Shown here: piece after piece, positions 1-47,978 of the stretch
How positions within the stretch are numbered: position 1 is the stretch's first letter
Layout: each line of letters starts with the position of its first letter
Source of the DNA: Sulfurimonas sp.
Lineage (GTDB): Bacteria; Campylobacterota; Campylobacteria; Campylobacterales; Sulfurimonadaceae
Length of the DNA: 47,978 bases
Assembly: GCF_026991475.1 (NCBI RefSeq)
Contig: NZ_JALXBK010000082.1
Location: forward strand, 1-47,978
Direction of reading: 5' to 3'
Position numbers and translations under genes: made by a program
Notes under the pieces: model-generated
The model's input: the letters and a program-made list of their open reading frames with translations, nothing else
Database searches by the model: none
What the model was told of the DNA's origin: nothing

Positions 1-155
1 ATATGGGAATTCTCGGTGATAACGAGGTAGCAGTTTCAACTACAAATAGAAACTTTGTAGGTCGTATGGGAAGTCGTTCATCTAAAGTCTATCTTGCTAA
101 TTCTGCAGTTGCTGCGATTTCTGCAATTACAGGCTACATTACAGACCCAAGATAA
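1..155 (+). CDS. leuC: 3-isopropylmalate dehydratase large subunit, C-terminal end (partial)
   Basis: This is the last part of a gene cut by the left edge; the readable frame begins at base 3 and stops with TAA at 153-155. The encoded tail contains [12 protein letters not shown] and [15 protein letters not shown], which match the C-terminal end of LeuC/aconitase-family dehydratases, where the NRNF-GRMG segment helps form the active site. LeuC with LeuD isomerises 2-isopropylmalate to 3-isopropylmalate in leucine synthesis and carries a 4Fe-4S cluster on its N-terminal domains, which lie outside the window. A homoaconitase-type paralogue cannot be excluded from 50 residues. leuD does not follow; an OmpA-family gene does, 93 bases downstream. 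Confidence 0.8.
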
Positions 156-248
156 ACTAATTTAAATATTTAAGAATTATATATTATTATTTTAGTTAAA
201 ATATTCGCTTATATTAAAATAAAACTAATTTCATTAAAGGATAGATAA

Positions 249-1469
249 ATGAAAAAATTACTACTCGTTCCTGCTTTATTACTAGGTACGCTTGCATCTG
301 CAGACAACTACAAATATGAGCTTTCCCCAATGATAGGCTATAACATTGCAGAAGGGAACCTTGGCATTAAAAATGATGGATACCTCACAGGTGGCCTAGA
401 GTTTCAAATAAATTCTGCTAATTCCAAAATCAGTCCTGAATTTTCTCTCTACTATGCTCCTAATGTAGATTATTCAGTAAGCGGAAGTACAGATGTTCTT
501 CGCGGTGCATTTAATGGTGTTTACACTTATGATAAAGTAAGTGCTATTACACCGTTTGCTAAAGCTGGTCTTGGAATAGAGAGCTTTACAACAAATAAAT
601 ACAACAATGATGATCGCCTTTTCTTTGATGCAGGTGTTGGTGCAAAAGTTAATTTTACAGATAATTTAGCACTAAAACTAGAAGCTATTTATATGCTCAA
701 ACCTACTGCATCACATGCAGGAAATGCAGATAGTAATCTTATGACATTAGTAGGACTTACATACTCTTTTGGTGCACAAGCGCAAAAAAAAGAGCCTGTA
801 GCAGTCGTAGAAGAACAAGTTGTAGAGACAGCTGTTGTACCAGTGGTTCTTGATAGTGATGGTGATGGTATTATTGATGCAAATGATAAATGTCCAAACA
901 CACCGGATAATACAACTGTTGATATTACAGGATGTCCTGTTGCTCAAGATGCCGATCATGATGGTGTACTTGATTCACATGATAAATGTCCAAATACTCC
1001 AGTAGGAGCACAAGTTGATGCAAATGGATGTAAAGTGAATCCAGATATGGACAATGATGGTGTTTTAAATGCTAAAGATATATGTCCAAATACACCTGCA
1101 AACACTGCAGTAGATGAAAATGGATGTCCAGCAACTGTTGCATTAGATATTCAATTTGAAAACAACTCATATAAAGTTAGAGCTGCTTCATTTGCTAACC
1201 TTGATAAATATGCAGCATTTTTGAAAAAATATCCAAATTATAGCGCTAAAATAGTAGGCTATACAGACAATAGAGGTGCAGCATCTTACAATCAGCGTCT
1301 TTCAGAAAAAAGAGCAAAAGAAGTTGTAAAAATGTTAGAAGCAAGAGGTGTAAGTAGTTCTCAACTCTCAGCAAAAGGGATGGGTGAAGCTAATCCAATT
1401 GCGAACAATGCAACTGCAGCTGGTCGCGCACAAAATCGCCGAATTGAAGCGCAACTTATTCATAACTAA
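249..1469 (+). CDS. OmpA family outer-membrane porin with thrombospondin type 3 repeats
   Basis: A 406-residue OprF/OmpA-type protein. Residues 1-18 form a signal peptide ending ASA. Residues about 20-180 look like an eight-stranded beta-barrel (alternating pattern, many aromatics). An acidic linker follows, then three calcium-binding type 3 repeats (about 200-292; DSDGDG, DADHDG and DMDNDG, each followed by D-CPNTP). The C-terminal OmpA domain (about 295-406) carries [16 protein letters not shown] and GRAQNRRIE, the peptidoglycan-binding signature. The role is to tether the outer membrane to peptidoglycan and possibly to form a small pore. The start has AAAGGA 8 bases upstream. Its stop overlaps the mobA start (TAATG), an unusual coupling of a porin to a cofactor gene. 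Confidence 0.9.
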
Positions 1470-2056
1470 TGATAGAAATTCCCTGCGTAATCTTTGCAGG
1501 TGGCAAAAGTAGCAGAATGGGAGAGGACAAAGCGCTTCTTCCTTTTGCAGGTTTTGACACACTTACACACTACCAACATAACAGACTCTCAAAAATTTTT
1601 AAAAATGTTTATATCTCTTGTAAAGAGTGCTCCAAATTTGATTTTAAAGCAAATTTTATAGAAGATATAAAAGAGAGTGCAGTTTTCGCACCAACTCTTG
1701 GTTTTATCACTGCGTTTAAGCATTTAGAGAGTGATAGATTTTTTGCACTCAGTGTTGACACCCCTTTTGTTAGCAAAAAAGAGATAGAAACTTTAGTGAA
1801 CGCAGACAGGAACTCATTTGATGCAACAATTGCAAAAACAGATGAAGGTATGCAGCCTCTTTGTGGTGTTTATCATAACTCCTTAAAGAGTTCTTTTGAA
1901 ACTATGCTTAAAGAGAACAACCATAAGCTTGGACTACTGCTCAAAAATTCCAATACAAATTATTGTCACTTTTCTCAAACGCAGCCCTTTTTAAATCTTA
2001 ACCACCCTCAGCAGTATCAAGAAGCTCTTAAAATTATAAAGAATTCTTTGCTATAA
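1469..2056 (+). CDS. mobA: Molybdenum cofactor guanylyltransferase MobA
   Basis: MobA transfers GMP from GTP to molybdopterin, making the guanine dinucleotide form of the cofactor in the cytoplasm. The N-terminus has the nucleotidyltransferase loop GGKSSRMG (residues 11-18) followed by DKALLPF, and a later SVDTPFV segment corresponds to the metal-binding Asp region. At 195 residues it has the usual length. The ATG overlaps the preceding TAA, so translation may be coupled to the porin gene. moaC follows 37 bases later. SoxC downstream uses the undecorated cofactor in characterised homologues, so MobA probably serves other enzymes such as nitrate or formate dehydrogenase. One AAACGCAG element (bottom strand, 1710-1717) lies inside. 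Confidence 0.9.
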
Positions 2057-2093
2057 TAAGGCAAAATTAATTTTATAATACAAAAGAGCATAG

Positions 2094-2564
2094 ATGAATT
2101 TAACACACCTAGATGAGAATCAACGTCCTAAAATGGTCGATGTAAGCGATAAGAGCAATACAACAAGAGTTGCAGTAGCAAGTGGAACTATTCAAATGAG
2201 TCGAGATGCTTATGATGCAATCGTAAGTGAAAAGACAAAAAAAGGGCCTGTTTTGCAAACTGCTGTAATTGCTGCTATTATGGGAACAAAACAGACAAGC
2301 AATTTAATTCCTATGTGCCACCCTCTCAATCTTACAGGTATAAATTGTGATGTTGAAGAGATTGTAGATCTTCCTGGCTTTAAACTTACTGTGACTGCAA
2401 AACTTACAGGACAAACAGGAGTAGAAATGGAAGCACTTACTGGAGTAAGTGTGGGACTATTGACAATATATGATATGGTTAAAGCAATAGATAAAGGTAT
2501 GATTATCAAAAATGTACAACTCGAATCTAAATCAGGAGGTAAAAGTGGAAACTTTAAACGATAA
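2094..2564 (+). CDS. moaC: Cyclic pyranopterin monophosphate synthase MoaC
   Basis: MoaC converts the MoaA product (3',8-cyclo-7,8-dihydro-GTP) to cyclic pyranopterin monophosphate, the first stable intermediate of molybdenum cofactor synthesis. The 156-residue protein has the family length and its hallmark segments: KKGPVLQTA (49-57), PMCHPL (73-78) with the catalytic-region His, EMEALTGVS (111-119) and [11 protein letters not shown] (126-136) with the conserved Asp and Lys. Its 3' end overlaps the start of the DUF493 gene by 20 bases, and the SD of that gene lies inside moaC. moaA is not in the window. Confidence 0.95.
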
Positions 2565-2820
2565 ACTTAAAGATAAACAACTAGAACTTGAGTACCCTTG
2601 TAATTGGTGTTACAAAGTAATAGCAAGTGAAGCAGATACCCTCAAAAAAGCTGTTCATGATGTTATTGAAGAGAGAGAGCATAAGCTCACACCATCAAAT
2701 AGTTCAAAAAGTGGGAAGTATGTAAGTATGAATTTGGATTTACTAGTCCATAATGAAGATGATAGGACCTTTATCTATGATGCACTAAAAAAACATCAAG
2801 ATATAAAAATGGTTCTTTAA
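2545..2820 (+). CDS. DUF493 (YbeD-like) family protein
   Basis: A 91-residue protein of the DUF493/YbeD family, small ACT-like alpha/beta proteins of unknown role. The segment [11 protein letters not shown] near the start corresponds to the family's YPC-FPIKV region. An in-frame ATG exists at 2512, but the GTG at 2545 is preferred because a perfect AGGAGG stands at 2534-2539 with ideal spacing. That places the start inside moaC (20-base overlap), indicating coupled translation. Known members may act as regulatory or ligand-binding proteins; nothing here fixes a function. Confidence 0.75.
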
Positions 2821-2832
2821 AAAGAGGAAAAA

Positions 2833-3882
2833 ATGATGGATACAAATGAACTGGAATTAAAAGTTAAAAAAGTATATAGTCATAAATTTAAAAATATTTC
2901 ACGAAGAGTTGTGAATGCTCTAAAAAGAGCAGAGATTGACTTAAATGAACTCACTGTAGATGAAATTAGAACACTCACAACAAGCCTTGTAGAGGTGGAG
3001 ACACAATCTTTACAAAACGAAGTAGAAAATCTTTTAGCACAAAAAGAGAATATAGAGAGAGCATTGGAAAAAAAAGCAGATGAACTTCAAGAGGCTAAAT
3101 ATGAAATATTTAATGTTCTTGAAGAGGATGTAAAACCAAATAAAGATGTACTGCTTGCCCTGCACCATATAAAACTACAATCTATTGATTTATATGACAT
3201 ATTAAGTGAAATGGTAGAGTCTACTATTATTACTGCTTTAGAAAAAGAGCAAGAGAGTGATATTGATGAATCACTTAAAGAAGTAATAAAAGAGATTACA
3301 TTTGAAGCTATAAAAGAGGGTTCTTTAAATACTATTCGCGTACGTAAAATTCTATCAACAATTTTAGCAACAGCTATTGATGTAGCAGAAGCAACACCAA
3401 CAAAAGCTGATTCCATACTGCGTTTAACACTCAAAGGGATGCGCGGTGGTTTAGTGAAAGCTATTGACAGATTTAAACAAAGAGTTGCTTATATGCCAAT
3501 AGAGGCGAAGCATATTCTTATAGAGGATTATGACACTATTATTGAAGATTTGAACCAAACAGATACACTTTTTTCTCAAATTATCCTTACTCAAGCAAGT
3601 GAGAGCTCTCAACTACTAAGAAAGATGCTTATAGAAATCAACAAAGATATGCATTATGACTTAGAAGAGCTTGTGCTTATTTCCAAAGAGACAGCAGATG
3701 TTATTCGCAGTAGATTTTCTAACTTTGCTAAAGGTGCTGTAAAAAGAGCAGATGTTGCTCTACAATCACCAAAAGCAAAAGAGGCAAAACGTATGGGGGC
3801 ACAAGCGATGGAAGCTGCGCGAATAGTTCTTGGTTCAGCTATTAAATCTGCTAAAGATGTAATGGAAAAGAAAGAGAAATAA
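2833..3882 (+). CDS. Hypothetical helical cytoplasmic protein
   Basis: A 349-residue protein I do not recognise with confidence. It has no signal peptide or membrane segment and is predicted almost entirely helical. A coiled-coil-like stretch lies at about 50-95 (repeated E, L, K, Q residues), and the C-terminal third has small-residue amphipathic helices (FSNFAKGAVKRADVAL, AKEAKRMGAQAMEAARI) resembling apolipoprotein or DUF6781-type sequences. It starts 12 bases after the DUF493 stop with an AGAGGA-like site, so it probably belongs to the mobA-moaC transcript. Function is unknown; a surface-binding or membrane-associating role is only a guess. An AAACGCAG element lies at 3418-3425 (bottom strand). 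Confidence 0.7.
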   Translation: MMDTNELELKVKKVYSHKFKNISRRVVNALKRAEIDLNELTVDEIRTLTTSLVEVETQSLQNEVENLLAQKENIERALEKKADELQEAKYEIFNVLEEDVKPNKDVLLALHHIKLQSIDLYDILSEMVESTIITALEKEQESDIDESLKEVIKEITFEAIKEGSLNTIRVRKILSTILATAIDVAEATPTKADSILRLTLKGMRGGLVKAIDRFKQRVAYMPIEAKHILIEDYDTIIEDLNQTDTLFSQIILTQASESSQLLRKMLIEINKDMHYDLEELVLISKETADVIRSRFSNFAKGAVKRADVALQSPKAKEAKRMGAQAMEAARIVLGSAIKSAKDVMEKKEK

Positions 3883-3911
3883 ATTTCAACTTAAAATAAG
3901 AAATTATTATA

Positions 3912-3936
3912 ATAATATAAATATTATTTATATTAT
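3912..3936. repeat. Perfect 25-bp AT-only palindrome
   Basis: Two 12-base arms (ATAATATAAATA and its exact complement TATTTATATTAT) flank a single T in the 93-base gap before the DUF2231 gene. It could be a weak terminator, a cruciform or an operator. Composition is purely A and T, so chance cannot be excluded. Confidence 0.5.
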
Positions 3937-3975
3937 ACGCAATATAATTAGCTAAAAAAACAGAAGGAAAATATT

Positions 3976-4575
3976 ATGATGATTCACCCAGCTACAGTTC
4001 ACTTTGCAATGATTTTACCACTTGTTGCCGCAACATTTGGTGTTATATATATATTCAATAGAACCGAGACGATGGCAAAAATTTCTGCACGAACAGCTCT
4101 TCTTGCGGCAATTGCAATGATAGGCGTTTGGTACACTGGAGAAAAAATTGCCGGCCCTGAAGTTTTTGGCTTTCTTGATGCTGCCGGTAAAGCTGAACTT
4201 TTAGAGCATAGAGACCTTGGTCGTTACCTTGCTGTAGCGATGGCTATTGTTGCTCTTATACAAATCATTGGATGCAGAATGAAAAAAAGTGGCATTCAAA
4301 TTTTTGGTATTTTACTTACAATTGCAGTTATGGCAGTTACTTTTCTTCAAGGAAAACATGGTGGCGAAATTGTATATGAACATGGAAATCCATTTCAAAT
4401 GACACAATTAAAAAAATATATATCAAGTGATGAAGATTTTGATATGGCTGATGATGACGAAAAAGTTGAGCTTATTCAAAAACAGATTTCAGTGATAAAT
4501 GAAACAACATGTAAAAAAATAGGGTGTGAAGACAAAGAACAAAAAAGTCAAAAGATTCAAGAAGATGATGACTAA
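3976..4575 (+). CDS. DUF2231 family membrane protein
   Basis: A 199-residue inner-membrane protein. It begins with the DUF2231 signature HPATVHFAMILP and has about four hydrophobic segments (residues 8-26, 38-55, 84-103 and 108-126). The last is followed by GKHGGEIVYEHG, the conserved loop that ends this family's domain. The cytoplasmic or periplasmic tail of about 60 residues is strongly acidic and contains two cysteines (CKKIGC). Some family members are thought to bind haem or ride with cytochromes, but no activity can be assigned. The gene has AGAAGGA upstream. Its stop overlaps the start of the following 50-residue gene. Confidence 0.8.
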   Translation: MMIHPATVHFAMILPLVAATFGVIYIFNRTETMAKISARTALLAAIAMIGVWYTGEKIAGPEVFGFLDAAGKAELLEHRDLGRYLAVAMAIVALIQIIGCRMKKSGIQIFGILLTIAVMAVTFLQGKHGGEIVYEHGNPFQMTQLKKYISSDEDFDMADDDEKVELIQKQISVINETTCKKIGCEDKEQKSQKIQEDDD

Positions 4576-4720
4576 GAATATGGAGGAAGCAAGCAAGACA
4601 GAGATTCAAGAAGCAATGCAAGAAGCACTTGCTCGCTTTTTAAAAGATAGAAGTTCTGCCAAAGAGTTCTCTGTTTGTATGCAAGAGAGTACCCAGTGGC
4701 TTAAAGAGAGAGAGAAGTAG
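4568..4720 (+). CDS. Small protein, candidate antitoxin partner of the RelE/ParE-like gene
   Basis: A short acidic-then-basic helical protein of about 50 residues (TEIQEAMQEALARFLKD..., ending WLKEREK). The frame stays open to 4526, but the adjacent ATGs at 4565 and 4568 fit better because they only just overlap the DUF2231 stop. The stop is TAG at 4718-4720 and overlaps the next start (TAGTG), so the two are translationally coupled, as in type II toxin-antitoxin pairs. There is no recognisable DNA-binding motif; the assignment rests on position and size only. Confidence 0.5.
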   Translation: MTKNMEEASKTEIQEAMQEALARFLKDRSSAKEFSVCMQESTQWLKEREK

Positions 4721-4989
4721 TGCAAATATTCTGTACAGAAACATATCAAATGCAGCTCCATTCTCTTTTAGAAGAATTTTCCAAAGAGCAACTCAATGCA
4801 GCAAAAAGTTTTAAGCTTTATCTCGATACAGTCATTATAAATATTCCAACAAAAGTTCAAAAGTTCAAAAAGTCTACTCTTTTTAATGATGAAAATATTA
4901 AAGACCTTGAACATAAAGGTCTTCGTATTCCATTTTACTACGAAGAAGAGACACAGACATATCTTATTCTTGGCATAGTAAAAATGTAA
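4720..4989 (+). CDS. RelE/ParE superfamily toxin-like protein
   Basis: An 89-residue protein starting at a GTG that overlaps the upstream TAG. The pattern is that of the ParE/RelE fold: an N-terminal strand then helix (TYQMQLHSLLEEFSKEQ), a second helix with FKLYLDTVIINIP, a segment KKSTLFNDENIKDLEHKGLRIPFYY resembling the S-YFDDENIRDL-KGY-I-Y stretch of chromosomal RelE/ParE proteins, and a last strand YLILGIVKM. Such toxins act on gyrase (ParE) or ribosome-bound mRNA (RelE); which applies here cannot be decided. The small gene upstream is the probable antitoxin. It may equally be a domesticated member without toxicity. Confidence 0.6.
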   Translation: MQIFCTETYQMQLHSLLEEFSKEQLNAAKSFKLYLDTVIINIPTKVQKFKKSTLFNDENIKDLEHKGLRIPFYYEEETQTYLILGIVKM

Positions 4990-5047
4990 ATAAATATATG
5001 ATATAAGCTATACAAATTAGAAATATACATTGTGTTAATATAACTAT

Positions 5048-5076
5048 TTTCAATAACTATAAAACTGTTTCAATAA
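5048..5076. promoter_or_regulatory. Direct repeat TTTCAATAA x2, 20 bp apart, upstream of soxC
   Basis: TTTCAATAA occurs at 5048-5056 and 5068-5076. Start-to-start spacing is 20 bp, about two helical turns, so both copies face the same side of the DNA. The position about 60-80 bases upstream of the putative -10 box at 5132 suits an activator such as a response-regulator dimer. No binding protein can be named. Confidence 0.4.
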
Positions 5077-5131
5077 GTAACTAAAATAAGTTTTTTAAAT
5101 AATATTATCACAAAAGTATCTCATTTTTCTG

Positions 5132-5137
5132 TATAAT
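5132..5137 (+). promoter_or_regulatory. Putative -10 box (TATAAT) of the soxCDYZ operon
   Basis: A perfect TATAAT follows a T-rich run (TCATTTTTCTG), a typical epsilonproteobacterial sigma-70 layout with no clear -35. Transcription from about 5144 would give a leader of roughly 118 bases before soxC. The leader begins with an inverted repeat (ACATCTGT 5139-5146, ACAGATGT 5183-5190). Confidence 0.5.
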
Positions 5138-5138
5138 A

Positions 5139-5190
5139 ACATCTGTCCAGAAATTTACAATTAATGTTTAAAATGGCATGATACAGATGT
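5139..5190 (+). repeat. 8-bp inverted repeat at the start of the soxC leader
   Basis: ACATCTGT at 5139-5146 is complementary to ACAGATGT at 5183-5190 with a 36-base spacer. A second small hairpin, CTTTG-TAATT-CAAAG, follows at 5197-5211. The repeat could be an RNA stem in the leader or, as it overlaps the likely start site, a two-site operator. Confidence 0.4.
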
Positions 5191-5261
5191 ACGACTCTTT
5201 GTAATTCAAAGTGAAACATATCAATTAGATAAACTAACAACCTATTTTTAAAGGAGAAAAT

Positions 5262-6644
5262 GTGGATATTAAAAAATCTCAACAAGACTTAGACACAGTA
5301 TCTAGTAAAGATACGCAAAGTGCAAGTGTTGGGAGAAGAGACTTTTTCAAAAAGACTGCAGCACTTTCAGTGACTGCACTTGCTGGAACATCACTTCTAT
5401 CCTCGAACGCTAAGGCAGATGACTCAGCTATTATGGAAACCCCAAAGTGGGCGAGTACATGGGGTGATCCTGTTACAAAAAATCTTTACGGTATGCCATC
5501 AAAATATGAGCATAATGTAACTAGAAGATACACAAAGCTACTTGCTTCTGGAAATTATAGAGCATCAATTGCAGTAACACCTATTCAAGATTCAAGTGGG
5601 ATTATCACACCAAATGGACTTTTCTTCTCTCGTTCTCATGGTGGTGTAGCTCATATTGATCCAAATGAACACAGACTTATGATTACAGGTTTAGTGGAAA
5701 AGCCTATTGTTTTGACTATGAAACAACTTAAACGCTACCCAAGTGTAACTCGAACTCACTTTATTGAATGTCCTGCCAATGGTGGACAAGAGTGGAGAGG
5801 TCCTCAATATAACTCTTTACAATTTGCAAAAGGTTTTATGTCTTGTGCAGAGTGGACTGGTGTTTATGTGAAAACTATTCTTGAAGATCTTGGTCTTAAA
5901 CCAGATGCGAACTGGATGCTTGCTGAAGGTGGCGACTCTTCTAAAATGGGAAGAACTATTCCTATTGATAAAGTTTTAGATGATGCTATGATCGTATGGG
6001 GTCAAAATGGTGAAGCACTTCGTCCAGAGCAAGGCTATCCTATTCGTCTTCTCGTTCCGGGTTGGGAAGGAAACTTATGTGTTAAATGGCTTCGTCGTTT
6101 AGACTTTGCTGCTGAGCCATGGTACTGTAAGGAGGAGACTTCTAAATATACAGTACTCAAACCTACGGGAAAAGCTATCCAACACTTCTATGCAAATGAA
6201 GTAAACTCAACTGTAACTTCTCCATCTCCAGAGATCGACTGGTCAGACTTAAAAGATGGTGATATTGTAGAAATTGAAGGTCTTGCATGGTCTGGAATGG
6301 GTACAATTACTGGTGTTGATCTTTCATTTGACGGTGGTAAAAACTATATTGCGGCAAACCTCAAAGGTCTAGTCCTTCCAAAATGTTGGACTCGCTGGAG
6401 TTATATGCATACATACAAGAAAGGTGATGAACTATTCCTCACTTCTCGTGCAAGAGATGATGCTGGATATATTCAACCAACAATTGATCAAGAGACACTA
6501 AAAGTTGGTGTGGAAGCTGTTTATCATAGAAATGCGGTTGAGACTTGGAAAGTTGAAAAAGACGGAAAAATTACTCATGTAGAAATCCGTTCTCAATTAG
6601 ATCGAAAAGGCAAAGGCCCATTATTTATTGAAGGGAAGGCGTAA
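5262..6644 (+). CDS. soxC: Sulfur dehydrogenase molybdenum subunit SoxC
   Basis: SoxC is the molybdenum-cofactor subunit of the periplasmic SoxCD sulfane dehydrogenase, which oxidises the sulfane sulfur bound to SoxY and passes electrons to cytochrome c. The 460-residue protein starts with GTG preceded by AAGGAG. It has a twin-arginine signal (RRDFFKK, residues 25-31) ending near SNAKA, fitting export of a folded cofactor protein. The sulfite-oxidase fold follows: FIECPANGGQEW holds the molybdenum-ligand Cys170, and MHTYKKGDELFLTSRARDD lies in the C-terminal dimerisation domain. soxD starts 2 bases after its stop. It could be confused with SorA-type sulfite dehydrogenases, but the SoxDYZ neighbours decide it. 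Confidence 0.95.
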   Translation: MDIKKSQQDLDTVSSKDTQSASVGRRDFFKKTAALSVTALAGTSLLSSNAKADDSAIMETPKWASTWGDPVTKNLYGMPSKYEHNVTRRYTKLLASGNYRASIAVTPIQDSSGIITPNGLFFSRSHGGVAHIDPNEHRLMITGLVEKPIVLTMKQLKRYPSVTRTHFIECPANGGQEWRGPQYNSLQFAKGFMSCAEWTGVYVKTILEDLGLKPDANWMLAEGGDSSKMGRTIPIDKVLDDAMIVWGQNGEALRPEQGYPIRLLVPGWEGNLCVKWLRRLDFAAEPWYCKEETSKYTVLKPTGKAIQHFYANEVNSTVTSPSPEIDWSDLKDGDIVEIEGLAWSGMGTITGVDLSFDGGKNYIAANLKGLVLPKCWTRWSYMHTYKKGDELFLTSRARDDAGYIQPTIDQETLKVGVEAVYHRNAVETWKVEKDGKITHVEIRSQLDRKGKGPLFIEGKA

Positions 6645-6646
6645 CA

Positions 6647-7819
6647 ATGTTTAAATTAAATAAAAAATTATTAATTTCAATCTCTGCGGCTGCTGCCTTA
6701 TCATTAGGTCTCTCAGCATGTATGGATGGAGTAATGCCAAGCAGTAAGCAAAGTTCTCCTGCATTAGCTTCAATAGATGGTGGCGTAAGCTACCCTGTAA
6801 AAAACAATATGACTGGTCCTTACCATGTAAATCCTCAAGTTGCTAAAGATGCAACAAAGATTTTTAATGGTCGTGTTCCTACAAAAGCAGAATACGATGC
6901 ATGGAACACTGATATAATGCCAGATGGTACAGGTCTACCAGAAGGTCATGGTACTGCTGAAGAGGGTAGTGACATTTACGATGCTAAATGTGGAATGTGT
7001 CATGGTGACTTTGGTTCAGGGGGAGGTGGATACCCAGCACTCTCTAAAGGAAATGCATATGACTTGCATAAAACTTTAACAAATCAAAGAATCAAACCTG
7101 ATGAAGATGGTCCAGTGCGTGTCTTTGGTACATATTGGCCGCAGGCTAGTACACTCTTTTGGTACATTAAAGATGCTATGCCACATCCACAAACAGGAAC
7201 TCTAACTGATGATCAGGTTTATGCTCTTGTCGCTTACATTCTAAATGTAAACGAAATGGAAATTGATGGACAAGAAGTTGATGATGAGTATGTACTTAAT
7301 CGTGAAAAATTCTTAAAAATCAAAATGCCTAATGTTGATGGGTTTGAACCAAAAATTGATGGACCACATGGTCGTGACAATGTACGTAAATACTTCTCAA
7401 ATCCAGATAACTTTGGTGCACAAAAGTATGATGTAAACAACCCTGCTTCAAGATGTATGCATGATTGTCAAGAGCCAACTGCAAAAGTGGCTTACATTCA
7501 AAATGGAGGAATACATGATTTTCATCCACCTCTTTCTGAAGTAAGGGACTTACCTGCTGTAAAACCTTCAGGAGAAGCTTTTAATGCTACTAAAGCATAT
7601 AGTGCAAACTGTGCAATGTGTCACGGAGCTGATGGTATGGGTGCACCTGTAGTTGGTGACAAAGCAGCATGGGCAGCTTACACAGCTAAAGGTATGGATA
7701 AAGTATATGCAAATGGTATTAAAGGTACTGATGCAGGTATGCCTCCAAAAGGTGGTTCAGAGCTCTCAGACAGAGACTTTAAATTAGTTGTTGACTATAT
7801 GGTTAACAAAAGTAAATAA
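6647..7819 (+). CDS. soxD: Sulfur dehydrogenase dihaem cytochrome subunit SoxD
   Basis: SoxD is the c-type cytochrome partner of SoxC and takes the electrons from sulfane oxidation. The 390-residue protein has two CxxCH haem sites, CGMCH (115-119) and CAMCH (322-326), each within a cytochrome c domain. Met residues in MPHPQTG and AGMPPKGG are likely distal ligands. The N-terminus is a lipoprotein-type signal with LSAC at 22-25, so it is probably anchored by Cys25 and not freely soluble. A further cysteine pair, CMHDC, lies between the two domains and is not a haem motif. soxY follows 16 bases later. Confidence 0.92.
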   Translation: MFKLNKKLLISISAAAALSLGLSACMDGVMPSSKQSSPALASIDGGVSYPVKNNMTGPYHVNPQVAKDATKIFNGRVPTKAEYDAWNTDIMPDGTGLPEGHGTAEEGSDIYDAKCGMCHGDFGSGGGGYPALSKGNAYDLHKTLTNQRIKPDEDGPVRVFGTYWPQASTLFWYIKDAMPHPQTGTLTDDQVYALVAYILNVNEMEIDGQEVDDEYVLNREKFLKIKMPNVDGFEPKIDGPHGRDNVRKYFSNPDNFGAQKYDVNNPASRCMHDCQEPTAKVAYIQNGGIHDFHPPLSEVRDLPAVKPSGEAFNATKAYSANCAMCHGADGMGAPVVGDKAAWAAYTAKGMDKVYANGIKGTDAGMPPKGGSELSDRDFKLVVDYMVNKSK

Positions 7820-7835
7820 ACACAAAGGATAAACA

Positions 7836-8321
7836 ATGGAAAGAAGAAAATTTTTAAGTATGACTTTAGGTGCAATAGCTTTAGCTACTGTTCCTGCAAG
7901 TGTTAGAGCAGCAGATTTTAGAAAATTAAAGCCAGCTGTATGGACTACAAAAAATGTAATGAAAAATAAGAAAGTAACTGAAGATGGTGTTATGGAGGCT
8001 ATTAAAGCTCTTTATGGTTCAAATTCTTTAACTATGGAGGGAGTAAAATTAAAAGCTCCAGATGTAGCGAGTAATGGTGGTGCAATTCCTGTTGATTTTT
8101 CAACTGATAAAGATGTAAAAAGTATTGCAGTATTTCAAAATGCTAACCCAGAAGCTGCTGTAATGGTTGTTGATGTAAACAAATACAGTGTAAACAAATA
8201 CTCTATTAAAATCAAAATGGCTTCATCTGGTACTATTACAATCGTAGCTCAAGGCAATGATGGTAAACTATATGCAGCTCAAAAAACTCTAGATGTTGCT
8301 CTTGGTGGATGTGAAGGTTAA
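7836..8321 (+). CDS. soxY: Sulfur carrier protein SoxY
   Basis: SoxY carries sulfur intermediates covalently on a C-terminal swinging-arm cysteine during thiosulfate oxidation in the periplasm. This 161-residue protein has a twin-arginine signal (RRKFLS, residues 3-8; cleavage near VRAAD), the SoxY beta-sandwich, and ends LGGCEG with Cys159 the expected carrier residue. Canonical SoxY ends GGCGG, so the second Gly after Cys is replaced by Glu here. A 15-base in-frame duplication (GTAAACAAATAC at 8175 and 8190) gives VNKYSVNKYS. soxZ follows after 50 bases. Confidence 0.9.
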   Translation: MERRKFLSMTLGAIALATVPASVRAADFRKLKPAVWTTKNVMKNKKVTEDGVMEAIKALYGSNSLTMEGVKLKAPDVASNGGAIPVDFSTDKDVKSIAVFQNANPEAAVMVVDVNKYSVNKYSIKIKMASSGTITIVAQGNDGKLYAAQKTLDVALGGCEG

Positions 8322-8371
8322 TCCTTTTTCAAAAACAAAATAATTAAAAAATAACTTATTAAGGAAATAAA

Positions 8372-8686
8372 ATGGCTGGAATTAAAGCAAAAGCAAAATT
8401 AAAAAATGGTGTTGTATCTGTTAAAGCATTGATTAAAAACCCATCAATGACATACAATATGGCTGAGAAAAAAACAGGAAGTAGAGATAATGCAGACTTC
8501 ATTACTCACTTCACTGCAACTCTTAATGGAGAAACTGTAGCTGACTTTTCAACTTCTCAGTTTTTATCTAAAAACCCTATCTTTAAATTTGAATTTAAAG
8601 GAATCGGTGCAAAAAAAGATAAAATTAAACTTGTTGCAATGAATAATCATGGTAAAACTTACAAAGGTAAAGCTAAAATAAAATAA
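8372..8686 (+). CDS. soxZ: Sulfur compound chelating protein SoxZ
   Basis: SoxZ pairs with SoxY and presents the SoxY arm to SoxXA, SoxB and SoxCD. The 104-residue protein has the family length and the immunoglobulin-like pattern, with KNPSMTYNMAEKKTG matching the conserved region that follows the HPM-TG part of SoxZ. As in other SoxZ proteins there is no signal peptide, consistent with export piggy-backed on the twin-arginine signal of SoxY. SD AAGGA lies 9 bases upstream. It is the last gene of the cluster; a hairpin terminator follows. Confidence 0.92.
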   Translation: MAGIKAKAKLKNGVVSVKALIKNPSMTYNMAEKKTGSRDNADFITHFTATLNGETVADFSTSQFLSKNPIFKFEFKGIGAKKDKIKLVAMNNHGKTYKGKAKIK

Positions 8687-8702
8687 TTTTAGTTTCTTCC
8701 AT

Positions 8703-8735
8703 ATAGGGGCTTTTCGCTCCTATCATCTTCTCTTT
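8703..8735 (+). terminator. Rho-independent terminator after soxZ
   Basis: ATAGGGGC and GCTCCTAT pair (8 bp, one G-U) around a TTTTC loop at 8703-8723, followed by a T/C-rich tract. It ends the soxCDYZ transcript before the MOSC gene. Confidence 0.65.
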
Positions 8736-8799
8736 CTATTCTCTTCATTTTATATATTCTTTTTTGCTATAATGTTAAAAATTTCTATAAAGAGCTCCA

Positions 8800-9252
8800 A
8801 TGCATAACACTTCAGAGGGAAAAGTTTTAAACTTATATATTACAAAAGATGACACAACAAAAACAAAAGTTTCTCTTCAAACTGCAGAAATAGACAGCAA
8901 TGGTATTGTGGGTGATAAATTTTATGCAAAAGATCCAGAGCGTTCAATTCTCATTACCTCACAAGATAGCTATACTTTAGCAAAACAAAACAGTATAAAT
9001 ATAGATACCGGCATACTTGGAGAAAATATTTTAATAGATATAAATCCATACTCATTAGTCGCGGGAGACAGACTACAAATTGGTACTGCTCTTTTAGAAA
9101 TTACTCAAAACTGTACTTTATGTAAGGGTTTAACTACTATAAATTCAAAATTACCAAAACTACTCAAAAATGATAGAGGTATTTTTGCCAAAGTTATCAA
9201 AGATAAAGCTGTAATTCATACTGGAGACAGCGTTAAAATTTTAAAAAACTAA
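8800..9252 (+). CDS. MOSC domain protein
   Basis: A 150-residue protein covering little more than a MOSC domain, the beta-rich module found at the C-terminus of molybdenum cofactor sulfurases and in YiiM-type proteins. Typical segments are DSNGIVGDKFY near the start, LGENILIDI in the middle, AGDRLQIGTALLEIT, and CTLCKGL with the conserved cysteine followed by RGIFAKV. Such proteins bind the molybdenum cofactor or carry sulfur to it, fitting the nearby mobA, moaC and soxC. It has its own transcript, as a terminator precedes it. No clear SD is seen (AAAGAG about 10 bases upstream). Confidence 0.8.
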   Translation: MHNTSEGKVLNLYITKDDTTKTKVSLQTAEIDSNGIVGDKFYAKDPERSILITSQDSYTLAKQNSINIDTGILGENILIDINPYSLVAGDRLQIGTALLEITQNCTLCKGLTTINSKLPKLLKNDRGIFAKVIKDKAVIHTGDSVKILKN

Positions 9253-9270
9253 CCTAAAAGAGTTTTTTAA
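9241..9270. terminator. Bidirectional hairpin terminator between convergent genes
   Basis: TTAAAAAACT (9241-9250) and AGTTTTTTAA (9261-9270) form a perfect 10-bp inverted repeat with a 10-base loop between the converging MOSC and DUF4395 genes. Each arm supplies a T tract for one strand. The left arm overlaps the MOSC stop codon. The stem is AT-rich. Confidence 0.55.
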
Positions 9271-9279
9271 CAAGATAAT

Positions 9280-10020
9280 TTAAAAATTATCATCAGAAAA
9301 TTCTTTATCTATCTCTTGTTGATACTTTATATCTTCCTCTTTTTTTAACTGCTGTTTGCTTAAGACCGCTTCATGTAAAAATTGACCAAAAAATGTTTTT
9401 GATTCTGTCTTAGCAAGAAATAGATATATACCTGTTAGAAGCCCAATAAAGGTCACAGTTGCAATAAATGCCTGCATAAAATTAAAAGTTTGAATAGGCT
9501 CTTTTATTTTCATTTTACACACACCCCCTGGACAATGTGTAGGATCATCTTTCATAATTGCTTTATAAATCATACAACCCACACAAACACTAAACGCTGT
9601 CTCTAAAAACATCAAAGTTAAACAGAGTACACAAATTAACACCTTATAAAAGGTAATATCCCAGTGTATAACAAACCACCAAACCATAGGGAAAGAGATT
9701 AACCAACCAAGTGTCCAAGCAAATCGTTTTTGTAAACCACCTACATACTCTGGTGTCTGGTTACGCACTACAAACTTACCAAGAAGCATAGAAGGCGAGT
9801 ATTTTGGACTAATAACTCTTGCTAAAAAATCAAACCATAAAAATGCCAAATAGACTCGTGCCACGATAATATGACCAAAACCAATACCCACAAATATTAC
9901 AATCATTCCTAGCATAAAGAGTATTCCAGCAGCAGCTCTTGCCTCTCTTTCATTTATTACCGTAACATCATACCCTGGAACATGTTCACCATATTCCCAC
10001 AAAAAAGTTTTAAGATTCAA
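9280..10020 (-). CDS. DUF4395 family integral membrane protein
   Basis: A 246-residue inner-membrane protein with about five hydrophobic helices (residues 30-50, 55-70, 108-124, 129-150 and 185-205). VINEREARAAAG at 21-32 is the family's conserved VNE-xxR-AA segment and FDFLARVISPKYSP follows the second helix. CVGCMIYKAIMK and CPGGVC provide four cysteines that might bind metal or form disulfides. The C-terminal 35 residues are charged and probably cytoplasmic. DUF4395 proteins have no established activity. It stands alone with a short upstream gap before aroC. Confidence 0.75.
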   Translation of the reverse strand: MNLKTFLWEYGEHVPGYDVTVINEREARAAAGILFMLGMIVIFVGIGFGHIIVARVYLAFLWFDFLARVISPKYSPSMLLGKFVVRNQTPEYVGGLQKRFAWTLGWLISFPMVWWFVIHWDITFYKVLICVLCLTLMFLETAFSVCVGCMIYKAIMKDDPTHCPGGVCKMKIKEPIQTFNFMQAFIATVTFIGLLTGIYLFLAKTESKTFFGQFLHEAVLSKQQLKKEEDIKYQQEIDKEFSDDNF

Positions 10021-10096
10021 AGATACTCTCCATAAGTTATAATAATAATTGTATCAAAAATAGGTAATCACTTAGCTAATATGAGTTTTATTTACA

Positions 10097-11170
10097 TTAG
10101 CTATAGTAGCGTACTACTCCATCCATTTTAGAACCCATATTTAAAAGAAGCATATCGGCAATTACTAATGCAGCCATTGACTCACATACAACACTACCTC
10201 GAATAGCTACACAAGGATCATGTCTACCTTTAAGAGCAAAATCTACCTCTTCATTTTCAGTTGTAATTGTATGTTGCTCTTTAAATATAGAGGGGGTTGG
10301 TTTAAAATATACATTAAGTACAATCTCTTCACCATTGCTTATACCACCTAAAATACCACCAGCATGATTTGACTCAAACCCCTCTACGCGAATAGCATCA
10401 TTGTTTTGAGAACCATACTCGCGCGCACTAAGCACACCATCTCCAATCTCAACAGCCTTGACTGCGTTTAAGCCCATCATAGCATCTGCTAAAACACCAT
10501 CAAGCTTATAATAAAGTGGCTGTCCTAATCCAATTGGAGCGCCTTTTACAACAATACGAGCAACACCACCGACAGAATCATGTGCATTCTTCGCATTTAA
10601 AATAGCCTCTTTTTGTGCCTCTTCTTTATTCTTATCGAGTGCATAAATAATACTGCTCTTTGCACTCTCATAGTCAAAAACTTCGCTTTTAATGCCAGCA
10701 ACTTCACTAATACCACTCACGACACTAATGTCCAACTTTTGAAGCATTAACTTCGCAATTGCACCTGCTGCTACACGAGCAGCAGTCTCTCTTGCGGAGC
10801 TTCTTCCACCACCGCGATAATCACGGATGCCATATTTGTGAAAATAGGTAAAATCAGCATGTCCTGGACGAAATACATCTTTAATATTTGTATAATCTTT
10901 TGATTTTTGATTTGTGTTATAAATAACCATGGCTATTGGCGTACCGGTACTTTTTCCCTCAAATACACCACTCAAAATTTCTACTTTATCAGCCTCTTTT
11001 CTTGCTGTTTCAAACTCACTCTTACCTGGTTTTCTGCGATCAAGTTCACTTTGAATATAATCTTCATCAATTTCTAAACCTGCAGGAACTCCATCAAGCA
11101 AGCAGCCCAAAGCTTTCCCATGAGACTCCCCAAATGTTGAAAATCGTAACTTCATTCCAAAACTATTCAC
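10097..11170 (-). CDS. aroC: Chorismate synthase
   Basis: AroC makes chorismate from 5-enolpyruvylshikimate 3-phosphate, the last step of the shikimate pathway, using reduced FMN. The 357-residue protein has the three family signatures: GESHGKALG near residue 15, RGGGRSSARETAARVAAGA around 120-140, and RHDPCVAIRG near 317. The start is GTG at 11170, overlapping the rnc stop (TAGTG). The resulting N-terminus MNSFGMKLRFSTFGESHG fits the family better than the internal ATG five codons later. It lies in the block rnhA-rnc-aroC that is also found in Helicobacter. It contains one AAACGCAG element. Confidence 0.95.
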   Translation of the reverse strand: MNSFGMKLRFSTFGESHGKALGCLLDGVPAGLEIDEDYIQSELDRRKPGKSEFETARKEADKVEILSGVFEGKSTGTPIAMVIYNTNQKSKDYTNIKDVFRPGHADFTYFHKYGIRDYRGGGRSSARETAARVAAGAIAKLMLQKLDISVVSGISEVAGIKSEVFDYESAKSSIIYALDKNKEEAQKEAILNAKNAHDSVGGVARIVVKGAPIGLGQPLYYKLDGVLADAMMGLNAVKAVEIGDGVLSAREYGSQNNDAIRVEGFESNHAGGILGGISNGEEIVLNVYFKPTPSIFKEQHTITTENEEVDFALKGRHDPCVAIRGSVVCESMAALVIADMLLLNMGSKMDGVVRYYS

Positions 11171-11850
11171 TATTTTTCCTTCTTCAACATTAAAACAGCA
11201 ATCTGCGCGGCCTCTTGCTGTGCAATCTTTTTACTTTTTCCATTTGCTCTAGCGTACTCTTTGCCCTCAATAAAAACACCAACTTCAAACTCTTTTTTAT
11301 GGTCAGGTCCTCTTGAAGCAAGTACCTTGTACTCAGGAGTAATGCCAAATCGTGCCTGAGTAAGTTCTTGCAGTGTCGTTTTAAAATCACGGAACAGAGA
11401 ATCAAGTGAAATCTCTTTGTAGTTTTCTTCAATCAATCCAATTGCTATCTCGTGTACTTTTTGCAATCCAGCTTCCAGATAAACTGCACCCATTATTGCC
11501 TCAAAAGCATTAGATAAGAGTGATGATTTTTCTCTGCCGCCATTATTATCTTCTGCGTTTGAGAGTAGTATATAATCTCCTAAACGCAACGCTCTAGCCA
11601 ATTTATCAAACCCTGTTTCATTGACTAAAGAAGCTCGTATTTTTGAAAGATTTCCCTCATCAGAATTTTTAAACTTCTTAAAAAGGTACTCACCCACAAC
11701 TAAATCAAGTACCGCATCGCCTAAAAATTCTAAGCGCTCATTATCGTAGGGCTGTTTATAACTTTTATGTGTCAGCGCTTCGATAATGAGCTTTTTATCT
11801 TCAAACTCATACCCTAAATCTTTTTCTAATGTTTCTACATTTTTATGCAT
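11170..11850 (-). CDS. rnc: Ribonuclease III
   Basis: RNase III cleaves double-stranded RNA, chiefly in rRNA maturation. The 226-residue protein has the catalytic signature ERLEFLGDA (39-47) with the metal-binding Glu and Asp, a second acidic pair in NAFEAIMGAVYLEAG, and a C-terminal double-stranded RNA binding domain from about 155 with the KKIAQQEAA end motif. The start ATG lies 19 bases after the rnhA-side gap. Its stop overlaps the aroC start, so the two are co-translated. Confidence 0.95.
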   Translation of the reverse strand: MHKNVETLEKDLGYEFEDKKLIIEALTHKSYKQPYDNERLEFLGDAVLDLVVGEYLFKKFKNSDEGNLSKIRASLVNETGFDKLARALRLGDYILLSNAEDNNGGREKSSLLSNAFEAIMGAVYLEAGLQKVHEIAIGLIEENYKEISLDSLFRDFKTTLQELTQARFGITPEYKVLASRGPDHKKEFEVGVFIEGKEYARANGKSKKIAQQEAAQIAVLMLKKEK

Positions 11851-11869
11851 AATACCCTCATTTTTTTTC

Positions 11870-12298
11870 TTACAGTAAATCTTTTGCCTTTTGAGCTGCC
11901 TCTTTGGCTAAAATATCACACCGTTCATTCTCAACATGACCATCATGCCCTCGCACCCAAATAGCATGAATTTTATGCCCACGAGCAACTTCTATATATT
12001 CCCGCCAAAGATCCGGATTTTTTACTTTTTTAAAATCCCTTTTAATCCAATTCACGAGCCACTCATTAATGCCCTTCACCACATACGAAGAGTCTGAAAT
12101 AATATCAACTTCACAAGGCTCTTTTAAAGCCTTAAGCCCTTCAATGGCACCTTTTAGCTCCATTCTATTGTTAGTAGTGTGCAACTCAAATCCAGAGAGT
12201 TCCCTCTCTTTATCACCAAATCTAAGTATAACACCATACCCACCAGGACCAGGGTTGCCTAAAGCACTTCCATCACTGAAAAGAGTTATTTTCTTCAC
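11870..12298 (-). CDS. rnhA: Ribonuclease HI
   Basis: RNase HI cuts the RNA strand of RNA-DNA hybrids (R-loops, Okazaki primers). From the GTG at 12298 the protein has 142 residues. That start is chosen because AAGGA stands 5 bases before it and the family begins close to this point; the open frame extends to a TTG at 12313. Catalytic acidic residues are visible in LFSDGSALGNPGPGG, MELKGAIEGL, ISDSSYVVKGI and ENERCDILAKEA. The start lies inside the upstream TPR gene (26-base overlap). Confidence 0.93.
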   Translation of the reverse strand: MKKITLFSDGSALGNPGPGGYGVILRFGDKERELSGFELHTTNNRMELKGAIEGLKALKEPCEVDIISDSSYVVKGINEWLVNWIKRDFKKVKNPDLWREYIEVARGHKIHAIWVRGHDGHVENERCDILAKEAAQKAKDLL

Positions 12299-13319
12299 TA
12301 AATTCCTTAACAAAATCTTTACTTAATGTATACTCAACCATAGCACTATCAATGGCATGGCATGTAGTACAACGGTTAAATGCAAAAGGGTAACTCCCTT
12401 TACATTTCTTACACACATACTCAAAACTTAACGTCGCATTTGCACGTCCCTCTAAGCCTATCAGAACATCTAATTCAAATATAGAACTTCCATCTGAGAG
12501 ATTTACATCTCCTCTTGCACTATAGAGTTCTTTTAAGTATCTACTCTTTGCAATTATATCTAAATTCAAATCTTTTGAGTCCATTCTCCAGAGTACTTCG
12601 GTAAGAAGCTCAGCATCATCAAGATTAAAATTTTCCCATGCCAAGGAGGGGTTTACACGAAAAAGGTACTCAAAAGTCATAAAGGCTAATTTTCCTGATT
12701 TTTGATAAAGATTTAGTAGTTGTTGCGCTTTTTCATCTTCACCAATAGTATTATCATTTAAAAGTGCTAATGCACTCAAGTATGCCTTATCAAGCAGTAT
12801 ATCTTCATTAAGCTCATCAAGAGGTTCTAAAACATCAATAGCAGCCTTATAATCCCTCATATACTCATAAACAAGTAAAAGATAGTGCAGTGCTTGAGGC
12901 GTCCTTGGATTATACTTTAGTATCTCTAAAAACATTTGATGAGAGCGCTCTAAAAAACCTGCCTTAAAATAAGTTTTTCCAAGTAAGAACATAGTTTCAT
13001 AAAGATCTTCTTTTGATGTCACAGCAAGAATTTCATTATATATCTCTATACTTTTTTCATAATCACCATTTTTAGAGTAAGATGCTGCAAGTAACATCCA
13101 CGATTTACGAGAGAGTTCCCCGCTTGAAATAAGAATTTTAAGTTCATTTTTTGTAGGTAACGTACGGAATTGCTGTAAAAATTTATCGAGATGGCTATTA
13201 TCTTCCTTTCGTCTATATCTGCTCCACCAATATGAAAAAAATGTAATTACAAAGATAATAGTAAAAAAAATGATGATTGAAAAAAGAGGGTCTCTAAACC
13301 CAATGTAGAACATATCCAT
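12273..13319 (-). CDS. Membrane-anchored TPR protein with C-terminal zinc ribbon (LapB/YciM-like)
   Basis: A 348-residue protein with one N-terminal membrane helix (about residues 12-33, then an RYRRKED stop-transfer). Helical TPR repeats cover about 55-200 (SYSKNGDYEKSIEIYNEIL, LLGKTYFKAGFLERSHQMF, LLLVYEYMRDYKAAIDVLE). A C-terminal rubredoxin-like zinc ribbon has four cysteines (CKKCKGSYPF and CTTCHAI). This is the architecture of LapB/YciM, which controls LpxC turnover in E. coli. The gene sits next to rnhA as a similar hypothetical gene does in Helicobacter pylori. Role inferred from architecture only. The ATG overlaps the preceding TAA. Confidence 0.75.
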   Translation of the reverse strand: MDMFYIGFRDPLFSIIIFFTIIFVITFFSYWWSRYRRKEDNSHLDKFLQQFRTLPTKNELKILISSGELSRKSWMLLAASYSKNGDYEKSIEIYNEILAVTSKEDLYETMFLLGKTYFKAGFLERSHQMFLEILKYNPRTPQALHYLLLVYEYMRDYKAAIDVLEPLDELNEDILLDKAYLSALALLNDNTIGEDEKAQQLLNLYQKSGKLAFMTFEYLFRVNPSLAWENFNLDDAELLTEVLWRMDSKDLNLDIIAKSRYLKELYSARGDVNLSDGSSIFELDVLIGLEGRANATLSFEYVCKKCKGSYPFAFNRCTTCHAIDSAMVEYTLSKDFVKEFSEENNSFQ

Positions 13320-13786
13320 TAGTCATACACCACAATAGCATAATCATTTTTTAGATTATAAAAAGTTGCCTCGGGAGTAAGTTCCAAATCCTTAAGTTTT
13401 GCTAACTGCACAAGAGAATTTTTTGAGACTTTAATTCCATTTTCTCTAAAAAATTTGCGTATATTAACAAATTTAATATCTTCAACAAACTTGTATTCAA
13501 ACTCCCTGTGCAAGGACATTTTACCACATGAGAACAGATGTTCATTAACATGTAATTGATCTGAAGCGTACTTTATGGGGAGGTGTCCCGAAAGATCAGT
13601 TAAAACCTCTTCAATATGCTCATGTTTTTGAGGAAGAGTATTTTTTTCTATAAACAAATATTTATTATTGAGTTTAAGCGTAGGGGTATTTTTCCAATAT
13701 TTATATGCTGGATTAGAGATACCCAGCTTCACATATACTTCACGCCACAACCAAAATGAGTTCAGTGTGTTTGGAAGATATGACAT
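13319..13786 (-). CDS. Hypothetical protein
   Basis: A 155-residue protein without recognised family, signal peptide or membrane helix. It is rich in Lys, Asn, Tyr and Phe, with one cysteine (LFSCGKM). Its stop overlaps the ATG of the TPR gene (TAATG), so it is the first gene of the transcript running through rnhA, rnc and aroC. A perfect 14-bp palindrome lies about 30 bases upstream. I cannot assign a function. Confidence 0.65.
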   Translation of the reverse strand: MSYLPNTLNSFWLWREVYVKLGISNPAYKYWKNTPTLKLNNKYLFIEKNTLPQKHEHIEEVLTDLSGHLPIKYASDQLHVNEHLFSCGKMSLHREFEYKFVEDIKFVNIRKFFRENGIKVSKNSLVQLAKLKDLELTPEATFYNLKNDYAIVVYD

Positions 13787-13813
13787 AAAAACTCCTAAAA
13801 AACTATATTAAAT

Positions 13814-13827
13814 AGATTATATAATCT
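13814..13827. promoter_or_regulatory. Perfect 14-bp palindrome AGATTATATAATCT
   Basis: The palindrome lies 28 bases upstream of the start at 13786, between the YeiH gene and the hypothetical gene, and contains a TATAAT that could be the -10 box on the minus strand (or plus strand). It could be promoter and operator in one. Flanking AAAACTAT and ATAGTTTT form a wider imperfect inverted repeat. Confidence 0.4.
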
Positions 13828-13864
13828 TTTGCTAAATAGTTTTATTAAGAGTTCAAAAAATCTA

Positions 13865-14983
13865 TTAAAGAATTGCAGTAACTGCTTTTGTCACAACAAA
13901 ACCACCAAGAACTAGCCAAATAAACATTGAACCTGCTGTATAAATAGGTGCAAGTCCAAGTCCTTTAAATTTTGCGAAAATCGTTCCCATACCGAGAGCT
14001 GTCATTGCCATTGTTAAAAGGAAAGTATCTATTTGGTTAATTGTTCCAACAATTGCGTGTGGAACCAAGTCAAGTGAGTTAAATCCTGCCATACCAATAA
14101 AATAAACTGCAAACCAAGGAATAACAAGTTGCAATTTATCGCCTGCTTTACCAGACTTTTTCGCTTGCATAGAGAGATAAATTCCTAACAAAATTAGCAT
14201 TGGAGCAATCATAATAACACGCGTCATTTTAACAATAACCGCAGAGTTTGCCATCTGTGTGTGGAGTGCTTCTGGAGACATTGTTACGCCACCTACAGTT
14301 ATGATGTCGTGAATAGCTTTTGTTGGAATAGACGCAGGAACGGCTACAACCTGTGCAACTTCATGAATTGTACCACCAGTATAAATGCCAAACTGCTCAG
14401 GTGTCATATGTAAGAACCCTTGTGCTGGTTCAATAATAGATGCATATAAAACAGGATACAAGAACATTGAAATTGTTCCAAAAAGAACAACCATAGAGAC
14501 TGCAACCGCAGTCTTATACCCTTCTGCTTTTAGTACAGGTTCTGTTGCCAAAACTGCTGCAGCACCACATACCGCACCACCAGCAGCTGTAAGCATAGAA
14601 GTTTCTCTATCCATTTTAAATGCTTTTATCCCAAGATATGTTCCGAGTAAAAAAGTTGTTGAGAGCATAATAAGTGAAACTGTAAATCCACTCAAACCTA
14701 CATCCATAATTTGTTGAAAAGTTATACGAAAACCATAGAAAACAATTGCAAAACGCAATATTTTCTTTCCTGAAAATGTTATACCTGTCCCCCATGCACT
14801 TGGAATATGATTATGCAGAGTATTTGCATAAAATATACCAAGAACAATACCAATTACAAGTGGAGAAATCCCGAGTGATTTGAAAAATGCGATTTGCGCA
14901 ATAGCAGTTGCTGCTGCTGCAAAAATTGCAACAAAAATGATACCAGAAATAGTACCTTGCCTATTTTCTTTTGAAAATGCCAT
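13865..14983 (-). CDS. YeiH-family putative sulfate exporter
   Basis: A 372-residue integral membrane protein of the UPF0324/YeiH family, with about ten hydrophobic helices. Typical segments are SPLVIGIVLGIFYANT, GITFSGKKILRFAIVFYGFRIT, AAGGAVCGAAAVLA and GGTIHEVAQVVA. The family is annotated as putative sulfate or sulfonate-linked exporters on thin evidence. In a sulfur oxidiser a sulfate exporter would be sensible, but SoxCD products form in the periplasm, so the link is only suggestive. A short T-rich gap separates it from the DUF748 gene upstream. Confidence 0.8.
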   Translation of the reverse strand: MAFSKENRQGTISGIIFVAIFAAAATAIAQIAFFKSLGISPLVIGIVLGIFYANTLHNHIPSAWGTGITFSGKKILRFAIVFYGFRITFQQIMDVGLSGFTVSLIMLSTTFLLGTYLGIKAFKMDRETSMLTAAGGAVCGAAAVLATEPVLKAEGYKTAVAVSMVVLFGTISMFLYPVLYASIIEPAQGFLHMTPEQFGIYTGGTIHEVAQVVAVPASIPTKAIHDIITVGGVTMSPEALHTQMANSAVIVKMTRVIMIAPMLILLGIYLSMQAKKSGKAGDKLQLVIPWFAVYFIGMAGFNSLDLVPHAIVGTINQIDTFLLTMAMTALGMGTIFAKFKGLGLAPIYTAGSMFIWLVLGGFVVTKAVTAIL

Positions 14984-15036
14984 AGATTACCTTTTATTGA
15001 AATAAGAAAGAATTATAGCAAATTTTTATGATACTT

Positions 15037-17919
15037 TTACTGAACAGCTAAATTTAATTCCAGATTTACAAAGCCTCTTTCACTCTGAACTTCCCTTATT
15101 GCCTTACTTAAATGAATTCTGTCAAGTGGTATATTTTTCTCTTTATCCAAATACCTTACTAAGTTTTTCACCCTTGAATTAGCTAAATTCTTAAGCGCGG
15201 ATTTGTCAACTTTCATCATTGATACACATGCTGCAATAAGTTTTTTTCTATACTCTTTACCTGCTTTGGCTCGTAGTGTTTCTAACTCTTTTTTCTTTGA
15301 GTTATCTAAGTAAATTTCTTCAAGCATATCAAGAGTCATTGCACTTTGATGCTCATCTCTGTTTTTAAGCCCACTTTTTTGCAAAACCAAAGCTATAAGT
15401 TTCTCTTTTTGAAGTGCAACTTTATCACTCTGTTTATCATATACACCCTTGACTTTGAGTAGTAACTTAGGTCTTTTTAGCATTATTTTTGCAAGTCTAT
15501 CCATCTTTTCTCTTTGCATTGGAGAAATATCACTATGACCAACTTCAAACGCAACATACTCCAAATCATCACTATTTATACCAAGCATAGCACCCAAAAA
15601 TTTGAATGGTGCGGTCACCGCACGTGTGATTAAATTTGTAAAAGTGTTCCAGACCAACTTGCCATATTTAAAATCTGGTTTATCTACATCCCCATCAATT
15701 GGCATATCAATATCTATAACACCTTTATCATCTTCTAAGAGCCCAATAACAAAACCCAAGGGAAGATGTGTAGCATTTTCATCTTTTACTTCATTACCTA
15801 GCTCAATTTTCTTAATTACAATGCTATTGCTTGCTTTTAGTTTTGCATCTCTAATGTCATATCCAAGATCTAAAAAGAGTTTTCCAGAGTCTATCTCATA
15901 ACCCGCGAACTCTGCGCTATATCCACTCATAGTAGTCAAATCCAGATTTTTAAAATTCATATTTATATCAGTAAATTTTTTAGGGTTCAAGCCATCAATG
16001 CTCCCTTGTATACGAGTAGAACCATATTTATCAATATCTCCATGAAGATTTATTAACGTATGTTCACCTTTCATGTTTGTAAGTGAATAAATCACTCCAT
16101 TTAAATTATGAATATTAGTTTTAAATTTTATTGGTATTGAGTAATCTTGAAACTTTGCACTTCCCAAAGCAACGGCAATTTTATCTATTTTAACAGGAAA
16201 ATTACTCTTAGCCCCTTTTGTCTTTTTCACTACTTTTCTCTTTTTCTTAGTAGTTTTTTTCATAAGCTTTGAAAAGTTCAATACTCTATTTTTATCTATC
16301 TGTGCATCTAAGTAAAAAGAGTTTATACCAATTTCATCTATATGGAATCTATTTGGAAATAGTTCTAAAGTATAAGATTTCACACCAAGAGAGTTTAAAG
16401 AAAAAAGCAAACTATTTTCTCTTCTATTATTAATAAACAAAGAGTCCAATTTTAAAGAGCCCTCTAAGTCTAAATCTGGAGCGTTCTTGTTTTTTTCATA
16501 TTTTGTTGTTCCTTTTGCCGAAAAAAGTCCATCTTCAATACTTAAGTAGCTACTCTCTTGTAAATAAGGAGTAAGCGCTTTAAGTGAAATTTTCTTAATA
16601 TCAAAACTGCCTATCTGCTTTAAAGGAGAAGCTCTCAATTTTCCTTTTGTGCTAACTAAGCCTTTTTTATCTATTTTAAAACTTGTATCATACTTGAGCC
16701 ACGAACCTTTTTTAGAATTTATGTCATAAAGAGTAATATTTATATCATTAAGAGTGTTTGTTGCTGTTTTAGCAAGCATTCTATCTTTAAAAGTAACATT
16801 AGAAGAGGTGAGTGAGATTTTTTTCACCAATAATGCCAAGGTACTATTTTTATCCCTTGGTGTAGTTGCAGCTTTTTTCTTACTTTTAGGCAGCGTCACT
16901 TTTAAGTACTCTGTCCAATCAATTTTATTAGTTTTAGTGCGAGAGAGTGCAACATTGAGCTTATTCAGTGCAATTTGTGCAATGCTTACTCTATTTTGCA
17001 ATGGCACTGCGTTTATATCTGTAACAGTAAAAGATTTAAGAGTAAATATATTTTGTGGAGCATTTTTTGGCTTTATTCTCAAATTATTCATGCGTATACT
17101 TGCGTTTTTAATCTCTGTTGCGTTTATATCACTACTATTAAAACTATATTGTGCATGTAAATATATTTTTCCATCTGCGACTTCAACATTTAACATATTT
17201 TTTACATATTTCCACTCGGTATAGAGTTTATTTGCTTTAAAATCCAAACTTCCTGAAGTAGCAAAAGGTCTGTAATGTTTTATCTTAGATTTAAAGTCAA
17301 CAAAGCCATTATCGTTCATAGTTGCATAAAAGCGAATAGTACCTTTTGGATTTTTATTTTGTTCTGTATCAATATTCTTAATCTTTAAACCAATATTTTT
17401 CATACCAAATCTAAATACTTGAGGGAGTGTGTAATCACTAAACGCAGCCCTACCCTCTACAATGCTTATAGTATCAATTATCACTCTAGGCATCTTAAAA
17501 GAGCTACTACTGCTCTTTTTATCTACCACTTTTTTATCTTTTTTGAGAATATTGAGCACATTCCATGTTTTGTCTTGATTTCTTACTAAATTTATTTTAG
17601 GATTTTTTATCTCAAAAAGATAAATATGCACTGCACCCATAAAGAGAGAAGAGGGATTTACATTTAAGGTCATAGATTCAAAAGAAAAAATTGCTTTTTT
17701 ATTCAAATCATCTATTTTTACATTATGAAGTTCTAAGTTAAATACAAATGGATTAAAATATACTTTTGCAATACTAACTTTTGTATTTGTATTCTCTTGT
17801 AAGATTTTAACAAGTTGGGGCTTGAGGACTAAGGGGAGGACAATAAATCCTATTATTGCATAAACAATAATAAAATATAAAAAAAACTTTTTAATTTTAC
17901 CTAACAAAATAAACTCCAC
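15037..17919 (-). CDS. AsmA-like DUF748 domain protein
   Basis: A 960-residue envelope protein with one N-terminal membrane helix (about residues 10-32) followed by a long beta-rich periplasmic region of the AsmA/TamB superfamily. NTNTKVSIAKVYFNPF is the typical entry after the anchor. Repeated strand patterns run to about 780, and LGFVIGLLEDDKGVIDIDMPIDGDVDKPDF matches the DUF748 core. The last 150 residues are charged and helical, and an end segment (SNPLDRIHL-like SRVKNLVRYL) resembles an OmpA-like remnant. Such proteins are thought to move phospholipids between membranes. The start is GTG with no clear SD and is the least certain part. It holds two AAACGCAG elements. Confidence 0.75.
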   Translation of the reverse strand: MEFILLGKIKKFFLYFIIVYAIIGFIVLPLVLKPQLVKILQENTNTKVSIAKVYFNPFVFNLELHNVKIDDLNKKAIFSFESMTLNVNPSSLFMGAVHIYLFEIKNPKINLVRNQDKTWNVLNILKKDKKVVDKKSSSSSFKMPRVIIDTISIVEGRAAFSDYTLPQVFRFGMKNIGLKIKNIDTEQNKNPKGTIRFYATMNDNGFVDFKSKIKHYRPFATSGSLDFKANKLYTEWKYVKNMLNVEVADGKIYLHAQYSFNSSDINATEIKNASIRMNNLRIKPKNAPQNIFTLKSFTVTDINAVPLQNRVSIAQIALNKLNVALSRTKTNKIDWTEYLKVTLPKSKKKAATTPRDKNSTLALLVKKISLTSSNVTFKDRMLAKTATNTLNDINITLYDINSKKGSWLKYDTSFKIDKKGLVSTKGKLRASPLKQIGSFDIKKISLKALTPYLQESSYLSIEDGLFSAKGTTKYEKNKNAPDLDLEGSLKLDSLFINNRRENSLLFSLNSLGVKSYTLELFPNRFHIDEIGINSFYLDAQIDKNRVLNFSKLMKKTTKKKRKVVKKTKGAKSNFPVKIDKIAVALGSAKFQDYSIPIKFKTNIHNLNGVIYSLTNMKGEHTLINLHGDIDKYGSTRIQGSIDGLNPKKFTDINMNFKNLDLTTMSGYSAEFAGYEIDSGKLFLDLGYDIRDAKLKASNSIVIKKIELGNEVKDENATHLPLGFVIGLLEDDKGVIDIDMPIDGDVDKPDFKYGKLVWNTFTNLITRAVTAPFKFLGAMLGINSDDLEYVAFEVGHSDISPMQREKMDRLAKIMLKRPKLLLKVKGVYDKQSDKVALQKEKLIALVLQKSGLKNRDEHQSAMTLDMLEEIYLDNSKKKELETLRAKAGKEYRKKLIAACVSMMKVDKSALKNLANSRVKNLVRYLDKEKNIPLDRIHLSKAIREVQSERGFVNLELNLAVQ

Positions 17920-17965
17920 AAATAATATATTTGTAAAGTTTATCTTATAAATTGTTAAAAAAGAG

Positions 17966-19420
17966 TTATCTCGCTTTGTTTAAGATATCTTCTTTTGGAA
18001 ATGCAAAAGTTGTTTCTCTATAAATAGAGATTATTTTATCAGGTTTTCCATTTTTATCCAATGCATACGCATGAATTTTAATAGGGATTAGAGTATCTTT
18101 TCTTTTATTATCAACAAGCACATCACTTGTTACAAGTGTTACAATTTTTTTCTTCTTAACACTTGGAACAACTCTAAAAGGTTCTGAAGGTTTCATAATC
18201 TTAATAGTACCATGAATATTTTTTGGCACTTCAACCGAAAAATAAAATTTCATTGGTTTTTCCTCAGTATTTTGCAATAAGAAAATATATGAATTTTCAA
18301 CTTTAAATTTATGATTAGGCATAGATTTTAGGTCATAAAGTCTAGTTCCCTTATTGATATTTAAAAGCATATGCTCTTTTGTTGAACTCATATACGCTAA
18401 TGCAACCATTAAGATTACTAAAATACCCATGTAGCCTAAAATTTTAGGACGGAAATATTTAGTTTTACCTTTTCTCTCTACAATCTCATAATCGCTTGAC
18501 CATGTAACAAGAGATGGCTTACCAAGTTTTCCCATTACTGTCGTACAAGCATCCACACACTCAAGACAGTTAATACACTCAAGCTGTAACCCTTGACGAA
18601 TATCAATGTGTGTAGGACAAACTGTTACACATTTTTCACATGTTGTACACTCTGCACTAGGATCCATCGCCTGCAAATCTTTTTGTTTTGTAACGAGTTT
18701 TTTATGTACACCATGATCATCTTCATAAATTTTACCACCTCTATGCTCATCATAAAGTGCCATAACTGTATGTTCATCATATAAAACAGACTGAACACGA
18801 GAATAAGGACAGACGTAAATACAAAAGTTTTCTTTTAAAATAATAATGTCATAAACCAAAAATGCAGCAATACCTAAAACAAAACCAAGCATAGTACCAT
18901 GTTCAGCAGGGTGTTGCAGATATTGAAAAAATGTCTCTGGTGGAATAAAATACCACATAAAGTCAGCACCAGCTAAAAGTGCTAGAGCAGTCCATAAAAG
19001 AATGGCAATAGCTTTTTTTACCTTATTTTCAGTAAGAGACATATCAGGATCTTTTTGTTTATTTCCAATACGTTTGCGCAAATGTAATAATTTTGTTTCA
19101 ATCAAATCACGATAAATTACACGAAAAGTTGTCTGAGGGCAAACCCATCCACAAAATACACGACCACCCATAACTGTCATACCAAAGATGGTAATAAACA
19201 TTAACATCAGTAAAAATGGCATAAGATAAAGCTGTTGCATATCAAACTCAACAAAAGCAAGATCAAGCTTCATTTTATCAAAACTCAATAAAAAAAACTG
19301 ATGTCCATTAATATGTATCCACGGTAATATAAGAGCAACTGCTGTTGCTATAGCGTATGCATAATAACGCTTAATTCTCCAAGGTTTAGGAATCTCCATT
19401 CCTTTCTTGTCTTTACTCAT
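17966..19420 (-). CDS. ccoG: Cytochrome c oxidase accessory protein CcoG
   Basis: CcoG (FixG/RdxA) is an inner-membrane iron-sulfur protein needed for assembly of cbb3 oxidase, probably by reducing copper for delivery. The 484-residue protein has about five membrane helices, CGWVCP (90-95) and CIYVCP (200-205), and two 4Fe-4S motifs (Cys 258, 261, 264, 268 and 282, 285, 288, 292). A C-terminal immunoglobulin-like periplasmic domain starts at about 370. The ccoNOPQ genes are not here. A recombinase-derived regulator lies 15 bases upstream on the same strand, so both are probably one transcript. SD GGAG is present in the short gap. Confidence 0.93.
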   Translation of the reverse strand: MSKDKKGMEIPKPWRIKRYYAYAIATAVALILPWIHINGHQFFLLSFDKMKLDLAFVEFDMQQLYLMPFLLMLMFITIFGMTVMGGRVFCGWVCPQTTFRVIYRDLIETKLLHLRKRIGNKQKDPDMSLTENKVKKAIAILLWTALALLAGADFMWYFIPPETFFQYLQHPAEHGTMLGFVLGIAAFLVYDIIILKENFCIYVCPYSRVQSVLYDEHTVMALYDEHRGGKIYEDDHGVHKKLVTKQKDLQAMDPSAECTTCEKCVTVCPTHIDIRQGLQLECINCLECVDACTTVMGKLGKPSLVTWSSDYEIVERKGKTKYFRPKILGYMGILVILMVALAYMSSTKEHMLLNINKGTRLYDLKSMPNHKFKVENSYIFLLQNTEEKPMKFYFSVEVPKNIHGTIKIMKPSEPFRVVPSVKKKKIVTLVTSDVLVDNKRKDTLIPIKIHAYALDKNGKPDKIISIYRETTFAFPKEDILNKAR

Positions 19421-19435
19421 TTTTTTCTCCTCTTT

Positions 19436-20071
19436 TTATTGTGGGCAGACAATAGTACTTATGACTTTCTCTTCCGCATTATCTCTGTTTTCTGGTACTA
19501 GTGAACCAGAAGCAACCTGCTTTAGCTCACGAGATTCGATGTAGTCTTTAAGTGAACTTCTACTTACATCTAAAAGGCGAGCCATTTCACTAACGCTTTT
19601 TCCTTCTCTTATATAAGCAAGCAATTCACTAATGTATACATCAAATTTAGAACTTGACTTACTTCCTTTTGGACGACCAATTACACGCTTAGCATTCTCT
19701 TGCAGCTTTTGACGTAGTTGATCCATCAAGCCGAGTATCAACATCGCACTACTTTGTTGGGACATAATAACAGAATGTTTTATAAAATGGACTTTATATT
19801 CATTTTTTAGTAAACAGCTTGCCATCTGTACCAAATCTTCCATATTGGTGCTCAAAACCCATACATCATAAACCAAAAGTGTTACTTTAGAATGTGATTG
19901 AAAATACTCTGTCACATCCCGTCTCTCATCTAAGCGTTTATTTTGTGATGTATGGTCTAAAAACTCTTCATCAATAGTAAGACCATTTGCAATTGCGTAA
20001 GAATCCACATGCTGTAATTGTTCATGTGCAGCAAGAAAGTTTTTATCTGGGCGGATATATGCTATAACCAT
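19436..20071 (-). CDS. Serine-recombinase-like protein without catalytic residues, probable regulator
   Basis: A 211-residue protein with a resolvase-type N-terminal domain (about 1-120), a basic hinge GRPKGSK (132-138) and a C-terminal helix-turn-helix (about 158-180; SVSEMARLLDVSRSSLKDYI) as in Hin/Gin invertases. The catalytic positions are lost. The RVS(T) motif reads RPDK (7-10), so the nucleophile Ser is replaced, and the DRLGR arginine motif reads VWVLS. It should bind DNA but not recombine it. Co-transcription with ccoG and repeated TCGTCAT sites just upstream suggest an autoregulated transcription factor. That function is inferred. Confidence 0.75.
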   Translation of the reverse strand: MVIAYIRPDKNFLAAHEQLQHVDSYAIANGLTIDEEFLDHTSQNKRLDERRDVTEYFQSHSKVTLLVYDVWVLSTNMEDLVQMASCLLKNEYKVHFIKHSVIMSQQSSAMLILGLMDQLRQKLQENAKRVIGRPKGSKSSSKFDVYISELLAYIREGKSVSEMARLLDVSRSSLKDYIESRELKQVASGSLVPENRDNAEEKVISTIVCPQ

Positions 20072-20103
20072 GGCGACAAAACCTCTCTATTTCTTAAATT
20101 TCA

Positions 20104-20163
20104 TCGTCATTATAGCGACTTATGACGAATAAAGTCAATTAATCTAAGCTTTAATTCGTCATA
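20104..20163. promoter_or_regulatory. Three TCGTCAT copies with a 10-bp inverted repeat upstream of the regulator
   Basis: TCGTCAT occurs at 20104-20110 (+), 20122-20128 (-, as ATGACGA) and 20156-20162 (+). The last two extend to a perfect 10-bp inverted repeat, TATGACGAAT (20121-20130) and ATTCGTCATA (20154-20163). They lie 33-92 bases upstream of the recombinase-like gene. No T tract follows on the minus strand, so an operator is more likely than a terminator. Confidence 0.55.
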
Positions 20164-20175
20164 GATTAGGAATTG

Positions 20176-21375
20176 TTACCAACCTATGCCTAAACCTACT
20201 ACATACCTTCTATCTTCAAGCTGTCCCAACTCAGAGCCGAGTTGCTCTTGATATGTTGCAAATTGGAGTTTTAAAATGGCTAATTGCATATCAAATCCTG
20301 CTGTATATGCACCCTTATAAAGTCCTGCGTTTAGTGTTGCCATAAACCATGAGTTGTCAAGCAGTCCTAAACTGGCACCTGCACGAAGATGATTCATTAC
20401 ATCATAGCCGATATCGGCATTGTCATACTGATCTTGAGATCTATATGGATTATAATTACGGACCCGTGCCTGTTGCGAATTAAATATATCTACATAATCA
20501 ACATCAAATTTTAAAGAGTTTGACCAAGAGATTTCAGGAGAAATTGAAGCTCCAATATTTACACTAAGAGGTTGTGAACCATAGGCATCAAAGGTCATAT
20601 TTCCTATATTCATCACACTTAAACCAAGAGCTGGGTTCCATGTTTTATTTGAAAATTCATACAATGCACCAACATCGACTCCAAAACCAGAGTTATCCAC
20701 TTCGTATGTATCTTGCAAATATTGTACAATATCATCTTTATGCTGCGTCACCTCTCCAGTATCTAAACCAGCTTCATATGATTTTTGTTTTATATATTTT
20801 ACAGTTACACCTATTGTCACAGCGCCATTGAGTGTTCCTCCTAAAAAATCGCTATTTATTCCATTGTATTTCTTTGCACTTGCTAAGAATAGCCCTCCAT
20901 AAAGTCTACTATGTGTCTCTAGTATTCCATTTGCTCCTCCATTATTATGAGGAATAAAGTTTACATCAGAAGCTGCTAAAATACCAAAAGAGTAGGCTAT
21001 ATCATTCTGAGCGTGAAAAGAGAACGACGTGTAGTTAGATACATTAACATTAAATGCTTCTCCTGAATACTTGTTCGTCACAGCAAGTATCTCATCAGTC
21101 GTATCTGCATTATTCAAATCATCTGTAAAATTTTTAATATCTTTAGATCCAGAAACACTCAGTCCAAGTATCTCCGCTTCAATACCATGACTCTTTTTAA
21201 TTTTTATGATTCCAGCAGGATTGCTAAAGATAGATGAGGAGTAACCGCCAATTGCAGTATTTGCTCCCCCCATACTCATAATACGTGGATCTTTATATAA
21301 AAACTCTTGTGTTGACATATCTGCATAGAGCAGACTACTAAGTGCAATAAGTGATAATGGTAATATTTTTTTCAT
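20176..21375 (-). CDS. TraF-like (PF13729-type) outer-membrane beta-barrel protein
   Basis: A 399-residue protein with a signal peptide (cleavage after SSLLYA) and a segment DPRIMSMGGANTAIGGYSSSIFSNPAGI resembling FadL/TraF_2 barrels. It has alternating strand patterns throughout and a C-terminal aromatic (GLGIGW-stop) as expected for Bam-dependent insertion. Despite the family name there is no conjugation context. It lies 16 bases after the gene for a lipoprotein, and the two probably form an exported pair. Substrate or role unknown. Confidence 0.75.
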   Translation of the reverse strand: MKKILPLSLIALSSLLYADMSTQEFLYKDPRIMSMGGANTAIGGYSSSIFSNPAGIIKIKKSHGIEAEILGLSVSGSKDIKNFTDDLNNADTTDEILAVTNKYSGEAFNVNVSNYTSFSFHAQNDIAYSFGILAASDVNFIPHNNGGANGILETHSRLYGGLFLASAKKYNGINSDFLGGTLNGAVTIGVTVKYIKQKSYEAGLDTGEVTQHKDDIVQYLQDTYEVDNSGFGVDVGALYEFSNKTWNPALGLSVMNIGNMTFDAYGSQPLSVNIGASISPEISWSNSLKFDVDYVDIFNSQQARVRNYNPYRSQDQYDNADIGYDVMNHLRAGASLGLLDNSWFMATLNAGLYKGAYTAGFDMQLAILKLQFATYQEQLGSELGQLEDRRYVVGLGIGW

Positions 21376-21391
21376 ATTCTCTATTCCCTGC

Positions 21392-22474
21392 CTATTTTTG
21401 TAAATAATCTATAATATTTTGAATTGTAACATTGCCATCACGACTATTTGTTATTTCTTCTTTAAAATCTGCAATACTACTAGCAACGTCATCATTGCCA
21501 GCAACGGCACTAATAGTATCAGCACCATTATTTATAGTATCTACAAGTAGTTGGGCAATTCCCATAGTAGTGTTTTTATCTATTAAAACAGGACAGGCAT
21601 AGCAATTAGCTGCCGCAGAATCACTCATATTAATGGAACCGTCTGAGTTTTCTATATCTGTACAAGCTGTTTTACTACCATTTTCATCACAATATCCATC
21701 TGTAATTATTGTTGTATTGTTTGCATCTTGTTGTGAATTTTTTGCCAATCTATAAAAAACTTTAGTAGCTCCATTTTCATTATAAGTAATATTTAAAGCG
21801 GTAAATGGATTGCCACTAATATTTATATCGGTTGCGGTTATATTACTATCACTGTAGCCTGATGTTGTTGCCCATACCAACGCCTCTAAACTCGCACGCA
21901 TATCATCAGGAGTATCACCTGATTTAGAATCTATAGAATTAACAAGCGTATCTACATTTCCCGTCAAGTAAGTAATTGTATTTGCAGCTTTAATAGTCTC
22001 ATTAAAACCTATATAAAGGCATGCATTTGTTAATCTCGAGTCATCTTTTGCATCAAGATTTGCCATAGAACACAACTTAATAGCTGAGGCATTACCACCA
22101 GCTTGTATTGCATTTAAAAAGTAGCCATTAGCCTTAGATAAAAGAGGCAGAGAGTTCCCTCTCTTTTTTGCTTCAACACTTGTTAAGAAAGAGGTAAATG
22201 CATCTCTATTATCTGCAGAATTAATAAGCATATCAGCAATATCACTCACACTATAGCCTGATTTTCCCATGTATGCAGCAGCAAGGTTCATATCTAAATC
22301 ACTTTGTGTATATGCTGTAGCACATTTTCCCTGCAAATCAGAAATAGCACTGTCATATCTGCCCTCATCAATAGCTTTTTGTATATCTATTCTACAAGTT
22401 GTATTGTCATTTCCACAACCAGAGAACATCACGGCAACCGCCACCAATGATGCTGAAAGAATTTTTTTATACAT
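21392..22474 (-). CDS. Hypothetical lipoprotein
   Basis: A 360-residue protein with a lipoprotein signal (VAVMFSGCG; lipidated Cys20). The early part resembles TPR-like helical hairpins (AIDEGRYDSAISDLQGKC, DLDMNLAAAYMGKSGY), and the later part is acidic and rich in Asn, Thr and Asp with six or more cysteines (CDENGSKTAC, CYACPVL). It is upstream of and probably co-transcribed with the TraF-like barrel. No family can be named. It is divergent from metH across a 129-base AT-rich gap. Confidence 0.7.
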   Translation of the reverse strand: MYKKILSASLVAVAVMFSGCGNDNTTCRIDIQKAIDEGRYDSAISDLQGKCATAYTQSDLDMNLAAAYMGKSGYSVSDIADMLINSADNRDAFTSFLTSVEAKKRGNSLPLLSKANGYFLNAIQAGGNASAIKLCSMANLDAKDDSRLTNACLYIGFNETIKAANTITYLTGNVDTLVNSIDSKSGDTPDDMRASLEALVWATTSGYSDSNITATDINISGNPFTALNITYNENGATKVFYRLAKNSQQDANNTTIITDGYCDENGSKTACTDIENSDGSINMSDSAAANCYACPVLIDKNTTMGIAQLLVDTINNGADTISAVAGNDDVASSIADFKEEITNSRDGNVTIQNIIDYLQK

Positions 22475-22603
22475 AATTTTTCCCTTTTTTTAATATGAGT
22501 ATTATATCAAATAATTTTTTAATTCTAATAAAACAGACAAAGCCATATTTATGTTCTTATAAGATAAAATAGCAATAACTATTTTCTATAAAAGATTTGA
22601 CAC

Positions 22604-25600
22604 ATGACAACAAAACAGTACATTTTAGAAACCATCAAAAAACGTCCACTTATTATAGACGGGGCTATGGGTACACAACTCCAACAACGCGATGATCAGA
22701 TTCCCAAAGAGGCTTGGCAAGGGAATGAGGGGTGTAATGAGCTTCTTAATGTAACTGCTCCAGAGATTATGAACGATATATTTCATGCCTATCTTACAGC
22801 TGGTGCAGACCTCATCACGACCAATACTTTTGGGTCATTCGCTTGGGTTTTAGAGGATTACGGCATAAAAGAGCGTGCTTATGAACTCACTCGTGCAGGT
22901 GCAGAGTTAGTCAAAAAGCAGTGTGAAAAATTCTCAACTCCAGAGCATCCTCGTTTTTGTTTAGGCTCTATTGGACCAGGAACAAAACTTCCATCTTTAG
23001 GGCATATTGCTTACGATGAGATGTATGAGGGTTACACTGAATTTTGTTTAGCACTTATTGATGGTGGGGCAGATATTTTTCTTATAGAAACAGCTCAAGA
23101 CCCATTACAGATAAAAGCAGCACTTCACGCAATCCAAGAGGCGAATAAACAAAGAAGCACCAATATTCCCATCATGGTCTCAGTAACCATTGAACTTAGT
23201 GGAACAATGCTTATTGGAACAGATGCACAAACTATTGCAACGATTATGGAGCCTTTTGATATTTTAAGTCTCGGTTTTAACTGTGGAACAGGACCGGAAC
23301 AAGTACGCAAACACGTAAAAACACTAAGCGAAGTGTGGCATAAACCCATAAGTGTTCATGCAAACGCAGGACTTCCTCAAAACCGTGGTGGATATACCTA
23401 TTACCCTATGGGACCAGATGAGTTTGTAGAGCAACAAAAGAAATTTCTTGAATATGACGGAGTAAGCTTTTTAGGTGGCTGTTGTGGGACTACTCCTCAG
23501 CATATCCGCGCACTTGTAAACGCAGTCACGTCCATCACACCAAAAGTACCAACAGGTTCGCATCCAACTTCCATCGCTTCACTCTTTAACACCGTAGAGC
23601 TAATGCAAAAACCAGCTCCACTACTTATGGGCGAGCGCTCAAACGCAACAGGTTCAAAAGCCTTTCGTGAACTCCTTTTAGCAGAAGATTATGAAGGTAC
23701 ACTCTCGGTTGCACAACAACAAGTGCGTGCAGGTGCGCATGTACTTGATGTCAATGTTGGCTTTGCAGGGCGAGATGAAACAAAAGATATGAACGCAGTT
23801 ATGGCACTCTATGCACAAAAAATTGCCATTCCACTTATGCCAGATTCAACACAAACAACAGGGCTTGAGACGGCACTTAAGCATATAGGTGGTAAGCCTA
23901 TTTTAAACTCTGTAAACCTTGAAGACGGAGAAGGTAAGTTTGATGCTGTTTGTTCTTTAGCGAAAAAATTTGGTGCTTCACTTGTCTGTCTAACCATTGA
24001 TGAGATTGGAATGGCAAAAACAGTGGAGAATAAACTTGCAGTTGCCGATAGAATCATAGACCTTGCAACAAATCGCCACGGCATTAAAAAAGAAGATTTA
24101 GTCTTTGATGTGCTTACCTTTACACTTGGAAGTGGAGATGAGGAGTATTGGGAAGCGGGTATAAACACCATTGAAGCCATTAGACAACTTCGTCAAAAAC
24201 ATCCAGAAGTTGGTGCAACACTTGGTCTCTCAAACATCTCATTTGGACTTGACAAAGATGCAAGACCATATCTTAACTCTATGTTTTTACACCACTGTGT
24301 CCAAGCGGGACTTACCTCAGTCATCATTAATGTAAAACACATTATTCCTCTGAATAAAATTCCAAAAGAGGAACAAGAGATATGTGATGACCTCATCTTC
24401 AACCGTAAACCAAATGGAGAAGCCCTTTTCACATTTATAGACCATTTTAGCAAAAAAGAGGCAGTCGATAACGATGCTGTCGATGAAGAATACCTTGCTA
24501 TGAGTGATGAAGAAAAAATTGCTAAACTCCTAATGGATGGAGATAAAGATAGAATGATTCCTCTTGTAGAAGAGGCACGTCACAGAATAAAACCTGAAAT
24601 TATTGTCAATGAAATTCTCATCGATGCTATGAAAGTTGTCGGTGAGCTCTTTGGTTCAGGGCAGATGCAACTCCCCTTTGTACTCCAATCGGCAGAGACG
24701 ATGAAAAAAACAGTAGATCATCTTAACCCTTACCTTCCAAAAGTCGAAAAAGCAGTAGATACAACACTTATTCTTGGAACAGTAAAGGGTGATGTTCATG
24801 ATGTTGGAAAAAACCTTGTAGATATTATTCTCTCAAACAATGGTTTTAAAGTTATTAATCTTGGCATTAAAGTAGAACTAGATAGTTTCTTAGAGGCACT
24901 TGAAAGCTCAAACGCAACAGCACTTGGATTTAGTGGACTTCTTGTAAAATCTACACAAGTTATGCTTGAAAATCTCAAAACATTACAAGAAAAAGGGATA
25001 AAAATACCTATGCTTTTAGGTGGTGCTGCTCTTACTCGCTCATTTATTGATGACTTTTGCCGTCCTGCTTATGATGGTCCTATATTTTACTGTAAAGATG
25101 CCTTTGATGGGGTAACTGCTATGAGCCGAATAGAGGCTGGAAATATGGATACAAACCTCCATCCAGATGCTCCAGAAGTAGAGAGAAAAGAGGAAAAAGA
25201 GTATATCATCCCTCCATTTGAAGAGATAAAAATGCCTTCTCGTGATGTACCTGTACCTACACCACCATTTTGGGGAAGACGCCAAATAAAACTCACTTCA
25301 CAACAGGTAGAGATGGCATTTGAGTGGATAAACCACAAACTCCTTTTCAAATCTCGCTGGGGTTACTCTTCTAAAGGAATGGGCAAAGAGGCATACCAAA
25401 AACAACTTGATGAAGTTGTATGGCCAGCATATGAAAAACTCAAAAAACGCTTTATAGATGAGAAACTCTTTGAGCCTACCATCTTGTATGGTTACTGGCC
25501 ATGTCGTAGTGATAACACCTCCCTGCTTATTTTTGATGAGAGTGAAGGGTGGTTCAATGATGAAGATGTAAATCGTGAACCACTTGATCAGGTCATAGGA

Positions 25601-26092
25601 CGTGCGGAAGAGATTTTTAATTTTCCAAGACAGCGTAAGAAACCACATCGCGCACTCAGTGACTTCTTTCACGCTGATCGCCATGATGTCATTGCTCTTA
25701 CTTGTGTAAGTGCGGGAGAAAAACTGAGTGAAGCTGAGAGAGAAATTTATGAAGCTGGAAATTATACTGAATACTACCAGTTCCACGGTCTTGGTGTAGA
25801 GCTTGCAGAAGCATTGGCAGAGATTGCCCACAAGCAAATACGACTCGACCTAGGCATCGCAAAAGATGAGGGAAATACCTTGGCAGACGTGCGAATGAAC
25901 CGATACCAAGGAAGCCGCTACTCTTTTGGCTATGCAGCTTGTCCAGATTTAGAGTTAAACCGTCCACTCTTTAATCTTTTAAAACCAGAAGAGTTTGGTA
26001 TTGAACTTAGTGAAACATTCCAAATTCACCCAGAGCAGTCAACCTCAGCACTTGTAGTCTATCATCCTGATGCTACTTACTATAATGTGTAA
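22604..26092 (+). CDS. metH: Cobalamin-dependent methionine synthase MetH
   Basis: MetH methylates homocysteine to methionine with methyl-tetrahydrofolate through a cobalamin cofactor. The 1162-residue protein has all four modules. The homocysteine domain (about 1-320) has zinc ligands Cys227, Cys293 and Cys294 (GGCCGT). The pterin domain spans about 335-600 (GERSNATGSKAF near its start). The cobalamin domain (about 640-880) has GDVHDVGKN at 729-737, in which His732 is the axial cobalt ligand. The AdoMet reactivation domain (about 890-1160) ends RYSFGYAACPDLE. No cobalamin riboswitch is seen in the 129-base upstream gap, and the SD is weak. Two AAACGCAG elements lie inside (23362, 23518). Confidence 0.97.
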   Translation: MTTKQYILETIKKRPLIIDGAMGTQLQQRDDQIPKEAWQGNEGCNELLNVTAPEIMNDIFHAYLTAGADLITTNTFGSFAWVLEDYGIKERAYELTRAGAELVKKQCEKFSTPEHPRFCLGSIGPGTKLPSLGHIAYDEMYEGYTEFCLALIDGGADIFLIETAQDPLQIKAALHAIQEANKQRSTNIPIMVSVTIELSGTMLIGTDAQTIATIMEPFDILSLGFNCGTGPEQVRKHVKTLSEVWHKPISVHANAGLPQNRGGYTYYPMGPDEFVEQQKKFLEYDGVSFLGGCCGTTPQHIRALVNAVTSITPKVPTGSHPTSIASLFNTVELMQKPAPLLMGERSNATGSKAFRELLLAEDYEGTLSVAQQQVRAGAHVLDVNVGFAGRDETKDMNAVMALYAQKIAIPLMPDSTQTTGLETALKHIGGKPILNSVNLEDGEGKFDAVCSLAKKFGASLVCLTIDEIGMAKTVENKLAVADRIIDLATNRHGIKKEDLVFDVLTFTLGSGDEEYWEAGINTIEAIRQLRQKHPEVGATLGLSNISFGLDKDARPYLNSMFLHHCVQAGLTSVIINVKHIIPLNKIPKEEQEICDDLIFNRKPNGEALFTFIDHFSKKEAVDNDAVDEEYLAMSDEEKIAKLLMDGDKDRMIPLVEEARHRIKPEIIVNEILIDAMKVVGELFGSGQMQLPFVLQSAETMKKTVDHLNPYLPKVEKAVDTTLILGTVKGDVHDVGKNLVDIILSNNGFKVINLGIKVELDSFLEALESSNATALGFSGLLVKSTQVMLENLKTLQEKGIKIPMLLGGAALTRSFIDDFCRPAYDGPIFYCKDAFDGVTAMSRIEAGNMDTNLHPDAPEVERKEEKEYIIPPFEEIKMPSRDVPVPTPPFWGRRQIKLTSQQVEMAFEWINHKLLFKSRWGYSSKGMGKEAYQKQLDEVVWPAYEKLKKRFIDEKLFEPTILYGYWPCRSDNTSLLIFDESEGWFNDEDVNREPLDQVIGRAEEIFNFPRQRKKPHRALSDFFHADRHDVIALTCVSAGEKLSEAEREIYEAGNYTEYYQFHGLGVELAEALAEIAHKQIRLDLGIAKDEGNTLADVRMNRYQGSRYSFGYAACPDLELNRPLFNLLKPEEFGIELSETFQIHPEQSTSALVVYHPDATYYNV

Positions 26093-26109
26093 AAAGAAAA
26101 ACTTAATTT

Positions 26110-26156
26110 TATACGCACATGAGAACAGGAATCTGTTCACATAAATGTAGCGTATA
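26110..26156. other. Two-tier hairpin downstream of metH
   Basis: Outer arms TATACGC-ACAT (26110-26120) and ATGTAGCGTATA (26145-26156) pair with one bulged base. Inside them GAACAG-GAAT-CTGTTC (26123-26138) forms a second stem. No T tract follows on either side, so a simple intrinsic terminator is unlikely. It could be a processed 3' end, a small RNA or a protein-binding site in the gap between metH and the next gene. Confidence 0.5.
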
Positions 26157-26249
26157 CTCTCCAGGTTATAATGCACATGCTCTCAAATGGGATTCGTGTC
26201 TACAAGAGTTCTCAAGTACATCCAAAGAATTTATATCTTAAAATATACT

Positions 26250-27266
26250 ATGTTGTTTAATTATAGTCATATTTTACTACTGTTAATCCTTAATATAGCT
26301 CTTATGGCTAACGATACTAATGGAGAATGCTATATAGATAAGGCATATAATCTAATTTCAGACCAAGTGGTTGACTCTTCAACCTATATTGATGACTCAA
26401 TTTATAATATGCTTAAAAATCCAGATACTAACACAACAATACCTATAGTTAAAAAAACAGTTCCTAAACAAACATCTATAGATAATTTTTTTCGTACTAA
26501 AAAATTTACTGATGAGACAGATGAAACTTATGTCTCTGTAAAACTAAATTCAACTTTCAATGCTAAAGAGACCAATAGCTTCAACATAGGAGTAAATGCA
26601 CGAATTCCATTAAGTAAAAGTACCAAAAAATACAACCTTTTTATAAATGGCTTAAAAAAAGATGTCACTAACAATCCTATAACTAACCAATTTAACAAAC
26701 AAGCTGGAACAGAAATAGGAGTAAACTATTTTGCTCCTATTTTTCATAAAATACAACCACGATATGCTCTTGGTATAAATGGGCTCAATATATTTACTAT
26801 TGCAAGATATTCAATAGAAAAAGATCTCTACTCGTGGAATATTTTATCGGCTCAAGAGTTCAAATACTCACTTAAAAACTTGTTTGAAGAGGAGACAGAT
26901 ATATATTTTGACAAGCACTTATCTGATTCTAGACTCTTTAGGATAAGTCTATTGCGTGCAACTCAAGAAAAAACCTCAGGTATGGATTATAGTCTTGTAC
27001 TGCAACACTATTGGGTTTTAAATAAGACGGCTGCTTTAAACTTATCCCAACTCTTTTCTGGAAATACCCAATACAAGTATAAAACAAAAAAATATAGAGG
27101 TATCACTAACTACACAACGGCTCTAAGTTTTCGTAAAACAGCTTTACGAAAATGGTTTTATTATGGAATCACACCGAGTGTCAACTTCAACAAGGAGCAT
27201 AATTATCAAGCGAATTATGAATTAAATTTTTATCTCGAATTTTATTTTGGACATTTAAAAAAGTAG
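26250..27266 (+). CDS. Hypothetical exported protein, probably an outer-membrane barrel
   Basis: A protein of about 338 residues from the ATG at 26250. The frame is open from 26187, but the internal start gives a normal signal peptide (MLFNYSHILLLLILNIALMAND), so it is preferred. Neither start has an SD. After a short Thr/Asp/Pro-rich linker the rest alternates aromatic and polar residues (NSFNIGVNARIPLS, GTEIGVNYFAPIF, ELNFYLEFYFG), suggesting a beta-barrel ending near FYFGHLKK. It overlaps the convergent DUF3108 gene by 12 bases. No homologous family is recognised. Confidence 0.65.
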   Translation: MLFNYSHILLLLILNIALMANDTNGECYIDKAYNLISDQVVDSSTYIDDSIYNMLKNPDTNTTIPIVKKTVPKQTSIDNFFRTKKFTDETDETYVSVKLNSTFNAKETNSFNIGVNARIPLSKSTKKYNLFINGLKKDVTNNPITNQFNKQAGTEIGVNYFAPIFHKIQPRYALGINGLNIFTIARYSIEKDLYSWNILSAQEFKYSLKNLFEEETDIYFDKHLSDSRLFRISLLRATQEKTSGMDYSLVLQHYWVLNKTAALNLSQLFSGNTQYKYKTKKYRGITNYTTALSFRKTALRKWFYYGITPSVNFNKEHNYQANYELNFYLEFYFGHLKK

Positions 27267-28007
27267 CTCCCTTTGGACTGTAGCGTTACCAAAAAAAAGT
27301 ATTCCATCTACTTTTGCATCATACAAAATATTATTACTGTCTAAAACAAAAGTTACTTTTGCCGAGCCACCTTTTAAATAATCTTTTTTAAGAATTACAC
27401 TATATTTATACTTTCCATCAATTATACTGACTAAGTGTACTATTATACCCTCTTGGGTATCTTTACTGCCAGTAGCCTGAAGCAATTTTGATTCACCAAT
27501 CTTCATATTTAGTAAATTATTTTTTTTATTAAAAAGAACACTTACCATATCATTATCATATACTTTATCTAATATCTTTGTAGATTTTTCATTAATGAAC
27601 TTACTTCTAGTCTTTCTTGCAGAAGAAAAAACATTATAGATTGGCTCTTCCCTCTTTTCTTCTTTATATTTAGTAACAATAGTTTTGTTATGATCATAAT
27701 CAAATGTATACACTTTTGTTTTATTATAATCTTGGGCAGTTTCTTGTGCAATATATTTTAGGGGAAGTAGTTGATTTTTTTTAACTACACCAATACTCTG
27801 ATAAATGTATTTTTTATGTTGTGTTAAATAACCGACTATGCCTGTTCCATGACCAACAACTCTAATGTGATACTTTTTTCCATCATTACTATAGACAATA
27901 GAAGCTTCAGCAACTTTTCCAAAAATAGAAAGTTCACCAATATATTCCATATGCAAAGTTGATGCCGATAAACTTAAAGAGATAAATAATAAATAAATAC
28001 TTTTCAT
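27255..28007 (-). CDS. DUF3108 family exported protein
   Basis: A 250-residue protein with a signal peptide (residues 1-16) and a beta-rich body resembling DUF3108. It opens with a short strand pair (HMEYIGELSIFGKVAEASIVY) and later has a KYSVILKKDYLKGGSAKVTFVLD end typical of the family's last strands. The family is periplasmic and of unknown activity, perhaps binding lipids. Its 3' end overlaps the opposite gene by 12 bases. The Bax-type gene lies 9 bases upstream on the same strand, so the two are likely one transcript. Confidence 0.65.
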   Translation of the reverse strand: MKSIYLLFISLSLSASTLHMEYIGELSIFGKVAEASIVYSNDGKKYHIRVVGHGTGIVGYLTQHKKYIYQSIGVVKKNQLLPLKYIAQETAQDYNKTKVYTFDYDHNKTIVTKYKEEKREEPIYNVFSSARKTRSKFINEKSTKILDKVYDNDMVSVLFNKKNNLLNMKIGESKLLQATGSKDTQEGIIVHLVSIIDGKYKYSVILKKDYLKGGSAKVTFVLDSNNILYDAKVDGILFFGNATVQRELLF

Positions 28008-28016
28008 GTCTATTAT

Positions 28017-28697
28017 TTACTCTTTATCATACTTCGTAAAATTATTATGACGAATTACACTGTTTATCTCATCAATGTACGCCTGCCCTATCTCTGAGTA
28101 TTTATCAAGTCCTTGCGTAATTATGAACGGGTCATTTGTCTCTAAACGCAGCTTACGGAGTTTAGCATAGGCTTTAGCCTTAGATATTAAGTCATAATAG
28201 GCTTTTATAGAGTCATCAATCGTATCAAATTTTCTCAGCCAAATAGTAACATTGCCCTCTCTTTGTTGCCCTGCTGCTATACGCTCTTGTTTTGGATCTG
28301 TACTCCACATCCCAAATATATTATTTGCTTCATTAAAAAAACGAGATGTTGCCCACGAGCTCTCCATGGCAGCTTGCGCAAGAGTAATACTTATAGGATG
28401 AGGCTTTAAACGAGCCAATAAATCTTCATCACTAGTAGCACCATACTCTTTTTTTAGAGATGCTATCTCCTCGGTAATACGAGCGTTTTTTATATCTTGT
28501 GCCACTCTTTTATAGCGCTGCATCAATTTTTTATGAACATTTTGTGTAGGAGGAACTACAAGATATAAAAAGCGCTTTTTTTTCGTTTGAATCGACATAT
28601 CTTTGGGAACTACATGTGCTAAATACTTTGGTTTAAGAAGCTGCGTTTGAGAGACCTCATCTTGAAATGCCAATAGTAATGCCAATAAATAATCCAT
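28017..28697 (-). CDS. Bax-type glucosaminidase domain protein
   Basis: A 226-residue protein related to E. coli Bax and the FlgJ-type N-acetylglucosaminidase domain, which cuts peptidoglycan glycans. The catalytic region is ITLAQAAMESSWATSRFFNEANNIFGMW (catalytic Glu112). WLRKFDTIDDSIKAYYDLI and YSEIGQAYIDEINSVI follow in the order seen in the family. The N-terminus has a short hydrophobic stretch (LLALLLAF), a possible anchor or signal. It runs in the same direction as the DUF3108 gene and is divergent from the efflux operon. It contains two AAACGCAG elements (28144, 28641). Confidence 0.8.
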   Translation of the reverse strand: MDYLLALLLAFQDEVSQTQLLKPKYLAHVVPKDMSIQTKKKRFLYLVVPPTQNVHKKLMQRYKRVAQDIKNARITEEIASLKKEYGATSDEDLLARLKPHPISITLAQAAMESSWATSRFFNEANNIFGMWSTDPKQERIAAGQQREGNVTIWLRKFDTIDDSIKAYYDLISKAKAYAKLRKLRLETNDPFIITQGLDKYSEIGQAYIDEINSVIRHNNFTKYDKE

Positions 28698-28763
28698 ACA
28701 AACCCCAAAATAATTTAAAAAAATTATATCTTATAAAGCTTAATTAATGTAGAATTTTATAAA

Positions 28764-28780
28764 TGACCAACAGTCGGTCA
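28764..28780. promoter_or_regulatory. TetR-type operator palindrome
   Basis: TGACCAACAGTCGGTCA is an imperfect palindrome (14 of 17 positions symmetric; half-site TGACCrAC) ending 14 bases before the TetR start codon. Position and shape fit autorepression of the efflux operon by its own first gene. Confidence 0.75.
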
Positions 28781-28794
28781 TAAATGGAGGTTTC

Positions 28795-29391
28795 ATGGCA
28801 ATCATAGTAGATAAAGTCCAAAAGAAAAAAGATATTGCACTTGCTTGTAAAGATCTGTTTGTAAATAACTCTCTTAAAGATTTAACCATTGCAAAGATTG
28901 CTGCAAACGCAGGTATTAGCAAGGGGAGCATTTATGACTACTTTCAAAACAAAGAAGAGATAGTTTTTGAACTGCTCCGTCATATGATGCTTGAGCATGA
29001 TGAAGCAAAAGAGCGTAAACTTAAAAGTGTCACTACTGCAAAAGAGAGAGTCAAAATATTTGCTGAGTTTTTCTACAGCGATGAAACAAAAGAGCTAAGA
29101 GAAATCTATAAAGACTTTATATCCATAAATCTTACAGCACCAAATGAGCATATAACAAGCTTTCAAACAGAGTGTGTAAATAGATACTTTAACTGGATGT
29201 GCAACATCATTCAAGATGGAATAGATAATCAAGAGATTATTCCAAAATCTATAGATATAGCAAAAGGGCTCTTTGCGCTTGGTGAGGGGATGTTTATTTC
29301 AAGTAGCATTACAAATACAATAGACGATTTACAAAAAGAGCTCAATCAAAACATAGAGACAATATTTTCTCTAATAGAGGTGAAAAAATGA
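28795..29391 (+). CDS. TetR/AcrR family repressor
   Basis: A 198-residue TetR-family regulator. The DNA-binding domain is complete: DIALACKDLFVNNSLKDLTIAKIAANAGISKGSIYDYFQNKEEI (about residues 13-56) shows the IA--AGISKG-IY-YF pattern. The C-terminal ligand-binding domain is unlike well-known ones. SD GGAGG at 28786-28790 is ideal. It is the first gene of an operon for a tripartite efflux pump and overlaps tolC by ATGA. The palindrome directly upstream is its probable operator, so it likely represses its own operon until an inducer binds. Confidence 0.92.
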   Translation: MAIIVDKVQKKKDIALACKDLFVNNSLKDLTIAKIAANAGISKGSIYDYFQNKEEIVFELLRHMMLEHDEAKERKLKSVTTAKERVKIFAEFFYSDETKELREIYKDFISINLTAPNEHITSFQTECVNRYFNWMCNIIQDGIDNQEIIPKSIDIAKGLFALGEGMFISSSITNTIDDLQKELNQNIETIFSLIEVKK

Positions 29392-30626
29392 AAACAAAAC
29401 TACTACTACTTCTTCTGCCAGCACTTCTGTGTGCCGAAAATCTTCATGAGCTTATTAAACTCGCACAAGAGAAAAATGATATAGTCTTAGCAAAAAAATA
29501 TACTCAAGATGCAAAAGCAAAAAGTGTCGCTGCACAAAAAAGTAACTATTTTCCTACTGTTGATTTAGGAGGATTTTATAAACGCGATGATGCAGTCTCT
29601 CCTTTTCAAGCGGGTGATGTCTACAGCGCATACGCAAAAGTAGCCGTTGACATCTATGATGGAGGCAGACGAGCTTCACAAGTTGATGCGAAAAAGGCAT
29701 CTCTAAATGCTTCTAGTTTTGATACGGCTGCGTTTAGAAAGTCTCTTGCACTCAATATTACTAAAAATTTCTTTGCCATTAAGAGTCTTCAGGCTTCATT
29801 AAACGCAAGAGAAGAGGCACAAAAAGCACTTAAAGCCCAACTCGAACGCATAAAACAGTTTTACGATGTAAAAATGGCAACTTTAGATGATGTAGAGCGT
29901 GTGCAGTCAGATTTTGATACAAATCTTTACAATATGCAGACTATTCGTTTTCAAATTCTTTCTCTTAAATCCCAACTAGAGTTAAAAGTCGGTAAAAAAA
30001 TAGGGACTTTACAAAACTCCAGCTTTAAAAAGCAACTTGAGGGAGATTATGCTCTACTTGAAACTATTAAGGCAGTAAGCGCACAGAAAAATGCCATAGA
30101 GTATAATGCAAACGCAGTAGAGAGTTACTACTATCCAAATATCCGTCTTGAAGATAAATACTCTCTCTACTCTTATGACAGACTAGATCCTTTAGCAGAA
30201 AAAATAGCAACACCACTTGATAAACAAAATGTCTTACTCATAAGCGCAAATATCCGTCTTTTTGACTTTGGCAGCCTTGCAAAAACAAAAGAGGCACTGA
30301 AGCTAAACGCAGCAGCACTTGCATCGCAAATAGAGTACCAAACAAAAGAGCAAAAGATGCAATACAATCTTGCCCTTGCAAGAATCCAAACAGCAAAACT
30401 CAAAATCACAAGTTCAAAAAGTGCGCTAAACGCAGCAACAAGTGCTTTTAAGACAATAGAGAAAAAATATAATGCTGGTATTGTTGATTACATCGTCTAT
30501 CTTGATGCACTTACAAAAAAAACAAGCACAAAAGCACTCTATGAGAGTAGTTTAAATGACTTGGAAGTCGCTTATGCGATTTACTACTATTACAGTGGCA
30601 AAAATATATTAGGGGAGTTACAGTAA
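29388..30626 (+). CDS. TolC family outer-membrane efflux protein
   Basis: A 412-residue outer-membrane exit duct for the pump encoded next to it. It has a signal peptide ending LLCAEN and two repeats of long helical hairpins with beta segments (NYFPTVDLGGFYKRDD..., later YYPNIRLEDKYSLYS...), typical of OEP/TolC proteins. The helices are rich in Ala, Lys and Gln with heptad pattern. Its start overlaps the tetR stop (ATGA) and its stop overlaps the next start. It contains four AAACGCAG elements (29728, 30110, 30305, 30428), the densest cluster in the window. Confidence 0.9.
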   Translation: MKTKLLLLLLPALLCAENLHELIKLAQEKNDIVLAKKYTQDAKAKSVAAQKSNYFPTVDLGGFYKRDDAVSPFQAGDVYSAYAKVAVDIYDGGRRASQVDAKKASLNASSFDTAAFRKSLALNITKNFFAIKSLQASLNAREEAQKALKAQLERIKQFYDVKMATLDDVERVQSDFDTNLYNMQTIRFQILSLKSQLELKVGKKIGTLQNSSFKKQLEGDYALLETIKAVSAQKNAIEYNANAVESYYYPNIRLEDKYSLYSYDRLDPLAEKIATPLDKQNVLLISANIRLFDFGSLAKTKEALKLNAAALASQIEYQTKEQKMQYNLALARIQTAKLKITSSKSALNAATSAFKTIEKKYNAGIVDYIVYLDALTKKTSTKALYESSLNDLEVAYAIYYYYSGKNILGELQ

Positions 30627-31336
30627 TGAAAAAAATAGTCATAACACTATTCATGTTTGTGAGCCTTGTAAACGCAGCAGAGATTTATGCTACATTTATA
30701 GTCCATCCAATGAGAGATGCAAACCTTGCATTTATTGCAAGTGGAATCGTTGATAAAGTAGATGTAAGCGTTGGTAGCCATGTCAAAAAGGGAGAAGTTC
30801 TCGCACAGTTACAAAACAACGATATAAAAGCAATGTTAGCTGTTGCCAAGACTACTTTTAAATATGCTAAAAAAAATTATGAGAGACAGTTAAAGATTAA
30901 AAATCTCATTGATGAAGCAAAATTTGATGCAGTTGCAAATAGATACGAGAGTGCAAAAAATCAACTTGCCTATCAACAGGCACTCTATAACAAAACATTT
31001 CTAAAAGCTCCTTTTGATGGCGTTATATATGCAAAAGAGATTGAAAAAGGGGATGCTGTTAGTGGTATGATGCTTCGTACTGCGTTTAAAATACAAAGTA
31101 TTTCAAAAAGAAAACTTCTGCTTAGCTTTGATCAAAAAAATAGAAATATTGTACATGTAGGAGAAAAGTTCAAGTATCAACTTGATGGCGATGGCAAAGA
31201 GTATTTTGGCACAATATCAAAGATTTATCCTAGAGCAAATTTTAACGATAGAAAAATAAGTGCTGAAGTAATTACAAAAGATTTTCTTCCTGGTCTTTTT
31301 GGAGATGGTTACATCATCTCAAATGCAAAAAAGTAG
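30626..31336 (+). CDS. RND efflux periplasmic adaptor (membrane fusion protein)
   Basis: A 236-residue adaptor linking the RND pump to TolC. It has a signal peptide (ending VNAAE), a split lipoyl domain (GIVDKVDVSVGSHVKKGEVLAQL and the returning KAPFDGVIYAKEIEKGDAV), a short helical hairpin between them and a beta-barrel domain after about 150. At 236 residues it is much shorter than the usual 350-400, lacking most of the membrane-proximal domain. This is known for compact adaptors and fits a minimal pump. Start and stop overlap or nearly touch neighbours. Confidence 0.88.
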   Translation: MKKIVITLFMFVSLVNAAEIYATFIVHPMRDANLAFIASGIVDKVDVSVGSHVKKGEVLAQLQNNDIKAMLAVAKTTFKYAKKNYERQLKIKNLIDEAKFDAVANRYESAKNQLAYQQALYNKTFLKAPFDGVIYAKEIEKGDAVSGMMLRTAFKIQSISKRKLLLSFDQKNRNIVHVGEKFKYQLDGDGKEYFGTISKIYPRANFNDRKISAEVITKDFLPGLFGDGYIISNAKK

Positions 31337-31342
31337 TCTTTT

Positions 31343-34300
31343 ATGTATAAAATAGCAATAAACAGACCTATAACAACACTCATGTATGTTATGACATTGG
31401 TCGTTTTTGGATACTTGAGTTTTAAGAGTATGCCCTCTGCCCTCTTTCCAAACATTGACTTTCCCATAGTTACCATAAAAACCATCTACCCTGGAGCTGA
31501 ACCAAGTACGATAGAGTCAGAAGTAACAGATAAAATAGAAGAAGCCATCTCTCAAATTGGTGGGGTTGATAGCATCACTTCAACAAGTTCAGATGGTGTT
31601 AGTGTTGTTATTGTCAAATTCTTTTTACAACGAAATATTGATGAGGCAACAAATGATGTTAGAGATAAAGTCTCTGCGGTTACACTTCCAAGAGAGGCAA
31701 GGACTCCACTTGTAAGCAAACTTGACATCGGTAGTGCGCCTGTCATTAATGTTTTTTTAACAGCAAAAAAAGATAGTCAAAAAAATCTTATGCTCTTTGC
31801 TGATGAGAAAGTAAAACCAGCACTTCAAAAGATTATTGGCGTAGGTGGTGTCAATATCATCGGTTATAGAGATAGAGAGATAAAAATCTTTCCAAATATC
31901 GATGCACTCAATAAATATGGTATTACTGTTTTAGAACTCAACAGAGATGTAGAGAATGAAAATGTGAAAATAGGTGGTGGTAAAATCATCACAAAAGAGC
32001 ATAATTTTATTTTAAAAGTCCATGCTGATGCTATGAATGTCAAAGATTTACAAAATATAAAAATCAAAGATGGCATACGACTAAAAGATGTGGCAACTGT
32101 TGTCGATACACTGAGTGATGCACAAAGTTACTCCTCTTATAATGGAGTTCAGGGTGTAATGCTTGAGGTACAAAAAATTTCTGGAACAAATACCCTTGAT
32201 GTTGTAAAGAGAGTAAAGGCCACCATTCCAGCGTTAAACAAACTTAGCGATGGAAGATTTGGCATAGATTTACTACAAGATACTACGCCATTCATCATAA
32301 ATTCACTTAATGATGTAAAATTTGATCTTATTTATGGTGCTATTCTTGCAGCAATTATTATCTTTATATTTTTACGAAATATACGCATTACTTTTATATC
32401 TGCACTCTCTATTCCAGCATCAATCTTTGGTACTTTTGCTCTTATGAATGCTATGGGATATGATTTGAATAAAATGACACTTATTGGGCTTACACTTGCC
32501 ATCGGGATTATCATTGATGATGCTATTGTTGTAATTGAAAATATTTACAAAAAGATGGAAGCTGGTATGGGAAAATTTGAAGCAGCTTATGAGGGTACAA
32601 AAGAGATGGCATTTGCTATTTTAGCGATTTCAGCAATGCTTCTTTCTGTATTTTTACCTGTTTCCAATATGAGCGGAATTGTTGGAAAGTTCTTTGAGAG
32701 TTTTGCTATGACAGTTGGCTTTGCCATCATTATCTCCTACACAATCGCACTCAGTTTTATTCCAAGCCTAAGTGCAAGAGTACTGCATAAGGGAGAGAGC
32801 CGTTTTTACAACTTTACAGAACCATTTTTTGTATGGTTAGAAAATATTTATGCATCTATTCTAAAGCTTGTACTGCGTTTTAGAATCTCTTCAATCCTTC
32901 TTGTGATTGCCCTTTTTATAGCTTCGCTCTCCCTCTTTCCTAAAATTGGTATGGACTTCATTCCAAAAGAGGATAAAGCAGAATTTGCTGTAAAAATAAA
33001 AGCCCAACCAGGTATATCACTCCAAGAGATGATACAAAAATCAAAAGCTGTAGAAGATAAAATAAGAGAGAACAAATATGTTGCGTTTACAACACTAAGT
33101 ATCGCTTATGATGCAGCTAAAGAGAAGAACAAAGCACTTATTTATGTCAAACTTATACCAAAAATGAAAAGAGCAATAAAACAGGAGCAAATCATACAAA
33201 ACACTAGAGATGTGCTCAAACCTTTCTCTAAAAATCTTTTTATAACGGCTGCTGCTATTCCAGATATTAAAGGTGCAGGGGTAAGTGTTCCTTATCAAAT
33301 TGTACTCAAATCAGACTCCTTTGCCTCTTTAGAAAAGGCAAAAGAGAATCTTGTAGCCGCACTAAAAGCAAAAAAAGGTTTTGTGGATATTGATACAAAT
33401 CTTGAAAGACCAAAACCAGAGTACAACATCACTATTCTTAGAGAAAATGCCAGCCTGCTTGGCATTAGTGCTACACAAATAGCCTCTGCTATTGCCACGG
33501 CATTTTCAAGTGATATTGCAATTTCACACTTTGAAGAGAAAGGCAAACAGTATGATATTACTCTGCGCTTTAATGATGCCAATAGAAAAAGTATATCAGA
33601 TCTTAAAAAGATACAACTCCGTGCAAAAAATGGAGATTTAGTATTTTTAAGTGGACTTATAAACATCACAAAAGCATCTGCACAGGCTACAATATATCAC
33701 TATGACAGACAAAGACAGGTAACAGTTTACTCAGACCTATTTGGACTCGATCTTGGTGGTGCTCTGAAATACACTCAAGCGAAAATAAACAAACTACTCC
33801 CAAAAGGTGTTACATATAGATTTACTGGTTTTGCTGAAGAGATGGGGAAAACGGCCAAAGCATTTGGTGTTGCGCTAGGACTCTCCGTCATTCTTATGTT
33901 CATTATTTTAGCAATTTTGTATGAATCACTTATACAGCCAATTATCATTATGTTTGCACTGCCACTAAGTATCATCGGGGTTATGCTGGCACTCTATATG
34001 AGCCACTTACACTTTTCTCTCTTTGTTATGATTGGATTTATGCTCCTGATGGGTATGGTTGGTAAAAATGCCGTCTTACTTGTTGATTTTGCCAATGGCG
34101 CAAGAGCAAAAGGAAAGAGTGCTGATGAAGCACTGCTCGAAGCTGGAGAGAAGAGACTTCGTCCAATTCTTATGACTACATTTGCTATGATCTTTGCAAT
34201 GCTACCACTTGCACTAGGCGATGGAATAGGAAGTGAAACAAAAGCACCAATGGCAATCTCAATCATTGGAGGACTTTTAAGTTCTATGATACTGACACTT

Positions 34301-34384
34301 TTCGTAGTCCCTGCAATCTACAAACTTATCAACCCAATAGATACATGGCTAAGAAAATTTTATGAAGTTGGAAAAGTCTCATGA
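31343..34384 (+). CDS. RND efflux pump permease (HAE1 type)
   Basis: A 1013-residue proton-driven inner-membrane pump of the AcrB/HAE1 family. Signs are the N-terminal PITTLMYVMTLVVFGY helix, porter motifs (SALFPNIDFPIVTIKTIYPGA and a repeat near 555), and a TM4 proton-relay segment with the essential Asp pair (GIIIDDAIVVIEN). A second set of helices follows residue 860 and ends with VVPAIYKL. Substrate cannot be predicted. It is the last gene of the tetR-tolC-adaptor operon and converges with comM, with only 3 bases between them. Confidence 0.93.
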   Translation: MYKIAINRPITTLMYVMTLVVFGYLSFKSMPSALFPNIDFPIVTIKTIYPGAEPSTIESEVTDKIEEAISQIGGVDSITSTSSDGVSVVIVKFFLQRNIDEATNDVRDKVSAVTLPREARTPLVSKLDIGSAPVINVFLTAKKDSQKNLMLFADEKVKPALQKIIGVGGVNIIGYRDREIKIFPNIDALNKYGITVLELNRDVENENVKIGGGKIITKEHNFILKVHADAMNVKDLQNIKIKDGIRLKDVATVVDTLSDAQSYSSYNGVQGVMLEVQKISGTNTLDVVKRVKATIPALNKLSDGRFGIDLLQDTTPFIINSLNDVKFDLIYGAILAAIIIFIFLRNIRITFISALSIPASIFGTFALMNAMGYDLNKMTLIGLTLAIGIIIDDAIVVIENIYKKMEAGMGKFEAAYEGTKEMAFAILAISAMLLSVFLPVSNMSGIVGKFFESFAMTVGFAIIISYTIALSFIPSLSARVLHKGESRFYNFTEPFFVWLENIYASILKLVLRFRISSILLVIALFIASLSLFPKIGMDFIPKEDKAEFAVKIKAQPGISLQEMIQKSKAVEDKIRENKYVAFTTLSIAYDAAKEKNKALIYVKLIPKMKRAIKQEQIIQNTRDVLKPFSKNLFITAAAIPDIKGAGVSVPYQIVLKSDSFASLEKAKENLVAALKAKKGFVDIDTNLERPKPEYNITILRENASLLGISATQIASAIATAFSSDIAISHFEEKGKQYDITLRFNDANRKSISDLKKIQLRAKNGDLVFLSGLINITKASAQATIYHYDRQRQVTVYSDLFGLDLGGALKYTQAKINKLLPKGVTYRFTGFAEEMGKTAKAFGVALGLSVILMFIILAILYESLIQPIIIMFALPLSIIGVMLALYMSHLHFSLFVMIGFMLLMGMVGKNAVLLVDFANGARAKGKSADEALLEAGEKRLRPILMTTFAMIFAMLPLALGDGIGSETKAPMAISIIGGLLSSMILTLFVVPAIYKLINPIDTWLRKFYEVGKVS

Positions 34385-34387
34385 CTT

Positions 34388-35896
34388 TTACCTTCTTCTA
34401 TATGAAATCGCTTCTAAGATATGCTTTTTCTTTATAAGTTGTGATTTCTCCAAATCTGCAATTGTTCTAGCTACCTTTTGTACTTTTTTAATACTTCTAA
34501 ATGAGAGTTTAAACCTATCAACTGCCATCGCTAGAACACTTTGTGCCTCAGCATCTAAGGTGCAATACTGCTCTATCTCTTTATCGCTCATAGCTGCGTT
34601 TAGACTTATCTGCCCTCGCCTTTTTGCAAAAATATGAGCTTCGACAACCATCTTGTGCATCTCTTTTGAGGAGTAACTTGCTTTATCATCAACATTTACA
34701 TTTTGCATCACTACACTTAAATCTATTCTGTCTAAAAAAGGATCAGAGAGACGATTTTTATACCTTTGTATCTCTAAATCACTACATCGACACTCTCTAT
34801 GTGCATCAAGTAAATTTCCACAAGGGCAAGGGTTCATAGCACCTATAAATAAAAACTTTGCAGGATACTCTACCTTTGAGTTTACACGAGAAATTCTAAT
34901 TTTTCCATCCTGCATAGGCTCTCTTAAAGACTCTAAAACATTTTTAGAAAAATGCGGTAACTCATCGAAAAATAAAATACCATTATTAGCAAGTCCAACT
35001 TCTCCTATTTTTGCCTTATGTGAACCACCACCAAATATGCTCGCCATAGTAGAAGTATGATGAGGATTTTTTATGGCTCTTCTAGGGCTAAAAGAGGGTT
35101 CATCGCCTTGCAAAACTTCTAACTTGGCACTGTCTAAAATTTCACTTGCACTCATAGGCGGTAAAATATAACGCAATCTACTTGCTATCATACTTTTACC
35201 ACACCCAGGGCTACCTTCAAAAATAATATTATGAAAACCAGCCGCTGCAATAAGAGCTGCTCTTTTTGCCACTTCCTGACCACGAACATCTATAAAATCT
35301 TCATCATACTCTTTCATATAATAGTACCGCTCATTAGCAATCTCATAGCTAGGGTAATCAATCTCTGACTTTTGAATACTTGGCTCAAAGTTTTCTTGAT
35401 TTTTTAAAATTTCTACAGCTTCATTAAGATTTTTTACTCCATAAAAAGCAACATTTGGAATTTTTGATAATTTTTCCAAAGATTCATAAGGAACAAGTGC
35501 TTTAGAAATAAGTCCCTGATTTGCAAGAGAGAGAATGAGAGGATAGAGCTGAATATTCTCTTTTACGCTGCCATCAAGCCCTAATTCACCAAAAACGAAC
35601 CACTCACCTAAATCTGTATCGACTGCGTTTAGTAAAATAAGTAACGCCATACTTAAATCAAATTGTGAACCAGATTTTGCAAGTTCTGATGGGGCAAGTA
35701 AAAAGGTGATACGTTTGGGAGGAAAAGTAAAATCATTACTTAAAAGTGCAGATTTGACACGTTCTTTTGACTCAGTAATAGCGGTTGATGCCATACCGAC
35801 AATAGAGAAAGAGGGTAAACCTTTTGTGAGTGTTGATTCTACATCAACAACTTTTGCAGCGATACCCTCATATGTTGCACAACGGACTGTTTTCAT
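34388..35896 (-). CDS. comM: YifB/ComM family Mg-chelatase-like AAA ATPase
   Basis: A 502-residue hexameric helicase-like ATPase. ComM promotes branch migration when transformed DNA recombines into the chromosome. The N-terminal ChlI-like domain covers about 1-170, Walker A is GSPGCGKS (228-235), Walker B is ILFFDELPHF, and the C-terminal Mg-chelatase domain contains QRYKNRLSDPFLDRIDL. A zinc-like CPCGNLLDAHRECRC segment follows the sensor region. Together with def, clpP and tig it forms a block also seen in Helicobacter. It carries two AAACGCAG elements (34594, 35623). Confidence 0.9.
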   Translation of the reverse strand: MKTVRCATYEGIAAKVVDVESTLTKGLPSFSIVGMASTAITESKERVKSALLSNDFTFPPKRITFLLAPSELAKSGSQFDLSMALLILLNAVDTDLGEWFVFGELGLDGSVKENIQLYPLILSLANQGLISKALVPYESLEKLSKIPNVAFYGVKNLNEAVEILKNQENFEPSIQKSEIDYPSYEIANERYYYMKEYDEDFIDVRGQEVAKRAALIAAAGFHNIIFEGSPGCGKSMIASRLRYILPPMSASEILDSAKLEVLQGDEPSFSPRRAIKNPHHTSTMASIFGGGSHKAKIGEVGLANNGILFFDELPHFSKNVLESLREPMQDGKIRISRVNSKVEYPAKFLFIGAMNPCPCGNLLDAHRECRCSDLEIQRYKNRLSDPFLDRIDLSVVMQNVNVDDKASYSSKEMHKMVVEAHIFAKRRGQISLNAAMSDKEIEQYCTLDAEAQSVLAMAVDRFKLSFRSIKKVQKVARTIADLEKSQLIKKKHILEAISYRRR

Positions 35897-35965
35897 ACTA
35901 TTTTCCTTTAAAAAAATAGTACACTAATTCTCAAAAAATATGCAACAATATGACATTTTGCCATA

Positions 35966-36490
35966 TTATTTTTTCTGTTTTCTCTCTTTAAGCATTTTTT
36001 TGTACTCTTTTTCAAACTTTTTACGTCGTGAATAGGAAAGATGATCTATAAATAAAATCCCTTCAAGATGGTCTATTTCATGCTGAATAGCAATAGCAAG
36101 CAAATCATCTGCTTCTAAAATTTTGGTATTTCCATGTCTATCCTGATAATGTAGCGTTATCTTTTCATAGCGTGTGACATCTTCATAAAATTTTGGAACA
36201 CTTAAACAACCCTCTTGATAGCTTGTCTCTCCAGACTTAGCCGTAATCACAGGATTAATTATCTCTAAAAGATTTTCAGGAGGTTGCTCACCATCTTCAT
36301 TTGGAATATTTAGAATTAAGGCTCGAATAGGATAATTCACCTGAATAGCAGCAAGACCAATTCCATTTGTTTCAATCATAAATGGATGCATTGCATCTAA
36401 AAGTTTATGTAGTTTCGCATCAAAAGTTTTAATCTCTTTAGATTTATCTTTTAGACGCTTATCTGGATACTCAACAATTGTTAATTGCAT
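35966..36490 (-). CDS. def: Peptide deformylase
   Basis: Deformylase removes the formyl group from new proteins using a metal ion (Fe or Zn). The 174-residue protein has the three motifs: GIGLAAIQ (43-50), EGCLSVP (93-99, metal-ligand Cys95) and HEIDH (137-141). The C-terminus is lysine-rich. It lies in the block tig-clpP-(GGDEF)-def-comM; the gene upstream ends 15 bases before its start. In H. pylori and C. jejuni clpP and def are neighbours without the GGDEF gene. Confidence 0.96.
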   Translation of the reverse strand: MQLTIVEYPDKRLKDKSKEIKTFDAKLHKLLDAMHPFMIETNGIGLAAIQVNYPIRALILNIPNEDGEQPPENLLEIINPVITAKSGETSYQEGCLSVPKFYEDVTRYEKITLHYQDRHGNTKILEADDLLAIAIQHEIDHLEGILFIDHLSYSRRKKFEKEYKKMLKERKQKK

Positions 36491-36505
36491 ATTTTTTTCA
36501 CTCTC

Positions 36506-37564
36506 TTATTTTGCTCGTAATGATACGGCATAATCTAATTTTTTACTCTCGTATGCTTTTTCAACAGCATTCATAGCACTTACTACTATCTCTTCGACAG
36601 AATGTCTTGTGTCTATATCTGTTATTCCTATAGAAATTCGTAACTGTATCTCACGATCAGCTAGAAAAAAGTTGGAGTTAGAAACTAAATCACATAATCT
36701 TTCACTCGCTTTCTTTGCACTTGGAATATCCGTATGTTTTAACAACATTGCAAAAACTCCATTTCCATAATGTGCCACAATATCACTTCGTCTTGAGGTT
36801 TTAAGAAGTAGTCTTGCTATTGTTCGTGTCATTAAGGTAAGAGCTTTTTCATTAGTAATATTTTGTTTAAGCGTTTTAGAAAGCTCTATCATAATAAGTG
36901 AACTAGGGTGATTAAACTTAGATATAAGCTCTATCTCCTGCTCAATTTTTGTTAGTAAATAACGTTTATTATAAACCCCGAATTTATTGTCAAAGATAGT
37001 CTCATTTTCAACACTTTTCACAATTTTTGCAGTTGCATCATAAGAGTTTTTCATTTGAACACTTTGTGTCTTTAAAATTGAGTTGAGTTTTGAAACATCA
37101 CCCTCTAAAATACTCACAATACCAATAGCTTCACTAATTTCAGGATCTTTTGCAAGCTCCTCTTTTCTTTTTTCAAGAATCTTTGTCATTAAAGACATAT
37201 TTTTATAAAGATTTGCAGTAGTATTTAAAATATTTTTAATTGAAGAAAAGCCCTGTTTAAGACTCTTTTCTAGTTCTATGGTTGTCTCTGTATCATTACT
37301 CTCTTCAAGCTCTAACATATCATGAATTTGCTTGCGAACATTTTCACTTTTATCTTCTAAAAGTCTATCAAAATAGAGAGAAAAATTATTTGGGGTAGGA
37401 GGAAGGCTATCTGCTATAAGGGCATTTAAGACCTCTTTTGCGTAGATTTCAATATCACTAGAGACATTTGTGTCATTAAGAGTTTTTATGACAGGTACTT
37501 TTTGTGTATCATCAGCAATATTATCAATATTTCTTCGACTTCTTCGCTTTAGTGAACCTGCCAT
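36506..37564 (-). CDS. GGDEF-like domain protein with degenerate active site
   Basis: A 352-residue soluble protein with a helical N-terminal half (about 40-190, partly coiled-coil) and a C-terminal diguanylate-cyclase fold (about 190-345: NKFGVYNKRYLLTKIEQEI at its start, IRISIGITDIDT near its end). The catalytic GGDEF motif reads HYGNGVF (265-271), so the metal-binding acidic residues are lost and synthesis of c-di-GMP is unlikely. It might bind c-di-GMP or another nucleotide, or serve as a partner. It is inserted between clpP and def, probably in one transcript with them (9- and 15-base gaps). Confidence 0.8.
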   Translation of the reverse strand: MAGSLKRRSRRNIDNIADDTQKVPVIKTLNDTNVSSDIEIYAKEVLNALIADSLPPTPNNFSLYFDRLLEDKSENVRKQIHDMLELEESNDTETTIELEKSLKQGFSSIKNILNTTANLYKNMSLMTKILEKRKEELAKDPEISEAIGIVSILEGDVSKLNSILKTQSVQMKNSYDATAKIVKSVENETIFDNKFGVYNKRYLLTKIEQEIELISKFNHPSSLIMIELSKTLKQNITNEKALTLMTRTIARLLLKTSRRSDIVAHYGNGVFAMLLKHTDIPSAKKASERLCDLVSNSNFFLADREIQLRISIGITDIDTRHSVEEIVVSAMNAVEKAYESKKLDYAVSLRAK

Positions 37565-37573
37565 ATTAACCCC

Positions 37574-38164
37574 TTACTCTTTGTCGTTTTTAATTAAAAC
37601 TTCATCAATCATTCCGTAATCCTTTGCCTCTGCAGCACTCATAAAGTTATCACGATCTGTATCTTTTTCAATAGTTTTAGTAGTTTGACCTGTATTTTTA
37701 GCCAAAATAGCGTTAAGCTCTTTTTTCATACGTAAAATTTCTTCTGCTTGAATAGCTATATCTGTAGCTTGTCCTTGTGCCCCACCAAGTGGTTGATGAA
37801 TCATAATACGAGCATGAGGCAATGCATAACGCTTACCTTTTTCACCAGAACTTAATAGAAATGAGCCCATTGAAGCAGCCTGACCTATACAAATAGTTGC
37901 TACATGTGGACGGATATAATTCATAGTATCAAATATTGCCATCCCAGCAGTTACAACTCCACCTGGAGAGTTAATGTAGAAATAGATGTCTTTTTCAGGG
38001 TCTTCTGCTTCAAGAAATAAGAACTGCGCCACTATTGTAGAAGCAACAGCATCATTCACCTCGCCGCTAAGCATAACGATTCTATCTTTTAAAAGACGTG
38101 AAAAAATATCGTATGAACGCTCACCACGTCCACTTTTTTCTACTACATAAGGAATGTAACTCAT
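37574..38164 (-). CDS. clpP: ATP-dependent Clp protease proteolytic subunit
   Basis: ClpP is the tetradecameric serine protease core used with ClpA/ClpX ATPases. The 196-residue protein starts [20 protein letters not shown] and has the catalytic triad: Ser98 (GQAASMGS), His123 (MIHQPLGG) and Asp172 (TDRDNF). The start has an SD in the short gap (3 bases) after tig, which indicates tight coupling. The tig-clpP order is nearly universal in this phylum. Confidence 0.97.
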
Positions 38165-38167
38165 ACT

Positions 38168-39466
38168 TTATGCTTCTATTTTTTCATTTAAAAGAGTTGA
38201 TAAAACTCTATCTTCTACCATTGACATTTGGATTGCAGGAAGATAACCAGCATCTTTATATTGTTCATACGCTTTTTGTGGATCTTGTCCCATTTGCATA
38301 GCTTCATAGTAAATTGTTTGCATCACTTCTTGCTCTTCAACTTTAATACCCATATCTTGTGCTAATGCGTCAATAATAAAAGTTGCTTTTACACTTTGAA
38401 TAGCATCATCACGGAAAGTTTCACGAAGCTCACTAAGTTTGTCTGCATTCTCACGAAGCTCTTTTATCTCATCTTCACTCATCTGGGATGCTTTTTTGTT
38501 TAGAGCCATATCAATCTCTTGTTCAACAACAAATTCTGGAAGATCAAAGTTGATTTTTTCTACTAATGTCTCTAAAAGTTTTGGTTTTAACTCTTCATTA
38601 TAAAGTTTTGCAAGTTTTTCTTGTTCTATCGCTTTTTTTACTTCAGCTTGTAATTTTTCTAGACTTGCTTCTTCATCACCTTGTAAAAGTTTTTTTGCTA
38701 ACTCATCATCAACAACAACCTCATCTTTTACTTTAATTTGATTTACTTTTACTTTAAACTCTGCAGCTTTACCAGCTAATGCTTCAGCACCATAGTTTTC
38801 AGGGAAAGAGACAGGAAGTGTAACTTCTTCATCACGCTTTACACCAATAAGTTGTTCTTCAAATCCAGGAATAAATTGCCCTGAACCAAGAGTAAGCTCA
38901 AAGTTTTCACCTTTTCCACCCTCAAAAGCTTCACCATCAATAAAACCTTCAAAATCAATAACAGCTACATCACCCTCTTTCATTTTACGGTTGCGTTTAA
39001 TATCAACTAAAGGAGCTTGCCCCTCTGCAATTTCTTTAATTCTTGCATCAACCTCTTCATCTGTAACTTCTGGTTTTGTAAAATCTGGTACTAAAGATTT
39101 TACATCGCCAAGGTCAATTTGGGGACGCATTGCAACTTTTACAGCTACTTCAATTTTATCATCACTTTTATCAAATTTAGAAATAGTAGGCTCTCCAATT
39201 AAAGAATCATTGCTAATTCCAAGTTCATCAAGACCTTTAGAAAGTACCTCGCGAAGTGCTTCAGCTTCAGCATCTTCAACAAGTTTTTCACCATATTGCT
39301 TTTTCACTACAGCAACCGGAACTTTACCTTTACGAAAACCCTGAACATTTGCAGTTTTAGACAACTCTTTAGCAATTTTTTCAATGTTGGCATCTACTTC
39401 ATCTCTTAAGATTGTAGCTTCTATCTCAGCATTCGCACCATTAATTTTATTTGATTTGATTTCCAT
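38168..39466 (-). CDS. tig: Trigger factor
   Basis: Trigger factor is the ribosome-associated chaperone and peptidyl-prolyl isomerase. The 432-residue protein has an N-terminal ribosome-binding domain (about 1-145, with GFRKGKVP near 45), an FKBP-type domain (about 150-240; EGDVAVIDFEGFIDGEAFEGG and IPGFEEQLIGVK) and a helical C-terminal domain. The ATG at 39466 is chosen over the TTG one codon upstream; AAGGA lies 8 bases before it. It heads the tig-clpP-GGDEF-def-comM row. Confidence 0.97.
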   Translation of the reverse strand: MEIKSNKINGANAEIEATILRDEVDANIEKIAKELSKTANVQGFRKGKVPVAVVKKQYGEKLVEDAEAEALREVLSKGLDELGISNDSLIGEPTISKFDKSDDKIEVAVKVAMRPQIDLGDVKSLVPDFTKPEVTDEEVDARIKEIAEGQAPLVDIKRNRKMKEGDVAVIDFEGFIDGEAFEGGKGENFELTLGSGQFIPGFEEQLIGVKRDEEVTLPVSFPENYGAEALAGKAAEFKVKVNQIKVKDEVVVDDELAKKLLQGDEEASLEKLQAEVKKAIEQEKLAKLYNEELKPKLLETLVEKINFDLPEFVVEQEIDMALNKKASQMSEDEIKELRENADKLSELRETFRDDAIQSVKATFIIDALAQDMGIKVEEQEVMQTIYYEAMQMGQDPQKAYEQYKDAGYLPAIQMSMVEDRVLSTLLNEKIEA

Positions 39467-39540
39467 CAATTTCCTTTATATTTTATTGTATAGTATTAGC
39501 ACTATTATTTTGGGCAATAATACCAAAAAAGTGCTTTTAT

Positions 39541-39996
39541 CTAGCTTTTACAAAACTTAGGTCTAAAGTTAAGCAAAAGTATCCATGCAACTGCCACATC
39601 TATCATCACATCAGCAAAGTTAAAAACAGCAAAATTAAATCCACAATGCCAGTAAACCATATCAACCACACCGCCATGAATAAAGCGGTCATAAATGTTT
39701 GAAAACGCAGCCCCAAGCAAAATTCCAGCAGGCATAGCATAACAGAGCTTTTTAAGATAAAAAACATATCCCATTACACCAAGAACCAAGACCAATTGTA
39801 TATATTTCAAATACTCTGCTAAAAAAGAGAACATTGAAAATGCCACACCCTTGTTATAAACTAAAATCAGATCTATACAATTTGTATAATAACGAAAGCC
39901 ATCCACAAAAAGCGACTTAATATTTTGATCTATAATAAAGATACCTGCTAATGAAAAGAGCAGCGTAGCACTTAAACGCAGCGACTTATTAGGCAT
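39541..39996 (-). CDS. lspA: Lipoprotein signal peptidase
   Basis: LspA cuts signal peptides from prolipoproteins (SoxD and others here) in the inner membrane. From the ATG at 39996 it has 151 residues with four membrane helices. Motifs visible are IIDQNIK near the start, [27 protein letters not shown] and [12 protein letters not shown], containing the two catalytic Asp residues. The frame is open to a TTG at 40011. The chosen start overlaps the glmM stop by 8 bases (ATGCCTAA). Two AAACGCAG elements (39703, 39974) lie in antisense orientation. Confidence 0.93.
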
Positions 39997-41332
39997 TGAG
40001 TGCTTTTTCAAAAAATGTTATTAAATCATCCATAGAAGCATTCATTTTTTTAGCCTCTTTTCCCTCAATAAGCAATCTTAGTTTATTCTCTGTTCCTGAG
40101 TATCTTACAAGATGACGCATATTGTCATTTTCAATAGCAGCCAATTTTTCATCCAATCCCTCTATCTCTTCTAAAGGTTTTTTTACCTTTACTTTTATAT
40201 TTGTTAAATTTTGAGGATAGAGTTTAAATGGACGCAGTGCCTTTGATGCTTTTTTATTTGTTCTAATTAAAAGTGCTAAAATTTGTAAAGCACTCACAAG
40301 TCCATCACCTGTTTTAGCAAAATCATTTACAATAATATGACCACTCTGCTCACCACCAAAGTTAATCCCTTTTTCACGCATCAGTTCTAGTACATATTTA
40401 TCACCAACATTAGAACGGTAAAGCGTAATGCCATTCTCTTTTGTATAATCTTCAAGCCCTTGATTACTCATTACAGTTGCTACTATGCCCTTACCTTTAA
40501 GTTTGCCCTCTTTATGCATATATACTCCAAGAGCACCAAGAAGATGATCACCATCTACTATCTCTCCTTTTTCATCAACAACTACTATTCTATCGGCATC
40601 ACCATCAAGTGCAATTCCAAGATCAGCACGGTATTTAACAACATTTTCTCCCAACTCTTTAGGATGCAGCGCTCCACAGTTTTCATTAATATTAAAGCCA
40701 TTTGGCTCATTATTGAGTACAACAATATCTGCACCAAGCTCCTCTAAAACTGTTGGACCAACTTTATAAGCAGCACCATTTGCAGTATCAAGCACTATTC
40801 TCATGCCATGAAGTGATAAATCAAGAGGAAAAGAGTTTTTTAACTGTACTATATAACGACCAATCACATCATCAATTCTTTTTGCTTTACCTATTGCTGT
40901 TGCAGTTACTTGTCCTTCAAGAATTGCTTCAGAATCATTTGCAATTGCTTCTATCTCTCTCTCAATTGCCTCAGAGAGTTTATTACCATCACCATCAAAA
41001 AATTTAATTCCATTATCTTCAAAAGAGTTATGAGAAGCACTAATCATTATACCTGCATCACAACGCATATTTTCTGTTATAAACGCAATAGCAGGAGTCG
41101 GCATAGGTCCAATTTGAATAACATCATATCCTGTTGCTGTAAGTCCTGCAACAATTGCATTTTCTATCATATATCCGCTGATTCTTGTATCTTTACCTAC
41201 AAGAATTCTATTATTAACAGAGTTCTTTCTAAAGTAAATACCAGCAGCCATTGCCACACGCATTGCCAAACCTGCAGTTAAAAATGAACCTGCCTCACCT
41301 CTTACACCATCTGTACCAAATAATTTTTGCAT
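39989..41332 (-). CDS. glmM: Phosphoglucosamine mutase
   Basis: GlmM interconverts glucosamine 6-phosphate and 1-phosphate on the way to UDP-GlcNAc for peptidoglycan and lipid A. From the ATG at 41332 it has 447 residues and starts [12 protein letters not shown], the family's canonical N-terminus; the frame extends 4 codons to a TTG. The phosphoserine loop is GIMISASHN (Ser100), the metal loop DGDADR lies near 243, and the sugar-binding loop GGEQSGHI and the phosphate-binding [10 protein letters not shown] segment follow. lspA overlaps its end. The pair glmM-lspA next to rpsT-prfA is also found in Helicobacter. Confidence 0.97.
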
Positions 41333-41428
41333 TATGTTATCCAAATTTTAAATTACCATATTTTAACATAATTCTATTATTATTTTACTTTTAACTTGTC
41401 TTTAACTTAATTTTAATTATCTTTAAGC

Positions 41429-41434
41429 TATTAT
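41429..41434 (+). promoter_or_regulatory. Putative rpsT promoter with phased T-rich runs
   Basis: TATTAT (41429-41434) lies about 30 bases before rpsT. Upstream, TTTTAACTTG, TCTTTAACTT, TTTTAATTA and TCTTTAAGC repeat at about 10-11 base intervals. This is the periodic T-rich pattern that replaces the -35 box in Campylobacter and Helicobacter sigma-70 promoters. Confidence 0.5.
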
Positions 41435-41464
41435 TGCGCACTTAAAATTCCAAAAAGGACTAAA

Positions 41465-41725
41465 ATGGCAAATCACAAGTCATCAATTAAGAGAATTCGT
41501 CAAACAATCGTTCGTACAGAACGTAATCGTTTTTACAGAACTCGTCTTAAGAACATCGTAAAAGCAGTAAACACAGCAGTAGAAGCTGGAAATAAAGAAG
41601 AAGCACAAGTAGCATTTAAAGTTGCTAACCAACAAATTCACAAATTCGTAAGCAAAGGTATTCTTAAAAAAGAAACTGCAGCTAGAAAAGTAAGCCGTCT
41701 ACACAAATCTGTAAACGCAATATAA
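41465..41725 (+). CDS. rpsT: 30S ribosomal protein S20
   Basis: An 86-residue basic helical protein that binds 16S rRNA. It starts [14 protein letters not shown] and contains [15 protein letters not shown] and [18 protein letters not shown], all typical of S20. SD AAAGGA lies 7 bases upstream. It is divergent from glmM and is followed 12 bases later by prfA in one transcript. An AAACGCAA near-match (one base off the repeated 8-mer) lies at its very end. Confidence 0.97.
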
Positions 41726-41737
41726 GGTAAGCTACTT

Positions 41738-42805
41738 ATGTTAGCAGATAAACTTACACCGTTTATCAACCGCTACAATGAACTTAGCGAATTGCTAAGT
41801 TCACCTGACATTACTTCTGACATTAAAAGAATGACAGAGCTCTCAAAAGAACAATCTTCACTTTTACCTATTGTTGAAAAGACAAAAGAGTACCAAACAC
41901 TTATTCAAGACATCGAAGATACAAAAGAGATGTTAAGTGATTCTGAAATGGGCGATATGGCAAAAGAGGAGCTCAAAGAGCTTGAACCACAAAAACCTAT
42001 AATGGAAGAAGAGATAAAAATGCTTCTACTTCCAAAAGATCCTAATGATGATAGAAATATCATTGTTGAACTTCGTGCAGGTGCGGGTGGAGATGAAGCT
42101 GCTATCTTCGTAGGCGATTTGTTTGATGCCTACACACGATATGCAGATTTGAGAGGCTGGAAGATTGAAATTATCTCTACTTCACCATCAGATGCTGGTG
42201 GGTACAAAGAGGTTACAGCACTCATTAAAGGTGAACAGGTTTACAGTCGGTTGAAATATGAAGGTGGAACACACCGTGTGCAGCGTGTTCCTGCGACAGA
42301 ATCTCAAGGACGCGTGCATACTTCAGCAATTACAGTTGCCGTTATGCCTGAAGTAGATGATGTTGAGATTGAGATTAACGATAATGATTTACGCATAGAT
42401 GTTATGCGCTCATCTGGATGTGGAGGACAATGTGTAAATACAACTGACTCAGCTGTTAGAATTACACACATACCATCAGGTTTAGTAGTAACAAATCAAG
42501 ATCAAAAATCGCAACATAAAAATAAAGATAAGGCAATGAAAGTCTTAAAAGCAAGACTTTATGACTTACAAATGCAAGAGCAACAGTCTGAAAATGCAGC
42601 GGAGAGAGCAGCACAAGTAGGAACGGGTGATAGAAGTGGTCGTATTCGTACCTACAACTATCCACAAAACCGTATAAGTGATCATAGAATTAACTTAACG
42701 CTCTACCGTCTTGCTGAAATTATGGGTGGTGGTTTACTCGATGAAATAGTCGAACCACTTATAGCAGACCATCAAGCAAAAATTGTTGAGGCAGCTGGGT
42801 TATAA
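41738..42805 (+). CDS. prfA: Peptide chain release factor 1
   Basis: RF1 ends translation at UAA and UAG. The 355-residue protein has the codon-recognition motif PAT (185-187, in RVPATESQG) that separates RF1 from RF2, and the GGQ motif at 229-231 ([15 protein letters not shown]), whose Gln is normally methylated by PrmC. Cysteines replace the usual Ala and His around GGQ, which I believe is a lineage trait and not a defect. It converges with dapF, with 10 bases between the stops. Confidence 0.96.
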
Positions 42806-42815
42806 TCCAGCCTGC
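42791..42815. terminator. Bidirectional hairpin between prfA and dapF
   Basis: GCAGCTGG and CCAG-C-CTGC pair (8 bp, one bulged C) around GTTATAAT. The hairpin overlaps the end of prfA and the gap to the dapF stop. Short T-rich stretches follow on both strands. It is a plausible shared terminator, though not a strong one. Confidence 0.5.
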
Positions 42816-43589
42816 TTAAACTTCCCACTCTGTCTCAAAAGTTTTTTTCACTCTTCCTTTAAAAGTAATCGTTTTCCCGTTGTAACCAAGGTAGAGAGTA
42901 TCGCCACTTGTAGGATAAACTTCAATGTTATTTTGTACTTTTTCTTCTTTAAAAGCTCTATAAAAGCAAGCAGACATTCCTGTTCCACATGCTAATGTTT
43001 CATCTTCCACACCACGCTCATAAGTGCGTACACGAAGATTTCCATCCTCTGTAATATGCATCACATTTACATTGGCATTATAGACATAACGCAATTCGCG
43101 TGCCTCTTCTATGTCAAAATTCTCTATAGTCTCACTATATCTTACAAGATGCGGGACACCTGTATTTATAAGCCACCAAGTATGCCCATTAAACACAATT
43201 TCTTGCTCAAGAATTTGAGGAGGAGTCAGTTCACTCTCAACCATAGCACTCTTTGGAGTGTTCTGCTCTACTCTTGCAGCTATAACGCCAGCACCTGTTA
43301 AAAATCTCATCTTTGCGGGGGCTATACCGTTGTTAAAAGCATAGTGTGCACAAGCACGACTTCCATTACCACACATATCTGCATGAGAGCCATCTGAATT
43401 ATAAAATTGCCACTCAAAATCATACTCATCTGCTTTTTTCTCATTTGGCAGCAACACGATAAGTCCATCAGCCCCTACTCCCTCCTGACGATGACAAACT
43501 ATTTTCGCAAGTTCGCTTCTATCCTCTTTTACATCCGAGTGAAATATTACAAAATCATTTCCATTGGCACTATATTTTGCTAATCTCAT
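42816..43589 (-). CDS. dapF: Diaminopimelate epimerase
   Basis: DapF converts LL- to meso-diaminopimelate for lysine and peptidoglycan. The 257-residue protein has both catalytic cysteines in their motifs: MCGNGSRACAHY (Cys73) and ETLACGTGMSA near 206. It starts MRLAKYSANGNDFVIF. Its ATG overlaps the coaE stop (ATGA), so the two are co-translated. The dapF-coaE neighbourhood near purM is also found in Campylobacter jejuni. Confidence 0.95.
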   Translation of the reverse strand: MRLAKYSANGNDFVIFHSDVKEDRSELAKIVCHRQEGVGADGLIVLLPNEKKADEYDFEWQFYNSDGSHADMCGNGSRACAHYAFNNGIAPAKMRFLTGAGVIAARVEQNTPKSAMVESELTPPQILEQEIVFNGHTWWLINTGVPHLVRYSETIENFDIEEARELRYVYNANVNVMHITEDGNLRVRTYERGVEDETLACGTGMSACFYRAFKEEKVQNNIEVYPTSGDTLYLGYNGKTITFKGRVKKTFETEWEV

Positions 43590-44179
43590 AAGTAGATCTC
43601 CTTAATTTTTTCTACAAAATTTTCTACTTCATTTTGCAGATGTTTTAAGTTCTTTGAATTATCTATTACCCAAGTAGCACGCCCTTTTTTATCATCAATT
43701 GGAAGCTGTGAGGCAATGCGTTTAAGTGACTCCTCTTTAGAGTAACCGTTGCGTTTCATAAAACGCTCAAGTTGCACCTCTTTTGGAGTATAAACTACTA
43801 CACTCTCTTTAATATCGTAGTTTCCATTTTCAAAAAAAAGAGGAATATCAATAAGATAAGGAAATTTAAAACTATCTTGTTTCTCACTGCGTTTTTGAAT
43901 TTCACTCTTAATTTTTGGGTGCAAATAGTGTTCCAAAGTCTCTTTTGCTTGTGGATGAGAGAAAATATACTCTCCAAGTTTTGCACGGTTTACTTTGGTA
44001 CCCAGAAGATACTCATCCCCAAAAGTCTCCCTAACCCACTCAGTAGATGCATCCAAAATCTCATGTGAAATTGTATCTGCATCAATGACTCTCATACCAT
44101 TAAGAGCTAAAAGAGAAGCAACAGTACTCTTACCAGTTGCTATACTTCCAGTAAGGGCAATAGCATACTCGTACGCCAT
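43586..44179 (-). CDS. coaE: Dephospho-CoA kinase
   Basis: CoaE performs the last step of coenzyme A synthesis. The 197-residue protein has the P-loop GSIATGKS (11-18), a nucleotide-substrate segment RVIDADTISHE (31-41) and the lid helix region VYTPKEVQLERFMKRNGYSKEE. Start and stop overlap its neighbours (TAATG with the upstream SpeE-like gene and ATGA with dapF), so the three genes form one translationally coupled transcript. One AAACGCAG element (43887) lies inside. Confidence 0.94.
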   Translation of the reverse strand: MAYEYAIALTGSIATGKSTVASLLALNGMRVIDADTISHEILDASTEWVRETFGDEYLLGTKVNRAKLGEYIFSHPQAKETLEHYLHPKIKSEIQKRSEKQDSFKFPYLIDIPLFFENGNYDIKESVVVYTPKEVQLERFMKRNGYSKEESLKRIASQLPIDDKKGRATWVIDNSKNLKHLQNEVENFVEKIKEIYL

Positions 44180-44727
44180 TAGTTTTTAATAATACCCAAG
44201 TACTCTTTTTTGATGTAATTTCCCATAGCAAACGCAGCAGGATGTACATCGGAGTTATAATACTCAAGTCCATCTATTAAATCAGCACGATTTAAAATAA
44301 TGTCGGCTGTAGGATGATACTCTTTTGATGCCAAAAGTGCGGTTGTACAATCTCCAAGATTATATGGCATAACAATTCTTGCATATTTACCAAGAATTTG
44401 CATAATATTTTTGTTAGCATCCACATCATCAAGATTGGGATGTTTAACAACACTAAGGCCTTCTTCGTTAAGCACACGGTTAATATGTGCTAAAACAGCC
44501 GCATCATTTTCAAGTTCTGAAATAACCACATCATACTTATTATCTTCAACTTCTCGTAACAGATTCATTTCAGCAGAGATAACATCACAACTAATATCGT
44601 CCATATACTTTTGTATTTCTGTGACAAAACCAGCTGCATTTGAGCTTATAATAAGTACATTTTTCGGCTCTTTATGTGTACAAAGCGGTACGTGTACCAT
44701 CATCTCATTGTAAATAAATTCTTTCAT
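44179..44727 (-). CDS. Shortened SpeE-like (spermidine synthase-related) protein, probably inactive
   Basis: A 182-residue relative of aminopropyltransferases. YNEMMVHVPLCTHKEPKNVLII aligns with the YHEMLVH-PL-HP-PK-VLII stretch of SpeE, and the end GLEYYNSDVHPAAFAM aligns with the LRYYN-D-H-AAFALP stretch, as in Helicobacter SpeE. The N-terminal beta-domain of about 55 residues is missing. The AdoMet-binding GGGDGG is replaced by SSNAAG, and the catalytic SD--DP region reads SELEND. It is therefore unlikely to make spermidine. It is the first gene of a transcript with coaE and dapF. Confidence 0.75.
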   Translation of the reverse strand: MKEFIYNEMMVHVPLCTHKEPKNVLIISSNAAGFVTEIQKYMDDISCDVISAEMNLLREVEDNKYDVVISELENDAAVLAHINRVLNEEGLSVVKHPNLDDVDANKNIMQILGKYARIVMPYNLGDCTTALLASKEYHPTADIILNRADLIDGLEYYNSDVHPAAFAMGNYIKKEYLGIIKN

Positions 44728-44821
44728 TGTATAAATTCCTTTAATTTAGAAGCGATTTTAACATATTAGGATTAATTTTACTTAAGTATTGATATAATTA
44801 CAAAAAGTTTAAAGGTATCTA

Positions 44822-45016
44822 ATGGATTTCAATAAAATTAGAAAAGTATGTAGAGTAGTACGTATTGTTGTAGGGCTTGCATTAATTGTAACTGGCGTAA
44901 TTACTGGTATCAACTGGTTCTATTTAGGTGTGCTTCCTCTTATCGCTGGAATAGCAAATTTCTGTCCACTTTGTATTTTTTCAAAAAAATGCGATTTACC
45001 ACAAGAAACGGAGTAG
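44822..45016 (+). CDS. DUF2892 (YgaP-like) small membrane protein
   Basis: A 64-residue inner-membrane protein with two hydrophobic helices (about 14-30 and 33-46) separated by a Gly-Asn-Trp turn, followed by FCPLCIFSKKC. This matches the DUF2892/YgaP transmembrane module, often attached to rhodanese domains but free-standing here. Three cysteines after the second helix might bind metal or sulfur. The gene ends 3 bases before purM, with which it is probably co-transcribed. AAAGGT lies upstream as a weak SD. Confidence 0.75.
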   Translation: MDFNKIRKVCRVVRIVVGLALIVTGVITGINWFYLGVLPLIAGIANFCPLCIFSKKCDLPQETE

Positions 45017-45019
45017 ATA

Positions 45020-46018
45020 ATGGGTCAAATTAGTTATAAAGATGCTGGTGTAGATATAGACGCTGGAAACAGTTTTGTAGAAAATATTAAACCTTTAGTA
45101 AAAAGTACAAAAGTTCCTGGTGTTTTAGGTGGTATAGGCTCATTTGCCGGTGCATTTGAACTTCCAAAAGGTTTTAATGAACCTGTAATGCTTGCTGCAA
45201 CTGATGGAGTTGGTACAAAACTAAAACTCGCAATTGACAGTGGTATTCACAATACTGTAGGAATAGACCTTGTTGCAATGTGTGTCAATGACCTCATTTG
45301 TAATTTTGGTACACCCTCTTTCTTTTTAGACTACTACGCTACTGGTAAACTTGATGTAAATGTAGCGACTAATGTCGTAGCAGGCATTGCAGAGGGTTGT
45401 AAACGCAGCGAATGTGCACTTATAGGCGGCGAGACAGCAGAGATGCCAGGAATGTACTCTGAAGATGACTACGACCTCGCAGGCTTTGCAGTGGGTGTTG
45501 CTGAAAAGTCTGAAATGGATAGAGTATCACTTGTACGAGCTGGACACAAGCTCATAGCCCTTCCAAGTTCAGGTCTACACTCAAATGGTTTCTCACTAGC
45601 GCGTAAAGTCTTATTTGAAAAGATGAATATGAAGTTTGAAGAAGATTTCAATGGTAAGCCACTTATCGAAACACTTTTGACACCGACAAATATCTATGTA
45701 AAGACTTTTAAAGAGTTAAAAAATGAAATAGTCGCAATGGCACATATCACAGGTGGAGGAATAGTAGAAAATCTTCCTCGTGTACTTCCCGAAAACTTAA
45801 TGGCAGAGGTACAAAAAGATGCAATTAAAGTATTACCTATCTTTGAACTTATGAGCGAACATATAGAACGCGATGAAATGTTTAGAGCATTTAACATGGG
45901 TGTAGGTATGATACTTGTCGTTGAAGAAGAAAATGTTTCAAAAGTACTTAAAACGGCAGAAGGCTCTTACCTTATAGGTGAAATAAAAGAAGGCGCACGC
46001 GAAGCCAAAATGGTATAA
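45020..46018 (+). CDS. purM: Phosphoribosylformylglycinamidine cyclo-ligase (AIR synthetase)
   Basis: PurM closes the imidazole ring (FGAM to AIR) in purine synthesis, using ATP. The 332-residue protein has ISYKDAGVDIDAGN at its start, DGVGTKLKLA (ATP-binding strand), GIDLVAMCVNDLICNFG, LIGGETAEMPGMY and AHITGGGIVENLPRVLP, all typical of PurM. The start is ATG 4 bases after the DUF2892 stop. Two hairpins follow its stop, one being a paired AAACGCAG element. A further element lies at 45401. Confidence 0.97.
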   Translation: MGQISYKDAGVDIDAGNSFVENIKPLVKSTKVPGVLGGIGSFAGAFELPKGFNEPVMLAATDGVGTKLKLAIDSGIHNTVGIDLVAMCVNDLICNFGTPSFFLDYYATGKLDVNVATNVVAGIAEGCKRSECALIGGETAEMPGMYSEDDYDLAGFAVGVAEKSEMDRVSLVRAGHKLIALPSSGLHSNGFSLARKVLFEKMNMKFEEDFNGKPLIETLLTPTNIYVKTFKELKNEIVAMAHITGGGIVENLPRVLPENLMAEVQKDAIKVLPIFELMSEHIERDEMFRAFNMGVGMILVVEEENVSKVLKTAEGSYLIGEIKEGAREAKMV

Positions 46019-46037
46019 GAGAGGAACTTCTCCTCTT
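46019..46037 (+). terminator. Small hairpin directly after the purM stop
   Basis: GAGAGGA (46019-46025) pairs with TCCTCTT (46031-46037), 7 bp with one G-T, around ACTTC. No T tract follows, so it is weak alone; it may act together with the paired AAACGCAG hairpin 24 bases later. Confidence 0.4.
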
Positions 46038-46060
46038 ACCACACATAACTATTCTTTCGT

Positions 46061-46081
46061 TAAACGCAGCAACTGCGTTTA
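46061..46081. terminator. Hairpin of two inverted AAACGCAG elements after purM
   Basis: TAAACGCAG (46061-46069), CAA, CTGCGTTTA (46073-46081) is a perfect 9-bp inverted repeat formed by two copies of the window's dispersed 8-mer. It lies 43 bases downstream of the purM stop, where a transcription terminator is expected. Paired uptake sequences acting as terminators are known in Neisseria and Haemophilus. Confidence 0.75.
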
Positions 46082-46197
46082 GCAACACATAACCCCTCAA
46101 AATTACTTTCACATAGATTAAAATTAAATCATATAGATATAAAAAATAAAATTGTTATTTTTGAAGAAGAGAGTTTATAAAGAGTTGTATAGTAATA

Positions 46198-46219
46198 AAT
46201 ACCGCCAAAAGACGGTATT
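46198..46219 (-). terminator. Hairpin downstream of the FadL-type gene
   Basis: AATACCG (46198-46204) and CGGTATT (46213-46219) form a 7-bp stem with an 8-base loop. On the minus strand it follows the FadL-type stop by about 30 bases and is trailed by TATTACT, a weak T tract. Confidence 0.55.
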
Positions 46220-46249
46220 GAAAGAAAGGAGAATTTCTTTTGTTAGTTC

Positions 46250-47473
46250 TTAGAAATTGTAATTTAACTGCGCACTAACACCAGTTTGCGAGTGTTTTGT
46301 TGTAATTTCATATTCCTGTCCTGCAGTTGGATTATATGCTTTATACGTCTCAGTTTTTTCTGGAGCATAAGTAAATGCTAAATCAACAGATGTTTGCTCA
46401 TTAAGACTATATGTTCCACCAACAGCATAGTGTGATTCAACAATACCAGGAAAACCTAAAAGATTAAACATATTGATTGTATCACCATTTAATCCAGCAC
46501 TATTATTATATGCCATAGATTTTTGAGAAATTGGACTTGATGCATAGTTATAACCTAAACGTGCTGCCCAACCTTTTGTTTTATACTCATATCCTAAAGA
46601 GATTACATTTTGATCATCCCACTCAAAATCTTCATATCCTTTTGCATCAGACCATTTAATTTGTTTATAATCAAGTGCAAAAGTATGTTCAGCCATTGCA
46701 TAACTTACACCTAGACCCATTTCTGCAGGAGTAGAAAGTTTATTGTTTGTATAAGCAGGTGATCCTGGATTAATAAATGGCTGTACAAGATTTGCAAAGC
46801 CTTTATACTCCATATCTATTTGAGATTTATAGATAGCACCAACTGTAAAACCAGAAATTTCATATGCTAAACCAATGTTATAACCAAACTCTAAATCTTG
46901 TGCGACACCCATACCCATGACACCATTTGATGGGTTCCCATCCATATCATAATTAATGTCAAGTGATCCATACTGTAAAATTGGTGTAAGCGCAACACTG
47001 AAACCATTAGTTGTATATGCCAAAGGCACACCAAATTGCATAAGTTGAAGATTAGTAACCATATTCATAGTTCCGGCACTTGCTGCAGCATCACGATAGT
47101 CAACACCCATACCACCAGTACCCCACATACCAATACCAACATAAAAATTATCATTAATTTTAGTAGCTAAAGATACCTCAGGAATAACACTCAAATCAGC
47201 ATCACTATCTGCAGTTGTTCCGCCCTGTGAAGCATAACTAACATCTGGCATAAAAAATGTACCACCAAATGAGATCTCTGTATTTTTTACAGATGTAATC
47301 AATGCAGGATTCACTAATGCCGATTCAGCTCCATGCGCCATACCAATACCAGTTCCAGCCATACCACGAGCTTCAGCACCCATACCTATTAAAGCTGCAC
47401 CATTTGTTGCAAACGCAGAAGTTGTACCTAAAGCTAAAGCAGCTACTACTGCTAATTTAATCGTTTTTTTCAT
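46250..47473 (-). CDS. FadL/OmpP1/TodX family outer-membrane transport protein
   Basis: A 407-residue outer-membrane barrel for hydrophobic substrates. It has a signal peptide (cleavage after TSAFA) followed by TNGAALIGMGAEARGMAGTGIGMAHGAES, the N-terminal hatch signature of FadL (NG-x-G-GA-A-AG). SALVNPALITSV is the conserved NPA segment, alternating strands follow, and the end LNYNF-stop has a terminal Phe for Bam-dependent insertion. SD GAGGAGA is strong. FadL proteins import fatty acids or aromatic compounds; substrate unknown here. The base composition and repetition of Gly and Tyr are normal for a barrel. Confidence 0.9.
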   Translation of the reverse strand: MKKTIKLAVVAALALGTTSAFATNGAALIGMGAEARGMAGTGIGMAHGAESALVNPALITSVKNTEISFGGTFFMPDVSYASQGGTTADSDADLSVIPEVSLATKINDNFYVGIGMWGTGGMGVDYRDAAASAGTMNMVTNLQLMQFGVPLAYTTNGFSVALTPILQYGSLDINYDMDGNPSNGVMGMGVAQDLEFGYNIGLAYEISGFTVGAIYKSQIDMEYKGFANLVQPFINPGSPAYTNNKLSTPAEMGLGVSYAMAEHTFALDYKQIKWSDAKGYEDFEWDDQNVISLGYEYKTKGWAARLGYNYASSPISQKSMAYNNSAGLNGDTINMFNLLGFPGIVESHYAVGGTYSLNEQTSVDLAFTYAPEKTETYKAYNPTAGQEYEITTKHSQTGVSAQLNYNF

Positions 47474-47902
47474 TTTCTCTCCTCAGAGTAATATCAAAAT
47501 TTTGAGATAGCATAAGCTATTTCGATTACTTATATTATATGTGATAAAAAATTAATAAAATCTTAACAACAAGGAGATAAATATTAATATTTCTTATAAT
47601 TATAATGTAAAAAGGAACTTATATTACATAAACAACTATTAATTATCTGTTTATATAATTAAAGAGCAATAATAGGCATATATATAAAGAAAACTAATAT
47701 ATTTTAAACGATAAAGAGATAATTGAAAGAATTTAATAGAATGTGATAAAAAAATAATAATGGGAAGATTTGTAACATAGTTATCATAAAATTGTCACAA
47801 AATAAAAAACAAGGCAGTAAAGCAAGAAGAATAATAAGAAACAAATGAATTAATAAATAAGTAATTAGAGAATAAAGAGTGAAGTAAAAGTAAATAAACG
47901 AT
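47474..47902. other. AT-rich gap between the FadL-type gene and the 5S rRNA gene
   Basis: About 430 bases without a convincing gene. On the minus strand a TATAAT (ATTATA at 47534-47539) is a likely -10 for the FadL-type gene, giving a leader of about 55 bases with a small hairpin (ATAGC and GCTAT near 47507-47520). ATGTGATAAAAAA followed by TAATAA occurs twice (about 47539 and 47741), a possible duplicated promoter element. No clear rRNA operon terminator is seen. Confidence 0.5.
47534..47539 (-). promoter_or_regulatory. Putative -10 box of the FadL-type gene
   Basis: On the minus strand it reads TATAAT, preceded by T-rich sequence (TTAATTTTTTATCACA). It is about 60 bases before the start codon. 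Confidence 0.45.
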
Positions 47903-47978
47903 TAACTAGGCAGCGACCTACATTTCCACACCTGAAAGGTGCAGTATTATCAGCGATGAGAGGCTTAGCTTCTGGGTT
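47903..47978 (-). rRNA. rrf: 5S ribosomal RNA, 3' part (partial)
   Basis: The reverse complement of the last 76 bases reads AACCCAGAAGCTAAGCCTCT ... GGTCGCTGCCTAGTTA, the middle and 3' end of bacterial 5S rRNA as in Campylobacter and Helicobacter. It includes the helix pair around CACCTTTCAGGTGTGG and the GTAGGTCGCTGCC loop. The first roughly 40 bases lie beyond the window edge. The rRNA operon therefore enters from the right and ends here; the 23S and 16S genes would be upstream on the minus strand unless the 5S gene is separate. Confidence 0.9.

Follow-up and report, generated by a model that had tools for sequence, protein, structure and literature searches.

The purM locus and its hairpin

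The DNA analysed here (the window) is a stretch of 47,978 nt from a Sulfurimonas genome (contig NZ_JALXBK010000082.1). Close to its end, purM and a gene for an outer-membrane protein of the OmpP1/FadL family converge (Table 1). The spacer between them carries an exact TAAACGCAG-CAA-CTGCGTTTA, read directly from the window, which begins 43 nt downstream of the end of the purM stop codon. Its arms are two copies of the word AAACGCAG, one on each strand, with the loop CAA (positions 46070–46072) between them; the 9 bp consist of the 8-mer arms and one flanking T/A pair (positions 46061/46081). The sequence-only reading had described this inverted repeat, and both its sequence and its coordinates are exact. 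The same reading called it the sole intergenic occurrence of the word and the only inverted pair in the window, and this also holds: the copies at 46062 and 46073 are the only two of 30 located outside open reading frames, and no other copies lie within 100 nt of each other.

The transcript of the purM spacer should fold into a stable hairpin. The predicted structure has a folding energy of −14.5 kcal/mol (z = −6.35), and none of 200 shuffled sequences folds equally well.

Table 1. Features of the purM region and extent of the AAACGCAG copies in the window
Feature	Position	Strand	Evidence
AAACGCAG copies, dispersed (30 in all, 28 inside open reading frames)	1710..47418	.	
purM, phosphoribosylformylglycinamidine cyclo-ligase	45020..46018	+	TIGR00878, E = 3.4e-121
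Further 7-bp hairpin, immediately 3′ of the purM stop codon	46019..46037	+	Folding, −8.6 kcal/mol
RNA hairpin predicted for the facing pair, 11-bp stem including one G-U pair, 3-nt loop, no T-run after it	46059..46083	+	Folding
Perfect 9-bp inverted repeat, TAAACGCAG-CAA-CTGCGTTTA	46061..46081	.	Direct reading
Forward AAACGCAG copy, flanks T and C, fits YAAACGCAGY	46062..46069	+	
Reverse AAACGCAG copy, own-strand flanks T and T, fits YAAACGCAGY	46073..46080	-	
Predicted hairpin of 9 bp, 3′ end of the OmpP1/FadL-family gene	46198..46219	-	Folding
OmpP1/FadL-family outer-membrane protein gene, convergent	46250..47473	-	PF03349, E = 1.3e-29

Two other stems are predicted in the spacer. One directly follows the purM stop codon and recurs at this position in loci of relatives (L045, L046, L047 and L048), with TTTTT after it in L047; it is more likely to be the native 3′-end element of purM. 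The other lies at the 3′ end of the OmpP1/FadL-family gene, for which it is a candidate terminator, and is conserved in G170, L045 and L047–L049.

Positions 47908–47978, which are cut by the contig end, look like the first part of a 5S rRNA gene encoded on the minus strand. An Rfam search of the window, this segment included, matched no family. A stretch matching the segment also follows purM in L061, L063 and L070.

Abundance and distribution of AAACGCAG

The 30 copies of AAACGCAG in the window compare with 1.15 expected, and none of 100 shuffles reaches this number. The whole genome (2.07 Mb in 131 contigs) has 1,344 copies, 669 on one strand and 675 on the other, versus 39 for the word reversed, and the mean spacing is about 1.5 kb. 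In the 407 kb used for own-genome statistics other than pattern counts (contigs partly picked for holding pairs), AAACGCAG is the top over-represented 8-mer, with 296 copies versus 12.5 expected under a second-order model (z = 80). A pyrimidine is preferred on both sides of the word in these 407 kb, giving YAAACGCAGY; no clear signal was seen there beyond these flanks, nor A/T-rich tracts downstream. Counts on the G-rich and C-rich strands are 158 and 138 (GC skew, P = 0.27), i.e. there is no replication-strand bias.

About 97% of the copies are intragenic, and intergenic copies are present as well; as gene calls were simple choices of open reading frames, intergenic counts are approximate. 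Both strands carry the word, which occupies five of the six coding frames; two of the six account for about 70% of the copies. In a relative with 2,331 copies (G193), an unbiased 400-kb sample gave densities of 1.00 per kb in genes and 0.99 per kb between genes.

Enrichment for AAACGCAG was found in 29 of the 135 Sulfurimonas genomes searched, and most others are near the control. The genomes scored as clearly enriched have counts above four times the control, ranging from about 146 to 2,331. Enriched isolates include N3_29 (1,698 copies), 132-544 (1,087) and AUK128 (856); for isolate SZUA-1449 of S. autotrophica the count is 31. Close relatives and sister species include genomes with near-baseline counts, and the distribution is patchy within a single genus. 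Comparable enrichment is absent from the other sampled genera of the family, and none was seen among about 270 sampled genomes from other families of the order. On a purM tree (32 rows, one gene) the enriched state changes at least five times, and three of these changes are forced by well-supported branches.

Other words were seen in some of these genomes. AAACGCAA is enriched alongside AAACGCAG in G193, G104 and G121, and not in G157. In G085 (a 2.76-Mb contig, L257–L259) the top over-represented 7-mer is AACGCCA (28 versus 3.1 in 60 kb), often within TAAACGCCA; it is possibly a dialect of AAACGCAG. In G101 (L299, L300) CTCACGCA, which has ACGCA in common with AAACGCAG, occurs 15 times versus 0.9 in 40 kb, and AAACGCAG is unevenly divided between the two strands (111 and 30 copies), perhaps reflecting a local repeat. 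Four unenriched Sulfurimonas genomes (G086, G088, G095 and G103; loci L281–L284, L287–L288 and L291–L292) show 9- to 13-fold over-representation of the palindrome TACATGTA. AGATGCT/GCATCTA is 3.5–5 times over-represented in two unenriched genomes (G093 and G199; L285–L286 and L293–L294).

Paired copies and the 3′ end of purM

The sequence-only reading had named a lack of further paired copies in the genome as evidence against itself. Such pairs are present: genome-wide, 12 facing pairs have loops of 0–30 nt, versus 6.75 expected (P = 0.04). Three have a 3-nt loop, versus 0.22 expected (P = 0.0015, for a spacing chosen post hoc). Back-to-back pairs within 30 nt also number 12; within 10 nt the facing orientation occurs 6 times and the back-to-back orientation 5 times. 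Of the 12 facing pairs, 10 are intragenic. The abundance of AAACGCAG is far beyond chance; its pairing is only modestly so.

In 24 relatives the two orientations are equally frequent within 15 nt (84 and 84). Intergenic locations account for 16 of 65 facing pairs and 7 of 68 back-to-back pairs, counts that are not independent, the regions having been selected for holding pairs and some being orthologous; nearly all of these lie within 45 nt after a stop codon. Facing pairs occur at about a dozen independent gene 3′ ends in the relatives, and several recur across species at matching gene ends with differing loops. The mean extension of the stem is 2.1 pairs for intergenic facing pairs, 0.7 for coding facing pairs and 1.8 for intergenic back-to-back pairs. 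In the unbiased G193 sample none of the 19 intergenic copies is paired.

The published numbers of facing versus back-to-back pairs within 10 nt are 226 versus 5 in N. meningitidis; for H. influenzae and H. ducreyi they are 50 versus 25 and 6 versus 8 (PMC1852404). In this ratio the hairpin genome resembles H. ducreyi, not Neisseria.

The bases following the 8-mer arms at purM are AGCAACAC on the plus strand and AACGAAAG on the minus strand, with no T-run on either side, and the best 8-base window after the stem contains one T. In N. meningitidis a mean of about 3 T is found in the next five bases after a pair (PMC1852404). A terminator scan of positions 44000–47978 gave no site at the hairpin, and the total number of sites was not above that of shuffled sequences. 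Strong hairpins are present at 14 of 67 gene 3′ ends of this genome, too few to define a typical terminator.

In the relative G170 a pair is also located after purM, with the loop TCA, an identical 11-bp stem plus two more pairs, and different surroundings. The left arm is degenerate in L045 (AAACGTAA), and the purM pair is missing in L046. Retention of the stem in G170, together with the lean of facing pairs to gene 3′ ends, is a hint that the hairpin might itself be functional; it may protect or weakly define the 3′ end of purM. It does not look like a classic T-tailed terminator. The observations agree with a picture in which the high copy number of AAACGCAG gives rise to such hairpins and some of them are retained, perhaps as 3′-end structures.

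Competence genes and the interpretation of AAACGCAG

The hairpin genome has an uninterrupted comEC gene and the PilT family. Both are near-universal across Sulfurimonas, thus neither explains the patchiness of AAACGCAG and they are not discriminating; each was rejected as the gene behind the patchy enrichment. Eight pilin-like genes are present in the hairpin genome, and two of these lie roughly 8 kb away from comEC (G000:C76:3500-4282 and 11312-11971). Enriched and unenriched species both have two or three such genes about 7–9 kb from comEC (also G193:C24, G157:C55 and G086:C1), and these comEC neighbours are candidate DNA receptors. Each of the two comEC-like matches of G157 contains an identical facing pair (at C22:2197-2224 and C55:15714-15741), and the two comEC copies may reflect a mixture of strains in the assembly.

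A search of 11 genomes for ComP_DUS (PF16732) gave no match above the cut-off, with weak matches (E-values 0.02–0.4) in unenriched genomes as well, and a neisserial DUS/ComP system proper was therefore rejected for lack of the ComP receptor in these genomes. An uptake role is still compatible with a missing ComP, because the receptor proposed in Pasteurellaceae is a different minor pilin (PMC12616744).

AAACGCAG resembles the neisserial DUS (ATGCCGTCTGAA) and its dialects (PMC3630211, PMC2397512) in several respects. There are more than 1,000 exact copies of a short word on both strands, about one per 1–1.5 kb, and the spacing matches that of Neisseria (PMC2397512); related species have variants of the word (PMC3630211), and a type IV pilus and ComEC are present. 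It differs in being an unrelated word from another phylum, mostly intragenic, with no excess of facing pairs and a patchy distribution within one genus, as well as in the missing ComP_DUS homologue. The USS of Pasteurellaceae (AAGTGCGGT), with 1,471 copies in H. influenzae (PMC1852404, PMC12616744), is similar in copy number, is also mostly intragenic, has a receptor other than ComP and shows an excess of facing pairs that is modest or, as in H. ducreyi, lacking. The word is again unrelated, and AAACGCAG has no A/T-rich tracts downstream.

Several properties of uptake sequences are found for AAACGCAG, namely an exact high-copy word on both strands, restriction to a lineage with dialects, and competence machinery. 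It is probable that AAACGCAG is an uptake-sequence-like repeat of this lineage, and that the purM hairpin consists of two such copies that happen to face each other. We infer an uptake-signal role, spread by biased transformation, and a pilin as the receptor. A DNA receptor of the competence pilus would, most likely, prefer DNA carrying AAACGCAG; copies would then accumulate throughout the genome by biased transformation and recombination, and two facing copies would have settled in a permissive spacer between convergent genes. The hairpin would be incidental, or at most a weak 3′-end structure.

An alternative is that the purM pair has been co-opted as an intrinsic (Rho-independent) terminator, a role described for the paired uptake sequences of Neisseria and Pasteurellaceae (PMC1852404). 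The resemblance includes the facing orientation, the short loop, the stable 11-bp stem 43 nt past a stop codon and the convergent genes on either side, and it is strengthened by the lean of facing pairs to gene 3′ ends in relatives, where some pairs recur although their loops differ, and by the longer stem extension of intergenic than of coding facing pairs. However, a T-run is missing in both directions, facing pairs are not in excess over back-to-back pairs in this genome or in the relatives, most facing pairs of the genome are inside genes, and the stem extension of intergenic back-to-back pairs is nearly equal. In addition, both genes already have a conserved hairpin at their 3′ ends, that of purM immediately following the stop codon. 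A terminator role, proposed in the sequence-only reading, was thus not borne out, and we consider it unlikely. AAACGCAG could also be bound by a methylase or by a protein associated with the chromosome, and serve in nucleoid organisation, segregation or phase control. The genome-wide spread and high copy number would fit such a site equally, but the word is not palindromic, and its near-absence in sister species would be odd for a housekeeping role; a Chi- or KOPS-like role was rejected because there is no GC-skew bias. This explanation appears quite improbable.

A by-product of codon or dipeptide bias, with the hairpin a coincidence, agrees with the intragenic location of nearly all copies and with their concentration in two frames. 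It is ruled out by the occurrence in five frames and on both strands, by the matching densities inside and outside genes in G193 and by the near-baseline counts of close relatives, and we give it almost no credence. The sequence-only reading had held that the pair strengthens an uptake sequence over coding bias; an uptake-like repeat is indeed favoured, but the pair adds little and the genome-wide counts decide.

To our knowledge, genome-wide uptake sequences are established in two families, Neisseriaceae and Pasteurellaceae. No report of uptake sequences in Sulfurimonas or Campylobacterota was found in the literature searched, which covered few subscription journals. The chances seem about even that part of Sulfurimonas has independently evolved self-recognition of the DUS/USS type, with its own word, a pilus-associated receptor and dialects that are gained and lost, the purM hairpin being an early stage of co-option that precedes T-tails. 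If this is true, it would be a third case of uptake sequences, in another phylum and in environmental sulfur oxidisers. Adjacent enriched and unenriched sister species would make the origin and loss of such systems directly testable, and the receptor could be searched for by comparing sister genomes. The lineage would also test whether co-option as terminators follows automatically from uptake sequences, a process that here has apparently barely begun.
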